From Mesodorylaimus sp. YZB2_4 (taxonomy: Eukaryota > Nematoda > Enoplea > Dorylaimida > Dorylaimidae): a DNA stretch of 64,000 nt. The position numbers and the translations under genes are program-made. The notes beneath the pieces were generated by a model. The model was not told the origin of the DNA. It did not search any database and saw only the letters and a program-made list of their open reading frames with translations. The stretch spans positions 186,001-250,000 of the forward strand of contig JASANH010000390.1 of assembly GCA_030248295.1 (NCBI GenBank), read 5' to 3'. This document shows, in pieces, positions 1 to 64,000 of this stretch; position 1 is the first letter of the stretch; each line of letters begins with the position of its first letter.

Positions 1-2900
1 GATATTGAACATAGCGAAAAAACTATGCACACTACGAGGCAAAAAACCCCAGACATCTGTGAAAAAAACTCTAGTTTTTCTTTTCCTTTTCTGTTACTGC
101 TTTCATGTGCAAGATAAAGAAGCAATAATAATTAGTTCTCTATGAGATACTGTAGCATGGGACTAGCCGATTTCTGCATCATTACGCGATCGCATCACCT
201 TGATTTTTATACGCTGCATCAACCTCCTAACCATCGTCAGCCGCAGATACTGTATACTCGGAAGACTTGCCTTGCTCCAGTCGGAGTTTTTGTCCCGCCG
301 ACTTCGACCGGTCACATTCCCACCTGCGTGTGCCAGGCTTGGTCACAGCACGACTGATTCGATCCCATAAAAAACGCGATAAGGCGAATAACCTGTTGTC
401 GCCTGTACTGAAGATCGATACGCGAACAAGACATTCATGTATGGAATCAAATCGTCCCACTCTCAGCCTCTATCGTACTGTGATAAGGGTATTTGAAGTC
501 GAGTTTCTTCATCGAAATCGGCGGTTTTAAGAACTGCGGCCAGGGGCCTATTTCAGCACGACTCCCTGACTCCGGACGCAAAATCTGTGGAGTCTGGAGT
601 CCAATGCCCGGAGTCCAGAAAAAAAGGATTTCACCACGTACTCCGAAAAGGAGTCTAGGTGTTGGAGCAGAAAATTGACACCAAGGATGCAGCTTCAGTC
701 GCACTCTTCTCGCCTTCGTATGCTGGAGAGAGGTAAACTTGTGAAAGAGGCCATCGCTGTCTTTGGTAATTTTGTTTTTGACCTTGCTCGCTAATTCCGA
801 TTTGAAGGAAATGACAGTAATTTAGCAATGCACACAAAATATAATTTAATTTTACACTCTACAAATTTTTTAATTTTTAAAAATGACTTCAAAATAGTGT
901 GATGACATTACAATAGTATATCATGACCCTGCTAAGTGTGGCCGCGGGCCACGATAGTACTTGGAGCGCGGTGGGCTGGTTGATGACAAGGAAGATATCA
1001 GAAAACGACTACGATTCACTTCATGGTTGAACATGCTGTAGTTTTATGATAGTGCGTACTTGCTTCTCGGAATAGTAGAACGATAAACAATAGTAGAACA
1101 AAGGCTAGGGAGCCCCAAACAAAATAAGAATGAACACTTGAGAAACGTACTCATGCGCGTGTCTACATAGATTGTGGCATTGGGAGTTTGATCTATAAGT
1201 CAGCAGGGTAAAACTGATTACCATCACTATATCACCATCACAATTAGAAAAGCTCATCCCGTTTCTCACAAAATTCTTTTCAAAATCACGTCGAAATTGA
1301 TCCTTGACGCACGCCGTACAGTAGATACGTAGACACTGGTTGTAGTTTCAGCACTCTATCAGGCTCCTTGTCATCCTCTTCTAAATTCAAGTTATTGTTA
1401 AATTCAAAGCTCATAGTTAGAAAATTAATTGATGATTCATTAACTTCACTTCCATCACTCAGGCTTATGCAATAGTGGGTTTAAAATGTGTTTTAGAGTC
1501 GCGCGACTTGAAAAAACAAAATGATGAAACACTTTTAGCACTTAAATCCGGAGTTGGAGTCTCCATATCGGAGCTTGGAGTCGTGGCGGAACAGGCCCGA
1601 AAGGTCATGGGAGCTCCCTTCGGTGCTGAATCTTGCATTTTTCTTTCACCGCTCCATCTCCACTACCTCCATTGTCGACAACACCTTCGAAGCGAAGCTT
1701 CGAAGCGATACTAACTGATTTCCTCACGTCTGCCGTCGTTCGATGAAATTCTGGCCCTTCATATTGGAACGATCGATTTTCCACGGTGAATACATCGCCG
1801 TATTTCATGACTGCTGCTGCATAAATTCGCTAGCCGTTCAAAACCGTATTCTTGTTTCTATCCAGATTACTTAGAACACCCTCTTTCTTATCGATGACCC
1901 GCAATTCACAATGCACATACAGTACACAATACACGGAGGGAATGCAAATGCGAGCATCGGCAGTCCTCATTGCTGCCAATCAGACATTCGTTAGCCGTCA
2001 ATGGGAATCGCGAGCCGTCGACGCCAGAGCGTTTGATGACGACGAGGGCACCATACAGCGGCATTGTTGTTCACGTTGAGGTGGTTCCTGCTACAACTCG
2101 GAGATTTTAAGCAAGATATGCCGTGAAAATAAGACTAAAATGGGTGAGAAAAAGTAGCGTTAAGCGTTAGTGAAATGCCGAGTCGAAGCGAGTAAGGGGG
2201 TCGTGATAGTAAGCGTCGAAGTTACTTAAATCTTGGCGGCAGTAGCAAATATTCAAGTGGAGAACCTTGAAGACTGAAGTGGAGAAGGGTTCTATGTGAA
2301 CAGGAGTAGCACATAGGTCAGTCGGCCCCCACAATGTGACGTAGTTAGGCTGGGATGTTCCTAGCCCTCAGTCCTAATCACACCACACTCAATGATGCTT
2401 ACCCAAAGTACGGTGAATGGCTGATACTGAACGCTGGGACGAGCACTGGCGATGCGTGCCGTTGAGCAAAAGATCGAAATATGGGCGGTGAATCACGAGT
2501 ACACGAAATGACGAGACTTATTTACTCGAGCAATGGGCGGAGCACGACTGTGATTCACGAACAGACCTCAATTTATACCTTCCTAATACACATGCCTGGT
2601 AAGAACTGGTCTATCAGAACAAACACGAACACCAAGAAAACAGGTCCAAATCAGTGGCACAGGCAAAGTGCCATAATGCAAAACGGGCTACAGCACGGGG
2701 CTTAGCCCGTGACCCAAAACGTATTACCTGTGCATGCCTAATAACATGACAAACTGGACCTATTCTAATGTGTGAGAATCCATTGGTGATTATGGCCTGG
2801 CAGCGCTTGTCATAGAAAGTGATTCTCAACGAAAAAAATTGCGCGGTAGAATTTGACTTCAAATACCCTTATCACAGTATGTGTAAATCGCTAACATAAC
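1..2900. other. Gene-free stretch
   Basis: No open frame here resembles a known protein, and the frames found are short and lack exon-like borders. The only recognisable element is a copy of a dispersed repeat near 246-345, shared in inverted orientation with 26065-26165 (block containing GTCGGCGGGACAAAAACTCC). Otherwise I see nothing. Confidence 0.5.
246..345 (-). repeat. Dispersed repeat, family R4
   Basis: The block reading GGAGTTTTTGTCCCGCCGAC on the plus strand is the reverse complement of sequence at 26100-26130. Related, more diverged copies lie near 26850-26960, 39755-39870 and 58790-58880, all sharing a core of the type 'gac(t)ggagcaag...gctgaaacatcaacc'. No coding capacity is visible. 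It could be a SINE or a fragment of a larger element. Confidence 0.5.
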
Positions 2901-2938
2901 GGTTTTGGTTTTGTGGTTTTGTAGTGGACTGACGGTGT

Positions 2939-3029
2939 CCTCAGTGCATTGGACTGACAGAGCGATGCAACAAATGCAACAAAACCTAATGGTTTTGTTG
3001 CATCGCTCCGTCAGTCCATTGCACTGAGG
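2939..3029. repeat. Imperfect palindrome (hairpin, about 40-bp arms)
   Basis: The left arm starts CCTCAGTGCATTGGACTGAC and continues into GAGCGATGCAACAAA. The right arm is its reverse complement, ending GTCAGTCCATTGCACTGAGG. The arms differ at a few sites and the left arm carries a short internal duplication of ATGCAACAAA. It resembles a foldback/MITE-type hairpin rather than a terminator. Confidence 0.75.
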
Positions 3030-3050
3030 ATAGCAACAGGAATCTCTCAT

Positions 3051-3140
3051 ATCACACACCCACCACACCCCAAACCACCAAACCCCACACACACCCCCCC
3101 CCCACAACCCCAACCCCCCCCAACCCCCACACCCCCCCCC
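3051..3140. repeat. C/A-rich low-complexity tract
   Basis: The tract is a run of (C)n interrupted by A and AA (cacacacc, ccccccccc, caacccc). It sits directly after the 2939-3029 palindrome. A long minus-strand open frame across it (2859-3575) is an artefact of the low complexity. Confidence 0.8.
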
Positions 3141-3147
3141 CAGACAT

Positions 3148-3910
3148 GCGACGATTCCCCCACCGTGTCGTTTCCCCACCATCAGTGTTGATAAACTGCG
3201 GCTATTCAAATTTTGAGCCTTCGTATAGGAATAAGTACACACTGTACTCATGCACAAATCTTTATCGCTTATCCTAGAAGACATGAAATATGCATAAAAC
3301 ACTCCACCATTTTGTTGAATCATAATTTGACTGCCATGCTCCAAAAGCCATGTTGTGAAAGGGCCTAAAATTCTTGTCCCACGCTCGCTTGGTTCAAGGA
3401 CAAAGAAGACGAGCCTAATGTGCCGTAAATGAGAAAACTGCTTGCCAAAATGTGCAGCTGTAATACTGGTGAATTCACCCAAGTCCCACTGCCTAAATTT
3501 ATGTCTTCTGTTTTTTTTACCGATTCGCAGTGAGGTAATTCTGCATTTGGATTTGAAACATGCCTTCATTGGCACAGAAAAACTGGTCTGGTCTTACATA
3601 CACTTGTATTCGCTGCGTGTAACCCATTTATTTTGCGATAAGTTGGGAGTTCAAAAAGTTTGTAGCCCGAATACCTTGCACGTTGAGCTGCAGCAGCAAA
3701 CTTGTCCTTTACACTGCCCACATCCTTTAAGCCTATCATCCTGCCACACACGTCCTGTCACACACTTGCTGCCTTTTGCAACACAAGTCGTACCTAGCTG
3801 CATATCAGGGGAAAATTATGGTGGGGGAATCGTCACATGTCTCACGATCGGTGAGTCGATTCCCTCAACTTGTCTGGTGGGGGAAACGACACAGTGGGGG
3901 AATCGTCACG
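3148..3910. repeat. Region bounded by about 35-bp inverted repeats
   Basis: The block at 3148-3182 (GCGACGATTCCCCCACCGTG, then TCGTTTCCCCACCA) recurs inverted at 3876-3910 (TGGTGGGGGAAACGACAC, then GTGGGGGAATCGTC). A further partial copy lies near 3815-3840. The interior shows no gene. It may be a small non-autonomous DNA element or a stable stem; I see no target-site duplication. Confidence 0.5.
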
Positions 3911-3919
3911 GGACCAGTC

Positions 3920-4560
3920 CACCCCTACCCTTTCCGAAGGACATGCGAATGGCATCGACTGTAACGGCGCTTTCGTTACTCTCTGTCCATCTATGAACTT
4001 GGCACAAGTTGTGCAGCGCTTTGCAAAGTGCTCTGAATCTTTGTAGTATCGCTCGCAGTATTACCTGGAGGATGACGTGGCAAATGTCTTTGCTATGTCA
4101 AAATGAGCCGCAAGCACGTCTCCATGACATTGCTGCAAAATTTCCAGGCGCATACGTCTCGGTGCGACAGCCTAAACGGTCGGCTTAGAGCCTTTTTCCC
4201 AGTTGGTTATATGCGCAACTATACAAATATTTTCGATGTTATTATCGGGTGATTGAGGTGGCCAATCCTGTAAAACGTTTCCGCCCCATTCGAAAAGCCA
4301 GTTCATCGATTTTGCAGATGTGTGATATCTGGCGCCCCCTGTTGGTACTGTATATACAGAATGTTGTTGCGCTGCCATATGGATGCAAATCTTAGATGGC
4401 TGGTATACAATTCTTTTTTATTAGATCAATGTGAATGTTTGAATCCATATTTCCTTTCATCAAAACAATCACCCAGCACAGCTGACGATGAGAACTTCCG
4501 CTGTGCATTATGTAGAAACAAAATCATGGACGTTTCGGCAGTCCAACTCAACAAGTCATA
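3920..4560. other. Gene-free stretch
   Basis: Only short open frames without similarity to known families are present. I see no repeat or RNA structure that I can support. Confidence 0.4.
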
Positions 4561-4568
4561 CAAGCCAA

Positions 4569-4990
4569 CAAGCCAAAGAAGTCAAAATTTTTAGTGGCTC
4601 TTGTCAAAAGATTGAAATTTGCGCGACTATATTCACAGAAAAGTGAACGATCACAAGTGGAAGAGTGAACGATTCCGAGAATTTGAAAAGATCTGTGTCA
4701 AAATAAGGGGATCAAAGAGGTATTAAGTCCATTCTTGCCTGTTATCAGCGAGTCAGAACAAAAGCTTTTCTCTGCTGTCATATGGTTTGCGCTTGCCTGG
4801 TTCGATTTGGCTACCTGAGGCAGAAGAAATATAAAATTCAGAGATCTAGAAATTAAGAAAAATGTTGGGCGGTAACGTTTTTTGAGGGTATTTAAAAGCA
4901 CCCAATAAAAACAGTGAAAAACAATGGCATTTAGCAGCCAAAGAAGTCAAAATTTTTTGGTGGCTGTCTTGTCGATTGCAACGCATAAGC
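4569..4990. repeat. Local duplication, copy 1 (pairs with 5700-6115)
   Basis: This block and 5700-6115 share, in the same order, TTTGAAAAGAT.TGTG, a stretch ending GAACAAAAGCTTT.T.TCTGCTGTC, and CCAATAAAAACNG. In addition AGCCAAAGAAGTCAAAATTT occurs directly repeated near 4569 and 4936. The blocks lie just downstream of arrestin exon-4 sequences, so they look like duplicated 3' flank of the arrestin unit. Confidence 0.5.
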
Positions 4991-5059
4991 ATGGGATTTT
5001 TGATTTTTCTGGGTTGGGCTCCGTGTCGCTTCCTTCCCCCCCCCAGGACATCCAATCCA

Positions 5060-5485
5060 TTTCTTTTTTTCCTAAATTTTTTGCCTGCAGCTGGCCAGCC
5101 GTCAAACCTTCTAAGCAGGGCTGTGCGGGGCCGGCACACACAGCAGCGTCCCTGTGTGTCTCCACTAGGAGAACCTCCACACGAGGGCATCCTGGACTGG
5201 ACACTGACTTTCTCGGACGATGGCGGGCGGAATGTGAACCCTGCCGGTGTTCGACAGCCGAGACTGTCTACTCGTCTGGCTTCCATCTCTCCACTCACGA
5301 TCAGAGCAGATCGTCGGTACTAGATGAGTCACCCACGGCCTGGCGTGCAGGGTCAGCGGGGGGTTATGGTTCGAAAACCGACCTCTATCACCGGGGATCG
5401 AACCAAGGACGAGCGCGGCAACTCGCTACAAAACAATATACAAAACAAGACGAAGCGAACCGCGCTGCACCTCCAAGGTGCTCAT
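5060..5485 (-). mobile_element. tRNA-derived SINE, family S1 (minus-strand copy)
   Basis: Read on the minus strand, this copy contains a tRNA B-box-like GGTTCGATCCCCGGTGAT, then a body (GAGGTCGG..CGAACCATAA, GCCGTGGGTGACTCA, GGAAGCCAGACGAGTAGACA, GTCTCGGCTGTCGAACAC) and a 3' part ending near CTTAGAAGGTTTGACGGCTGG. The same order occurs in copies at 41572-41970, 42893-43240 and 57340-57715. No coding capacity. Open frames across it are chance. Confidence 0.8.
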
Positions 5486-5529
5486 AAAGTATAGGATATG
5501 GCATGTTTACGGCTCTTCGTAGACTAACG

Positions 5530-5665
5530 GATCAGCGATGATCATTTAAGCTGATGTGTCAGTTGGTTGATCGGCTAGTGACGTGGCCTAAGTAACATAT
5601 TGAGGCGCGAATTCGAGATGATCTATTGTGCGCTCGTTATCCGTGTCATCCTTGGTGGTCGATAG
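5530..5665 (-). pseudogene. Relic of alpha-arrestin exon 4
   Basis: On the minus strand this stretch reads KDDTDNER, then LEFAPQY, a stop where the intact genes have a tyrosine/aspartate codon, and ATSLADQPTDT. The intact genes read KDDTDNEHTRGQLEFAP, RYPYYDWATAPADQPTHT. The PPxY-coding start of the exon is not preserved and no exons 1-3 are recognisable beside it. It lies downstream of gene A and is the left-most trace of the arrestin array. Confidence 0.7.
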
Positions 5666-5699
5666 TGTGCGGTGTATTGATAGAACAGTTCACGAAGAT

Positions 5700-6115
5700 C
5701 CGTTCAAGAATTTGAAAAGATTTGTGAGGCGAGCTGAAGAAGGGTGAAGTAGTTCGTAGAGGCCGGTCGATAGTAAGCGAAATTGTGTAGTAGCTTCTCT
5801 GAAATAATAGGGAGATTTCACGAGGTATCGGGGGCAATCTTATCTGTTATCAATGAACCAGAACAAAAGCTTTATTCTGCTGTCGTACTCTCTGTGCCTG
5901 CCTGACTCAAATCAGAACACCTGACTTCAAAATAAAAGCGAACACGGAGAGAAAGGCAGAAATAGAGGACCAACTTTTTACGCGGCAGTGTATTTCATCT
6001 CTTCTGCATACTCGTAAAGCCAGCCAATAAAAACTGCAGTAAAAAAAGAAATTTAGCATTAAAATGAGTAAAAACTTTTAAAAATCGTCTTGCCAATACG
6101 CAAAGCACATGTAAG
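5700..6115. repeat. Local duplication, copy 2 (pairs with 4569-4990)
   Basis: Shares the blocks described for 4569-4990 in the same order and orientation, at roughly 70-80% identity by eye. It lies between the relic exon 4 (5530-5665) and exon 4 of arrestin gene A. Confidence 0.5.
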
Positions 6116-6150
6116 CGTAAGAATAAGGTACAGTATGTTTGACCAGAGGA

Positions 6151-9100
6151 TCAGCGAGGATCGTTTTTAGCCGAAGTATGGGTTGATTGATCTGCTGGTG
6201 CCGTGGCCCAATCGTAGTAGGGATATCGGGGAGCGAATTCGAGTTGACCCCTCGTGTGCTCGTTATCAGTGTCATCCTTGATATTGACTCGACCAGTAGT
6301 GGTTTCGGCGAAAGTGGGCGGAGCTAAAACAGAGAAAAAACATGGCTTTTCTTACGTTTACAATCCTCTACTTGTAAGTAAATTTTCACAAGCCATGCCA
6401 TGCAAAGTGCGCCTGGCCTGGGACTGGGAACACTTTTAGCCGCGAGTGGCTCATTGGCAGACGTGGGGCCTGAGGTCCAGCCAATCTGGAGGTCCCAGTT
6501 CCCCCGCACACGTCTTTTTCTCCATGAGTTGAACGAAAAACTGGTCGTGCGTCCTGCACGCTAATCCCCACTGTCAACTTAATAATCCAAAGGCTTGACA
6601 AATTTCTGGCTCGACCTAGTCCCAAGAAAAGTTGGAGTCCAGCTCCAAGAAAGTGATAAAAGTACCAGATGTCAAAAAAGTTGACAATTTTTTTGAAAAA
6701 GGCCTGCTATGACTCAAAACTTTTTGACCAGTCAGTGTATCTTTGCGCTGACTTATGAGCGGCTCTGTACTGACAGTCAGTAATCACTTGAGTCATAAGA
6801 GATGTTGAGTATTTGGTAAAATTACTACCAAAAAGCGAGTTCGGTCGAAATATGGTCATTTCATAGTTCACTCCGGGTCCTCCAAAAAGACTGGTAGCAA
6901 TATATAATTTACCCAAAACTCCACTGCAGACAACAAATTGGAATAAGTTAGCTAATTCAACAAATCTATTTTACCTGCATATGCTGATATGCACGTATGC
7001 ATATATGCACATACAATATGAAATTTTCAAATTATGTTACCCTTAACAAACGACGGGTTATCTCTTGTCTTCTTGGCTAAGAAAAATTATGTCAAGCGAT
7101 GAAAAAGATTTCGATCTCTCCCGAGGGCGATTTAAAAATCTGGCAAGCATTCTCTAAAACTCCACTTACGCAAGCCAGGATACACATCGACGCCGGATGA
7201 CGCTAGTGGTTGAACGACATTGGGGTACATGGGCGGAAATCCTGAGTTCGGTTTGTTTCCATGATCGATACTGAATTGGCGGAAAGTTTGTTGCAATTGT
7301 GGCATCTGTTGGCGCAATGGCACTGAACCGACAGTGAACGGCAAGGTGACAGTGAGACCCAACGAGGGTCCGCCCGGAGTAATCGTGAACTCGATAACAT
7401 AGGAAATGTTGATGACGGGGCAACTGGTCAACGTTATGGGAACAGGAGGGAGACGTATTCCTTCGTTATCCCAAATTTGAGTAGCACCTGGCGCAACCTG
7501 CTCAGATTTCACAGCTTCGCCAAGAATCACCTCTTCCCTCTTCGAGCGAGTGCCCTCATTGTAAGGAGCCATGAAAACGATATTTTGTATCAATCGCATT
7601 CTGACCTAAAAACGCACCAATTTTATAAAGGGTCCAAGAAAGTCACCGAACGACTTACAGATCCCACTCTTCTCGAACTTCTGTTATTGATTTCCGCCGA
7701 CACGGCCACTACTTCTCCGGGTACATAGCCTCCTTTGGGCAATCGTACTTGGCACGTGATCTGGCCAGCTGTACAGCACAAGAACCCTGGCGTTTTCTCT
7801 CCGCTGTTTGACTGTGGTTGGGCAGCAGCTGGGTCGGCATTCAAGTCGAGCGCCCCCAACAGTGTGAACGGACGTTTGGTTTTGTGGTCGAATTTCCACG
7901 GACGATCGATTTTGCACTCGACCAAGTACCGTATGGAGCCATATGCGTTCACGCCTTCGAAACTGCTCGGGCAAGTGGGTGGAAGGGGATACGTGAAATC
8001 GAATGTATGGGTCCCAGCTGGCATGACTGGCGTCGGACCATCGGCTCCGGGTGTATTGCCCCAAACTGTGATCTCGTTCTCAAAGTAGGTCACATGGCCC
8101 TTATATGACGTTGCGCTGCTTCTGCCAGACCAACCTTTAATTGAAAATACGGGGTTATCACCTGTGACAGAACTATGTGACTCAAAGCTTTTGGTTACAC
8201 CCAAAAGGAGCCCCCATAAGTATACCCCCGGTACCTCTTTTTCCACTGGACCCTTTTATAAAGAGGTTTCTTTTGAAGTAAAGTAGCAGGTATCGGAGAC
8301 CCGTGAGAGTTGCTTGAAGAAATACTTTATAACCCCCCCCCCCCCAAAACTAATCTGGATGGAAGCAGGTACTCGGAGAATGACAGTGATTAAAGAATTG
8401 TTCAAAGCCTTTTTAAAAACACCCGTCCTGCGGTTGTAGTAGTAAGTGAGGATCTTTTTCGCGTTTTTTCGTCTGAATCGTGAAGAGCTAACCCGTGCAA
8501 TATGGCTAATTTGGGTTTCATCTCTCAATAAAATCTAGGCCCTCAACTGAACAATTTCAAATATTTTCTCATCAATTGCTTAATTTGGGTTTCTGTTGGT
8601 TGCGTTCTGTGCGCCATTGGCATTTGGCAATTAGAAACAATGAATGAATGAGTGAGCGAGTGATCTTGTGCACTCAAATTTCGAGAGAACCAAAGAACTC
8701 CCTAAATTGCATGATTTGGTTCTGAGCCCTTCGTTGCCCACCTGGGCTTCTGTAAAGTCCGACTCCAAACACACAGTGACAATCCTGATCCTATGATTTT
8801 GTGCAGTATTTGTAAGACCTAGGTCTAGGACTAAAAGTCAGTTATATCGTTGGTTATATCAATCCAGAATGTGCTGAAATGACCGCAAGTCAATGAGCTG
8901 TCCAACGTTTTTTAAAAACGTTGCAGCTCACACCATTTGTGATATACTCCCGTCCCGCCAAACTCCCAAATTTTTTCGCTCTTTTATGCGGCTATGACTC
9001 AATATTGAGAACAATATTACCCGTTACAATATTTTAACCAGACATAAGTGTAAGAGTACTTTCAGAATTCAAAACAATATAGGGTCTTTTATACCTTTTT

Positions 9101-9815
9101 AAGAACGAAGTGCGTGCACCTAGCATCAATGTCGGAATATTATACAAAGAATAGGAATTCAGATTTTTAGCGCCCAGCGCCCACGTTTTGGTGGTCTAGC
9201 CAAAATTTTGGACCGCTGTTTCAGTTATTTCACAAGTCGCCATTTTCATTTTCCAATGGTCCCCACTTTGCTGCCAAGAATTTGGACTTTTTTGCATAGG
9301 TGCTGGAGGTCCAGAATTTTTGCCCCCCCCCCCCCCCCCCCCCCCCAATAATATGTGGGTGCTGAATATGAATATCATATTATTTTTCAATATTCTGACA
9401 TCGATTCTAGAGCGCACCTCATTTTTAAGGGGTCAAAAATCTCGCAGAAAGTTATGGGGTAAAATTTCATATGGGTCGGTCCTTATGCGGTAGAAACTCT
9501 GTCATAAGCTCATCAAAAGCTGGTTTATGGACGACTAAAGAAAAATATCATACTAGTTTTTGAAAGGTGAAGACACGACAGGACCAAAGAGAAACGGAGT
9601 AAACATTTATACGAGTTGGTAATTTACGCAAAGCATCCAGACTTACGTGTTTCAGTCCAGTTTGTGCGCGCATTTCCTGTGAAAGTCAATCGCACACCTC
9701 TCATTTCCATTGGCGCATTTAAGACAATGACCACTTTGCCTTTAAGGATCGTTCCAGCATAGTACACTGCCAAAGGATTGTCAAACTCGATGTCAAAACG
9801 ATCCAGTTTAGGCAT
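6151..9815 (-). CDS. Alpha-arrestin (ARRDC-type), tandem gene A
   Basis: Predicted cargo adaptor with two arrestin folds, working at plasma membrane and endosomes. Four exons on the minus strand: 9647-9815, 7659-8134, 7170-7605 and 6151-6323. All join in frame, giving about 417 aa. Exon 1 (MPKLDRFDIEFDNPLAVYYA) and exon 2 form the arrestin N domain, with the hallmark PPTCPSSFEG..GSIRYLVE.KIDRPW. Exon 3 forms the arrestin C domain (MRLIQNIVF; LPPVPITLTSCPVINISY). Exon 4 holds the acidic tail. Where paralogues B and D have the PPxY motif PPTY, this copy reads PPTF (about residues 361-365), so NEDD4-type WW-domain binding is probably weakened. Exon 2 is one codon longer (EGVNAYGSIR) than in the paralogues, and C.C replaces part of the CMCC block (GFLCC). 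The 1.5-kb first intron holds a 24-nt poly(C) run. The family call is certain; the ARRDC subclass is not. Confidence 0.92.
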
Positions 9816-10659
9816 TTTGCACGACAGTGGATAATCTTGGGATCACCGCTTGGCCTTCCGCCCTAGCCGCCCAGCAGAAGAAAACGGAGGAGAGAAAACT
9901 CCTTCTAGCCTCATCAACAGCCAGTCTACTGGTTCCAGCCCATGTACGCGAGAACGAGAGCGTTGCAAGGCAGGCAGAGCTGGGTTTGTTCGATCGATAT
10001 TAGGCAGCAAAGTGAAGGCGGTATGCGCTGGAACCTAAACCCAACGATAAGGTTTACTCTCCTCTGCTCTCTGCCGATGAGTCATCTGGTCAGCAAGTGA
10101 GGATATCGTTCCAATAGGTCTCAAACGAAATCTCAGAAACTCTCTGCTACAGAGATAGTAACTATTGGTTGAGAGAAACTTTTCTGTGCTAAACTCTTGT
10201 TCTGCTGCCCTGATAAACTGGCGAGGGGGATTTTCACTGACTGGTGCTCGTAAGTCATCAGTCAGTGATGGTGATCACTGATACGATCCCAGTTTAATGC
10301 AGCTACACTATTAGCTAGCTACCCTACAGCCTACCGGCAAAGTCTTGCACATGACATGACATCCACAATGTTTACATTCCATTGCGTTCCTGGCAACTTC
10401 GTTTGCTTCAGAGCTGAGTGAGTAGAATTCCTTAAAACTTGCAAGCAAGTTTTCGAAGCATTCAAGATTGCTTAGCTAGGTTATCAGGTCAAAAACCTGA
10501 CGCTAGAAGAAGTATCGACAAACTCACTAATTGTTGTTGCTGTTCAAAATCATAAAATTTTCGGATTGATTGAAGCCTTTTGCATCAGAACATTATTGGA
10601 GCAAAAATTTGAAATTGCGAAGTATCAATAAGCTAGCACAGAGGGATCGCGAGGCTTCT
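9816..10659. other. Intergenic, upstream of arrestin gene A
   Basis: This is the likely promoter region of gene A. I see a small inverted repeat near 10230-10285 (ACTGACTGGTG...CATCAGTCAGT) but no confident TATA box or known element. Confidence 0.4.
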
Positions 10660-10689
10660 TTTACGCTGCGTGGGTGATCAACGAAAATC

Positions 10690-10815
10690 CTTGAAAGCAA
10701 AACTGTGAGTTGGTTGATCCGCTGGTGCCGCAGGCCAATCGTAACGTGGATATCGAGCTAGGCCCTCGTGTGCTCGTTATCAGTATCGTCTTTGATGCTG
10801 ACTCGCCCTCTGACT
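10690..10815 (-). pseudogene. Second relic of alpha-arrestin exon 4
   Basis: On the minus strand it reads GRVSIKDDTDNEHTRA followed directly by a stop, then in shifted frame a sequence matching the DWATAPADQP region. The PPxY end is replaced by unrelated sequence. The 3' flank at 10621-10690 (AGTATCAATAAGC...GTGATCAACGA) resembles the 3' flank of intact gene D at 21360-21410. It is therefore the remains of another duplicated arrestin unit lying between genes A and B. Confidence 0.75.
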
Positions 10816-10819
10816 GTTT

Positions 10820-11545
10820 TGAACCAGTCTCGCCCGTGTATTTTAAAGGTCCCGCAAAAATGACACGAGCAAACGGCAGCAGCCTCACAAGCAACTCTCA
10901 TTCGTGCATTTGACGTGCCTGTAGCCTTGCCCCTGCATTTGCATTTGCTTGCCTTGCCTTGTCTAGTTCGTATATACACTCTTTAAAGGTCGTGAGTTTT
11001 TGCGAGTCTTCATCAAAAATTTCAGGCTTGGTATCGAATGAGCCAGTCCTGGTTTGGATCAGCATATGGACTGGACGCTGTTTCCAAGATGAAAATGCCC
11101 CGCACCATTCTGTAATCAGAAAAAAGTTGGGTTCTCGTTCGTGTACACTGAACCAACTGTGGTGTGAAGGTTCGAATCAAGCCGCGCAGCCCAGGTGCCG
11201 ATGTGGTTTATAACACGTCTCCACTACGCCGAACCAAGGGGACTCACGCAGGATCGAATGGGCCAGCTACAAACGTCTGGTCGTCGAGATATACACCAAT
11301 CAAACCCAAGCAGAGCCTTTATATAGGCGATGCTCGGGTCTAGAAATTAGGCTTATCACTCCCTCGCATGATAGGAAAACTAGTCAGCTCGGCCTCTCGG
11401 CCCTGACCAGGGAGGAAGACAAATGGTCTGTGCATCTCGGTGCTCACTAGATTTGCTATGCAAAAAGAATGCACTGATCGTGAGCACCTATTACAGTCAC
11501 ACCTTGCAATATATCCTTGTAACATACGTCCGCATACGCACGCAT
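10820..11545. other. Gene-free stretch
   Basis: Open frames are short and unlike any family I recognise. No repeat is recognised. Confidence 0.35.
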
Positions 11546-11547
11546 CA

Positions 11548-11832
11548 AATTTTCGGAAAATCAGCACGGACTTAGTAAACGAACACCAGCTACAGGAGAT
11601 CTGATTAATTGTACGCAAACCATCCATAATTTGCTCAGTCAGAAGACATATTGTGTGGTAATTTTTATCCTCTTGGACGTGCAGGAAGCATTTGACCGAG
11701 TTCTGCATTCACTTCTACTGCGTACTCACTCTGCCCTCCCAGCATCGAGTTCCCACCAAATTAATCAGCTGGACTTATTCGTATTTGAAAGATCGTCAGC
11801 AGTGTGCAATGTGATCTCAATTTTCAAACCAT
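11548..11832 (+). mobile_element. LINE reverse-transcriptase relic
   Basis: On the plus strand one frame reads FSENQHGLSKRTPATGDLI, then TIHNLLSQKTYCVVIFILLD and VQEAFDRVLHSLLL. This matches the non-LTR retrotransposon RT region around motif A (FLD....FDRVWH) preceded by the 'QFGFRK..ST' block. Only about 95 codons survive, a few residues are inserted in motif A, and the frame ends at 11832. It is probably a jockey-like or related clade, but too short to assign. It has no role in the neighbouring arrestin genes. Confidence 0.7.
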
Positions 11833-12617
11833 AAAACCGACCTTCGGGGACAAGCTTACAGTTTTTAGCCAACCGTGGTTTTGATCCGCATCTGACTGTG
11901 AGCTAGACGCGACTTCGGCATACCACGCGACTATATACAGTAAAGCACTATTTAACTACCCGATGATTCCACGAGATGCTGTACATTCCCCACCGCCCCA
12001 TAATACAGTAGGACCTGCCGGTCATGCATTCGAATATTGTCTTCAAGCACACTTTCGATTGTGTTCTATGCTAAGCAAATAACAATGAAAGTGGTATGCC
12101 ACAATTCCAATCATCGCCTGATCTCCAGCACATACAGTACTTGTGTAGTTCTGATATCTGTTCACACATGTATGAAATGCGTGTCTAATGTATTCTGCTG
12201 CGCGCCAGGCAAACGGTAATAACTGACAGCCTTGTGCGAGCCATTGCCTTTCTTCCTTTATCACTGCACACGCCGGAGAAAGAAACCTAAGCGATAGTCT
12301 ATCGTCAGAAATACACCAGTTTCCAGTAGTCCAACACACGGCTTTAAACGGGTTCTCTAAAACAGATCTCTAAACATCTAAAATGATCTAATCAGTAAAA
12401 TAAAAACTTTCCACTCTAAATTGAACAATAACGTTAGTGCACCTATGACCTACCAAAAGATATAACCAGTATTCCACTTGCAAATGCATCAAATAGGCGG
12501 CAACTAATTAATAAACCATGTATAACATTCACGATCAATCACATCTTACTCCTTTGCATACAGCTGGTGAAAACCAAAGGCTGTTTGTCTGATAAGGGAG
12601 TGTTTTTAATCAGCCGA
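11833..12617. other. Gene-free stretch
   Basis: Nothing recognisable; this is 3' flank of arrestin gene B. Confidence 0.35.
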
Positions 12618-15442
12618 TCAGCGAGATGCGTTAAAATCCAAATTGTGAATAGGCTGATCCGGTGGTGCCGTGGCCCAATCGTAGTAGGGATATCGAGGCA
12701 CAAATTCGAGTTGACCCTTCGTGTGCTCGTTATCAGTGTCATCCTTGATATTGACTCGACCCGTTGTCGCTTCGGCATAAGTGGGCGGCGCTAAATAAAA
12801 AAAGCAAATATGGCTTCTACCTCTAAAATAAATAATCGTTAAAGGTAGTAAACTTTCGCAAGCCCATATGCAATCAATGGTGAGCAAATGACTCTGCGCA
12901 GGGCCGAGTGATTGCAACTGAACCACGCCACTAGATACGAGGTAGTGTGCAGCCAAAATTATCCTGGCTTGTTCTTGAATTTTTGCTCCACTTGCATAAA
13001 CCCCTGAACTTTAGCGATTTGGATTATTGACTAAACGACTGGTGCTTCACTGCTCACTGCCCTCTCGAAGTTTCCAATGCAGCTGACTAACCCATCGCAC
13101 TATAGCAAATAATTTGGAAACTTTTCACCGTACTGGTGAAGACACTCTTGGTTTAAAGACAAAATGCTCTGCAGAATCGATGTTGGAACATTAAAATATT
13201 CAGATTCAGCACCAGCCTTTCAGTGCAGGGTACCCAAAATTTTGGACATCCACCATCAATTTAAAAAAGTCGAAACTCTTGATTGCGCAAAGGGACCTTT
13301 GGGAAATAAAAATTTCGACTCCTTAAGTAATTAAGATAGCAGTCCAAAATTTTAGCTGCCCATCATAAAACGTGAGTGCTGAATATGAGTATCGTAATCT
13401 GTTTTCAATATTCCAACATTGACCATTTACAGTGCACTTCTTTTTAAAGTATTTTGTACGTACTCGCATAAGTGCGAAGTATTTGTCATACCTATTCGAC
13501 ACTCTGAACTCCCGTTTCTTCCATCTGGCTCAAGCACTGGCTCCTGCATACTAGGAGCAGTGGACTCATTCTTAAAAATACAGAATTATCAGAAGCTCAT
13601 CGTGCGCGCCCGCAGACACCAATGGGTGCTGTCAAATCATAAACTCACAAACTAAAATTTGTTTTTCTGATGTGACACAAAACGACTAAAGTGCGCGACC
13701 GTTGCGTCTTTCGGGAAAAAAATCTTGATCACAACCTGCAGGCTTAAAAACTCCTATTCGAAATCGAAAAATCTACTAAATACCACAGCTTATCGTTAGC
13801 TGACCTGACCTGTTCCAGCCACTTCGTCAAAGCTCATCACTTACGTAGGTCGGGATACGCATTGAACGCAGGTGGGGCTGTTGGCTGACTGAAAGAAGGA
13901 TCAAAAGTAGGCATTCCTACATTCGGTTTGTTTTCCCAATCATTGCTGAATTGACGGAAAGTCTGTTGCAATTGTGACATCTGTTGGCGCAATGGCACTG
14001 AACCGACTGTGAAGGGAACTGTAACGTCGAAGCTACGAGAAGCTCCGCTTGGAGTGACTTTGAATTCGACGCTGTAATATATGCTAATTATAGGGCAGCT
14101 GGACAATGTTACAGGAACGGGAGGAAGGCGTAGACCCTCATTCGCCCAATTTTGACTGTCGCCCGGCCCTAATCCCTCAGATTTTACAATTTCGCCAAGG
14201 ATTTTTTCTGACGTCCTCGAATGAGTGCTCCATGCACAAGATGCCGAAAAAACAATGTGTTGTATCAATCGCATTCTGACCTAAAAACCTACCGATTTCA
14301 TTAAGGTCAGAGGAGGACACAGAATCGACTTACGGAGCCCACTCTTCTTGAGCTATTGTTACTGATATCTGCCGACACGGCCACCACTTCTCCCGGCACG
14401 TAGCCTCCTTTCGGTAAGCTTACTTGGCACGTGACCTGGCCAGCCACACAGCACATGCACCCTAAAGTTTTCTGTCCACTATTCGCGCGTGGTTGAGCAG
14501 CAACTGAGTCGGCATTCAAGTCGAGCACTCCCAACAGTGTGAACGGACGTTTGCTTTTGTGGTCGAATTTCCAGGGACGATCGACTCTGCACTCGACCAA
14601 GTACCGTATCGAACCATATGAGCCTTCGTAACTGCTTGGGCAAGTGGGTGGAAGGGGATACGCGAAATCGAATGTATGCGTCCCTGCTGGCAAAACTGGC
14701 GTTGGACCATCGGCCCCGGGTGGATTGCCCCAAACTGTGATCTCGTGATCGAAATAGGACACGCGGCCATTATATGAATCAGTGACGGTGCGATCGTTGA
14801 TCCGGCCTGTAAACTTACAAGAGGACGCTCACCGTCAAAAGTAATCCAAATTTCCATGAGGCCTAATAATAATTTGACAGCTGCGGGCTTAAAACCCTTC
14901 AGATTCGCATGCGAACAAAAAAAGAGGGCACTGGTCCAAACCAGTCATAATATCATAGTCTTATTTACTTTCGCCAATTTATTAAAGAGGAAGGTAGTGA
15001 AGCAAGAACCTTTATCAGTTTACAGCAAAACGGTTCATAAAGGCGATAACTGCTCATTTAATCTTGGAAAATAAAAGGAGAGCGCAAAACAAGCGGAGGC
15101 CGCGGTTCGTCGCTAATTGCGACGTACTGAAAGTCCGCGCAGTATAATGGCCACATTGATGATTTTAGTTACAAACATTATCTCAACTCACAATCTCAAG
15201 TTGTCCCCATAGCATCCCTGATATGTTACTACCTACCTTCTAGCCCTTCCTTCTAGTTAGCTACCAGACTTACGGGTTTCCATCCAGTGAGTGCGTGCCT
15301 TTCCAACGAATGTCAGTCGCACACCCCTCATTTCCATTGGGCCGCTTAGTACAATTACCACTTTTCCTTTAAGCGTCGTTCCAGCATAGTATACTGATAA
15401 TGGATTGTCAAATTCAATTTCAAACCGATCCAATTTAGGCAT
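12618..15442 (-). CDS. Alpha-arrestin (ARRDC-type), tandem gene B
   Basis: Same predicted adaptor role as gene A. Exons on the minus strand are 15274-15442, 14334-14806, 13845-14280 and 12618-12790, in the same phases as the other copies (1, 0, 1), giving about 416 aa. The N domain starts MPKLDRFEIEFDNPLSVYYA and includes EGSYGSIRYLVECRVDRPW. The C domain has MRLIQHIVF and LPPVPVTLSSCPIISIYY. The tail starts with PPPTYAEATTG, an intact PPxY motif (about residues 360-364), followed by NIKDDTDNEH and PRYPYYDW. Intact PPxY predicts recruitment of HECT ubiquitin ligases. Introns are 467, 53 and 1054 bp. Nothing is broken. Expression cannot be judged. Confidence 0.93.
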
Positions 15443-17790
15443 TTTGAACTCCAGCGAGCCAAGCTGAAGGCGACGCCAAAGTAGGTTCCGCTATGCAGCC
15501 TGACAACGACAAGTTAGCTTTGGTGAGCAACCTGTCGTAAAATAATTTTTCGAATTCGAACGTTTCTGACGATGAGAGTCACCGCTTCAAGACCTGTTTC
15601 TCTGTCGTTGTTCCAGTGCAGAAACACCAAGAGACTCTATTGACAATAGACAGACCAGTTCCAGTCCTTTTCTCATATGCTGACAGAGAGGCAGCTGGAT
15701 AATTCGATTCATAAAAGCGTAGAAAAGGCGCTTACCACAAGGCTAAAAACAAATAAAGCTTAAGAACGAGGTCCCTCCAGTGAGTCACAGGCAAACGGGG
15801 AAGTCAGTCACAGAGAGCGTGGGTGAAGAGTTGTATTATCAAACCGCTTCAGTACTCTCTACCGCTGTTGTGATCATTGCAGCTTGGGGGGGGGGGCGCC
15901 TGGAATTCCTGGGGTTTGGCTCGAGTAGTTGGCTCGGTAAGGAGGAGCCAGGGCTGTATAAGAGCAGGGCGCCGGGGGAGATCGGGGCTCTCCCTTGTTC
16001 GCTCTCACTCGATTCGTCTCCACCGATTTGTTCTGATTTGTGGGGAGCCACCCCTTTTGTTGACCACCCCATTGGCAGAAGTGTGGGGCGAGTCAGGCGC
16101 CAGCCAGGGACTTCGATTAGCATACTCTCGAAGGGCCCCTGCGGTCGTCGTTTCCTTCGGTTCATACTGGAAGAGTTCAGGAGTTGACTCCACGGCAGGT
16201 GCTTGGTTCGTCTGCGGATTTGTCTGTGGGTAAGATCTAGGACTGTTGAGAATCGTCGTGCATTGTTGTGCTTCGTAAAGGATCCTCTGGTGTTGACTTG
16301 GGTCTTTACTGCGCCATCGACGGTGGAACTGTTCGCCAGCGTTGGCAGCTTAGGACCAGGTGCATTCGACCAGCAGCCAGGCTAGCGTTGCACAGAGCAG
16401 TTGCAGGCACCCTTGGGAGGCGCGGCGAACACGCCTGAGCGGTTTGTTGAGGAATCGGGGTCTTAGTGATCGATACTCTGCAGGAATAAGCCTTTCTACC
16501 AGGCTTTGGCTGTTGAAGACCTTGGACCGCTCGCTTCTAAGATCAGCCCGAACCCACCGGCACGTGAGCGAAGAAGAGCTGTCGCGCTTGCTCAAACCAC
16601 AACATTTTTATAACACCGCTACAGTACCTGTCACGTCATTTCATGTGCTATGCCTTGCTAAAACTCGCACTAAAGGGCGTAGCACAGGAGATTGATTCAT
16701 TCTAAAAACCAATGCGAGTAAAAAGATTAGAAAATGAAGTTTCAATTATTGAAAAAAGGAATTCATGCAAAAATTCTTATCGAGTATTTGCCCAACTGAC
16801 GGTTGACAAAAGGATTGAACTAATCGATCGGCTTTCATTCCATGGGATATTGCTCGTTGCAAGTACTCGCACTGTGAAACTCTTTACAGTGTAAATAATG
16901 CGGAAGAAAAAAGCTTGTCGTTAGTGTCCACTAACTAAATTTTTTTTCTCATTTTTCTGGATCAAACTCGACCGCAAATTAGAAGACTCCCCAAGCTTCC
17001 ATCGTCAGTTCTCGACTCGTCTTCCTCTCGCGGGCTGCTAGGCTCAATAATCTTAAATTTGCGAGGTCCTTCTTCACAACCTTTTTTGTCACTTTTAATA
17101 CTGGTTCCTCTCAAAATTTTCAGTTTCAGTGCTTATCAGGCCATTTTCAGAGACGCAACTTCTGACCTTTGAAAGATCAATTAATAAAAATTGGCATGGT
17201 CTCTCTCGAGTACAGTATCTCCACGAATCCACTGGGCGCTTCAAACGTGGCGCAGTGCGGGCTCGAAGCTGACATCTGCGCCCATCTGCTGTACAACATT
17301 GGCATGTGAGTGTGCATGATATGGTGGGGTGGACTGTCTGCCAGGCCCATTTGTCCTTGACCGAGTGCACCAAACATTTTTCGATAGGCATAGCGACCTG
17401 TTGGTCAAAACATTTAGCACCAGATCAAAAAGTTTGCATCTTCCCTTTCGCATCTTACAGACTTTATGGAAAAATGCTTTAGCTGATGGCGTCGTAATTA
17501 CCAAAACAACACAAGAAGTATTTCGGATCGCACACGGCGACCAACACAGACACATTGGCGGATGCAAACGTCAAGAGTGAGACATACCAGAATTTTGTCA
17601 TCAGTGGTACTCTGCCTGTAAATAAGCTTTTTCGAAAAGAATCACACATATTGCTTGAAAATCTGACACCCAAAAACACGCAAAATAATGCAAAAAGGCA
17701 AAAACCTGGCTAAACCTACTCCATAAGTTATCTGAAGCATGTGACCAACAATCAGGTCGAACATTTCAATTTCATGCAGTGTTTTGCTAC
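15443..17790. other. Intergenic between arrestin genes B and C
   Basis: Holds a 12-nt poly(G) run (15885-15896) and a dispersed repeat at 16400-16640. A TATAAG motif occurs at 15956-15961 in a GC-rich context, possibly the promoter of a decayed element. No gene is recognised. Confidence 0.4.
16400..16640. repeat. Dispersed repeat, family R5 (copy 1)
   Basis: Shares, in order, ACACGCCTGAG.GGTTTGTT, GGGGTCT.AGT..TCGATAC, GACCTT.GACCGC, TTCTAAGATCAGC and CACGTGAGCGA with 52725-52940 just beyond the BEL/Pao fragment. Non-coding. It may be part of an LTR. Confidence 0.6.
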
Positions 17791-19729
17791 TCAGGTACTA
17801 GAATTTTTATCAACAAAACTGCGGGCTGGTTGATCAGCTGCTGCCCAAGTCCAATCATAATAAATATATCGGGGCGCGTATTCGAGTTGACCCCAATTAT
17901 GCTCGTTATCAGTGTCATCTTTGATATTGACTCGTCCAGTAGTCGCTTCAGCGAAAGCGGGCGGAGCTAAAACGGCAGGTGACTACGGCTTACATTAATT
18001 GATAAGAAAACAGGCGAGGCTTTACTTACGTAAATCAGGGTAGCCGTCTTTGCCTGCAGGATATGAAGGCGACAATTGTGAGTAAAGATTCATCCCTTCA
18101 TAAATGCTTAATTGACGGAAATTTTTCTGAAATTTTGAAATCTCTTGGCGCAATGGAATCGAGCCGACAGTGAACGGCGTGGCAACTTCAAAGCTGATTG
18201 AAGGTCCACCAGGAGTCATGTGGCATTCGACTTCGTAGGAAATTCTTATTATAGGGCAGCTTGTCAATGTTACCGGAACAGGAGGGAGAAGTAAACGCTC
18301 GTTTGCCCAAGTTTGGCTACAACCTGGCCGTACTTCCTCAGACTTCACAACTTCGCTTAGAATTTTTTTCGCCCTTTTTGAATCACCTCCCCGCGTAGAA
18401 GATGCCGAAAAAACCACATTTTGTATTAATCTTATTCTGAACTAACACATCACCAATTCAATTGAAGGTAGAGGAAGAGAAGATCAGAATCGACTTACTG
18501 ATCTTAAAATTCTCGAGCTTTTGTTATTGATTTCTATCGACACAGCCACCACTTCTCCGGGCACATAGCCTCCTTTCGGTAAGCTTACTTGGCACGTGAC
18601 CTGGCCGGCCACACAGCACATGCACCCCAACGTTTTCTGTCCACTATTTGCATGCGGTTGGGCAGCAGCTGGGTCGGAATTCAAGTCGAGCACTTTCAAC
18701 AGTGTGAACGGACGTTTGGTTTTGTGGTCGAATTTCCAGGGACGATCGATTCTGCACTCGACCAAGTACCGTATGGAACCACTCGAACCTTCGAATGTGC
18801 TCGGGCAAGTGGGCGGGAGTGGATATGTGAAATCAAATGTATGCGTCCTAGCTGGCATAACTGGCTTTGGGCCGTCAACGCCCTTTGGATTGCCCCAAAC
18901 TGTGATCTCGTCTTCGAAATAGGACACGTGACCATTGTAATAATAGATGACGTCGTGATTGTCGACCCGGTCTAAGCACAAAAACAGGTTTTATATCGAT
19001 GACAGAAGAGAATTTAAAATACTTTTGTCATGGAAGGTGATGAGCATGCAGTATGCATCTATTCTTTCAAACCCTGAATAATAGCTGTATCATTCTTTTT
19101 ATCGTGAAGCAGAACACTTTTCTCAGTTTAAAAACCGTCAGCTGAAAGTACCGTGCTTATTCAGAAACTGTTGCGGAATGTGGACAGACGGATGCGCTCA
19201 AGCCGACTTCGATCGATACCCAGCTTTTCTAATCTTTGCTGCACCTACTTTCTGACCTCCCACAAAACTCCCGCTCATAACTTATCTAATGGACAGGGGA
19301 AAAGATTTACACAGGGCCCCGGTCTCATGAAAGCCAATGCTGCTGCTAACAGTACATAAGGCAACGGAAATGAATTTGAGGCACCAAGCAGCAGGTCCGT
19401 GGTCTGGCAAAAGCTCATGGAGCGTAGGACGATATATCTTTCTTCAAGGCACCAAACTGCTAGAAGCTGTTTTCAAAAACAGCCACAGATGAGGCCGGGG
19501 GGGGGGGGGGCGATTAAAGTTTTATTGAGCTTAGTGATAAGCTAAGGAGTTTAGACTTACGGGTTTCCGCCCAATTTGTGCGGGCCTTTCCCGTGAATGT
19601 CACTCGCACCCCGTTTATTTCCATCGGTTCATTCAATATAATAATCACTTGCCCTTTGACCATGGTTCCAGCATAGTACACGGATAGTGGATTGTCGAAT
19701 TCGATGTCAAAGCGATCTAACTTCGGCAT
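17791..19729 (-). CDS. Alpha-arrestin (ARRDC-type), tandem gene C
   Basis: Exons 19561-19729, 18499-18971, 18030-18441 and 17791-17966 join in frame, giving about 409 aa. It is the most compact and diverged copy: introns of 589, 57 and 63 bp, and a C domain 8 codons shorter (LSPSYPAGKDGYPDL before the tail). The N domain keeps SSGSIRYLVECRIDRPWKFD; the C domain begins FRIRLIQNVVF. The tail reads PPPAFAEATTG (about residues 352-356), so the PPxY tyrosine is replaced by phenylalanine and threonine by alanine. The second tyrosine-rich motif is altered to PRYIYYDW, and the C-terminus (DQPARSFVDKNSST) is unlike the others. The frame is fully open, so it is probably functional, with weakened or lost NEDD4-type binding. 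Confidence 0.9.
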
Positions 19730-21403
19730 TTTCAGGTAGGCAATCTGATCTTGAGACAGGGATTTGATATGCTAGCAGTAACGAGTTTTAACTGAAAGCT
19801 CTATTTACTTTTGTTGCTCAGGTGCAAACATTGACAAGACTCGGCCACATTGGCATGGAAGTGGGTTCTAGCTCCATCTATTTTATTCAGTTACCTTGAA
19901 GACTGGTAGGCGGCTAGTCACGGCCTACTTCTGAAACTCACGAAGGGATAGCAGAGTGATGGTTTAGCTCCACGACAGTGCCAAATCGATTCGTCGAGGT
20001 GAAAGCGTCACCCGGCCGGTCGCCCAGCCTGGTCAGGGAGGTCGATAGAATTCCTTGGCATACTAGGCCAGATCACAACGACTGTAACGACGCTTACAGG
20101 CCAACAATATTCGCCTTAATCACCACCAAGAATAAGATGGAGTTATTCGACAAAATTTTTGGCAAAGTGCGAGTAGAGTTTACTGGTGCGAAAAGATCCG
20201 CGCGCTCATCATTCTTTTAGCATCATTTCCGAAAAGTGAACATTCTATTGTTTTCAAAGCTAGCTCGAGCTTTTCTTATTGCATGAATACAGAGCTTGCA
20301 TGGCGCCCTGCAAGTATGGGGCGAGCATACATGGCGTGGGCTAGCTTCTGCGCACCTATCACTGCACTGGTTCAGGGATCTCTCCTAAGTCAGGGCAGGA
20401 ACGAGACGAGAGCGACATCGAGGGTCGAGCGACCGGTTTGGTTTGCAGACATCGGTTGAGTCCCTGGTTTTAACTGCTCTGTGAGCACTTCAGGTTCAGG
20501 TCTATCAAAACGTCCTTTATGAATGAGAGTCTGCTATGTACGGCCCTTGTGGTGTGCGGGCTACAAGAAACTTATCACGGCGTTGTGTACTGCGTGGGCG
20601 CGTTCTTGGCTTGAACCACTGGTCATCCCTAAATTGTACACGGTAAGGAGAGAGAACTAATGATTTCACGGGCATGACGCCTGTCTGTTTCAAAATACAT
20701 GGCGCGTTATAAATCATCGATTTTTATCATGATCACTGATACAACCACCTGACACAGAGATCTGAGGGTGCACAAACAAGAAATTATGCAATTAAAAGAT
20801 CGTAATTTGCGGTACCCGACGCGAGCGGTGCAGCCTTGGAGTTTCTTCCCCCTAGTGCCAGACACTTTGGTCTTTGAAAACTCCAAAGAAGCCTAAGAAA
20901 CATTACTTGTACATGCCCTAGGTCAAACTGACACGTCAGGTTCTCCTCCATGCTGCTTTTGCAAATTTGCAAGAGTTTTGTAAGCCATTACTCTCAGATT
21001 CAAGTCATTCAGATTCAATCCTGAGAAGATTTCTTGCCCAACGGTAATTCCAAGACACAGCATCGCACAGACTACAAAATTCGTCTGTCAGAGACTCCGC
21101 GCCCTCACACCTACGAATCTACGAAAACTGGCAAGATACGAAATGACTGCAATTGCCTGAACTCTGGCATTCAAGAAAGAAAACATTTGCAACAGCGATC
21201 TTGAAGATATTGGACTGCAAATACGAGTTCCACACAGAACCAGTGGCATTTCACCAAATAAGCCACTGAACATTCGGCCGTATAAAAGCAGCAAATAAAA
21301 AGCGATAAACAAAGGCGTCCTATGTGCGCGCTAAAACAGTAAAAATTTTAAAGTCCATACTATCAATAAGCAGGCATGCAAGGATCATCCAGTGCTTCGG
21401 TGA
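19730..21403. other. Intergenic between arrestin genes C and D
   Basis: No gene recognised. The last about 45 bases (21360-21403) resemble the 3' flank of the relic at 10690-10815, as expected for duplicated arrestin units. Confidence 0.4.
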
Positions 21404-23791
21404 TCAACGAGAATCGTTGTGAGCCAAAGTGTGGGTTGGTTGATCGGCTGGTGCCGTGGCCCAGTCGTAGTAGGGATATCGGGGAGCGAATTCGAGTTGA
21501 CCCCTCGTGTGCTCGTTATCAGTGTCATCCTTGATATTGACTCGACCCGTTGTCGCTTCGGCATAAGTTGGTGGAGCTAAAAAGGAAAGCAAATATGGCA
21601 CTCTTTGATTTGATTCCATCTACATAGTATTGTTACGAAGTCACCTCCACCAGCTGATAGTCATACATACATGTAATCTGATCTGTGCCACGAAGGCTCA
21701 TTGTCACCCACACCTGCGTGAGCCTGTCTCGTGACTATGTATACCTTATATGTACAGTGGTGCCAGCTGAAGATATATATCGGAGAGAGGCTGTGGTGGG
21801 GGCAGTTTTCATATCGTTGCCACCTTAGCTCCTTCATTGCGAGTTTTATGCAGGCAATAATGCGTAAGCACCCGCCAGGTCACTGGATGTGATTCGTCCT
21901 GTTGCCTGCTAGACTCACAATCAGCAGGCAGTCGCCGGCTAGTCGTCAGGTGACAGGCGCGTGTCTGCTGATCTCAGGCGACAGTCCAAAGGCGGAGGTA
22001 TTATATAGCATACTTACGCAAGTCAGGATATGCATCGGCACCGGGTGGCGCAGTTGGTTGAACGCCAGCAGGATAGGATGGCGGCAGTCCCGAGTAAGGA
22101 TCGCCCCCATGATCGATGCTGAATTGGCGAAACGTCTGCTGCAATTGTGGCATCTGTTGGCGCAATGGCACTGACCCGACAGTGAACGGCAAGGTGACAG
22201 TGAAGCTGAACGAGGGCCCACTCGGAGTGATCTTGAATTCGATGACGTAGTAGATGCTGATAATGGGACAGTTGGCCAGCGTGAGAGGAACAGGAGGAAG
22301 ACGTAGTCCTTCGTTATCCCAAATTTGGCTATCACCCGGGCCCACTTCTTCTAATTTCACAGCTTCACCGAGAACCATCTCGCCCCTCTTCGAATGAGTA
22401 CTCCCGCCATGAGACGCCAAGAAAACAATATTTTGTATCAATCGCATTCTGACCTAAAAATGCAAAGATCTGATCGAAAACATAGGAAACCCACACTCAG
22501 CTTACGGCGTCCAGTCCTCTTGAACTATTGTTATTTATTTCTGCCGACACGGCCACCATTTCTCCCGGCACGTAGCCTCCTTTGGGCAATCGTACTTGGC
22601 ACGTGACTTGGCCAGCTGTGCAGCACATGCACCCCAAAGTTTTCTCTCCACTGTTTGACTGTGGTTGGGCAGCAGCTGGGTCGGCATTCAAGTCGAGCGC
22701 CCCCAACAGTGTGAACGGACGTTTGGTTTTGTGGTCGAATTTCCAGGGACGATCGATTTTGCACTCGACCAAGTACCGTATGGAGCCATACGAACCTTCG
22801 AAACTGCTCGGGCAAGTGGGTGGAAGGGGATACGTGAAATCAAATGTGTGCGTTCCAGCTGGCATGACTGGCGTCGGGGCATCAGCGCCCCTCGGATTGC
22901 CCCAAACTGTGATTTCGTGTTCGAAATAGGTCACGTGACCATTATATGAATAAGTAACGTGTCGATCGCCAGACTTGCCTGAAACACAGATCAGCAATCG
23001 CTTTACTACAGTGGTCAGAAAAATGGAATTTGATATGATTGTAATCAAGGCCCACTCTGCACATGCATATACATTCTAACGAGGGGTCGTCTCAGGTCAC
23101 TCGCAGAATCGGCACATCAAATGGCCATCCTTTGTTGGTTCCTTCCCACGAAATTTCAGTATTCGATGTTTTAAGGGGAGCCAAGAGTCAGCCAATACTC
23201 TGAGTCTGTATTACAGGAGGACGGGACTCACCTGGCAATCGATCCTCTGCGCGGAGCCAGGATCTGATAGCGCCGCCCGTCAAGATGATGTTTCAGCCAT
23301 GATCAAGGACGGAAGACTTGGTTGGCTGCCCTGGGTTTTTGGCCTGGGGCAAGCACCACCAGTGGGCTATTTATACTAGAGGAGTATCCTACAGTATGAA
23401 CCACCAGTGGGCTATTCATACTGGAGGAGTACCCCAGTATGAATAGCCCACACGTATTACAAGGGACAACCCTGCGTCACCAAGCTGGCTGCATCAAAAG
23501 GTAAAAGCACAGCCTCCACATATCTACGAGCCTGAATGCCCATATGCCCTGATTCATCAGCATCTTCCACCTTCCCAGTTCCCTGTGTAACTCACCAGCC
23601 CCCCCCCCCCCACGTGACTTACGGCTTTCCGTCCAGTGCGTGTGCGCGTTACCATTGAACGTCAATCGCACACCCCTCATCTCCATTGGTGCATTCAGCA
23701 CAATGACCACTCTGCCTTTCAGCATCGTCCCAGCATAGTAGACGGACAACGGGTTGTCAAATTCAATGTCGAAATGATCCAACTTCGGCAT
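21404..23791 (-). CDS. Alpha-arrestin (ARRDC-type), tandem gene D
   Basis: Right-most intact arrestin copy. Exons 23623-23791, 22506-22978, 22018-22453 and 21404-21576 give about 416 aa. The N domain starts MPKLDHFDIEFDNPLSVYYA. EGSYGSIRYLVECKIDRPW and KRPFTLLGALDLNADPAAAQ match gene A most closely. The C domain has LPPVPLTLANCPIISIYY and QQMPQLQQTFRQFSIDHG. The tail carries PPPTYAEATTG (intact PPxY, about residues 360-364) and PRYPYYDWATAPADQP. Predicted role: recognise membrane cargo through the arrestin domains and recruit a NEDD4-family ligase for its ubiquitination. Intron 1 (644 bp) contains an R3 repeat, a 17-bp-arm palindrome and a 13-nt poly(C) run right behind the splice donor. Unlike gene C, the CMCC block is intact. 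Confidence 0.93.
23215..23400. repeat. Dispersed repeat, family R3 (in arrestin D intron 1)
   Basis: Contains TCAAGATGATGTTTCAG, GGAAGACTTGGTTGGCTGCC and CACCAGTGGGCTAT. The same blocks, in order, occur at 28545-28900, 29920-30030 and 54790-55060. Non-coding, probably a SINE or MITE family. Confidence 0.6.
23408..23450. repeat. Perfect 17-bp-arm palindrome
   Basis: TGGGCTATTCATACTGG is followed by a 9-base spacer and its exact reverse complement CCAGTATGAATAGCCCA. A diverged direct copy of the left arm lies at 23369-23390. It sits inside intron 1 of arrestin gene D at the end of the R3 repeat. Confidence 0.8.
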
Positions 23792-24120
23792 TTTGAACTA
23801 CAGCAGATCAGTTTCGAAATCTTTGCTGCCTAGTTATAAACAAGAACTACGACGAGATCAAACCTCCTCCCTCAAACTGCACAGCCGGGCGGTTCCTAGA
23901 ACACGGTTTCTCATATATAAATCTGGAACATCAGAAAAAGTCCACAAGTCAAGTACCCCAGGCATCTAAGCCGTTCAATAATCAATGTCTCCAATCACAA
24001 CCCAACAATTTATTTTGTTCAAACCAAACCCAGAAAAGGCAACCAAATCTAGAGTACACCAGTGTTTAATAGAATACCCAACCAAATGCAAGATATGGAA
24101 CACGCACCCAGTAAGGCAAA
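23792..24120. other. Intergenic, between arrestin D start and DEF8 stop
   Basis: Contains the arrestin D promoter and DEF8 3' flank. No specific element is recognised. Confidence 0.4.
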
Positions 24121-27100
24121 TCATCCATCACATAACCCAGCATTCCTATTTCCCTCATCCACGTCCTCCGATTCACGTCGTTTCCTTCTTTGACAGCGCG
24201 GGCACACACGTTTGTGTTGTTCGAAGCAAATCCTGAAACACAGCCTACTATCTGCCAATTACAACTCCGAGACTGTCTTACCTGTGAAATAAGGCAGAGC
24301 AGGTCCGGCACGAACTGACGAAGTCATCAAACGAGAATAGGACCGTGGAATCACTGCACAGCTCGCAAATATAGCCGTTGCCTCTGCAAGTCTGAAAGAA
24401 ACCATTTTCATATTCTTGCACTGATAAGGTGATAACATCCTGCAGTGATTAGAGGCACGCAATTACTTCTACTGCAAATGCTGCAGAATTGATGATAAGA
24501 CAGACACTTTACCAACATCCAATCCCCGTCCTTGCCAGCGCTGAAGGATTTTAGTCGAAGCGAGCATGTACTTGTGGGTTGCCTTTATATATATATCAAA
24601 CAGCCTTGTAATTATGCACTCATAATATGCCATGGCGCTTGGGTTTTTAGAAGGTAGTGCGATTGTATGCCTTACACCAGGTAAGCACAAGGTTTTGACC
24701 GTTTAGTCAATTTATCCATACCTCTTGATCTCATGGCCTTGAACTACTACTGGCCTTTGTGCTTACAAATACATTACACAGAGGAGGCGAGGCATAGTTA
24801 ATGCCTCTCTCTACTACGCCTCAGTAACACGCCTAGAGTGTGTTGCTCCCTGCTACCTTCTCCAACGTACTGTATGCTAATTCGGCCCGTTTCACCTGCT
24901 ATGCAGCTCTTACAGGGCTCAATCGTCAAATATCGACAACAATGACTTTCCCTGGGTGATCTACTGTAGGTTCTCAAGCTCTCCAAGCTCGGCATGTGAA
25001 TGAAATAGCAACCGTCTAATCCTAGCCACACCTGACCGTCAGATCTGAGGCTACCCTAGTTAATCACTTACCGGGCACTCTCTGATGTGCTTCGCAAATA
25101 TTTCCACCGTTTCTCTTAGATGCCGTTCCAAAACGCCCGACTGCAAATCCAGTAAATCCTGGATCGAATAAACGTCCACATTGTCGATAAAGTGAGTATA
25201 CGGCTTGAGGAGCGAGAACAGGCGCAGATGGGATGCAGCCTCTCGGCAACACATTATGAATGGTTTCATAATTATAACGTCTGACCGTAACTTCTAAAAG
25301 CAAAGCAATAAAGGCAGGGGTTCGATCCCTACTCACAACTCAAGTTTTGTGTATGTGTCCATTGCAGGGTTCATACAAGGAGGGAGAAATGATTCTCCCT
25401 GATTTTCAGGGTCACACTGTACCAGCACTTCTAAACCAATTTCAACTGATTTACTGATTTCCAACAGGCGCATAGAAAAGGCGGGCGATTCAAAATTGAA
25501 AACGTCGAAATGCAGTCTCTCAGTTTTCCCTGATTTTCCAGGCACTTTTAGATTACCCAAATTAACCCTGCTAGTGTAAAGGTACCCTAGCAGCACCACG
25601 TCTGCATTGCACACATACACGCAGCTCACCTTGACATCCCTCAATTCCTGGACGTAATTGAACAAATGCGAATTCAGTGCCTCCAATCTCAACACTGGTT
25701 TCCTTCTCATCAGCATCAGAAACTGCAATGCTTGGCGACTGACTGGTCGTGGTTGGAAATCCCAGTTGCGAATTAGTCGAGCCGGTATGACGGTGCCATC
25801 GTTCCAATGACACTTCTGGCAATAGTACAAGCCAGTATAATCGCACAGGCGCCCAACTGTGAACCCGTCATTTTCATCGATCGATAATCGCGTGCGACAT
25901 TCGGCACAACGGTATTTTTGGCTGGCCAATCCTTTCTCGGGACATATGTCCAGTATATAGACCGGATTATCCACCACCTGCATGAGGAACGTCGACCTAG
26001 ACTCCGATTAGACTTACACAGGAACTGGCATTGTTAAATCCTTGGCCTATCCTAGGGGATACTAGGTGACCAAGCCTGGCAGAGTAGGAGGGAGCTTTCC
26101 GATCGAAGTCGGCGGGACAAAAACTCCGACTGGAGCAAGCAAGTTTTATGACTATACCTACGGCTGAAACATCAACCCGAGGGGTCGACGTCTCCCAGCT
26201 AGCGGAGATCAATTACTCTATCCCACTCGCCTTGGCCCACCAGGCACGAGGGTAACAGCCACCAGGCCCTTATAGGGACGCCCCACTTTACAGTACACTT
26301 AACTAAGATACCTTCAAGGCCACACACGCTCGAAGAATCAAATTAGCGCATCTTCGATGGCAAAGGTACCCGCAAGCCGTGCATTGATACGATGGCTGCA
26401 CGAGCGACCAAATCATCTGTTCGCATTGATCACAGTATCGATTGTTCGCAGGGATGTCATCAGCTGGTTTCTGATAGGAAATGGTCGACGGATCGACGAA
26501 ACGATGACCATTGATGTTGGCTATTGCATGAATGGGCTCCTCTGGTCCTTCCTAAAAAGTGCACAGTTCGCTCTCGGTCCTTACCAAATTGGTGCGTGTC
26601 CAACCAGTGTTTACAAACGGCACCAGTTGGGCATCCTGTGCACCAGTATTTTGGCAAACCCTACCACATCTATGTGTGACAGACAGCCGTACAAAGTCGT
26701 ACAGCCACTCTCCCAAAAACCTACAGAATCTGGCGAGATAATGCATCCTGCAAAGGTATGGACCTTGTACCCGCTTTATCCAAAAATTCCCCTCACTCCA
26801 AAGCCAAAGGAGGCCCCAATACCACCTGCAACCGTTGGCCGGCAGGCGTGAGAGAAGGCACCGACCAACGACTGGAGCAAGGTCTCGCGATCATACCCGC
26901 GACTGAAACATCAACCGGAGTGGTTGACTTCTCCCAGCTAGGGAACCCCTCACCAAGGCCCGCTAACCGTGGCCTGCAAACTTACCGCACGCACCCACCC
27001 TATTAGTTACTTTCAAGCAAACACACTACTGTATTACTGAGAGGGCACGACAGCTCACCTTCAAATCCAACAACTGTTTCCTCAACGACACCAACACACG

Positions 27101-27402
27101 AACCAGCTGCCTTCTCTCGGGAGAATGCTCCGCCGCCTGCAGCACCATCTCCTTGCAATGCTCAATCGCCTGCTTCAAATTCGATTCGCTCGAACCACTC
27201 TTGTCACTTTCCTGCAAAGTTCAAGCATCGTACAATATAATCTTAACAAAAAACATACAAAACTTGAGCCATGAGAGGGAATCGAACCCGCGCTTCCACT
27301 CACCTCGTTATTCCCAGGCCAGAACGCTTCCAAGGCACTGCCAGCCACAAGATCCGCTGCCGATTCAGCTGGATTTTCCGAAGGGCTCGCATTTGATTCC
27401 AT
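24121..27402 (-). CDS. DEF8: DEF8 orthologue (C1 and Rubicon-homology zinc domains)
   Basis: Seven minus-strand exons: 27304-27402, 27059-27211, 26312-26551, 25630-25977, 25072-25293, 24282-24391 and 24121-24232. All junctions are in phase, about 427 aa. Order: a helical block (LKQAIEHCKEMVLQAAEHSP, RRQLVRVLVSLRKQLLDLK); a C1-type zinc finger (HRF..., YCDQCEQMIWSLVQPSYQC, CHRRCANLILRAC); then the Rubicon-homology domain (ICPEKGLASQKYRCAECRTR, RLCDYTGLYYCQKCHWNDGT, IRNWDFQPRPVSRQALQFL, DNVDVYSIQDLLDLQSGVLE, GYICELCSDS, CSALFHR, CPRCQ). This order and the motifs match DEF8 more closely than PLEKHM1/3, which add PH domains. The family acts at late endosomes and lysosomes; human DEF8 is linked to PLEKHM1 and lysosome positioning. 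The ATG lies 5 nt after an acceptor-like TTATTTAG, and the upstream gene AGGF1 ends only 142 bp away, suggesting co-transcription. Confidence 0.93.
25330..25570. repeat. Dispersed repeat in DEF8 intron 4
   Basis: The intron between DEF8 exons 4 and 5 holds GGGTTCATACAAGGAGGGA, ATTTTCAGGG and TTCCCTGATTTTCCAGGCAC. Related 'gggttca..caag..ggaaa..ggggaa' sequence lies in the LRIG intron at 34430-34640 and, more diverged, at 33040-33170. No coding content. Confidence 0.45.
26065..26210 (+). repeat. Dispersed repeat, family R4 (in DEF8 intron 3)
   Basis: Contains GTCGGCGGGACAAAAACTCC, GACTGGAGCAAGCAAG and GGCTGAAACATCAACCCGAG. It is the reverse complement of 246-345 over its first half and a direct relative of 26850-26960. 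Confidence 0.6.
26850..26960 (+). repeat. Dispersed repeat, family R4 (in DEF8 intron 2)
   Basis: Reads GACTGGAGCAAGGTC, ATACCCGCGACTGAAACATC and CTTCTCCCAGCTAG. These blocks also occur at 26130-26205 (CGACTGGAGCAAG, CGGCTGAAACATCAACCCGA, TCTCCCAGCTAG) in intron 3 of the same gene. Confidence 0.6.
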
Positions 27403-27544
27403 CCCTAAATAATGACTAAGCTAAACACTCCTATCACATTTATAAGCCAGATAGCACTGGTCTGAACCACCTTCGTCAAAACCACACGCTTCAATCCAAG
27501 CATATACATTTACTACATTATAGAACCCTCCATACAAAGCACGT
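27403..27544 (-). promoter_or_regulatory. 142-bp spacer between AGGF1 and DEF8 (possible operon spacer)
   Basis: AGGF1 stops at 27545 and DEF8 starts at 27402, same strand. The spacer ends, on the minus strand, in CATTATTTAGGG directly before the ATG, which looks like a splice acceptor without a donor nearby. In nematodes such short spacers with an acceptor before the downstream ATG usually mark operons resolved by spliced-leader trans-splicing. This is inference; no spliced-leader data are available. Confidence 0.45.
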
Positions 27545-30500
27545 TTACACATTGTCATCGGCAGGAGACTCGAATACAGGATTCTGTTCCAACTTAGCGT
27601 ATCGCTGAGCAGCCTTTGACCATTTGAACCTCTTCTGAGCACGATCAGCATCCCCCACAGCCATGCGCACTGCACTATTGGCTCCCAGACCACTCGTGTC
27701 CAAATGCCCGACTGGACAAATCTGCAAAAAGATCATAAATCTCCCGTAAACTTTCCCAAACAGGCCTACCGGTTGTTGAATCCCATCTTCTCGTTTTCCA
27801 ACCCCAGCGCCTTCTTTCCATCCCATTTTCCTCAGCATTTTAAATCCTTTGTTCTCCTCGTCGACTGGTTTCGTGCTCGAGGTCGTTGCTCTTGTCGCCA
27901 TTGCCTCAGTGGCAGAAACAGGCAAATCCGATCCGACCGTTCGTCGTCGAATATCCGCCCTGTCCGTGTAATTGTCATCATCTCTCGTCTTCGGTTTCGG
28001 ATTTTCAACGTAATCGATGCGAGATAACGCATATTTCTTCTTAATTCGTTTCAGTTCTCGTCGTCGATCCCGTTCCAACTCATTTTTCGATTTTGAGCTT
28101 ATACTCGTAGATGCGCTCGAATTTTCACCCGCACTCCAACTGGACAATAATAAACCAGGCTCGCAACCGGCGCAAGTATTCAATGCTTTATGAATATGCA
28201 AAGACAATACGACGAAACCAGCGTCACCACAATCCACGACTAATCGATCTTGATGCGATATATCTATTGCATCTTTCTGAAATACAAAAATTGTGTATAT
28301 AACTGCCTTCTTGATTTTTGTGGGTACCCCCTAGATATCCCATTGGAAATTCCAATCCGTATCGCCTATAGTTGGCCAGCAGTCATGATATTATAAGCGA
28401 GGAGATCAACGCTCATGGCAGCCTGGCAGGTTATCTCTGACACCTTCACTATGCAGCCCGCAGCTGATGCACGCTCCAACCAGAGTCCCAGGACGAGAAC
28501 AAAGAGCCCATTCTAGATCCTGATTCTACTCGTCTGACGCCCGCCACTTGACGGTACTGCAGGGTGGGTGAGTCGCCCAGAACCAATGCAAGGCCAGCGA
28601 CGTACTTGCTAAATTGTCATCGAAGACCAGTTCCTACTCTGAGAACAGACTTACTAAACTGCCGCTCCCAGCAAGAACCAAACTGCCCCCCCTCCCAGTC
28701 AGGGCTGCAGAGGCTCGACGGGCAATCGAGCTGGCAGCTAAAAGCGTCGCCAGTCAGGGTGATGTTCCAACGATGGGTAGGTGGAAGACTTGGTTGGCGG
28801 CCCTGAGGTTTTGGTGTGTTGCAAAAGCTCCACGTCACTCCCTCCAGTAATACGGACCCAGTGGTATGCATTACAGGGTTACTAGCCCAAACAATGAGAA
28901 GCCAATGCTCCCCCCGGCTACATAACTTTGCAATCTAGAATTTCCACGTCTAAACTACTGTACTTACCCCGAGAACAGTATCGTTCAATATCACACATAC
29001 ATCCGCACTGTCCACCAATTCGCCTTCTTCTTCTCCTCCTTCAGTTAAAATTTTCTCCAATTGAAAATGCTTTGTCTGCGACTCGAATCGAATGTGGCAA
29101 ACGGCCTTAAAAAAGTCGCGCACAAGATATATTTCCACATCACATCTTCGAGGAAAAGACTTATAGCGCGCTTGTGCACCTGCAGGCCCAAGGGGGGGGG
29201 GGGTCACTAAATGCTTTCATCTCTCACAGCTGTTTTAGGTGCGCATCCCATGCACTAGTGTTTCTTGGTGGGAGTCATCTGTAAACACATGGCACTGGAA
29301 GTGGGGACCCCACTTCAATTGAGAAACTGAGGGAGGTCAGAAAGTGCATAAACGCGGTAACCCCACAAAATTTCACCTGAGACAACTTTTGGCGTGCCCA
29401 GTATTCTGCTGCTTCCGAAGAATACCTCAGGTAACATTAGTTCTACTGTAGGCTAAGCAGAAGCCCGAACAAAGTCAGCTGTCCCCAAAGCACACAATTA
29501 AGACATACCCCCTCTGCCGAAGCTCCATTCGTAAGTACGAGTCCGCTATGGCCGTCCTCCGATTTCTCGCAGCAAATCGAACCGCCATCGACAGTCACAA
29601 CTGACAAATGACCGTACGGCAAGTCGTCCGATTCCAGCACGATGGCGCGGATACAAGGAAGCATTTCATCTAAAACGTATTCCAAGTTACAGAGCACACT
29701 ATTGGATGGAAGTGTGGCCCGGGCCGTGGCCTAGCGGGTTAAGCCGTCTGCCTCTCGCGCAGGGTGCGCACTCAGGGGGAGGGTTCAACTCCCGTCTGGG
29801 TACAAAATGCCTGTCAAATATTTATGTGTCCCTTAGCCCTCGAGTGCACCTCATGGTGCTTCGCTATGAATAAAGTATGATATGACATGACATAAGAGGC
29901 TTGCATGGCAATAGACTTCAGCACAGTGCCAGCAGCTGGGAGCATCACCCGTCAGAGCGATGTTTCAGATACGGGCTAGGCTCCACTGATCATTCCCACA
30001 AGTACTATAGACCCAGACGTATCATGCATACCTGCTGTTTCGGTCGGTATTTCATCATTGTCCACACTTGGAGCAGGACTCGGCGACGCGTCTTCGATTT
30101 CTACTCGATCTAGCAAGTCGGAGAGCAGAAGGAATGCGTCCAAACTGGCTGGGCAGCCGACGGCGCTATCCCAATCTGGATCATACGAGCACTGCCAAGT
30201 GGATGAGTCCTCGTCAAAGTGATACGTGTAATGAGTAGCGGCATGATGGAAATCGTGGCACCCCTGAAATCAACTTGCCCCGGTCACTGTATAAAAGACA
30301 TGGCACGCCGCCTCGGCGGTGAAAGGCGTGTCACAGTTTGCTGGCAGAGCTGGAAACCAGTCGGCATGTGTTTAACTCTGGCCGTCTGAGAACTTACAAT
30401 TAGTGAAGTTCTCTCTGCGCCTCTTTGCACGCCTGGCAGCAGGTGACTCACCCTTCATCCCTCCAGGGTCGATTGAACAAGAAGACCTTATGGGGCGGGA

Positions 30501-31488
30501 GGCTCTAGAATCCGGGTCCCTTCACGGGGCAGTGGCTGGCTACGGTGGGTAACAGCCGACATCGTTATGTAGCGACTAACACGCACCTTTGCCCGGCATG
30601 CATCCCGGATTGACCCTAGTCGATGGCAAGATAGGGTCAACAGGGGTAAAGGGTAAAAAATCTACCCTCCCCCCGCAGCGACCAGGATGGATCAAAAAAA
30701 GTAAATGGGCACATGCGGGTTAACTGTCACCCTGCCTGTTCCCGCAAGCACACAGGTTCTTTCACCTTACCTTGAACCAAATCACAGATGAGAAATGCAC
30801 ACAACAAATGTGCGTCTAAAGGAGATTCAGTCGGACAACCTTGCAGTAACTTTGAAAAAAAGGAACCCTTCACTGGTCATTCTATCATGCATAAAGGCAG
30901 ATGCCTAACCACCTGGGCGACGAGCGTGAATTACGACCGACTAAGGTGAGTCGGTAAGCCATGCATCCCCTAAAGTTACGTTGTCATTTCTTGACATTCT
31001 TTGATGAGTTTGCAAAACAAAAGACACAAATAACGTTATGCTAAATTTTCAAACCTTTTCCAGATTTTTGCCATGGAAGCTGGAAGGTTCACTTTTTTGA
31101 GCCCGATTCAAATACCCATAAGTTAAAATATTAAAATGCAAACAAGGACACACCCGAGCAAGTCAAAAACAGACGACTCTGGGTTGAATGACAATCGCCA
31201 TGCAGCGAAAAAACATGGATGGCCAAATTATGATGTTTGAAGAATTTACACACGGGCTAGACCTACTCACCTCTTTGAAAACGTATCCACTGGCCTTATC
31301 GAAATGAATGTCCAGTTCAGGCACGTACGCATATTCTGACAAAGCCGTTACTTCGGCAGCAGCCGCGGCCACTGCTGCTGCTATGTTGCCTTGCTTCTAA
31401 AAACCGAGCCCTATTACATACGTACATCATTTTACACATTACATCTATCACAGACCTCTTGATTTTCTTCTTTTACCCAATCCGACAT
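27545..31488 (-). CDS. AGGF1: AGGF1 orthologue (FHA and G-patch domains)
   Basis: Exons: 31456-31488 (MSDWVKEENQE), 31271-31396, 30032-30263, 29509-29669, about 28968-29159, 27770-28276 and 27545-27721, about 475 aa. Order: OCRE-like aromatic repeats (SEYAYVPELDIHFDKASGYV; FHHAATHYTYHFDEDSSTWQ); an FHA domain spanning exons 4-5 (PCIRAIVLESDD, GSICCEKSEDG, CDVEIYLVRDFF); an AGGF1-specific block (LHIHKALNTCAGCEPG; DRADIRRRTVGSD); then a G-patch (GFKMLRKMGWKEGAGVGKRE) continuing across a 48-bp in-frame intron (27722-27769) into PVGHLDTSGLGA. Mammalian AGGF1 is an angiogenic and nuclear, splicing-linked factor of about 714 aa; this one is shorter. The FHA Gly-Arg-Glu triad is replaced by CCE, so phosphopeptide binding is doubtful. 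The exon 5 acceptor is uncertain: the strongest site (29179) breaks the frame, a weak TATAAG site (29159) keeps it. Confidence 0.9.
28545..28900. repeat. Dispersed repeat, family R3 (in AGGF1 intron 5)
   Basis: Contains GTCAGGGTGATGTTCCA, GGAAGACTTGGTTGGCGGCC, TCACTCCCTCCAGTAATACG and GTATGCATTACAGGGTTACT. It is the longest copy of the family also seen at 23215-23400, 29920-30030 and 54790-55060. Confidence 0.65.
29718..29895 (+). mobile_element. tRNA-derived SINE, family S2, with ATGAC tail
   Basis: The head reads GGGCCGTGGCCTAGCGGGTT, with a tRNA A-box-like stretch, then a B-box-like GGGTTCAACTCCCG. The body has GTGTCCCTTAGCCCTCGAG, and the 3' end is a short tandem tail (ATGATATGACATGACAT). 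A second copy is at 57030-57200; truncated 3' ends lie at 33505-33580 and 61319-61400. It sits in AGGF1 intron 3. Confidence 0.8.
29920..30030 (+). repeat. Dispersed repeat, family R3, abutting AGGF1 exon 3
   Basis: Contains CAGCTGGGAGCATCACCCGT, AGAGCGATGTTTCAG, CAAGTACTATAGACCCAGACG and TATCATGCATAC. The last bases coincide with the splice donor of AGGF1 exon 3 (donor GTATGC read on the minus strand at 30031), so the repeat supplies the donor or inserted right beside it. Confidence 0.55.
30264..31270. other. AGGF1 intron 2
   Basis: A 1-kb intron with mixed repeat-like sequence (for example a CTACCC.CCCCCGC stretch near 30665). No coding exon or RNA gene is recognised. Confidence 0.4.
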
Positions 31489-32446
31489 TTTAAAAAAATA
31501 TTTGTCGTCACTTCTTCATAAACAAATTCTCACGCAGAAAAATCGATGATAAAATTTTTTGGTACGTAAACGTTTCTCCCGCCTCTAGCAGACAATCAGA
31601 AAGAACCTGCTGCCTCTACAGTAATGTACGTTAGTAAATAATTTGCATATCGATTTTTTCTTATTCTTTCTATTTCTGGTGTTGGATTAGTAAGATGGAT
31701 ATTTTTCGGCTATTTTTCTTTAAAAATTTATTCATTTTATTATTAGTTTGTTCCTTGTTTTCTTTAAAATTCGTCTTCCTCGCGTGATTAATAGCCTCGG
31801 CGCCTTCCAGACCTATTTCTCAAACCTTGGCATGATCGATTGTTTGCTTTGGCATGGAGCCAGCTACTAGGACGCAAGGATGGAATGTTATTAGTGAGAG
31901 AAAGTAATGACGGCGGGGTCGGAGTCGGTAGAGCTCTACTCTACGAAAAAGTTAGCTCAGGCGTGGTGTACCTTTTTGATTCTAGTTGCTAAAAGATTTG
32001 TTTGTCTTGTTTTTTTCGCGTCTTTGATGTTGGAGGATCAGACATAGGCCTGCTAGTATGTTCCGATTCCTGTTCATCGTCAGTATCTTTTTAGGGAACC
32101 ATTGGGTCTCAGGCATTTGTATGCCGCCTATTGCTCTGTTCGTGGATGAGTCGGCAGAGCAGGTTGAACTATGGTTCTTTAGCATGAGACGTCGAGAATT
32201 TGATAGAAAGAATGGTCCGATGAATGGATTGGTCTCGTAGAAGGAGAGTGATCCGCCATTTTTGGGAAAGTGATCCACCATTTTTTTGCGAAAGAATGGC
32301 ATAATTGTACAGTCTAATCATATTTTTTCCGATTCGATTCGTCTTCCAATAATGTGCCTGTAATTAATTGGTCAGTCTGCTTTATTTTTGATTTATCGAT
32401 TCGTATTTTGGCAAGGAGACCAATGTGAAATCATCATCCGTCCCAA
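31489..32446. promoter_or_regulatory. Shared 5' region of AGGF1 (-) and LRIG/SMA-10-like gene (+)
   Basis: The two genes start back to back with 958 bp between their ATGs. The centre is A/T-rich (31650-31760). No TATA or initiator is assigned with confidence. Its use as a bidirectional promoter is inferred only from orientation. Confidence 0.4.
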
Positions 32447-35400
32447 ATGTTATTTCTTTTTGGACGCATCATGTCTTGCATTTTGCGGCGGTGGTGCAAC
32501 GGGTCAGGAGAAAATGGCATATTGTTATTTGTAAATGCCACCTTTTTTTCTTTGATTCTTCCGTCGCTTTCATTCGCCTTCGATTCGTCATTGACTTCTT
32601 CTCTTTGTCTGTCGTCTTTCGTTTCATCATGCCGTTGCTTTATTAACGATTCGAAAATTATTGTCGATTGCTCGGGTCAGTCCTTGACTAATTGGCCTTT
32701 CCTTGGTCGTCATGAAAATCTATCGACGTTTCGTATCGAAGCATTGTAAGTTCAAGCTCTTTAATATCCTATAGCTCTATAATTTCATATTAATATCCTA
32801 TTTGCAGGAATTTATCCCAAAATCATTTAACTCTGTTCAGATCCGCAGATGTTTCCGAACTGGGAGAATTGAAAATTTTGTAGGTTAACATTTTTCTGAA
32901 CCGTTTAATCGATGCTAATATGTTTCTTATATATTCAGGGATCTCAGTCACAATACTCGATTGAATATCGAAACCGATGCGCAATGGTCCCTTCCTTTCT
33001 TAGAAACGTTGTAAGTACACTATCTAAACGGTATCTGAAACCGTCCGTGGGCTCAGGGTTTGAAACACATTCTCTGAAAAGGTTGGAAAAGCTGGGAGTC
33101 AGGAAGTCCTAGAAATTCCCAGAAAATTTGAATCACTCAAGGAAAATCATTTTCCTCTCCTTTTCTGAAAATACTTTGCGATGAGGAGCAAACAGAATTT
33201 GGCTGTAATTTCCATCGCTTCTGCTGAAGGCCTAGGAAAGCTGCAGTGTCGTTGGATTTTGGCTACAGTAAAAGAAGGGGCCATAGAGTCCCTGGACCCA
33301 CAAAACTTTGTTCTAGCTAGTTGCAGCATTCTAGGCCCGATCGTAAGGCCTAAGCCAAGACTGAGAGCCGAAGGACTCATTCAGGTTAGGTTAGGGGGCA
33401 GTGTTCCAGCAGTTTTTGGTTTGATACAAAATTGCTACTTCTAAAGCACCAAAAATACGGAAAAAATAGTTTTCCATTTCAGCCTGAATTTCCTTTTCCG
33501 AATGTCATGTCATGTCATACTCTATCCATAGCCAAGCCCCATAGGGAACACTCAAGGGCTAAGGAACACATATGTAGACTTTTTGGGATGACGTTTACGA
33601 TTTAAAAATGCAGTATTTTATTAGAAATCGATAGATCAACAGTTTTTGGTTAAAATTCTCAGCGAATGTTAATTTTTGGTTTGCTTCAGGCTGGTGAAAG
33701 GGTCAGCCAAAAGTTTCTGCATCTGATCCTCAGTTTGGGATACTAATTACACTGAATTTCCTTCTGTGTACGGTACCTATATCGATTCGAATATTTTGTT
33801 CCTGGATCCGAAGGAAGTTTTTATTTTCTGCTTTTACACCTGGCTAGTTTGGCTAGACGGGGGGGTGTGTAAAGGCGTGCATCGCACCCAGTAAGAATTT
33901 GTTTTGCGTCATAGTTCTGCTTGGTGATGTGAAACGAACGTCGTGGTTGCTTGTTACTTTTTGTTTTGATAGGAAAACTAGTGAATTTTGCGGCCCGTTG
34001 GAGCAGGGAGCTAGGTTGTTTTGAGAAACTACATCATCGCCTAACCACCGGCTGGATCGTGTTTACACGGGTCTAACAGGCGGTGTTATTTTGGCGGCTA
34101 GTAGAAACAGCCTGCGAAACTGACCCCCCCCCTGGCTGGCCAAGCGGCCATTTTGAGCATAATTGGCCAGTTTTTGACCAGACCTTCCCCTAATAGGGAT
34201 CGAGCTGACCGCAGTCCCCCGTCGAAGATCCTGGCCACGAAGGAGTCAAGTCCAAGACACTTCTAGAAAAATGAAGCCTCCCTTCCCAGGACTGACCTCC
34301 AGTGCCAAACTGCCAGATTAACTTAGGCACTTTGACCCGCGTTAGGTCTCCCTCGGTCTAATGTTTATTGCTAGCCCCAAAACGTGCGCACACGCAATTG
34401 CATGCAGTACGATCGCAAGGCGCAGGCTTTTAAGCAGGGTTCATTCAAGTTCGGAAAACGTGGAGAAGTCGGGGAATCCAAAGTGTCTGGAAAACCTGGG
34501 GAAAAATGAAATTTTTGAGCCAAAATCAAGTAAAACTGAAAAGTTCATTTTGAGGTTTCATATTTTCAAAACTACCAGGGGAAGATGTGAGTTTCTTGAA
34601 AACCGGGATAAATCATTTTTCGCTCCTTTTGTGAACCCTGTTTAGGTCAAAAGTTTATAATATAACGGACCCCCTATCAAATGCCCCCCGGCCTGGGGCT
34701 AGGTTACGAATGCTGGTAAAAACATAAGCTGGGTAATATTGTATTTTAGGATATTGGAATCATGCGGCCTTGTATCCGTGCCTTCATTGAGTGGACTCAG
34801 GAATTTGACCAATTTGAACATGTAAGATTTCTTGAAATTTTTATGAGAGCTTTTATGATGGAAATTTTATTCATTTTAGTCGAGGGAATACGATTGGTTT
34901 CGTGTCGGCGCGTAATTTTCGTTCAGTACAACGTACATTACGAGTTCTGGATATTGGTCATAATTCCTTGGTCTCATTTCCCGCGGATTTATTTCCAATC
35001 AATTCATCTCTTCGCATATTGTAAATTTGAAAATTTTTCACCCTTTTTCTGTACGAGATATTTTTTATTTTAGAAATTTGAACCAAAATCAATTAGCCAC
35101 TTTACATAAACATAATTTTCGAAATTTATCTCGTTTGGAAGCTTTAAATTTGGCGTACAATTCGATTCGTCGCTTACCGAAGGACATATTCGCGCCGATG
35201 ACACGATTGAGAGAATTGTAAGATTAGTATATTTATGATTTTATGATGCTTAATTTAAATTTAATTTTCTTCTTTTAGAGACCTGAGTCATAATCGATTT
35301 CGTCGATTGGAAGGGCTTAGCTTTAAAGGATTAAAAGAATTACGGAGCCTAAATTTGGAAAGGAATCGATTATTGTCGATGGCGGATGGAACGTTCTGGG

Positions 35401-38400
35401 ATATCCCCTTGCTGGCACATCTCGCATTGTCCAACAATCGATTAATGAGTGTCGATCGTGGATGGATTTACGGATTAGAAGGATTATCTGTTTTGTAAGA
35501 ATATAGTTTTTGATATTTGCTTTCATGTTTGGAAGGAAATCGTTTTTTGTAGGAATTTATCGAAGAATGCCCTAATTCGATTGGATGTGGAGGCTTGGCA
35601 ATTCTGTAATCGACTTCAGGTCTTGGATTTGTCCAGTAATCGATTAACGACATTGAGACCTCGAGCGTTTCATTATTTACGTCATTTACGGCATTTGGAT
35701 TTGAGCGATAATCATTTGTCGTTGATTTATACGAATGCGTTTGATTCGTTGGCGGAATTGAGTATTTTGTAAGTCATTTAAAAAATTGTTGGAATGTTTG
35801 TGTTTTAAATATTTTGATTCATTTAGGGATTTGAGTTCGAATTTGCTGGCCGATGTATTGATTAGTGGGCAACAAATATTTTTGCCATTGCGTAATTTAA
35901 GGACACTGAAATTGGCGTCGAATGAAATTCGAGTACTTCCGGCTGGCGTATTCGATGGGCTACGATTGTTGTCGACGTTGGATTTGGATCATAATCCGCT
36001 GGTTGTATTTTCAGCCAATGCCTTGCCACTGCCGAATAATTTGAAGTCTGTGTAAGTTTGTTTAATCGGTTGGATGAAGTGGTGGGAAAAGGGTTGGGCA
36101 GTGTGGGTTTTTGATGCAGAAGAAAATGGAAAAAGAGGAACTGGCACTGGGAGTTGAACTCGGGTCTCCTCCAAGGATTCCCGTCCAGTATGCTAGCCGA
36201 CGGAGGGCTGATAAAACTATTCGGTGGGTGGACGGGACTGGAAGCGTAGTTTGGAGACTTGGGTTCGAATCTCAGTTCGGGTTTGTCTTTTTGGATTTCT
36301 AAGCATAGTTAGTCTTTCTGTTTCAGGGTATTGAATACGACATCGTTACTGTGCGATTGCCAGTTGACGTGGCTGGTTCATAATGGTGGTGTAACATCGG
36401 TCGACGAGGATGAAACTGATAACAACAGCGTAGGGTTGATAGCGGGGGAACGGAGATCAATTGCGGGCGCTGCTGAATGTCGGCACCCGTACGAATGGAC
36501 TGGCAAGTCCTTGTTGCAACTACCGGCCAATGCCAGTTGCGGGAGTTGGCCGAGGCCGTTGATTGTCTCGCATCCACAATCGGCGACGGGTCTACGTGGG
36601 CAAAATGTCAGTTTCGAATGCCAGGCGCGATGTCAAGAGGATTATATCGATTGTCATATGAGTATTCATTGGAGGAAGAATGGACGAGTGAGTAGGCGCG
36701 GTGGTCGCTTTGGGAGTTGGGGTTACGTGTGATATTTTGATTTTAGCTCGTGTATCAGGAACCGGATTCCGGTTTGACAATCAATTCTCAGTTTGACGAG
36801 GCTGGCAATAATCGATGGTGGAGCCGCTTAACGATCGAAGCGGTGGATGATAATGATAACGGTTGGTATCAGTGCCAGTTTGCCAACGAGCTGGCGTCGG
36901 TGACGTCCGAAAAGGGGCAGCTTGTAGTTTTTGGTAAGGCGACGATGATGGCTGGCAGGTTGGGAGCAAGTAAAATGTTGACTTTGTTTCAGTGCCACCG
37001 TCGTTAGTCAAGAAGCCGGTTGACGTAGCTGTTCGTGTTGGTGGAACGGTTCGTTTGGAATGCGCGGCAGCTGGCAACCCGGCGCCGACTTTGTCATGGA
37101 AGAAGGATAATGGTGGTGATGATTTTCCAGCGGCGAGAGAAAGGCGGATGCATTTGATGCCGACCGATGACGTATTCTTTATTGTGGATGTCAAATTACA
37201 AGACGCGGGGGTTTACACTTGTGTGGCAAAGAGTTCGGCTGGAGAGGATTCGGCCCAGGCTCGCTTAAACGTCTATAGTAAGTGGGGCATAGGGCCCTGG
37301 GCATGGCTGGCTAAATACTGTTGTCAAGTGTCCCCTTGTGCCCTTTGAGACTCTGAACTTACAAGAAAAGGTCAGTAGTCGCTAGTTGGTGCCGTCATAG
37401 TGAGTATAGAAATACAAGCGATTTCTTCATATAGTCAAATTGAAAGAGGAAAAATGCAGAGTAGGTACTCTTCACTAGACCTCGCCCATATATGCATTGG
37501 GGACGGATTGCATACATTGTGTGTTTTTTAGATTTTGATGAAGATGGAACAAGAGCGGGATCGGCCATCACGGTACCCGAGATTACTGTTCGGGCTGGAG
37601 CGACTGCAGTTTTGGAATGCGCTGATGCAGCTCCGAGAAATCAAGCAACTAGCGGTGACGAAGAAGAGAACGAAAATGAGAATAATTATTTGAACGAGCT
37701 GCGTTGGTCGCGTAATGGTCAAGTGCTGACCTCGATGCCTAGGAGCTATCGAACTGGCGCTGGCAAAGTGTGGATTATCAAAGAGGCATCGTCGTCGGAC
37801 CAAGGACTGTACACTTGTCGGTCGACGAGGAGCGATGGTGTTATCAGCGAACGGTCGTGGCGGTTGATTGTACTGGGTAAGAGCAGTAGTGAGACCTTGG
37901 TTGGTGTCCAGGAGGGTCAATAGCTATAGCGAAATCAGTTTAGCCTAGTCGGAGACCCCGTTTAAAATGGGTTCTATCTGTTGGAGGAATATGTGTGGTA
38001 AGTTTATGTATGGCCAGTATCTGAATTGGGGAAGGGGTTGGAATGCTTGTGAATGGTCAGGGTGGACGATACCCTGGTTTTGCGCTGACCTGCAGAAACG
38101 GAAAGTTGGATCCGTTTTGAGAATTATTGGTCTGAGGGGAATTCGGCCCCTGGACTTACTCTACCACTGAAATGTTTTAACTGTGACTGACTACTATCCA
38201 AGTAACTTCGAAATTTGTGGGGATATGATTGATGACTGGCCTGAGCGTGGACAAATTGTTGGACCTTTTTCTGTATTTGTGACTGGTGATCCTGGTCTGT
38301 CCGGAGATCGATATTCTCTACTGGCGTAGAGATGTCAGACCAGTTGCTTTGATGTTATATCTGCCTTACATGCCCCTCAATTTTTGGGAGAATTGCTACG

Positions 38401-38918
38401 ATGCCTCCTCCGAGCCTGGGGTGTTGGAGAGCATAGAGTGGTACATTGGGGACTCACTGGAGAGTGATCGATGGGTTTTGCTTGCAGGATCGTCGGAAGA
38501 AGTTGCCAAGATAGGATCGTCCATTCCGAGTCCCCCTCGTTTGCCGTCTGCCGGCTCGGCCGAGACAGAGAAGCGTCCGACTGGTGATTCAGCAATGTCC
38601 ACGTCGTCGCCTCCGGCCAGTGCTACGATCCATAGCTTCTTCGATCCAACGGGCATGCCTGGCGTGCTGGTGCTGGTGATCATTGCGTGCGTGGTGTTAA
38701 CATCGCTGGCCTGGGTCGTGGTGATTGTATGGCGACGTCGAAGACCAGCAGCGCCGGGTGGTGTGGCCACTGTGCTCGTCTCGTTGCATGATAATGCCAC
38801 AGTGACGACACCATTGTCTTACGATGCTCAACGTGCAACACTTGCTTTGGACTCGAAGCACGCCTTATTGGCCTCAGATACTCAATCGTCCGTTCAGTTG
38901 GCCACGGTGGCGTTCTAG
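32447..38918 (+). CDS. sma-10/LRIG: LRIG / SMA-10-like receptor (LRRs, 3 Ig domains, TM)
   Basis: Fourteen exons, all in phase: 32447-32745, 32808-32879, 32939-33010, 34750-34821, 34880-35020, 35074-35217, 35279-35494, 35553-35768, 35827-36051, 36327-36687, 36747-36933, 36993-37277, 37532-37876, 38488-38918; about 1021 aa. Order: hydrophobic leader (about 23-44), LRR N-cap (CRC...VDCSGQSL), about 15-17 leucine-rich repeats such as [20 protein letters not shown]-cap ([10 protein letters not shown]), three Ig domains ([22 protein letters not shown]), a membrane helix ([20 protein letters not shown]) and a short tail of about 65 aa. This is LRIG architecture; C. elegans SMA-10 promotes BMP receptor signalling, while vertebrate LRIG1 restrains ErbB receptors. 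The start is the first in-frame ATG. A second, eight codons in, is equally possible. The tail is much shorter than in vertebrate LRIGs. Confidence 0.95.
33011..34749. other. Large LRIG intron 3, repeat-filled
   Basis: It holds repeat-like blocks at 33040-33170 and 34430-34640, a truncated SINE 3' end at 33505-33580, and an 8-nt poly(G) run near 33860. No missed LRR exon is seen; exons 3 and 4 join in phase with LRR spacing kept. Confidence 0.5.
33505..33580 (-). mobile_element. Truncated SINE S2 3' end
   Basis: The plus strand begins ATGTCATGTCATGTCATACT. Its reverse complement ends in the same (ATGAC)n tail as the copy at 29718-29895 and contains TGTTCCTTAGCCCTTGAGTG, matching that copy's body. 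Confidence 0.7.
36130..36285. mobile_element. tRNA-like SINE pieces in LRIG intron 9
   Basis: The minus strand of 36135-36200 has an A-box-like TAGCATACTGG and a B-box-like GAGTTCAACTCCC. The plus strand at 36250-36275 has another B-box-like GGGTTCGAATCTC. Neither folds into a full cloverleaf by eye, so I call tRNA-derived repeat fragments rather than tRNA genes. Confidence 0.45.
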
Positions 38919-40315
38919 TGGCCTATGTACAAGTGCGTTGTGTACGGGATGCAAAGTATGGGTTACGCTTTTGATCAAAACTAAACAGGCTCAGTTTCTT
39001 GTTTGGTGTATAAGCTATAGTAGGTGCCTCGGATTGGCCAGGTCTCCCGCCTTCGCTTTATGTTTTGTTCAGGATGGTTGGCTCTGCGCACGTTGTCTGT
39101 GCTTCTTGGTTTACATGCGTACATGACATATCCGCTTTTTGGATGAGTTGTTGATCTCGTGCTTTGTTGCACTGCATATTGTATATGGTAGGCTGTTAGA
39201 CGTAGTATCTTTTAGACTTTCGGGGAGTTTTCGGATGCCAACTGCTTTTTTTGATGATTCGATTGTTTTGCTACCAAGTGCCTTTTGTTTATTGCGTGGC
39301 CTTGATTGATTTGGTGTTGAGTTTTATTTCTGCTAGCTGTGCACAATGGACTGCAAGTACGAATGGGAATACTGTTTATCTGATCACTATCACTCTGCCC
39401 AATCATCTTTTCCGCTGCAATCTGTCCGCTTACGGTTCAGGCGGGCAGGCGATTGTACACTGTGTCCTCGGCCGATCAGTGTCGTGGTGTCTTCGTCCAT
39501 TTCAGGTGGGCATCTTGCCACAGTTGATGGTTGATGGAGGTATCGATTTGGCGCTGCGAGAAATACGATGGACTCGAGCAGGAATAGAAGAGACTTGAGA
39601 GCGAATATGGTCGATAGGACCCACCAGGACGCGGGAAGCGAATACCGACTGCACTCCCGTTCCAATAGATCTCGCTGAAAAAGAAGTTGCACAGTACGCT
39701 GTAAATCGTGGGAGAACGCTACTTGTGGTTCTTATGAATCCTGGTGTAACCAGCGCACCCAGGCGGCGGGAGAATTAGAGACCAAAGTCTCTGGGACAAA
39801 AAGCCAGGACTGGAGGAAGGCAATTCTAGACTATGCCTCCCGCTGAAACCGAAGTACCGACCACCAGGAATGCTGGGCCCAGTTATTTCAGGAAACTTCC
39901 AAACCCACCTGATAGCCGAGAGGTAGTCTTTGGTTGGGCCGTGGGGTAGCCCGGTTGTCTGCACTAACGATAAGAGCCCCTGTAACCCGCAGCTAGTGAC
40001 GAGGACTCCTTCCCTGGCTGGCACGTGTGTCTAGTGCACGCGTGAATTCATCCTGCTCAGGCCTCTAATGAGGAAGAGCGGGCCTCGATCTAATCCTGAC
40101 TGGCTCTGCTAGGTCTCTTGGTCGGTCCCCCCTCTAGACTGCTCGTCAATACCATCTACTTCGTCGACCGCGCGGTTGAGTCTCATCCCCAGCTGCCCTC
40201 CTATCTTTGGTGCTCGCAACTCGGTTGGTTCTACTCGTGCAGAGGTGTCCCCCGTCGGCCTGATCAGCTGGCACTCTTATTAGCATCCGTTTCGGAAGGG
40301 GCCACGCAAATCGGC
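38919..40315. other. LRIG 3' flank and repeat-rich intergenic DNA
   Basis: 39755-39990 carries an R4-related block (GGACAAAAAGCCAGGACTGGA, CTGAAACCGAAGTACCGACC). No gene is recognised. Confidence 0.4.
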
Positions 40316-40318
40316 TGA

Positions 40319-40388
40319 CCCCCCCCCCCCCCCCCCCCCCTTTTCTCCCCCCCCCCCCCCCCCTCCCCCCCCCCCCCCCCCCCCCCCC
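40319..40388. repeat. Very long poly(C) tract
   Basis: About 65 of 70 bases are C, in three long runs broken only by TTTTCT and single T. It is the longest of about ten poly(C)/poly(G) runs in the window. G-quadruplex potential exists on the minus strand. Confidence 0.9.
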
Positions 40389-40554
40389 TGTAAACTCTAG
40401 CGCGCAGTTCCGATAGTCTTATCCTGTCAATTTTCGAAATGCACTTGTCAAAAATCGAAAGCAAAAAAAGCAAAACGAATAACATGATCACACACCTTCT
40501 TCTTTTCAAACTTTAACTTTTTTGCTTTAAAAAATGTTTTGGACTGAACCCCCT

Positions 40555-40583
40555 TCCCCCCCCCCCCCGCCCGCCCCCCCCCC
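40555..40583. repeat. Poly(C) tract
   Basis: A C run broken by two G. Another pure run of 15 C lies at 40959-40973. Confidence 0.85.
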
Positions 40584-41571
40584 GAGGGCACCCTATACGT
40601 GTGCCAGCTCACCACCATCTTCCCCCCTCCCCCTGAAGGGAGACCTACCACACGAGGACATCACGGCGCCGGACGTGGTGTTCGCGGACCAGCTCCCTCA
40701 AGTGGCATCCACCACCTGGCGGTACTGGGAGTCCCCCACGCCCGTTGCAAGGTCAGCGAGGGATGATCGCAAACAGACCCCCACCGCCAGGGAAAACCAG
40801 GGGACACCCGCCACAAAAGGAGAACAAACAAACCCCGCACCAGAGGCGCCGCTTCCTATAACAAATGAGTCTGGCCAATGCACATTATTATAATTAAAAT
40901 ACTGAGGTGCAAGGTAGCGACCGGCTACTAATCGGAAAAAAAACAAAAAAAAACAAAACCCCCCCCCCCCCCCGACTGTCGAACATTGCTGGTCTGCGCT
41001 CTGACTTTGAGAACCCATCGCCTAATGAGGAATGCATGCTCACGCAATGGGACCAGTTCAGGCCGTGCTTATTCAAGGCAAAAGATAATAATGAGATTTT
41101 TAAATTTGAATATTAGGGACTACGTATTTTATTACCTACCAGAGTACTTTTAAAAATCATGATTTCAAATTGAATCGAGGCGGGAAAACTATTTGAGGGG
41201 AAAATTATAATTTGCAACAACACATTTCGACTACTAAGGCTTTACCACAGGGGTAGGGCATAGGACAGGCCTGCCAGGCCTCTCAATAGCAGTAGGACAT
41301 GGGCTATGCTATCTTTTGGAGCTCTGTCCTCCATCATGTTCATGTTTTATCACATTATCAACCGCTCATGAGCCTTCAGGTATCTCTATCGGCTTTCTGT
41401 ATGCCTCTTTTCACTACCAACTCACTAGTGCTTTTTCGCAAAATGTGCGCGTGCATTCTCGCAGAGCATGGAGTTCACACTGACGATGCGCATACATTCT
41501 GTCTGCTGTGTCCCCTTTTCCGTCGAAAAAATTGTGGCATAGTGTCCAGGGTAGGCTATGTGACATACTCT

Positions 41572-41970
41572 GTCGCGCTGCGGCCGCGGTGGTGCAGCGG
41601 TTCGGCAGTCGTCTCTCCGTATTGCTTGGCAGCCCGCGGTTGGGGCCGGGTTCGATCCCCGGCGATGGAGGTCGGTGTTCGAGCCATAAACCCTCGCTGA
41701 CCTCGCACGCCATGCCGTGGATGACTCGAGGTGCTCCGAGTGGAGAGGCGGAAGCCAAACGAGGAGACAGCGTGAGAGGGAAAGCAGACCACGTGCCATC
41801 GTCTGAGGAAGTCGGTGTGCAGTCTAGGATGCCCACGTGTCCTAGTGGAGACACACAGAAGGCCGCTCCCTGCACTGCCTTGCTTAGAAGGTCTGAGTGG
41901 TTTGAGTGGCTGGATAGAGGAAAATGAGCTTCGGCTCTCAAAAACTCCAACAGAATAAATGAAAAATACT
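41572..41970 (+). mobile_element. tRNA-derived SINE, family S1 (plus-strand copy)
   Basis: The most complete copy. The head GCGGTGGTGCAGCGGTTCGG contains an A-box-like element and is followed by the B-box-like GGGTTCGATCCCCGG 60 bases on. Then come GAGGTGCTCCGAGTGGAGAG, CGGAAGCCAAACGAGGAGAC and CTTGCTTAGAAGG. It ends near AAAACTCCAACAGAATAAAT. It truncates the reading frame of the neighbouring membrane-protein sequence. Confidence 0.85.
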
Positions 41971-42224
41971 CTGTCGCGCTGCGCAGGTACTCCGCACTAC
42001 CGCGGGGAAACTGAGGGGGAACTACCCAAACAGGGGCCGGGAGGGAAAACGACTGAAACCATACATTTGAGAAATATGGACCGCACATGACATGCGGTAA
42101 AAAAGGATTTGCGGAGCGTCCATATTTCCTGTACTCGCTGTTTGAAAACTCAAGGGCCACACACCCATTGAGACTCTGCCTTTGGACGGTACATCCGAAG
42201 GCAAGTTCGAGGCCTCCTGTTGCC

Positions 42225-42691
42225 AAATCACTTACAAATATTCTTGGCTGCGTCCTCGTCGCGTAATGAACAAGAGTAATACCGAAGGGCAGGAGAAGAA
42301 TGGAGGTTGGTACGAGCCTCAGAAAATACATGGTCGTAAGCGACAGAAATCGGTTGCTATTATTTCGAGAAGCGTAGGATGGCAAATTTATAATTCTTTG
42401 ATTTCTTGGTCGATATTGACGAAATACGAATCGAGCAGTGACTACGATCACTAATAACTTGATTGCAGACAAAATTATGGATACCAAATCGAGTCCTGTC
42501 CAACTAGTGTTATTGTGAAGGCAGTGGTTAGCATCGGATGTGTAGTCGGTATTAGTCAGATTGCAAAAATCATCGGCATCCGAATAACGAATGGGACAAA
42601 TCTTGGATGGTGCAAGGGATACGACTGCGGCCACCACCGACAGCACGATATCGACGAATATGATGGACACAGCCAAGATCATATTGGCCAG
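42225..42691 (-). CDS. Exon of an unidentified multi-pass membrane protein
   Basis: On the minus strand an open stretch between an acceptor-like GTTGTAG (around 42692) and a donor-like GTAAGT (42224-42219) encodes about 155 aa. It has three or four hydrophobic segments: NMILAVSIIFVDIVLSVVAA, LVSIILSAIKLLVIVVTARF and YFLRLVPTSILLLPFGITLV. Between the first two lies a cysteine-bearing loop (KICPIRY, DDFCNLTN, NHCLHNNTSW) with N-glycosylation sites, so it is probably extracellular. I do not recognise the family. A further hydrophobic stretch upstream (LHFLLFFLQLSFIICGL, 42740-42790) is in another frame and may be an upstream exon. SINEs flank it on both sides, so the gene could be a fragment. 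Confidence 0.45.
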
Positions 42692-42892
42692 ACCACTGCA
42701 CCACACCGATTTCTACAACGGGCAGACCACAAATGATAAATGATAGCTGGAGGAAGAAGAGCAGAAAGTGTAAAGAGGTAACAGTCATCTCAACTTCCTT
42801 TTTTCCTGCCAAGCAAGAAAAGCAGAGAAAATACCTGAACTAATGCTCTGTTCGTCCCCTGGTTGTCCGAACCTATTTGCGATCGGCGCGCA

Positions 42893-43240
42893 TCACTGAG
42901 GGCTCGGCATTCGTCTCTCCGTATTGCTTGGCGGCGACTGGCTGTACTCGTTCCGGGTTCGATCCCCGGTGATGGAGGTCGGCTTGCGAGCCATAAACTC
43001 TCGTCGACCTTTCACGCCAGGCCGTGGGTGACTCACCCGGTATCGCCGAGGTGCTCCGAGTGGAGAGACGGAAGCCAAACGAGGAGAGTCTCGGCTGTCG
43101 AGCACTGACAAGGATCATAACCCGCACGCCATTGTCTGTCCAGTCGGTGTCCTGTCCAGTATGCCCTCGTGTTCTAGTGGAGATGCTTAGAAGGGCTGAC
43201 TGTTGGCCAGCATTTGGCGAAGCGAGGTTCGGCCCCCAAA
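42893..43240 (+). mobile_element. tRNA-derived SINE, family S1 (third copy)
   Basis: Contains CGTCTCTCCGTATTGCTTGG, GGGTTCGATCCCCGGTGATG, GAGGTGCTCCGAGTGGAGAG and ACGGAAGCCAAACGAGGAG, in the same order as the copy at 41572-41970. The first about 20 bases of the head are missing or altered. Confidence 0.85.
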
Positions 43241-43310
43241 AAACGGTGGGTTCGATTCCCCCTGCTCTTAAATTTTTCTCAGTGTTGTGTTTCCAGCCCC
43301 TCATTGGAAT

Positions 43311-43360
43311 GCAAATAAAGCCCACCCACGGATACGTATCCGTGGGGTGGGCTTTATGCA
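43311..43360. repeat. Near-perfect palindrome centred on TACGTA
   Basis: AAAGCCCACCCACGGATACG meets CGTATCCGTGGGGTGGGCTTT with one unpaired base. Flanking bases (GCAAATAA and TTATGC) also pair partly. There is no spacer, so it forms a cruciform-type palindrome. It lies 70 bases downstream of a SINE. Confidence 0.85.
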
Positions 43361-43601
43361 TGTTTTTGGCGGTGGAGATAGTATACTCATGTGAATGGCA
43401 TGAAGTGTGTGCTAGTAGCTAACAGCGGCTTCGACTTGACGCGCGCTTTAGTTTAGGTTGAAGCACGCCTATAACACTCAAGCAGCTGGTTATAGCTCGG
43501 CTGCCCACCACGAATGAAGCCTCATCCCGACATGCATTCCTTTCTGGGCTGACTTTGTCATCAAAATAGCTATAGTCAGGTCTGATAATGAGCTTACAGT
43601 T

Positions 43602-43650
43602 CGACCCAAACCCAACCCAAAACCCAACCCAACCCATAAAAACCCATATT
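43602..43650. repeat. CCCAACCC array (left of a facing pair)
   Basis: A run of ACCCAAACCCAACCCAAAACCC type followed by CCCATAAAAACCCATATTTT. The reverse complement of 44930-45045 contains AACCCAAACCC, AAAACCCAACCCATTTTATG and GGGTTTTTGGG, so the two arrays face each other about 1.4 kb apart. The interior has no recognised gene. Confidence 0.5.
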
Positions 43651-44929
43651 TTTTGAAAAAATTGACTAAAACCCCAAAAAAACCCACTTTTGTTCAGCGA
43701 GGTACAATATCAGTGGGACACACATTTTTGAGGAAATTTTATCATTCTTCATTAAACGACCGCAGGAAAAGCAATGGGTTCACTCGAAAGTCTTCCTCCA
43801 GAGAGAAGTTGGGACTATAGTGGAAGAGTGCCCCCTTGCCTCCCCAGGGCACCGGTTAGCACATAACTCTGAAAGTTGGCCTTTGGATGAAGACATTTTT
43901 GAGCAGTTGAGTGAGTCGTGCCCACACTCGCACGGTTCGCCTACCTTCAGAACGCTCTTCAGAGATATCAGAAGCAACTTATCTAGCAGGTGATAAACTG
44001 GCATGAGCTAATCTGACCGCACTTTTAAAGTCGGTTTTTGGATTCTCTCAAACACAGATCGTCAACCTGAGAAATAGCCTGCTCATATCTCAACGATATT
44101 CCCTTTTCAATCTGCAAGATTTTAAAATAACATGACTAGCTGAGTGACCATTTTCACCAAGGGACTTTAATCCTACAAGCCCAGTTTCTCGAACAAGGAG
44201 ATGCTGGTCTCCCATCATCATACTCACCCGCCAAAGAACGAAAAAGCAGAAGTTCCAATCAAAAAATAGCTAAACCAATGAAAAGCTGCAAGGCATGCGA
44301 GCCTCAATCTGCCTCATAGAAAATCGCCCACAGGTCACAAAGTCTATGCTTTTTCTGAAAACTGGTGAGTTCATGAATTTAGATCGCTTATATCTGATCG
44401 ATAGTTCTTGTTAAATAGGGCCTGTATTCGAAAATGTCTGTGACTTATTTTGGGAAGCACGAGTCACTTGTGGACTCGTAACCTGTTGAAACCTGGCCCA
44501 GATGTAATTCGCAGCTATTCCAAGCTTAGCATTCATTTAGAATGCTTTTTAAAGTCATACGCAAGGGGCATCACGAGGGCATATTCACAGGGAGCATTTT
44601 AAAGAGTGTTTTAAAAGGAAGATAATAATCAGGATTTCTAGTGCTTTCTCGTGACTGTGAGTCGACAATAGCTCGATATCACCTGCTGACAGCCGATTTG
44701 TCACTTCCATCACATTCAGACTGCCATGTCGAAGTAGACTAACTGGGCACTCGAGCAGCCAGAGTCTTCGATCACGGCAATGATCTCATAAGCTGAACTG
44801 TGCGCCCGACTTCTGTACAGTACGGTTTTGTCACACCTGTAGTTGTCTAATATCGAACACACATCATATCGCAGCGGCTTCAATACGCTGTGGGGACCAA
44901 CCACATGCTCATGCCAACCCAAGCGGAAA
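43651..44929. other. Gene-free stretch between the facing arrays
   Basis: Short open frames only, with no transposase or known domain. If the flanking arrays are terminal repeats, this would be a non-autonomous element. Confidence 0.35.
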
Positions 44930-45045
44930 AGTGGTTTTTTTGGGTTTGGGTTCGCAAAAGTTAAACTTTCACAACCGAACACCACCCTGCCGAAAAACCC
45001 GACCCCATAACCCAAAAACCCATAAAATGGGTTGGGTTTTGGGAC
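44930..45045. repeat. GGGTTTGGGTT / GGGTTGGGTTTTGGG array (right of the pair)
   Basis: Contains TTTTTTGGGTTTGGGTTCGC and AAAATGGGTTGGGTTTTGGG, with an internal CCGAAAAACCCGACCCCATA. It pairs with 43602-43650. It may be the ends of a DNA element or unrelated telomere-like microsatellites. Confidence 0.5.
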
Positions 45046-45727
45046 CCAAGGTCGGACCTGGAGCTATAGTGATTGATACCTGGAGTGTTTCCAGTTTAGG
45101 GCGCTATGCACAATCAGGCTTTGGACTTTTGATCTGGTACATGGAATTTCATATGAAATAATAATTTGCTCTTAAACAGGAGATACTGTAGACCATAGAC
45201 AAGGTCTAGAGCGTGCAATTATAGGTTCGGTCGAGGGTGGCTTATATCGTTTTTGCTAACTTACTATTTTGTGATGAGTCCTGCAAGTTCAAGTATAATA
45301 TTTCAATGCTTTTCTGATTGTATTTTCAAGAGACAAATCACCCACAGGAGTAAAAAGGCAAGCAATATGGACGTGGAGCAGCCCTACACAGTGATTTAAA
45401 TTAGCCAGGAACAAAATTTCGCAACTTCTTGCGCGCGAGGAGCAGGCACACTTGTGCGTCCTCAGTCCTGTCTTCAAACTGGGAAACAGCTATTGATTGC
45501 ATCTTGTTTGGGAGCCTCCTCGAGGTCAGGGGTGGCAAGCCTCAGCCGAGCACCTCGTGCAACATTACTGTTCTGCCATGATTTCAAATTTCTGACTTCC
45601 TTATCTGCAACTGGTCATGACCAGACAAACATTCAAACATTTCGAGTATAGAATCACGCCGCTACAACCAAATGAAAATTAAATTAGTCACAGATTCCCA
45701 CTCATTCTTGGCTCTCTTCGCTCTTCT

Positions 45728-47275
45728 TTAAGGCTTTCGGGCCTTTTTCTTCCTCGGGACCTTGCACACAACGATCTTCTTCGGTTTACCCTTTTCCGCA
45801 TCCGAGGCTTCCGATCCAGAGCCCGTTCCGATCTCGGATTCAGACCCTCGTTTCTGTTTTTCCTTCGTTTTCTTCCCAGTTTTGCCGCCCACTGATTTCT
45901 TAGTTTTTCCTCCTTTTTTACCCGGCTTGGTTTCTTCGTCTTTTTCGCTTTCTTCTGATTCGGGTGAAGTTTCCTTCTTTTTTGAAGGACCAGATTTCTT
46001 CGATTTACCTTTCTTGGTCGCTTTCTTTCCTTTTTTCGTTTTGCCAGCGTTCTCTTCCTGTTTTCGCTTGTTTCTGCAGTAGACTACGATGGCGACCACA
46101 ATGATGATCACTGAGAGAGGAATGACGATGCCCAAAATTATGGGCACCAGAAGGGGCGACTGTCCGGTGCCATGCGGGCCATCGTGACCTTCTGCTGTGT
46201 TTAAACCCGGGCAGTCAGGACAGGCGAATTCTGCAGAGCAGAATTGCAAATTCGGCCATGGATTTTCGCCAGTTCGGCTGACGTGGACACCGCAAACGGC
46301 ATCGCAATCGGGGATGGGTCCATTCCAAGGCCACAATGCGTCGCAAGTCTTTTCGCATTGATCGAGAGGACACGACTCTGATGGATTCGGGGGGCCCATA
46401 CCGAGCGCTAAGCAGTCGCCAGAGGTCAGATCGACCAATGGCGTGTACCAGGATTTCTGACATTTGGTTTTGTCTTGGTCAGCGAAGAAGCAATCGTCTT
46501 TGTATTTGCAGAAATGTCTTTCCGCGTCGCTTTTGATCTTTTGCAAGAGCCCGACATTTAACTCGTCCACAATGGATTTGCTGACGTTGAAGACGCGGTC
46601 GGACGTACCAGCTATTTCCACAAGCCGTTCATAGCGCTCGTTGTTCTTACCATCGCCTGGTGGAGTATACGAAATGAATATTGGGACGCCTCGATTGCGC
46701 AATTCTTGCGACTCGTTCATTTGATCCCTGACTATATCGATCACTCGGGCTGGCATACCCGGCAGCGGCATAGTCTCTACTCGTCCATCGACACCCATTT
46801 CCGATTTTGGCTGAGTCACAACCAAAATGAGTTTGGGCCTTCGAGGCATGTCGGCCATTATTTCGCCTGCCAGTCGAAGTCCGTAGTAGAGGGCCGCTTG
46901 AGCGCACGACGGAGTGAATACATCCATCGATCGCTCGATTATTGATCGTTCCGAAGTGAACGGCATGAGTGCGTTCCAAAGACCCCTCGTAATGTTCTTT
47001 GCCTTGTCTGAACAATTGCCGACCGGATTCTTGACCGTAATATTCGTTCCGAATCTGCTTGCTAGAAATGCCACTCGTGATTTATCCTCGCCCAATTCGA
47101 ATACTTTGTTGACTTGATCTTTCAAAAACGTTTTCAGGAAAGTGACTTCGCGTTCGTTGTGTTGTATATGGTCGTGAACGAGAATGGCCAGGTCCATTTT
47201 AATGGAACAATCTACAAGTTTGGTTTGAGCGATGATCAGGACGATAGAAATCAGAAGCAACGAACGATGAGACAT
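45728..47275 (-). CDS. Intronless type I membrane protein, vWA-like ectodomain, Lys-rich tail
   Basis: A single 515-codon frame. Residues 1-24 form a signal peptide (LLLISIVLIIAQTKLVDC). Residues about 27-240 resemble a von Willebrand A fold (KMDLAILVHDH, then a helix, SRVAFLASRFG, AALYYGLRLAGEIMADMPRR, PKLILVVTQP, GVPIFISYTPPGD). The metal site that would read DxSxS is DHIQH, so metal binding is unlikely. A cysteine-rich stretch follows (CKYKDDC, CPLDQCEKTCDALWPWNG, CDAVCGVHVSR, CSAEFACPDC), then a membrane helix (PIILGIVIPLSVIIIVVAIV) and a tail of about 115 aa dominated by Lys, Ser and Glu (KTKKGKKATKKGKSKKSGPS). The layout suggests a surface adhesion or receptor protein. I cannot name the gene. 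Lack of introns among intron-rich neighbours could mean a retrocopy, although the frame is intact. Confidence 0.85.
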   Translation of the reverse strand: MSHRSLLLISIVLIIAQTKLVDCSIKMDLAILVHDHIQHNEREVTFLKTFLKDQVNKVFELGEDKSRVAFLASRFGTNITVKNPVGNCSDKAKNITRGLWNALMPFTSERSIIERSMDVFTPSCAQAALYYGLRLAGEIMADMPRRPKLILVVTQPKSEMGVDGRVETMPLPGMPARVIDIVRDQMNESQELRNRGVPIFISYTPPGDGKNNERYERLVEIAGTSDRVFNVSKSIVDELNVGLLQKIKSDAERHFCKYKDDCFFADQDKTKCQKSWYTPLVDLTSGDCLALGMGPPNPSESCPLDQCEKTCDALWPWNGPIPDCDAVCGVHVSRTGENPWPNLQFCSAEFACPDCPGLNTAEGHDGPHGTGQSPLLVPIILGIVIPLSVIIIVVAIVVYCRNKRKQEENAGKTKKGKKATKKGKSKKSGPSKKKETSPESEESEKDEETKPGKKGGKTKKSVGGKTGKKTKEKQKRGSESEIGTGSGSEASDAEKGKPKKIVVCKVPRKKKARKP

Positions 47276-47529
47276 GTCGGCTCTGGGAAGGATCGAAGAG
47301 GCTCAGAAACACGAGACAGTTGAGCACGACGATGAACACACTGATAACTGAACTCAACGTTGTTCACTGCATGCAGCGGTGACTGACTTTACGCTTCGAC
47401 AGGGGTGTATTCCCCAGTCTGGAGAACTGGAGCGGAGGCACGCATTGATTGCTCTGACAGTCTCGATTTGCCTTGACAATAGCCTACGTTCTAATGCCAG
47501 GCCCGTTAGTGCCTTGGGTTGACCGTCGA
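47276..47529. other. 5' flank of the vWA-like gene
   Basis: The promoter of the 45728-47275 gene should lie here. No clear core element is recognised. Confidence 0.3.
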
Positions 47530-50500
47530 GACAGGTTGCGGTATGCTTTTTCGTTCTGGGTCTCCCCTGACCGCCTTGCAGGCCGGCAGGTCTGCAATGG
47601 CGGGGGGAGAAGCAAAGGGGCCACTCGATCATGCGCAGATCAGTAGCTCGAACTGTGATATGTACTGTACGTGCGCAGCGCTTGACAGCTTATCCACGCC
47701 TATGCTTATTTCGAACTGGTCTTGTTAGCTCCACCTACCGCGCATGCTGCCTTATATTCTGTATGCCCGTATGATTTTGCGCACTTCATTTGCATTCCGA
47801 CTAGTAGTTTGGTTTTATGTAGGTAAAATCGATTAGAACTCCGTGCCTTCTGGCCGAGCCACCAAACATAACATATTGGCGACGTCTACGATTTTGCTTT
47901 TTGCATTTTCACCTTCTTGCTAGTGTGCTCAAGACGGTTCCACCAGTCCCACAGGTCCCTGCTTTCCTTCTGACGTTTTCTCCTTTTGATCCTAACGGCT
48001 GCAGATTTTCGGTTTATGTTCAACGTTTTCGCCAGTCCTTGCTTTTATACAACGTACCCGCTAATCGTCACGTAGCTGCACCGCTTTGGGCGATGCTTAC
48101 TACCAACTCCTGGTTAATTTGCTGGCTCCCGACGACCCTACTGGTCTTCCCCTCGATCAGTTGATTGCAGCATTGACTGAGCATTTCGAACCGAAAACCT
48201 TCGGCTCCTGTGCATTCTGCCAATGCTTGTGCTTCTTCTCCGAAACACGCTCCCAAGGGTACTTCGTGTTACCGCTGTGGTGACACTCGACATTGGGCTA
48301 ACAAGTGCCCGCATCGAAATTCTACTTGCAATAAATGCTCCAAACTTGGCCATTTAGCCAAAGTTTGTAAGTCGAGTGGTCACAACGCGCGTCCAGTTTC
48401 GGAAATTACTGCTTCCATGGGTGCTATGACTTTGAATAGCATGACTGTGCACGAATTTGGTACTGCTCCGAACGATGAGGTATTCGTTTCCGCGAGTATC
48501 GGGACTACTCCTATTCAATTGCTATTGGATACTGGTGCAAAGGTGAGTATCCTGAATGCTACTACCTGGAGTTCCATTGGGTCGCCTGCTTTGAAACCTA
48601 CACGCACGGAATTAAAAAGTACGGTGGTACGAGCTGTCCTTTTTGGGTGCTGTGCAAGTCCCACTGCAAATGGGTGTAAACAAAATGTGGAATTGTTCGT
48701 CGTGGATGAGTTTGGCAACAACGTTTTCGGTCGTGACTTGCTACCCTTATTTCCTCTTGACTGGAAAGGTATCTTCCAACAGTTGAAAATCACGGCGAAT
48801 GTGGACACTGTACTACAATTAGGTGTCTTCCCATTGCCCATGAATACCATTACATGGGCCGATGCAGAGCGCATTTTTCCAAATGTTTTCAAGGATGTCA
48901 AAGGCCATATTGAGATGAGATCCGATGCTACTCCTAAATTTGTACAAACCACGTCCTGGGCCCTAAGCGTTCCAAGTGCGACATTGGTAAGGACAGTTTG
49001 CGTTATTTGGGCCATGTCATTGATCGTACTGGTACCTAGCCCTTGCCTGACAAAGTGGATGCTATTTTGCATGCGCCTGTTCCTAATTCGAAGGACATGT
49101 TGCATTCATTTTTGGGTCTCGTGAATTATTATGGGAAATTCATTCCTGATTTGTCCACGATTGCGGCTCCACTTTATGCATTGCTTCGCAAAGACGTGCG
49201 TTGGAACTGGTCCCATGCTTGCGCCTCTGCATTCCGTCGGTTGCAAACGATCATTACTTCCGAGTCCACTCTGGTTCACTACAATCCTGCCCTTCCGCTT
49301 GGTTTGGATTGTGATGCTTCTAGTTACGGTGTGGGCACCGTCCTTTTTCATTACATGCCGGATGGTTCTCAACGTCCAGTTGCTTTTGCTTCCAAAACCC
49401 TTTCTGCTTCTGAACGTAACTTCTCGCAAATTGAGCGAGAGGCGTATTCTTTGATTTTTGGGGTGAAGCGTTTTCATCGGTACTTGTGTGGACGTAAGTT
49501 CGATTTGGTCACAGACCATATGCCTTTGTTGACAGTGCTAGGTCCAAAGGGTCATATTGCTTCGGTCTCTGTTTCCCGTTTGCATCGTTGGGCTACCATT
49601 TTTGACGAGCTATGATTTCACTTTGAAATTACGTTCGACGAAGCAACATGCGAATACCGACTTCCTGTCTCGTCTCGTAATCCTCTTCCTGGAGTGCAAA
49701 CCAACTTTTTGCCTCAGGATGAGCAGTCCGCAATTATTTCGGTGCTAGAGGAGAGTGCAGAATGGCCTATTACTTTTGTCAAATACGCCAGGCCGAGATA
49801 AGAAACTGACTGAGGCACGAGATAAGAGCTGACCTAGGTGATAAGGAGCTGACCGAGGCACGAGATAAGGAGCTGACCTAGGAGATAAGGAGCTGACTGA
49901 GGCACGAGATAAGGGACTGACTGAGGTGATTCGGTACATTGAGTGTGGCTGGCCTGCTAGTCACGTCAGCTTGCCCGCATTTATCTGGAATTTTCACTCA
50001 TAGTCATCAATTATCCTATTCAAATAGATGCATTTTCTGGGGTTTGCGAGTCGTGATTCCGTCTTCTTTGCGTGCAACAATTTTAACGGCTTTGCACGAT
50101 GGTCATTTCGGAATTGTGTGTATGAAAGCTCTGGCCAGATCCCACGTCTGGTGGCCAGCCATCGATTCTGCGATTAAAGCCACTGCCAAATCTTGTGTTG
50201 ATTGCGCTCAAACGCAAGCTGCTCCTCCTGAATCGGCAGTGCAACCTTGGTCCTTCCCCGATCGTCCGTGGCAACGACTGCACATCGATTTTTGTGGTCC
50301 TGTTGATGGCCTATACTGGTTGATTGTGGTTGATGCTCATTCTAAGTGGCCAGAAGCTATTCCATTTTCGGCTATGCCTACTGCGCAAGCTACTATTATG
50401 AAACTGCGTCTATTGTTTGCCCGTTTCGGCATTCCTGAACCTATTGTCTCGGAAAATGGTCCTCAATTCGCTGCTGAGGAATTTCGCGTGTTTTGTCAAT

Positions 50501-50696
50501 TTAATGAAATTCAGCATAAGTTGTCCACGTTATATTTTCCTGCTACTAATGGCGAGGCGGAGAGATTTGTTCGTCCTTTTAAGAATGGCATGAAAGCTCC
50601 TCGAGTAGCTAACTCTAATTTGAAAGCGGCGGAGTTTCTTTTGCTGTACAAAATACATGGGCTCGTGGGTACACAGAGCAGTTGTGGACCACACGG
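47530..50696 (+). mobile_element. Decayed Ty3/gypsy LTR retrotransposon (interrupted)
   Basis: The probable end of the 5' LTR and primer-binding region is near 47870 (ACATATTGGCGACGTC). Gag follows from about 47960 with a frameshift near 48085. Two CCHC knuckles (CYRCGDTRHWANKC; CNKCSKLGHLAKVC, 48270-48370) and a protease (LLLDTGAKVSIL, near 48520) are intact. The reverse transcriptase lacks its central palm: after about 48940 the reading jumps to the thumb (SLRYLGHVIDRTG), then a stop. RNase H (GLDCDASSYGVG; FAYASKTL-like FASKTLSASERNFSQIEREA) follows to 49615. A minisatellite splits RNase H from integrase. Integrase (49990-50680) has HIDFCGP and NGEAERF, but the second catalytic Asp region reads VSENGPQF, Glu for Asp. 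The 3' end is lost at the BEL/Pao junction. It cannot be active. Confidence 0.9.
49794..49932 (+). repeat. Minisatellite inside the gypsy pol region
   Basis: Units of about 19-22 bases of the type CGAGATAAGGAGCTGACTGAGG (variants with AAACTG, GGACTG, CCTAGG) repeat about six to seven times. In the pol frame the unit reads ARDKELTE, and the last unit runs straight into the normal pol sequence VIRYIECGWP, so the array seems to have grown from the coding sequence itself. Confidence 0.8.
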
Positions 50697-52548
50697 TGTC
50701 GCGAGATATAAATATGGAGAGAGGCGACAATGTTGTCGAGTATGACTGGTCCGCGATGGAGGCATTCGTTTAGGCTAAGATCGGACTTGCTAGTCTTGGC
50801 TGAGCCATCGTAGACGACGCGAAGTTTTGTGGAGCGGCCCGGGGTGATGACGGCGTGGTGAGGAATATAGTGCTCCTTTGCCGCACATGCAGATTCTGGG
50901 ACCTTCTCGATAATTCCTTTCTCGAGCTGATAATCGATTACTGCTTGATACTGACCGAAAACCTCTGGAGAAGAGCCATGACGCTTCAGCATCGAGTCAA
51001 GTCGGTGAAGAGACAGTTGATAGTTTTTTGGAAGGTCATAGTCTGAATAAATCCAAGGCCATTTCACGTAATAGCGATTGTTGGAAAACTCAATGGTTTC
51101 TTCAAAATTCCGAAGGACGAGTTCATCATTGCGATCTGTAGCCGCATCCTTGATGCCAATTCGTTCGAGATCCCAGAATACAGAGGGATCAATTGCAGCG
51201 CAGGCGCAAGGATCCATCTCTAGAGATTGATGCTGATCGTTCTGATCCTGAGACGATGCCAATGTGAAGAGAGTCGTGAAGTGAGAGACGATATTCGTGG
51301 ATGCACTAGTATCAACAAGAGATTCACCTGACCAGTCAGCACCCACCCAAGACGAGAAGAAATGAGCGAAAGAGAGGGGTGGCCTGGGACTGGGACGCAG
51401 GATTCCGAGAAGATTTGATTCCAATATTCAGCGCCGATCAGAAGATCGATAGAGCGATTTTCGGGAGAGCTGGGAATCGAATCTGCGAGGTCGTGTTGCT
51501 CCAAGAATTGCGTGCCTTCAGGGGAGAGACGGATAAATGGTCGACTCGTTGAGTCAGTGATAGTGGGCACTACATAGGCGTAAACATAAATCGGAGGACC
51601 AGAGTTTGTGCGAATATGGAATGATACCATGCGAGCCTTAAAGGTACTTTGCAAACCTCCGAAAGCAGAAACCAAAATCTTTTCAGTTTGAACAGTACGA
51701 GCATTGATTTTCTTAGCGAACTCTGAGGAGACGTATGAACGCTGACTAGCGGAATCGAGTACCGCATTTCCTTCAAAGGAGGCTGGAGAGGAGCCACAAG
51801 AAACGGACACCTTGGCTGAGATATAAACGAAGCCTTTGAAGAATTTTCCGTGATCATCGTTGTAGCGGGGACAGACTGAGAACCTGGTTTCTGTCCATAG
51901 CCAGGGCAGATTGATCGATGGTGACGCTGTTTGCAGGTTGGACAGCTTCGGCTGCTTTTGCACTCGTCAAGACGATGTCGATTTCCAAGGCAATTGAAAC
52001 ATAACTTCAAATCAGTCACACGCTTTTTACGTGAGTTAACGTCAGAATAAGTTGTGCAGTCACTAGCCCAGTGGCTTCCGTTGCAGAGCTGGCAGGTAAT
52101 GGCTTTCGCTTTTGAGTGACGTGACGCTGGGTTGTGCACGGTTAACGTACTGGCAGTTGATTGACGTCGTAGATCACGTTTCGCTGGCGATAGAGCCGAC
52201 GGCGTTTCCCTAGCGGATTCGTGTATGGATAGTTTAGGATGCTCTTGGCGAGTCTGAAATTGTTCAGTCATTTCTAGATTGACGATATGCTGTCGTAGAC
52301 GATCCAGTAGAGAATCGACAGTGAACTGCTGATAGTCATTTCGTTCACGCAAGTGACTAAGAACCGATGAGGGGATGAGATTTTGGATCGTGACGAGCAG
52401 TAATGGCGAATCTTCGACGCCATTTCGCAAATCACACGCCGTCGTCCGGCCACGAGCCAGTTGACGAAGTGCGAATCGAGATCGTAGGTCGCAACCACGT
52501 CCTGCTACCACTTGTCGCGAGATATAAATATGGAGAGAGGCGACAATG
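50697..52548 (-). mobile_element. Decayed BEL/Pao retrotransposon fragment
   Basis: On the minus strand, gag C-terminus with three zinc knuckles (CQLCNGSHWASDC, CFNCLGNRHRLDEC, CPTCKQRHHRSIC; about 52080-51900), then an A17-type protease (AVLDSASQRSYVSSEFAKKI; DLLIGAEYW), then the start of a Pao RT (DLPKNYQLSLHRLDSML; HHAVITPGRSTKLRVVYDGS; LSLNECLHRGP). At least two frame changes (near 51900 and 51350) disrupt it. Gag N-terminus, the rest of RT, RNase H and integrase are absent. Both ends carry the same 36-bp direct repeat (50697-50732 and 52513-52548). It cuts off the 3' end of the gypsy element. Confidence 0.88.
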
Positions 52549-52724
52549 CTTCGAGTCTGGTGCTTTACAGTAATCAAGAGAAACAGAAGGAACAGACCGT
52601 TCAGGTCAACAGAGAAAACGCACACCTCGCATGAACAATACCAAATCACATATCATTTAGAGGTGTAAAGTGTTCCATTCTCGGGCATTGTGCAGTAGGC
52701 GAGGCGCTGCTTCCTCGTATCAAT

Positions 52725-52940
52725 CGCGCATTTCGCGACACAGGGAGGCATGACACACACGCCTGAGGGGTTTGTTTAGGAAATGGGGTCTCAGTAGTCG
52801 ATACAGAACTCTTTATATCAGGTCTGGGCAGGAGGAGACCTTAGACCGCCGGCTTTTCAGATCAGCTTGGGCCTGCCGTCACGTAAGCGAGAATACATTA
52901 CGTCACCGCACCCACTCACATTCAGCCTGGCTCATGTCCT
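52725..52940. repeat. Dispersed repeat, family R5 (copy 2)
   Basis: Shares ACACGCCTGAGGGGTTTGTT, GGGGTCTCAGTAGTCGATAC, GAGACCTTAGACCGCC and TTTTCAGATCAGC with 16400-16640. Confidence 0.6.
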
Positions 52941-53422
52941 TGGTGCAGTCGCGTACAGTATGTGATTTAGGGGTTGTCTGGCACCCATACGGAATTTGCA
53001 TACTATGATATGCGTGCAGAGTCTTGGTGGCACAAATTTGTCAATTCGCGCATTGGCGAAAACCCTAAGATATATCTAATGGATGCTTGAAAGCATGCAG
53101 GGGATGCAGGTCCTGTGTGCCCCTTGCAGTATACCCAACGGATATGTTGTGAAACACGAACCTAAACCGCGAAGAAAGTCTTATGCCTGGCTCGTAAGCC
53201 AATCGATTTGCGCTCAAACTTTGGATTCCTGCTCATCACGCCAGAAATAAGAGTGAAAAACATTGCCATCAGACCAGTGTCTTGACTGGGGGGGGGGGGG
53301 GGATCAAAAGTACGGGAATTGTCTCAGGTAAGTGCCTCAATGGAAAAAATTACGCGAGGGAAAGTCTTAAGCAAAATTCGTCTATATTTACTATTCCCAG
53401 AAAATTTTCGCATATTTGATAT

Positions 53423-53660
53423 CTATTTGGTCGAAGTTGTCGAGCTGCTGAGGTGACAGTGAGGCTGATTGTGAGCTATGGCCAAAATCCTCGATTTCAC
53501 CCATGAGCCTGTCCTCTGCCTCCTCCCCACCAACCTAACTGTCCTAGCCTCACAAAGAAGAATTGCAGCGGCAATAAACAGGAGTAGGAGTGTGAATCCA
53601 AAAGCTATTTTCCAAGCTATCGTAGATCTTGCCGAGGCAACTTTCACAATCAGCTATGTA
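53423..53660 (-). CDS. Possible last exon of a small membrane protein
   Basis: A minus-strand frame of about 75 codons contains one strong hydrophobic helix (AWKIAFGFTLLLLFIAAAIL) followed by a basic stretch (RLVGRRQRTGSWVKSRI) and a stop. Possible acceptors (GATTAG near 53675) lie upstream. No homologue is recognised and no second exon is evident. It may be chance. Confidence 0.25.
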
Positions 53661-54035
53661 TATCCTAATCTCAGAGAGTCCCACGCCTATCCACATCACA
53701 GAACTAGACAGGCACCTTTGGCCTTGGTATCGGGTAAAACGAATTGAACTGCCTCGACTTTGGGACCAGTTTCTACTGTAGCTGACTGCGGCGAAAGTGA
53801 TGGATTCCTAAACTAGGATGCTCCTAGTCGAGTAGAATAATTTTGGTTGTTTTAAATTACCGGTTTAGTGCCTTACTCGTATTTCAAATACAGGTTTTGT
53901 CTGCAATAGCGCGGGAGCAGCAGGGCGATTGCATAATAACGAACCATTGTTACACGTGCTCTGACGTGCTCGACGCGATACATTTTTACGAATCATCAGT
54001 TTATGGATGGTCTGAAATCGAATTCGATTGGGTCG

Positions 54036-56718
54036 ATGACTGAATCTGTGGCGTACACTTTGAATGTGTTGGGGTATGTTGTCAGAGGGTGTTTATGCGG
54101 TCACCGTCCAGCGGGTTGCGGGCCGTACAGAGAGCACTCGTCTCTTCACAATCAGAGGGTCCCTGGCACCTCCCACAGTGCCCTCTGTCGATAAGTGGGG
54201 TGGCTACGGCACTAGCAGACACTTTGCTTCAGGTATCCAAAGTTTGTAAACGCCTCAGAAGTGGCCAACGCCACTGGTGGCACATGTGAATCATTGGGTC
54301 AGTTCACCGAATATGTCGCTTGGTTGTCGTCGGAACTGAAGAGTCAGTGCAAATTAGAAGAATGCATTAATTCCATTTCAGGTACCTGCATCTTTTGTTT
54401 TGGTGTAATAGGATGATTCGACCGCACATTGTCCACCGGTTGCAAGGAAGGCTGCGATTTTTTGCTGTCCATAAAAAACCTGAGGGTACCTGGATCAGTT
54501 TCAGGTAAAGGGGTCGCCTTCAATTTAAACGGGGGGATACGCCTGAATTATGAATATTCCAAACCGTAAACTGCGAGATCGAGCGCACGATCTCTAAAAA
54601 GGGAGACCTTATGTAGGACCACCAGGAGCCGGTGAAGACAGGTCTAAACCATGGAATCGTCATTGCAATATTCTAGGGCCCGAGGATATCGATGGCTTTC
54701 GAACAGAATTGAAGAGCTTTCTCAGGGAATTACGTAAGTAGGAAGCAGAGATGACCTTTTTCGTATTCCTTCATTGTAGCGGCTCGTCTGGCACTCGATC
54801 CTCTGACTTGTAGCCCGGCAGCTGGGGGCATCAGGGTGATGTCGGAAGATATCGATCCTCTGCACTGAACCGTTGTGATATACGTGGATGTCTTCTCCTG
54901 TCAGGGCACTAGGTCAGAGAATGATAGCAGCTGGGAGCATCAGCCATCAGGTGATGTCGAAGACGTGGTTGGCTTCCATGGGTTATGGTGTGGTGCTAAA
55001 GCTTGACTGGTCACTGCCTCCAGTAAGATGGAACCAAACGTATACATACTCGGTTTCATTTAGGATGCCCTTACCCCTCATCTTTGGACTTTTCACTTGA
55101 CGCCGATCAAAGTTCAACATCGTTCTATCGATTGGAATTACTCAATTATTTGTGCACAGAGTTGCAAGCGACTCGAATCTCCGGAAGAGTTAAGAGAGAG
55201 GGCTCTACCAGTTCGGTACGCTGATCAGAGTTCACGATAAGAGGGAGGATCTAGACTATTAGGGGAAAAATCTGGGAAGCAAAAAAGAGAAAACGAGGAT
55301 GCGGGCTTTCTATATGAGCCGAAGGCCCATTGTCAGAGAGGGCTTAGGTTGAGGCCAAGGTGCCAAAGCCCAAGATTTTGTTTTTGGCGCCACTGAACAT
55401 TTTGGGGATCCCAAACATTCCTGGGAGCTTCACTGGGGTCAACTAGACATTCCTTACCCCGCTTTGCATATTGGTAGCCATTATTTCTGGCAGACGACAG
55501 ATAGATCCTCCAGCACAGCACAGCACCCCTCCAGCTGCCGTCTTCCAGTTTACCTGCAAAGCACCTCTTCGTAGTCCTACCTACAGACTCCGGTCTCTTC
55601 TCAGCATGGGTACGCTTCGTGCACAATGATGCTGTAATTTTAGAGTACCTCTCCAACATCTCTGTTGGAGGCCGCGGCCGAAGTTCTTGATGTGAAAGAT
55701 CAAGTATCAGATCATGATTCGATCGATCGTCTGATAAAGGTTATTAGTCAAGCAGTAAGTTACTTGTGCTCATTGAAAGGAGTTCAATTTTATCAATTTC
55801 AGGTCGAAAACCGACTGCAAACAGTGCCTGAATCCATTCTTGGTCAGCCGTTGTTGGCCGAGGGGCTCAGTCCTGATCGATGGGTGGCAATCGAGGCACT
55901 GAACGAGAATCTGAGAGAAGACTATCGGAGCAGAGCCGAGATGTTACTGCAACGGCTGGACGTCACGATTCAATCGTTTTCGTGGTCGGATCGTCTGAAG
56001 GTAAGAGGGAAACTGTTGGGCATGACCCTCTGTTACCAAGGGCATTGTAAGATGTGTTTTGTCGCCCCGAGTGATCCATGTTTGTTCCGCGAAGGACGTG
56101 ACTGCAAAGTAGGGGATCATAGAATCACCTTTACCCTAAAGAGTAAATAAGGCTGAAATTTTGCTGCAGCGTTGATTTGTCCTTCCTCCGATGACAAATC
56201 TGATCCTTTTCAGGGACGTAAAGAAGAAATAATGGCCATTTTCAATCCGTTGAGAAATCAATTGAATGCAAAATCGCGAATTTCCGTCTCTGACTTACTG
56301 GCGGCACGAAATGGTAACAAAAATCTTTTTTGTGTTTCACCCATGCCCTACAGTATTTGTTCCAGATCTGACTTTAATCGAAAAGACTAGCAGTTCCACT
56401 TTATGCTCGAGTACTCAATCGAAATTTCAAAAAATCATGTTGGTCGGTGTTGGCCCACCTGATCGTGGTGGTCGGCCAAAAGACGTTATGCGGATGCCAC
56501 AGTGGAAGGAACGTGTAGTTACTGGTGGCGGGGGTCCTGTGCGGGAGCGACATCGTCGTAAGAAGAGTGATAGGGGAAAGAAGAAACCGTGGAAGGACGA
56601 CGAGGCGGCAAGAGGGCCGTCGGGTTCAGTATCAATGATGAAACGATCGAGGAAGAAGAGTAAACGGGGCGGTGATGCAGAAGGGAATGAGGTTTTTGAT
56701 GCGACTGGATTAAAGTAA
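54036..56718 (+). CDS. FAM98: FAM98 orthologue
   Basis: Eight in-phase exons: 54036-54073, 54233-54381, 54677-54733, 55064-55188, 55644-55754, 55803-56000, 56214-56313, 56354-56718; about 380 aa. The N-terminus (MTESVAYTLNVLGYP) and EYVAWLSSELKSQCKLEE match the FAM98 head; RLELLNYLCTELQATRI and the signature LQRLDVTIQSFSWSDR the core; ISVSDLLAARN and VGPPDRGGRPKDV the end of the domain. Human FAM98 proteins belong to the tRNA-splicing ligase complex (with RTCB, DDX1 and others) and bind RNA. Vertebrate FAM98 ends in a long Gly/Arg-rich tail; here the tail is short and Lys/Arg-rich (KKSDRGKKKPWKDDE; KRSRKKSKRGG). The intron at 55755-55802 is only 48 bp. The exon 4 donor is a weak GTTAAG. Introns 1, 3 and 4 carry repeats. 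Confidence 0.92.
54790..55060 (+). repeat. Dispersed repeat, family R3 (in FAM98 intron 3)
   Basis: Contains GCAGCTGGGAGCATCAGCCA, AGACGTGGTTGGCTTCCATG and CACTGCCTCCAGTAAGATGG, matching 28545-28900 and 29920-30030. A second partial unit (CGGCAGCTGGGGGCATCAGG) begins at 54815. Confidence 0.6.
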
Positions 56719-57020
56719 TGTTTGGGTGTTACTTTTATATTTCAGGTGACCATGAAAGAGAATATTGTTTTCTTTGTTACATCTGATTGTGGGGCATTTG
56801 ACTAGTGGCATAGAAAAACCTAAATAATGTCGAGAGAATATCGATATCAGGTGGCACCAAGCCCAGAGCTTATTTTACAGTAGTATGGAAAAGCGCTAAT
56901 TGTGTAACGCTAGAGTGAGGCTGCGGGACTGCGGGCTTCCATAGAGTGAGAACACGAGTGTGTTGGAGGGCAAGAACATCAAACATGCGCGCTGTGCCAT
57001 CCTAACCCTCCTAACGCCTA
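56719..57020. other. FAM98 3' flank
   Basis: Nothing specific beyond probable 3' UTR. Confidence 0.3.
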
Positions 57021-57029
57021 ACCCACCGG

Positions 57030-57200
57030 CCTCGTGGCCTGGTGGGTTAGGCGTCTGCCTCTCACGCCAGGTGCGCAGTTATGGGCGAGTGTTCGACTCG
57101 CGGGCCGGTAAATCATTTCGTGTAAAATGTGTCCCTTCACCCTCGAGTGCGCATAAGCGTTTGGTGATGTGGTAAAACATGAACATGAACATGAACATCC
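57030..57200 (+). mobile_element. tRNA-derived SINE, family S2, with AACATG tail
   Basis: Head CTCGTGGCCTGGTGGGTTAG (A-box region), B-box-like GTGTTCGACTCGC, body GTGTCCCTTCACCCTCGAGT, and a tandem tail CATGAACATGAACATGAACA. The tail unit differs from the ATGAC unit of the copy at 29718-29895, suggesting two subfamilies. Confidence 0.8.
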
Positions 57201-57299
57201 TAGCTTCCCGCTTTGCTACCAAGTATTCTCTTCCCTCTGTTGGTGCACTTTGTGAGATAGGCATCTTATGCTCTCCAGCCTATCGATGAATAAATCGAA

Positions 57300-57715
57300 C
57301 CCAGCCACTCACTCCCGAGCAGTACGGAGAGACGAATGCTAACACGCTGAACCACCGCGGTTCAGTTCGGGTTCAGCATTCGTCTGCTTGGTGGCTATTG
57401 GCTGCTTTCGTTCCGGGTTCGATCCCCGGTGATGGAGGCCGGTTTGCGAACCGTAAACCCTCGCTGCCTTGAATGCCAGACAAGGTGAGTGGAGAGACGG
57501 AAGCCAAACGAGTAGACAGTCTCGGCCGATCACTGACTGGGTTCACAGCCCACCCGGCATCGTCTGAAGAAGTCGGTGTGCAGTCGAGGACGCCCACGTG
57601 TGGAGGTGTTTCTAGCAGGTACGCTGCTGTTCGTGGTCCGTGCACAGGCTTGCTTAGAAGGTTTGACTGCTGGCTGACTAGGCAAAACGGGCCCCAACAC
57701 AAGAAAATCAAAAAT
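57300..57715 (+). mobile_element. SINE S1 copy with an inverted head in front
   Basis: 57370-57715 is a plus-strand S1 copy (GGGTTCGATCCCCGGTGATG, CGGAAGCCAAACGAGTAGAC, GTCGGTGTGCAGTCGAGGAC, CTTGCTTAGAAGG). Just upstream, 57315-57365 is the S1 head in the opposite orientation (AGTACGGAGAGACGAATGCT, then CGCTGAACCACCGCGG). The two heads face away from one another, forming a small inverted repeat. Confidence 0.75.
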
Positions 57716-57719
57716 AATT

Positions 57720-58406
57720 CTTGACTTATAGTTCGCATAGGAGTGTAGTACCTGGACGTTCTACGTTCTGTAGAGACGCTGGCGTTATTGTCCTAATTGG
57801 CAGGGTAATGATAGACCTTTCGAAGTCCTTAGTCCAAAGAGCGCAACATCAAATGCTTATGCACAGTTAGAGCAAGTTTCTGTCGCGCTTTGGCACTTCC
57901 TGTTAGGTATGGCAGGGTCTCATACTGATCATGAGAGAAACAATCGTTTGCTAGTATGGCTATTGTGGAACCACCTACTTCAGAGTACTGTGCAAGAGCA
58001 TGACAATGACTTACAGATGCACTGTACTGTGAATACACATTGCAGTCTGAAGCGCCTACACTTCCACGTAAAGGGGCAGTGATAAGAGTGCTACTAGCCA
58101 AGAACCAGCGATTGACGATTTACCCAGTGCCAATGTCGTCCAGCAGATCTAACATATGCCCCTGGACGCTTCGCCCCATCCTCTGTTTTCCACTGTCCCC
58201 GTAACCTCGATTCCAGTGCATGTGGAACATGTGATGCGATAAAAGAGAACCGCGCCACAGTTTTATGGTTTTTTAAAGAAAATTAGTGGCTGAAATGAAA
58301 ATATAAGACTACCAGAAAAGTGATCTACTGGTTACTGTGTATACTGTATAGGCACACAACGAGCCCTGTCTTGTTGCCAATTATGCATGAAGTGAATGAC
58401 ATGCAA
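57720..58406. other. Gene-free stretch downstream of TTL gene 1
   Basis: No gene or repeat recognised; contains 3' flank of the minus-strand TTL gene. Confidence 0.35.
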
Positions 58407-59124
58407 TCAGTGCCAGCAATCACGCTCTTCATTCTTCAATTCCATTTCCAAATTCAGGATGCCGATATCAAAACCATTTTGATCCCCAACGTATTTCTTG
58501 GGCAGTTTGATTTTCAATTTTCTTTGACATGGCTAAAATAGAAGTAACATAGAATGTGGGGATGCACGTGATTCAGCGGACAGTGAGTACCTTGATTCCA
58601 TCATCGCAGTCGGTGTAGATGTGCAGTTCGGGATCGACACTGCTCAAAGCGCGAGATGTAGTACCGTCGATGCGGAACGAGCCATCGTTATTAGCTTTCA
58701 TCTTGCCCATGTTCGTGTCAGGACCGAATGCTAGAAGGAGAGACGGACGCTGCAACAAGCTGACCGGCCGTACATTGGAGAATATACCGCTGGGAGCAAA
58801 CGGTCTCGAAAGCACTCCAGGCAGGGCAACTAGCCGTAGGAACCTCAGACATCAACCCGACGGGTTTCTGCCTCGCCTAGAGGGGATCGACTGGCCAACG
58901 AAGGCAAGCCAATACACTGCCACATGCCAATGCCACATCGCGAGTCGCAGATGTGATATTCCTGAACCGTTACCTTTATCTAGAAGCTTGACACTGGTTT
59001 CACTTCCACCTGAAGCGCGACGCCCGCACGTGAACTTGCCATAGACAACGTATCTTTGAGTCGAGGCTTCGGTCAGCTTTGTGATCACAAGTAAAGCCAG
59101 AATGGTGCAGGCGATGAACTTCAT
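58407..59124 (-). CDS. Secreted transthyretin-like protein, tandem copy 1
   Basis: Three exons: 58974-59124, 58591-58730 and 58407-58532, all in phase, 138 aa. The signal peptide is MKFIACTILALLVITKLTEA. The mature TTL fold starts YVVYGKFTCG, continues ETSVKLLDK, then FGPDTNMGKMKANNDGSFRI, DPELHIYTDCDDGIK, PCQRKLKIKLPKKYVG and FDIGILNLEMELKNEERDCW. Four cysteines (FTCG, TDCDD, PCQR, RDCW) allow two disulphides, as in other nematode TTL proteins. C. elegans TTR-52 of this family links dying-cell phosphatidylserine to a phagocyte receptor; most members have no known role. The gene lies 0.9 kb from its paralogue on the same strand with identical exon phases. Confidence 0.93.
58760..58900. repeat. 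R4-like repeat in TTL gene 1 intron 1
   Basis: Contains CTCCAGGCAGGGCAACTAG, CAGACATCAACCCGACGGGT and CTGCCTCGCCTAGAGG, related to the GCTGAAACATCAACCCGAGG..CTCCCAGCTAG blocks at 26160-26205. Confidence 0.45.
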
Positions 59125-60021
59125 GATGCAAGGTTCGTCTAGGACTATCCAACCTTCCGTTGCGCCAACACTGAAGAACACTGGAAAGCCTTCCTTTGCT
59201 CCGACTCGTTAACTGGGTGGTGGCGCATTCTTTAACCCCCGCTTAGCTTGACAAATGTTTGTGGAAACTTTGGTTGTATGTTTTGTGGAAAAGTGACTGA
59301 CGCAGCCACTCGTGTCTTATTCATCTGCTGGTTATCTATTCTTTTGAACCAACGTTTAAACTTTTTCTGAAGCGGTAGGTCGGTAGCTAGCTTCCGTTCC
59401 GCGCAAGTTTGCTTAGAAAACCTGAAAGTAACTTTCGCAACCTGCTAGAAAACGGTCCCTGTTTTGTTGGCTCCTTTGCCAAACATTGCAAAGCAGATGC
59501 TTATCTGGGATCGTGATTAATAGCATGCACTTTGTTTGCCTATCCAGCCACTTGTCCCACTGTCAGTGGGAAACCTATGAGAGGGTGATTTATTGTCAAC
59601 TGTTAGGAAGGCGCGGTGCGAACTCTGCTCGGATGTTTTTGAAGATCATTCATAATGAGGGAGAAAGACACAATGAGGTGTACAAGCAGCGAGGTACGGT
59701 TGAGAGTGCTGCATCAGGAAATGCTCTAGTTTGTGTCCGCCTCGCTGAAATGTAGCTTGGAGTCCTAAAAACCTTCTGGATCGACCATGACTGTCCGGAT
59801 CTGGGATCGTCATCAAAACCTTCGGCCTCGTGCTCGGGCTCATCTATCTGGTGTAAAATATATCTCGCCTGGTGTGCCCATGGTCCCTTGGTTTACCCAC
59901 CTTTTCAGGCTCCAGTCTGCTTTTTATTCTACGAATGCATGATTATCAAGCAGGATTAAGCAAACAGACGCGCTCTAGCATTCAAATACCACAGGTAGCA
60001 TATTGTTGAATGGAAATATTT
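59125..60021. other. Intergenic between TTL genes 1 and 2
   Basis: Contains the TTL gene 1 promoter. No TATA box or repeat assigned with confidence. Confidence 0.35.
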
Positions 60022-60900
60022 TCAGTGGGCACAATCTCTTTCTTCATTAGTTAGCTCCATCTCCAAATTCATAGTGCCAATGTCGAATCCCTTCGCGTCT
60101 CCGATATACTTCTTGGGCATCTTGATTTTCCATTTTCTCTGGCACGGCTATAAAAAGGAACAATCTAACTTTCCGCCTTTAGCAAGCCCAAAAATTTAAT
60201 TCACGCGCTTAGGTCTTTGAAATAACATTGTAATATGAGTGGACCTGGATCGAAACTTTGGTACGAATTGTATAAAAACAGGCTCACGCTCACCTTGATA
60301 CCATCATCACAATCAGTGTAGATATGCAACTCAGGGTCGATGCTGGTGACTCCACTCGATGTGCCATCAATGCGGAATGTACCATCAGAGTTCAGTTTCA
60401 CCTTGCCCATATTTGTATCAGGCCCGAAGTCTAAAAGTACATCGCCATTCCGTTGACTGATCAACTTGCTGGGTTCCTACAGTAGGTCCTAGGCTTCATG
60501 GTCACAAACCCTACAGAATGCATTGTTGTCACTCTCTGAAGCAGCATCAGGAGATCACACTCACAAGTTGTGATTTCGGATGCCTACTTTGCTGTTGCTA
60601 TGTGATTATGTCCTTACCTGAAGTAAAGCTCAGGGAGAGTGCTGAATCTCTGATCAAAACACAACACAAGTCGCCTCACTCCAGGGCCCATCTAGAATCA
60701 GACCCAGTTCTTTGACAAATCTCTCCCGCTCACTCACTTTTGTCCAGCAATTTCACCGAGGTCTCCTCTCCATTCGATATTTTCGAGCCGCACATGAACT
60801 TGCCGCTGACGATGTATCTCTGCGATGAAGCCGTGGTCACTGATGGCTTCAGGCTTGTGAAAAGAAGGATGACCAAGCCAGTGAATAATATTGCCTTCAT
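60022..60900 (-). CDS. Secreted transthyretin-like protein, tandem copy 2
   Basis: Exons 60738-60900, 60294-60430 and 60022-60147, in phase, 141 aa. Signal peptide MKAILFTGLVILLFTSLKPS. Then RYIVSGKFMCG, ETSVKLLDK, FGPDTNMGKVKLNSDGTFRI, DPELHIYTDCDDGIK, PCQRKWKIKMPKKYIGDAKG and FDIGTMNLEMELTNEERDCA. All four cysteines of copy 1 are conserved. Identity to copy 1 is high in exons 2 and 3 and lower in the signal peptide, as expected for an older tandem duplication of secreted proteins. Function as for copy 1: probably an extracellular binding protein, ligand unknown. Confidence 0.93.
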
Positions 60901-62102
60901 GGTAATTCCTCAGCACAAGTTTGCTTCCTGCTCACGATCAGACTGATCTCACTTTGGAATAGGTGCTTCGAGATGGATGTAATCTTGGCTCGACTTCTAA
61001 ACCAGCCCACTTAGTTATGTCAACTTTGCGACCTAGGAAAGCACTTGAGCATATGTGCTTTGGGGCTCAGAACGAACAATAGGCCGAGTAGTCTCGATTC
61101 ACATATGTGCAGTGCCTTCACAAAAGACATTTCCACGCGCTTCTGTTTGGAAATAACATGCTTTTTGCCTAAATAAACATGTTATTGTGTAGAAATGGGT
61201 AAGCTAATCATAAGATTGACAAAGATGTATTGAAAAATTCACCTGACGGTCTGATTCGAGCGTGGGTGCTATTTTCGAAGACTCCCACGGACAAGATGCT
61301 ATCTGCCAGACCACGTTTTCCACATCATCAAGAGTTTATGTTTTACCACATCATCAAACGCGTAAAAGTACTCAAGGGTAAAACACACGTTTTACTCGAA
61401 GACTGAAATCACAAAGTTATTTTAGAGAATCATACCAGTTTGTGGTTTCCCTATCACTGTTAACGAGTCAACAACAAGCGACAGCAGTAGTGTAGGCTTA
61501 TTGATAACTGTCATGATCTTTGCATACTCCCATCGATGGCCTTGTCAACATTGGGCGGCTGATCAGCCATATTGACGAAACAGACAGCGAAAATCAGTGA
61601 ATTGGCTTGCAAAGCCTGACCGATGTGGGGGAGCATAGCGACGAATAGGTGGATGGATGCACGGCACACACGGTTTCGAGACCGGTAGGGGAACAAATAT
61701 AAGAAACTGTTGCTTACAAAGAGGAGTTTTGCTACTCGACCGCACCAATCGGACACAGGCGGAACACTGATAGGGTACAAACACGAATTAATCAGTGCAA
61801 AATCACGGACAAAGACGAAAAACAAGGAGCTAGTCGGCATGAGCTGTACCTGTTTAGATAGGCCTGAAAGGGCAACGGTAGCAGTGGCGCACACGAAATG
61901 ATTATCATACTGCATAAACTAGATCTTATCTTCCCCCCTTACACTGGTACCGGGGCTGCGGCTGCTGGCCCAGCTTTGCATTTGTGCTTGCTCTACTTTA
62001 CAATACCCTTCTAGCTCGTCTAAGTCATTGCCATGTGTTTCGTCCCACGGGTTAGTCGGTCCTTCTGTTTGGTCTTGCACGAGAGTTCGAGATACGTACG
62101 CG
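60901..62102. other. Intergenic between TTL gene 2 and the dynein light chain gene
   Basis: Holds a truncated S2 SINE (61319-61400). The two genes are divergent, so both promoters lie here. No core elements are assigned. Confidence 0.4.
61319..61400 (-). mobile_element. Truncated SINE S2 3' end
   Basis: The reverse complement contains CGTGTGTTTTACCCTTGAGT, CGCGTTTGATGATGTGG and TAAAACATAA, matching the body and end of the copy at 57030-57200. The tRNA head is missing. Confidence 0.6.
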
Positions 62103-62468
62103 ATGTCCACACCCCCTGCTGCCGTGCGAAAATACGACTCGCCTCAAACTGTGCCGTACATGATCAAGCTGAAAGACATGGACGACGACAAGTTGGCAGT
62201 CGTCGAACAGTTAGCCCGGGGTGCGAGCATACAACCTGTTGCTGCATAGAATTTCTAAGCATAATTGTCGTTTTTAGATTTCGCCTTCAAAGGACAAATG
62301 TCAGATAAGGACGCTCCTGGCAAATTCAAGGCGGCTATCGAAAAGAAGTTCGGTGGCACTTGGCACGTGATCGTGGGTCGAGATTTCGGATGTCGAGTCA
62401 GCCACGCTCCCGGTTCTCTGGCCTTTTTCTACGCTGGCTCCGAAGCAGTCCTCATTTTCAAGTTCTAG
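62103..62468 (+). CDS. LC8-type dynein light chain
   Basis: Two exons, 62103-62220 and 62278-62468, joined over a 57-bp intron (donor GTGCGA, acceptor TTTTTAG), about 102 aa. The second exon has the LC8 core: KFKAAIEKKFGGTWHVIVG, DFGCRVSHAPGSLAFFYAGS, AVLIFKF, corresponding to the family's [20 protein letters not shown] and FYLGQVAILLFK. LC8 proteins are homodimeric hubs in dynein and many other complexes. This one is diverged, with an extended N-terminus (MSTPPAAVRKYDSPQTVPYM) and FGCRVSHAPGS in place of the near-invariant FGSYVTHET, so it is a paralogue rather than the ubiquitous DYNLL1. AATAAA motifs at 62652 and 62862 could be polyadenylation signals. Confidence 0.88.
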
Positions 62469-63149
62469 CCAAGAATCGAATGATGATCGAAGTGGGCGAG
62501 GAAAGTGATGTGATGATGTGACTACCGATTTTGCCATGTCCTTTGAAGTTTTCGTGCGAGCCATATTGCTCAGGGTGCTTCGTATGCTGGCGTCGCTGTT
62601 CGTAGTGCATGTCGTGTTTGATACTGGGTTTGAAGTGGAAGAGGTAGTTTCAATAAATGCGATGGTCAATGGCAATTACAAATGGAAAATGCGACTGGCA
62701 GTCAGAGCTGCTCTAGCTGCCGCTGGCTGCAATATGTCGGTAGCGACTTCCTCTTTTTTGCAACAGCATGGCGGCGGTATGTTGACCTCACGGTATACTC
62801 CTTCCTTGCCTCATTCGCCACTCATACTCCTAGCTCTCACTCTCTTGAACTGGAGTGCCTAAATAAACTACACTATTTTCAGTTCAATATTACGCATCAA
62901 TCGTGGAGTCTTCGATGGTCTAGTGAGTGCTATACTTTAGAGAGATTCTGAAAGAATCGAACCCTTCGACTGCGGTCAATTTAAAAGTTTTTTGAACAAA
63001 TCACTTTGGACTGGACTGCAAATCATCTGTTTAGGCGCGTTTATCTGACTAGCTCTATCCAACTTCAGCTTCAGGGCACCTGTCCTGTCCTGGTCCTAGC
63101 TCCTATGGAACCCCATCGATGGTTCCCACAGGCTGTGAAAAATTAAGCA
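62469..63149. other. 3' flank of the dynein light chain gene
   Basis: An open frame at 62518-62862 has no recognisable domain and is probably 3' UTR or chance. No repeat recognised. Confidence 0.35.
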
Positions 63150-63487
63150 CCCTTATTCCACGCCCTAGCTGTAGAGCACTGCATAGCCAAGCCTCCCAAA
63201 AGTGGTCGGTGAGTCAAAGATAAATGTGATAAGAGACAGTAAACGAAATATTGTGATCTTGCGCCTTGTAGATCATGGGGACAAGCAAAAGACAGTAGGG
63301 TGACCGCCCAGAGGTGAGACAACGCTCGGGTCCAATCGACCTTGTTTTGAACACGCAAGGACTGACGATGTGCTTGATCCTAATTTATAAATAATGCTCA
63401 TCCAGCGCTGAAAATCTGGCCCAAAACCAAAAGAGTTTAGAACCTTTTGAGCCAACCTATTCTTACTCAATTATATCAAAGGTACAC
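63150..63487 (-). mobile_element. LINE reverse-transcriptase relic
   Basis: On the minus strand, TFDIIE (with stops), then RLAQKVLNSFGFGPDFQRWM and SIIYKLGSSTSSVL match the LINE RT block 'AFDSVEW..L...L..FGFG..F..WI..LY'. In a shifted frame the 'RQG.PLSP' region is represented by QGRLDPSVVSPLGG. Several stops and frameshifts make it dead. It belongs to a different LINE lineage from the relic at 11548-11832, judging by AFDSVEW versus FDRVWH type motifs. Confidence 0.65.
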
Positions 63488-63573
63488 ATGTGACTGACTG
63501 ACAGTGTGTAGTGCCACCCATTGCAGTCGTAGGTTCTTTCTACTTTGAACTAATTTTAATACGACAATTTCCT

Positions 63574-63884
63574 TCAACTATCGGCCACCTTCCAGTTGAG
63601 TGGGAGTAAATCTGCTGACACCAATCCCAGGGGTACGACTAATTTTTCCCTCAGACGACGTATTTTCAGCTTTCTTTGGCAAAGCTGGAAAGAAGCCGAC
63701 CGTTCGATAAGCATATTTAGCAGAACCTTGCTTGTATACTCACTGTAATCACACTTTGTACTGTATAAATATGAACCTCTGAATCGATAACACCCAGGTC
63801 ATCGACGCCATAAAGCTTCAATGCGAGAAGTGTCATCTTCCAAACTTTCGTTTCAGCCAGGTACACTGCGTCTGGACCAAAGAC
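63574..63884 (-). pseudogene. Third transthyretin-like copy, diverged and probably decaying
   Basis: Exon 3 equivalent at 63574-63684: LCQRKLKIRRLREKLVV, matching PCQRKLKIKLPKKYVG of copy 1, then a diverged end (NWKVADS, stop). Exon 2 equivalent at 63744-63883, exactly 140 nt as in copy 1: FGPDAVYLAETKVWKMTLLA, then VIDSEVHIYTVQS, matching FGPDTNMGKMK and DPELHIYTDCDDG. The donor GTGAGT is intact, but the base pair before the exon is TG instead of AG, with no other AG acceptor nearby and an in-frame stop just upstream. The DCDDG cysteine and the terminal cysteine are lost. Exon 1 would lie beyond the window or is missing. Most likely a pseudogene; a neo-functional protein with a non-canonical acceptor is less likely. 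Confidence 0.7.
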
Positions 63885-63885
63885 A

Positions 63886-64000
63886 TGCAGCCGTCAATAA
63901 GTGGTGTGAGAGATGGATTTCACTGAGCGTACACTCGTATGTCCTGTATGATCCAGGCCACTCGGAGTCAACACCCCAGATTTTCCCCAGATTCGGCCAG
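63886..64000. other. Right edge of window
   Basis: Would hold intron 1 of the third TTL copy. Nothing else recognised. Confidence 0.3.

Follow-up and report, generated by a model that had tools for sequence, protein, structure and literature searches.

The locus examined here raises the question of why an animal would keep four alpha-arrestin genes side by side. All four lie on the minus strand at positions 6151-23791, from the gene A stop codon to the gene D ATG, of the window, the 64 kb stretch of DNA that was analyzed. Each gene consists of four exons: gene D (21404..23791, 416 aa) of exons 23623-23791, 22506-22978, 22018-22453 and 21404-21576; gene C (17791..19729, 409 aa) of exons 19561-19729, 18499-18971, 18030-18441 and 17791-17966; gene B (12618..15442, 416 aa) of exons 15274-15442, 14334-14806, 13845-14280 and 12618-12790; and gene A (6151..9815, 417 aa) of exons 9647-9815, 7659-8134, 7170-7605 and 6151-6323. 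Exon 1 measures 169 nt in every copy. Exon 2 measures 473 nt except in A, where it has 476 nt; exon 3 measures 436 nt except in C, where it has 412 nt; and exon 4, which an earlier note on this DNA did not list, measures 173 nt except in C, where it has 176 nt. The introns have phases 1, 0, 1 throughout, all 12 introns are bounded by GT-AG, and the four frames are open over 409-417 aa, bearing out the coordinates, the sizes of exons 1-3, the identical phases and the open frames of the earlier note. When the 64 kb were searched by tblastn and blastn with the four copies as queries, no further arrestin copies were found except two relics, described below, and weak short matches. Elsewhere in the window, an open reading frame at 58852-59208 has, judged by eye, the look of a nematode secreted protein but has no Pfam match, and it was therefore left out of the evidence on the identity of the animal.

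The encoded proteins belong to the alpha-arrestins, as the earlier note had proposed. All four match Arrestin_N (PF00339, E 5.6e-37 to 3.4e-40) and Arrestin_C (PF02752, E 1.4e-28 to 1.6e-29) over nearly the full profile and above the curated cut-offs, and the arrestin assignment is therefore not due to chance. The closest solved structures are Caenorhabditis elegans ARRD-6 (7usy_J, E 5.4e-30), ARRDC3 (1.4e-24), and TXNIP (5.2e-23); of the nine distinct PDB sequences matched by protein D at E up to 1, eight are ARRD-6, ARRDC3 or TXNIP and one is VPS26C (E 0.81), with no visual or beta-arrestins among them. ARRD-6 (7USY), the best solved-structure match, shares the Arrestin N and C domains with the array, and its cysteine-rich C-edge loop NCCWCC around W197, reported as possibly palmitoylated (PMC9605866), aligns with GFLCC in A and with GCMCC in the other three copies. 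The array is nonetheless distant from ARRD-6, whose terminal branch amounts to 2.7 changes per column, and in a tree rooted with ARRD-6 and TXNIP the array clusters at 80/85 only, a value to which a long-branch warning applies. Within the array, the same tree groups B with C at 95/96 support, and 43 of 84 quartet-informative sites favor AD|BC. A search for relatives of the array in genome and viral contig collections returned 74 and 65 pattern matches, respectively, with 0 confirmed.

The copies are old paralogues under purifying selection, neither haplotypes nor fresh debris. Amino-acid identity over the six pairs is only 68-81%, which corrects the earlier description of the copies as near-identical, and dS of 0.58-0.85 rules out fresh duplication. 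The dN/dS comparison that the earlier note had suggested gives 0.18-0.28 in all six pairs; the genes are therefore retained and, with all four frames open, the same note's view of a retained expansion rather than fresh duplication debris stands. That note had also allowed that the copies might be collapsed haplotypes of one locus. We rejected an assembly artefact of this kind, whether diverged haplotypes or misjoined copies, as very improbable: the dS values far exceed usual allelic divergence, self-blastn finds almost no similarity between copies in the flanks and large introns, and the four copies follow one another in order on a single contig.

Variation among the copies is concentrated in particular parts of the arrestin core. 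The crest loops of ARRD-6 have been placed at residues 82-85 in the N domain and 249-256 in the C domain (PMC9605866). Their counterparts are residues 58-61 of gene D (22965..22976, minus strand), within the decamer of the core that varies most, and residues 227-234 (22394..22417, minus strand), overlapping a second, separate variability peak. Ranked by variability among windows of the same size, the two loops come 6 of 310 and 10 of 306, a combined value reached by 0.13% of window pairs, and the C crest taken with 3-residue flanks ranks only 23 of 300. Nonsynonymous divergence is 0.42-0.94 in the crest windows, which were chosen after the variability ranking was known, vs. 0.07-0.15 over the remainder of the core. 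These values do not demonstrate positive selection on the loops: dN/dS there is 0.35-1.01 in the five of six pairs for which it could be computed, and dS is high as well. Exposed loops vary in most proteins. The stretches where the core varies most thus overlap loops that are expected to grip cargo.

The copies also differ in the C-terminal tail, at PPxY motifs, which are docking sites for Nedd4-type ubiquitin ligases. At the first motif site (minus strand, positions derived from exon coordinates), D has PPSY (22073..22084), A PPMY (7225-7236), B MPTF (13900-13911), and C SPSY (18061-18072). At the second (minus strand), formed by the first codons of exon 4 in D, D and B have PPTY (21563..21574 and 12777-12788), with Phe in place of Tyr in A (PPTF, 6310-6321) and C (PPAF, 17953-17964). 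Strict PPxY is present at both sites in D, at the first only in A, at the second only in B and at neither in C, and three of the four proteins have a strict C-terminal motif. Since the first residue of PPxY is reported to vary (PMC2515105), the SPSY of C could count, and the statement that C has none is valid for the strict form only. In segment 359-398, which surrounds the second site, 32 of 40 columns are invariant and dN/dS is 0.05-0.15, so the Tyr-to-Phe difference in A and C looks unlike general decay. A PY-like APRY or VPRY persists in the tail of all four proteins, within a counterpart of (Y/F)APXYP(Y/F)Y, described as a tail motif of nematode and sea-urchin alpha-arrestins (PMC2515105): FAPRYPYY in D (21467..21490, minus strand) and identically in A, FVPRYPYY in B and YAPRYIYY in C, the latter two each one residue off. 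Because sea urchins share this motif, it makes a nematode likely as the source of the DNA but is no proof of one. Gene conversion was hinted at by silent divergence that is unequal between exons (uncorrected chi-square p 0.0001-0.03) and by four neighboring AC|BD sites at the start of exon 4, two of which lie within the Tyr/Phe codon itself, but was rejected on a test for runs of shared silent sites (10,000 shuffles), in which the longest runs gave p = 0.24-0.88 in all six pairs.

What these motif differences may mean for function can be gauged from related proteins. Co-precipitation of Nedd4 ligases has been reported to require the PY motifs of ARRDC3 and ARRDC4 (PMC3517545), and in mammalian ARRDC3 the Y394F change in the second PPxY is reported to abolish c-Src binding while WWP2 binding is reduced but kept (PMC12213294). 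Worm alpha-arrestins without PY motifs are reported to function (PMC10590129), and motif loss therefore need not change function via ligases. The PPxY pattern of the array comprises four sequences only, and selection for the pattern cannot be inferred from such a sample.

Two decayed last exons on the minus strand, missed by the earlier note, lie between B and A (10667..10808) and 3' of gene A (about 5532..5654). The former has a broken frame and a stop that follows ...KDDTDNEHTRA, after the KDDTDNEH block common to the copies, and the latter has an in-frame stop. Alternative last exons were rejected on reading the two sequences, given the stops in both and a PPxY end that is unrecognizable in either. 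These relics suggest birth and death of array copies, and by showing the fate of earlier copies they lend something to the idea that the present genes belong to a redundant family in which D, and perhaps A, is functional and C and B are slowly being lost. Gene C has more private residues than any other copy (47, compared with 27 in B, 19 in A and 10 in D), a shorter exon 3 and no strict PPxY, all in keeping with such a loss; less telling is that AATAAA, ATTAAA, and AATGAA were sought within 600 nt past the stops of C and D and none was found, as D is otherwise the most conserved copy. Splice sites are intact and frames open in every copy, however, and dN/dS is still 0.23-0.28 in pairs that include C, and we regard ongoing loss as improbable.

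The explanation that we favor, with moderate confidence, is an old, maintained tandem expansion of a single alpha-arrestin gene, probably in a nematode, into cargo adaptors that have diversified in their predicted cargo grip and ligase docking. Each protein is most likely an alpha-arrestin adaptor whose two-lobed core would bind membrane cargo and the membrane, and whose C-terminal tail would recruit a Nedd4-family ubiquitin ligase via PPxY, leading to ubiquitination and sorting of the cargo. If the crest loops touch cargo, as assumed here, then their faster change suggests that cargo range probably differs among the copies, and the distribution of PPxY docks, both in D, the first in A, the second in B and the strict form gone in C, suggests that ligase recruitment probably differs as well. 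The copies would then probably have been kept for their diverged crest loops and docks. The earlier note had asked why four near-identical adaptors are retained; four are indeed retained, but the near-identity was mistaken, and the puzzle largely dissolves, since the greatest differences between copies fall in the crest loops, where cargo presumably docks, and in the ligase-docking motifs.

A narrower form of this diversification, which we hold to be doubtful, would make the array a graded set of ligase adaptors with similar architecture, diversified crest loops and PPxY valences of 2, 1, 1, and 0. Phe at the second site of A and C could not be tyrosine-phosphorylated, and these two copies would be locked out of an ARRDC3-like phospho-switch.

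Alternatively, the copies may be biochemically equal and kept for tissue-, stage- or condition-specific expression or for dosage, their sequence differences being tolerated drift. This is a possibility of some weight, if a less probable one, and is consistent with diverged promoters, similarity between copies ending within ~13 nt upstream of the ATG (self-blastn, E 1e-4), and with intron lengths that vary from 467 to 1512 nt for intron 1 and from 63 to 1054 nt for intron 3. Against equal jobs, variation is clustered in the crest loops rather than even, and the Tyr/Phe difference is conspicuous inside an otherwise invariant tail.

The array can be set beside alpha-arrestins of other animals. 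In mammals, every alpha-arrestin other than ARRDC5 is reported to carry a pair of tail PPxY motifs (PMC3517545); TXNIP and ARRDC2/3/4 combine the same two domains as the array with paired tail PPxY, whereas in the array only D has two strict motifs, with Phe at the second site in A and C and at the first in B. The Drosophila alpha-arrestins (CG18744-CG18748 and others) are likewise a multi-member family with PPxY in some and not in others. The consecutive numbers of these fly genes hint, we assume, at a tandem cluster, and the two expansions are presumed independent. Of 12 Drosophila alpha-arrestin baits in one report, eight have PPxY (PMC10945707). With 29 alpha-arrestins reported from C. elegans (PMC5657022) and roughly half of the arrestins of worms and flies reported as lineage-specific (PMC2515105), alpha-arrestin expansion is expected in a nematode. 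Such expansion in worms is already published and the novelty of the array is modest. In the literature covered, mostly outside subscription journals, no paper could be recognized as describing a nematode alpha-arrestin tandem array.

Should the diversification reading be wrong, the array would be an ordinary retained gene expansion. Alpha-arrestins are many in worms, and the array, whose paralogues share a fold but differ in crest loops and in the number and type of ligase docks, offers a natural experiment on how far PPxY valence and the PPxY tyrosine matter.

Four complete alpha-arrestin gene models, built from sequence alone, occupy the minus strand at 6151-23791 in the transcription order D (23791-21404, 416 aa), C (19729-17791, 409 aa), B (15442-12618, 416 aa) and A (9815-6151, 417 aa). 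Each gene has four exons, with exon 1 of 169 nt in all copies, exon 2 of 473 nt (476 nt in A), exon 3 of 436 nt (412 nt in C) and exon 4 of 173 nt (176 nt in C). All copies share the intron phases 1, 0, 1, and all 12 introns have GT-AG boundaries. As all four proteins also match Arrestin_N and Arrestin_C well over the Pfam cut-offs, the earlier description of four alpha-arrestin genes on one strand with equal phases holds. A sub-threshold Pfam match to Rgp1 in proteins B and C was disregarded. Intron 1 of gene D contains an imperfect palindrome of 45 nt (23407-23451).

The six pairwise comparisons give amino-acid identities of 68-81%, dS of 0.58-0.85 by NG86 (0.50-0.81 by YN00) and dN/dS of 0.18-0.28. 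The copies are therefore not near-identical, as the earlier note had called them, and are too diverged to be haplotypes of one locus; they evolve under purifying selection, in keeping with that note's view of a retained expansion rather than fresh duplication debris. Self-comparison of 4500-25500 revealed scant similarity outside exons, confined to short stretches bordering them, to intron 2, which is itself short, and to small intronic repeats, and similarity 5' of the start codons stops within about 13 nt. The favored unrooted topology is AD|BC, backed by 43 of 84 quartet-informative sites, with tree support of 95/96 for grouping B with C. In each of the six pairs, silent divergence is uneven across exons (uncorrected p 0.0001-0.03) and, in most of them, lowest in exons 2 and 4; in no pair did a run test point to conversion tracts. 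Two frame-broken relics of the last exon, one between B and A (10667-10808, 70-73% nucleotide identity to the last exon) and one downstream of A (5532-5654, 74-78%), suggest from their sequence that additional copies or partial duplications were once present and have since died.

Protein D matches Caenorhabditis elegans ARRD-6 (phmmer), and the FAPRYPYY tail of A and D agrees with a published nematode and sea-urchin motif (PMC2515105); taken together, these two signs point to a probable nematode source. The arrestin families of worm and fly are described as partly lineage-specific (PMC2515105), and 29 alpha-arrestins, including predicted pseudogenes, have been reported in C. elegans (PMC5657022). 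The array is a genuine tandem expansion within a known family, old and retained.

Neighboring genes on the minus strand encode a Rubicon homology domain (25333-26007) and a G-patch domain (27545-28330). Retroelement pieces at 48177-50745 (+), with zinc knuckle, reverse-transcriptase RNase H, integrase zinc-binding and integrase core domains (Pfam), are presumably Ty3/gypsy-like, while overlapping ORFs at 50615-52652 (-), with weak, sub-threshold Pfam matches, resemble what we take to be a BEL/Pao-type retroelement. An interspersed repeat family occurs at 5079-5438, 41649-41896, 42922-43172 and 57385-57687 (68-77% identity between copies). An immunoglobulin I-set domain lies at 36974-37348 (+), where adjoining ORFs suggest a larger cell-surface gene, and a DUF2465 domain at 55644-56150 (+). 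An ORF of 524 aa at 45728-47302 (-), with a signal-like start, a single hydrophobic stretch and a lysine-rich tail, yielded nothing over any curated cut-off in a Pfam search.

In ARRD-6, crossed loops at 82-85 (N domain) and 249-256 (C domain) lie at the central crest (PMC9605866); phmmer alignment to these published coordinates places their counterparts at residues 58-61 and 227-234 of protein D. Ranked by variability against equal-sized windows of the two-domain core (D residues 1-313), they stand 6 of 310 and 10 of 306, respectively, and their combined variability is attained by 0.13% of core window pairs; adding three flanking residues per side changes these ranks to 7 of 304 and 23 of 300. 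The most variable core decamer starts at 57 and the next separate peak at 229. In windows 55-66 plus 226-241, chosen after the variability result was known, nonsynonymous divergence is 0.42-0.94, versus 0.07-0.15 in the remaining core; dS there is likewise high or saturated, and thus gives no support for positive selection. By analogy with arrestins in general, the crest loops may contact cargo in alpha-arrestins; in the published account, ARRD-6 contacts CALM-1 via C-domain beta-strands, not crest loops, and its C-edge loop faces the membrane (PMC9605866).

The tails differ at two PPxY positions, which are predicted docks for Nedd4-type ubiquitin ligases. Site 1 lies towards the end of exon 3 and site 2 at the beginning of exon 4; their respective sequences are PPSY and PPTY in D, PPMY and PPTF in A, MPTF and PPTY in B, and SPSY and PPAF in C. 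On the AD|BC topology, the Tyr/Phe difference at site 2 takes two changes. Residues 359-398 around site 2 are under the tightest constraint among the stretches measured (32 of 40 columns invariant; dN/dS 0.05-0.15 in six pairs). The motif pair is reported in mammalian alpha-arrestins except ARRDC5, and association of ARRDC3 and ARRDC4 with Nedd4 ligases requires it (PMC3517545); activation of these ligases reportedly requires membrane-clustered PY motifs (PMC5892558). Phosphorylation of ARRDC3 can occur at the tyrosine of its second PPxY, and Y394F almost abolishes c-Src association and reduces WWP2 binding while retaining it (PMC12213294). Taken with this work, the site states predict that D would dock ligases best, A and B more weakly and C most weakly, and that A and C would not be switchable via site 2 phosphorylation. 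The motif's first residue is variable (PMC2515105), so SPSY of C may still count as a dock. Also counting against graded docking are the PY-like APRY or VPRY kept in all four tails and the roles known for worm alpha-arrestins without PY motifs (PMC10590129). The chief interest of this expansion lies in the combination of uneven putative ligase docks with crest-loop divergence, which is open to testing.
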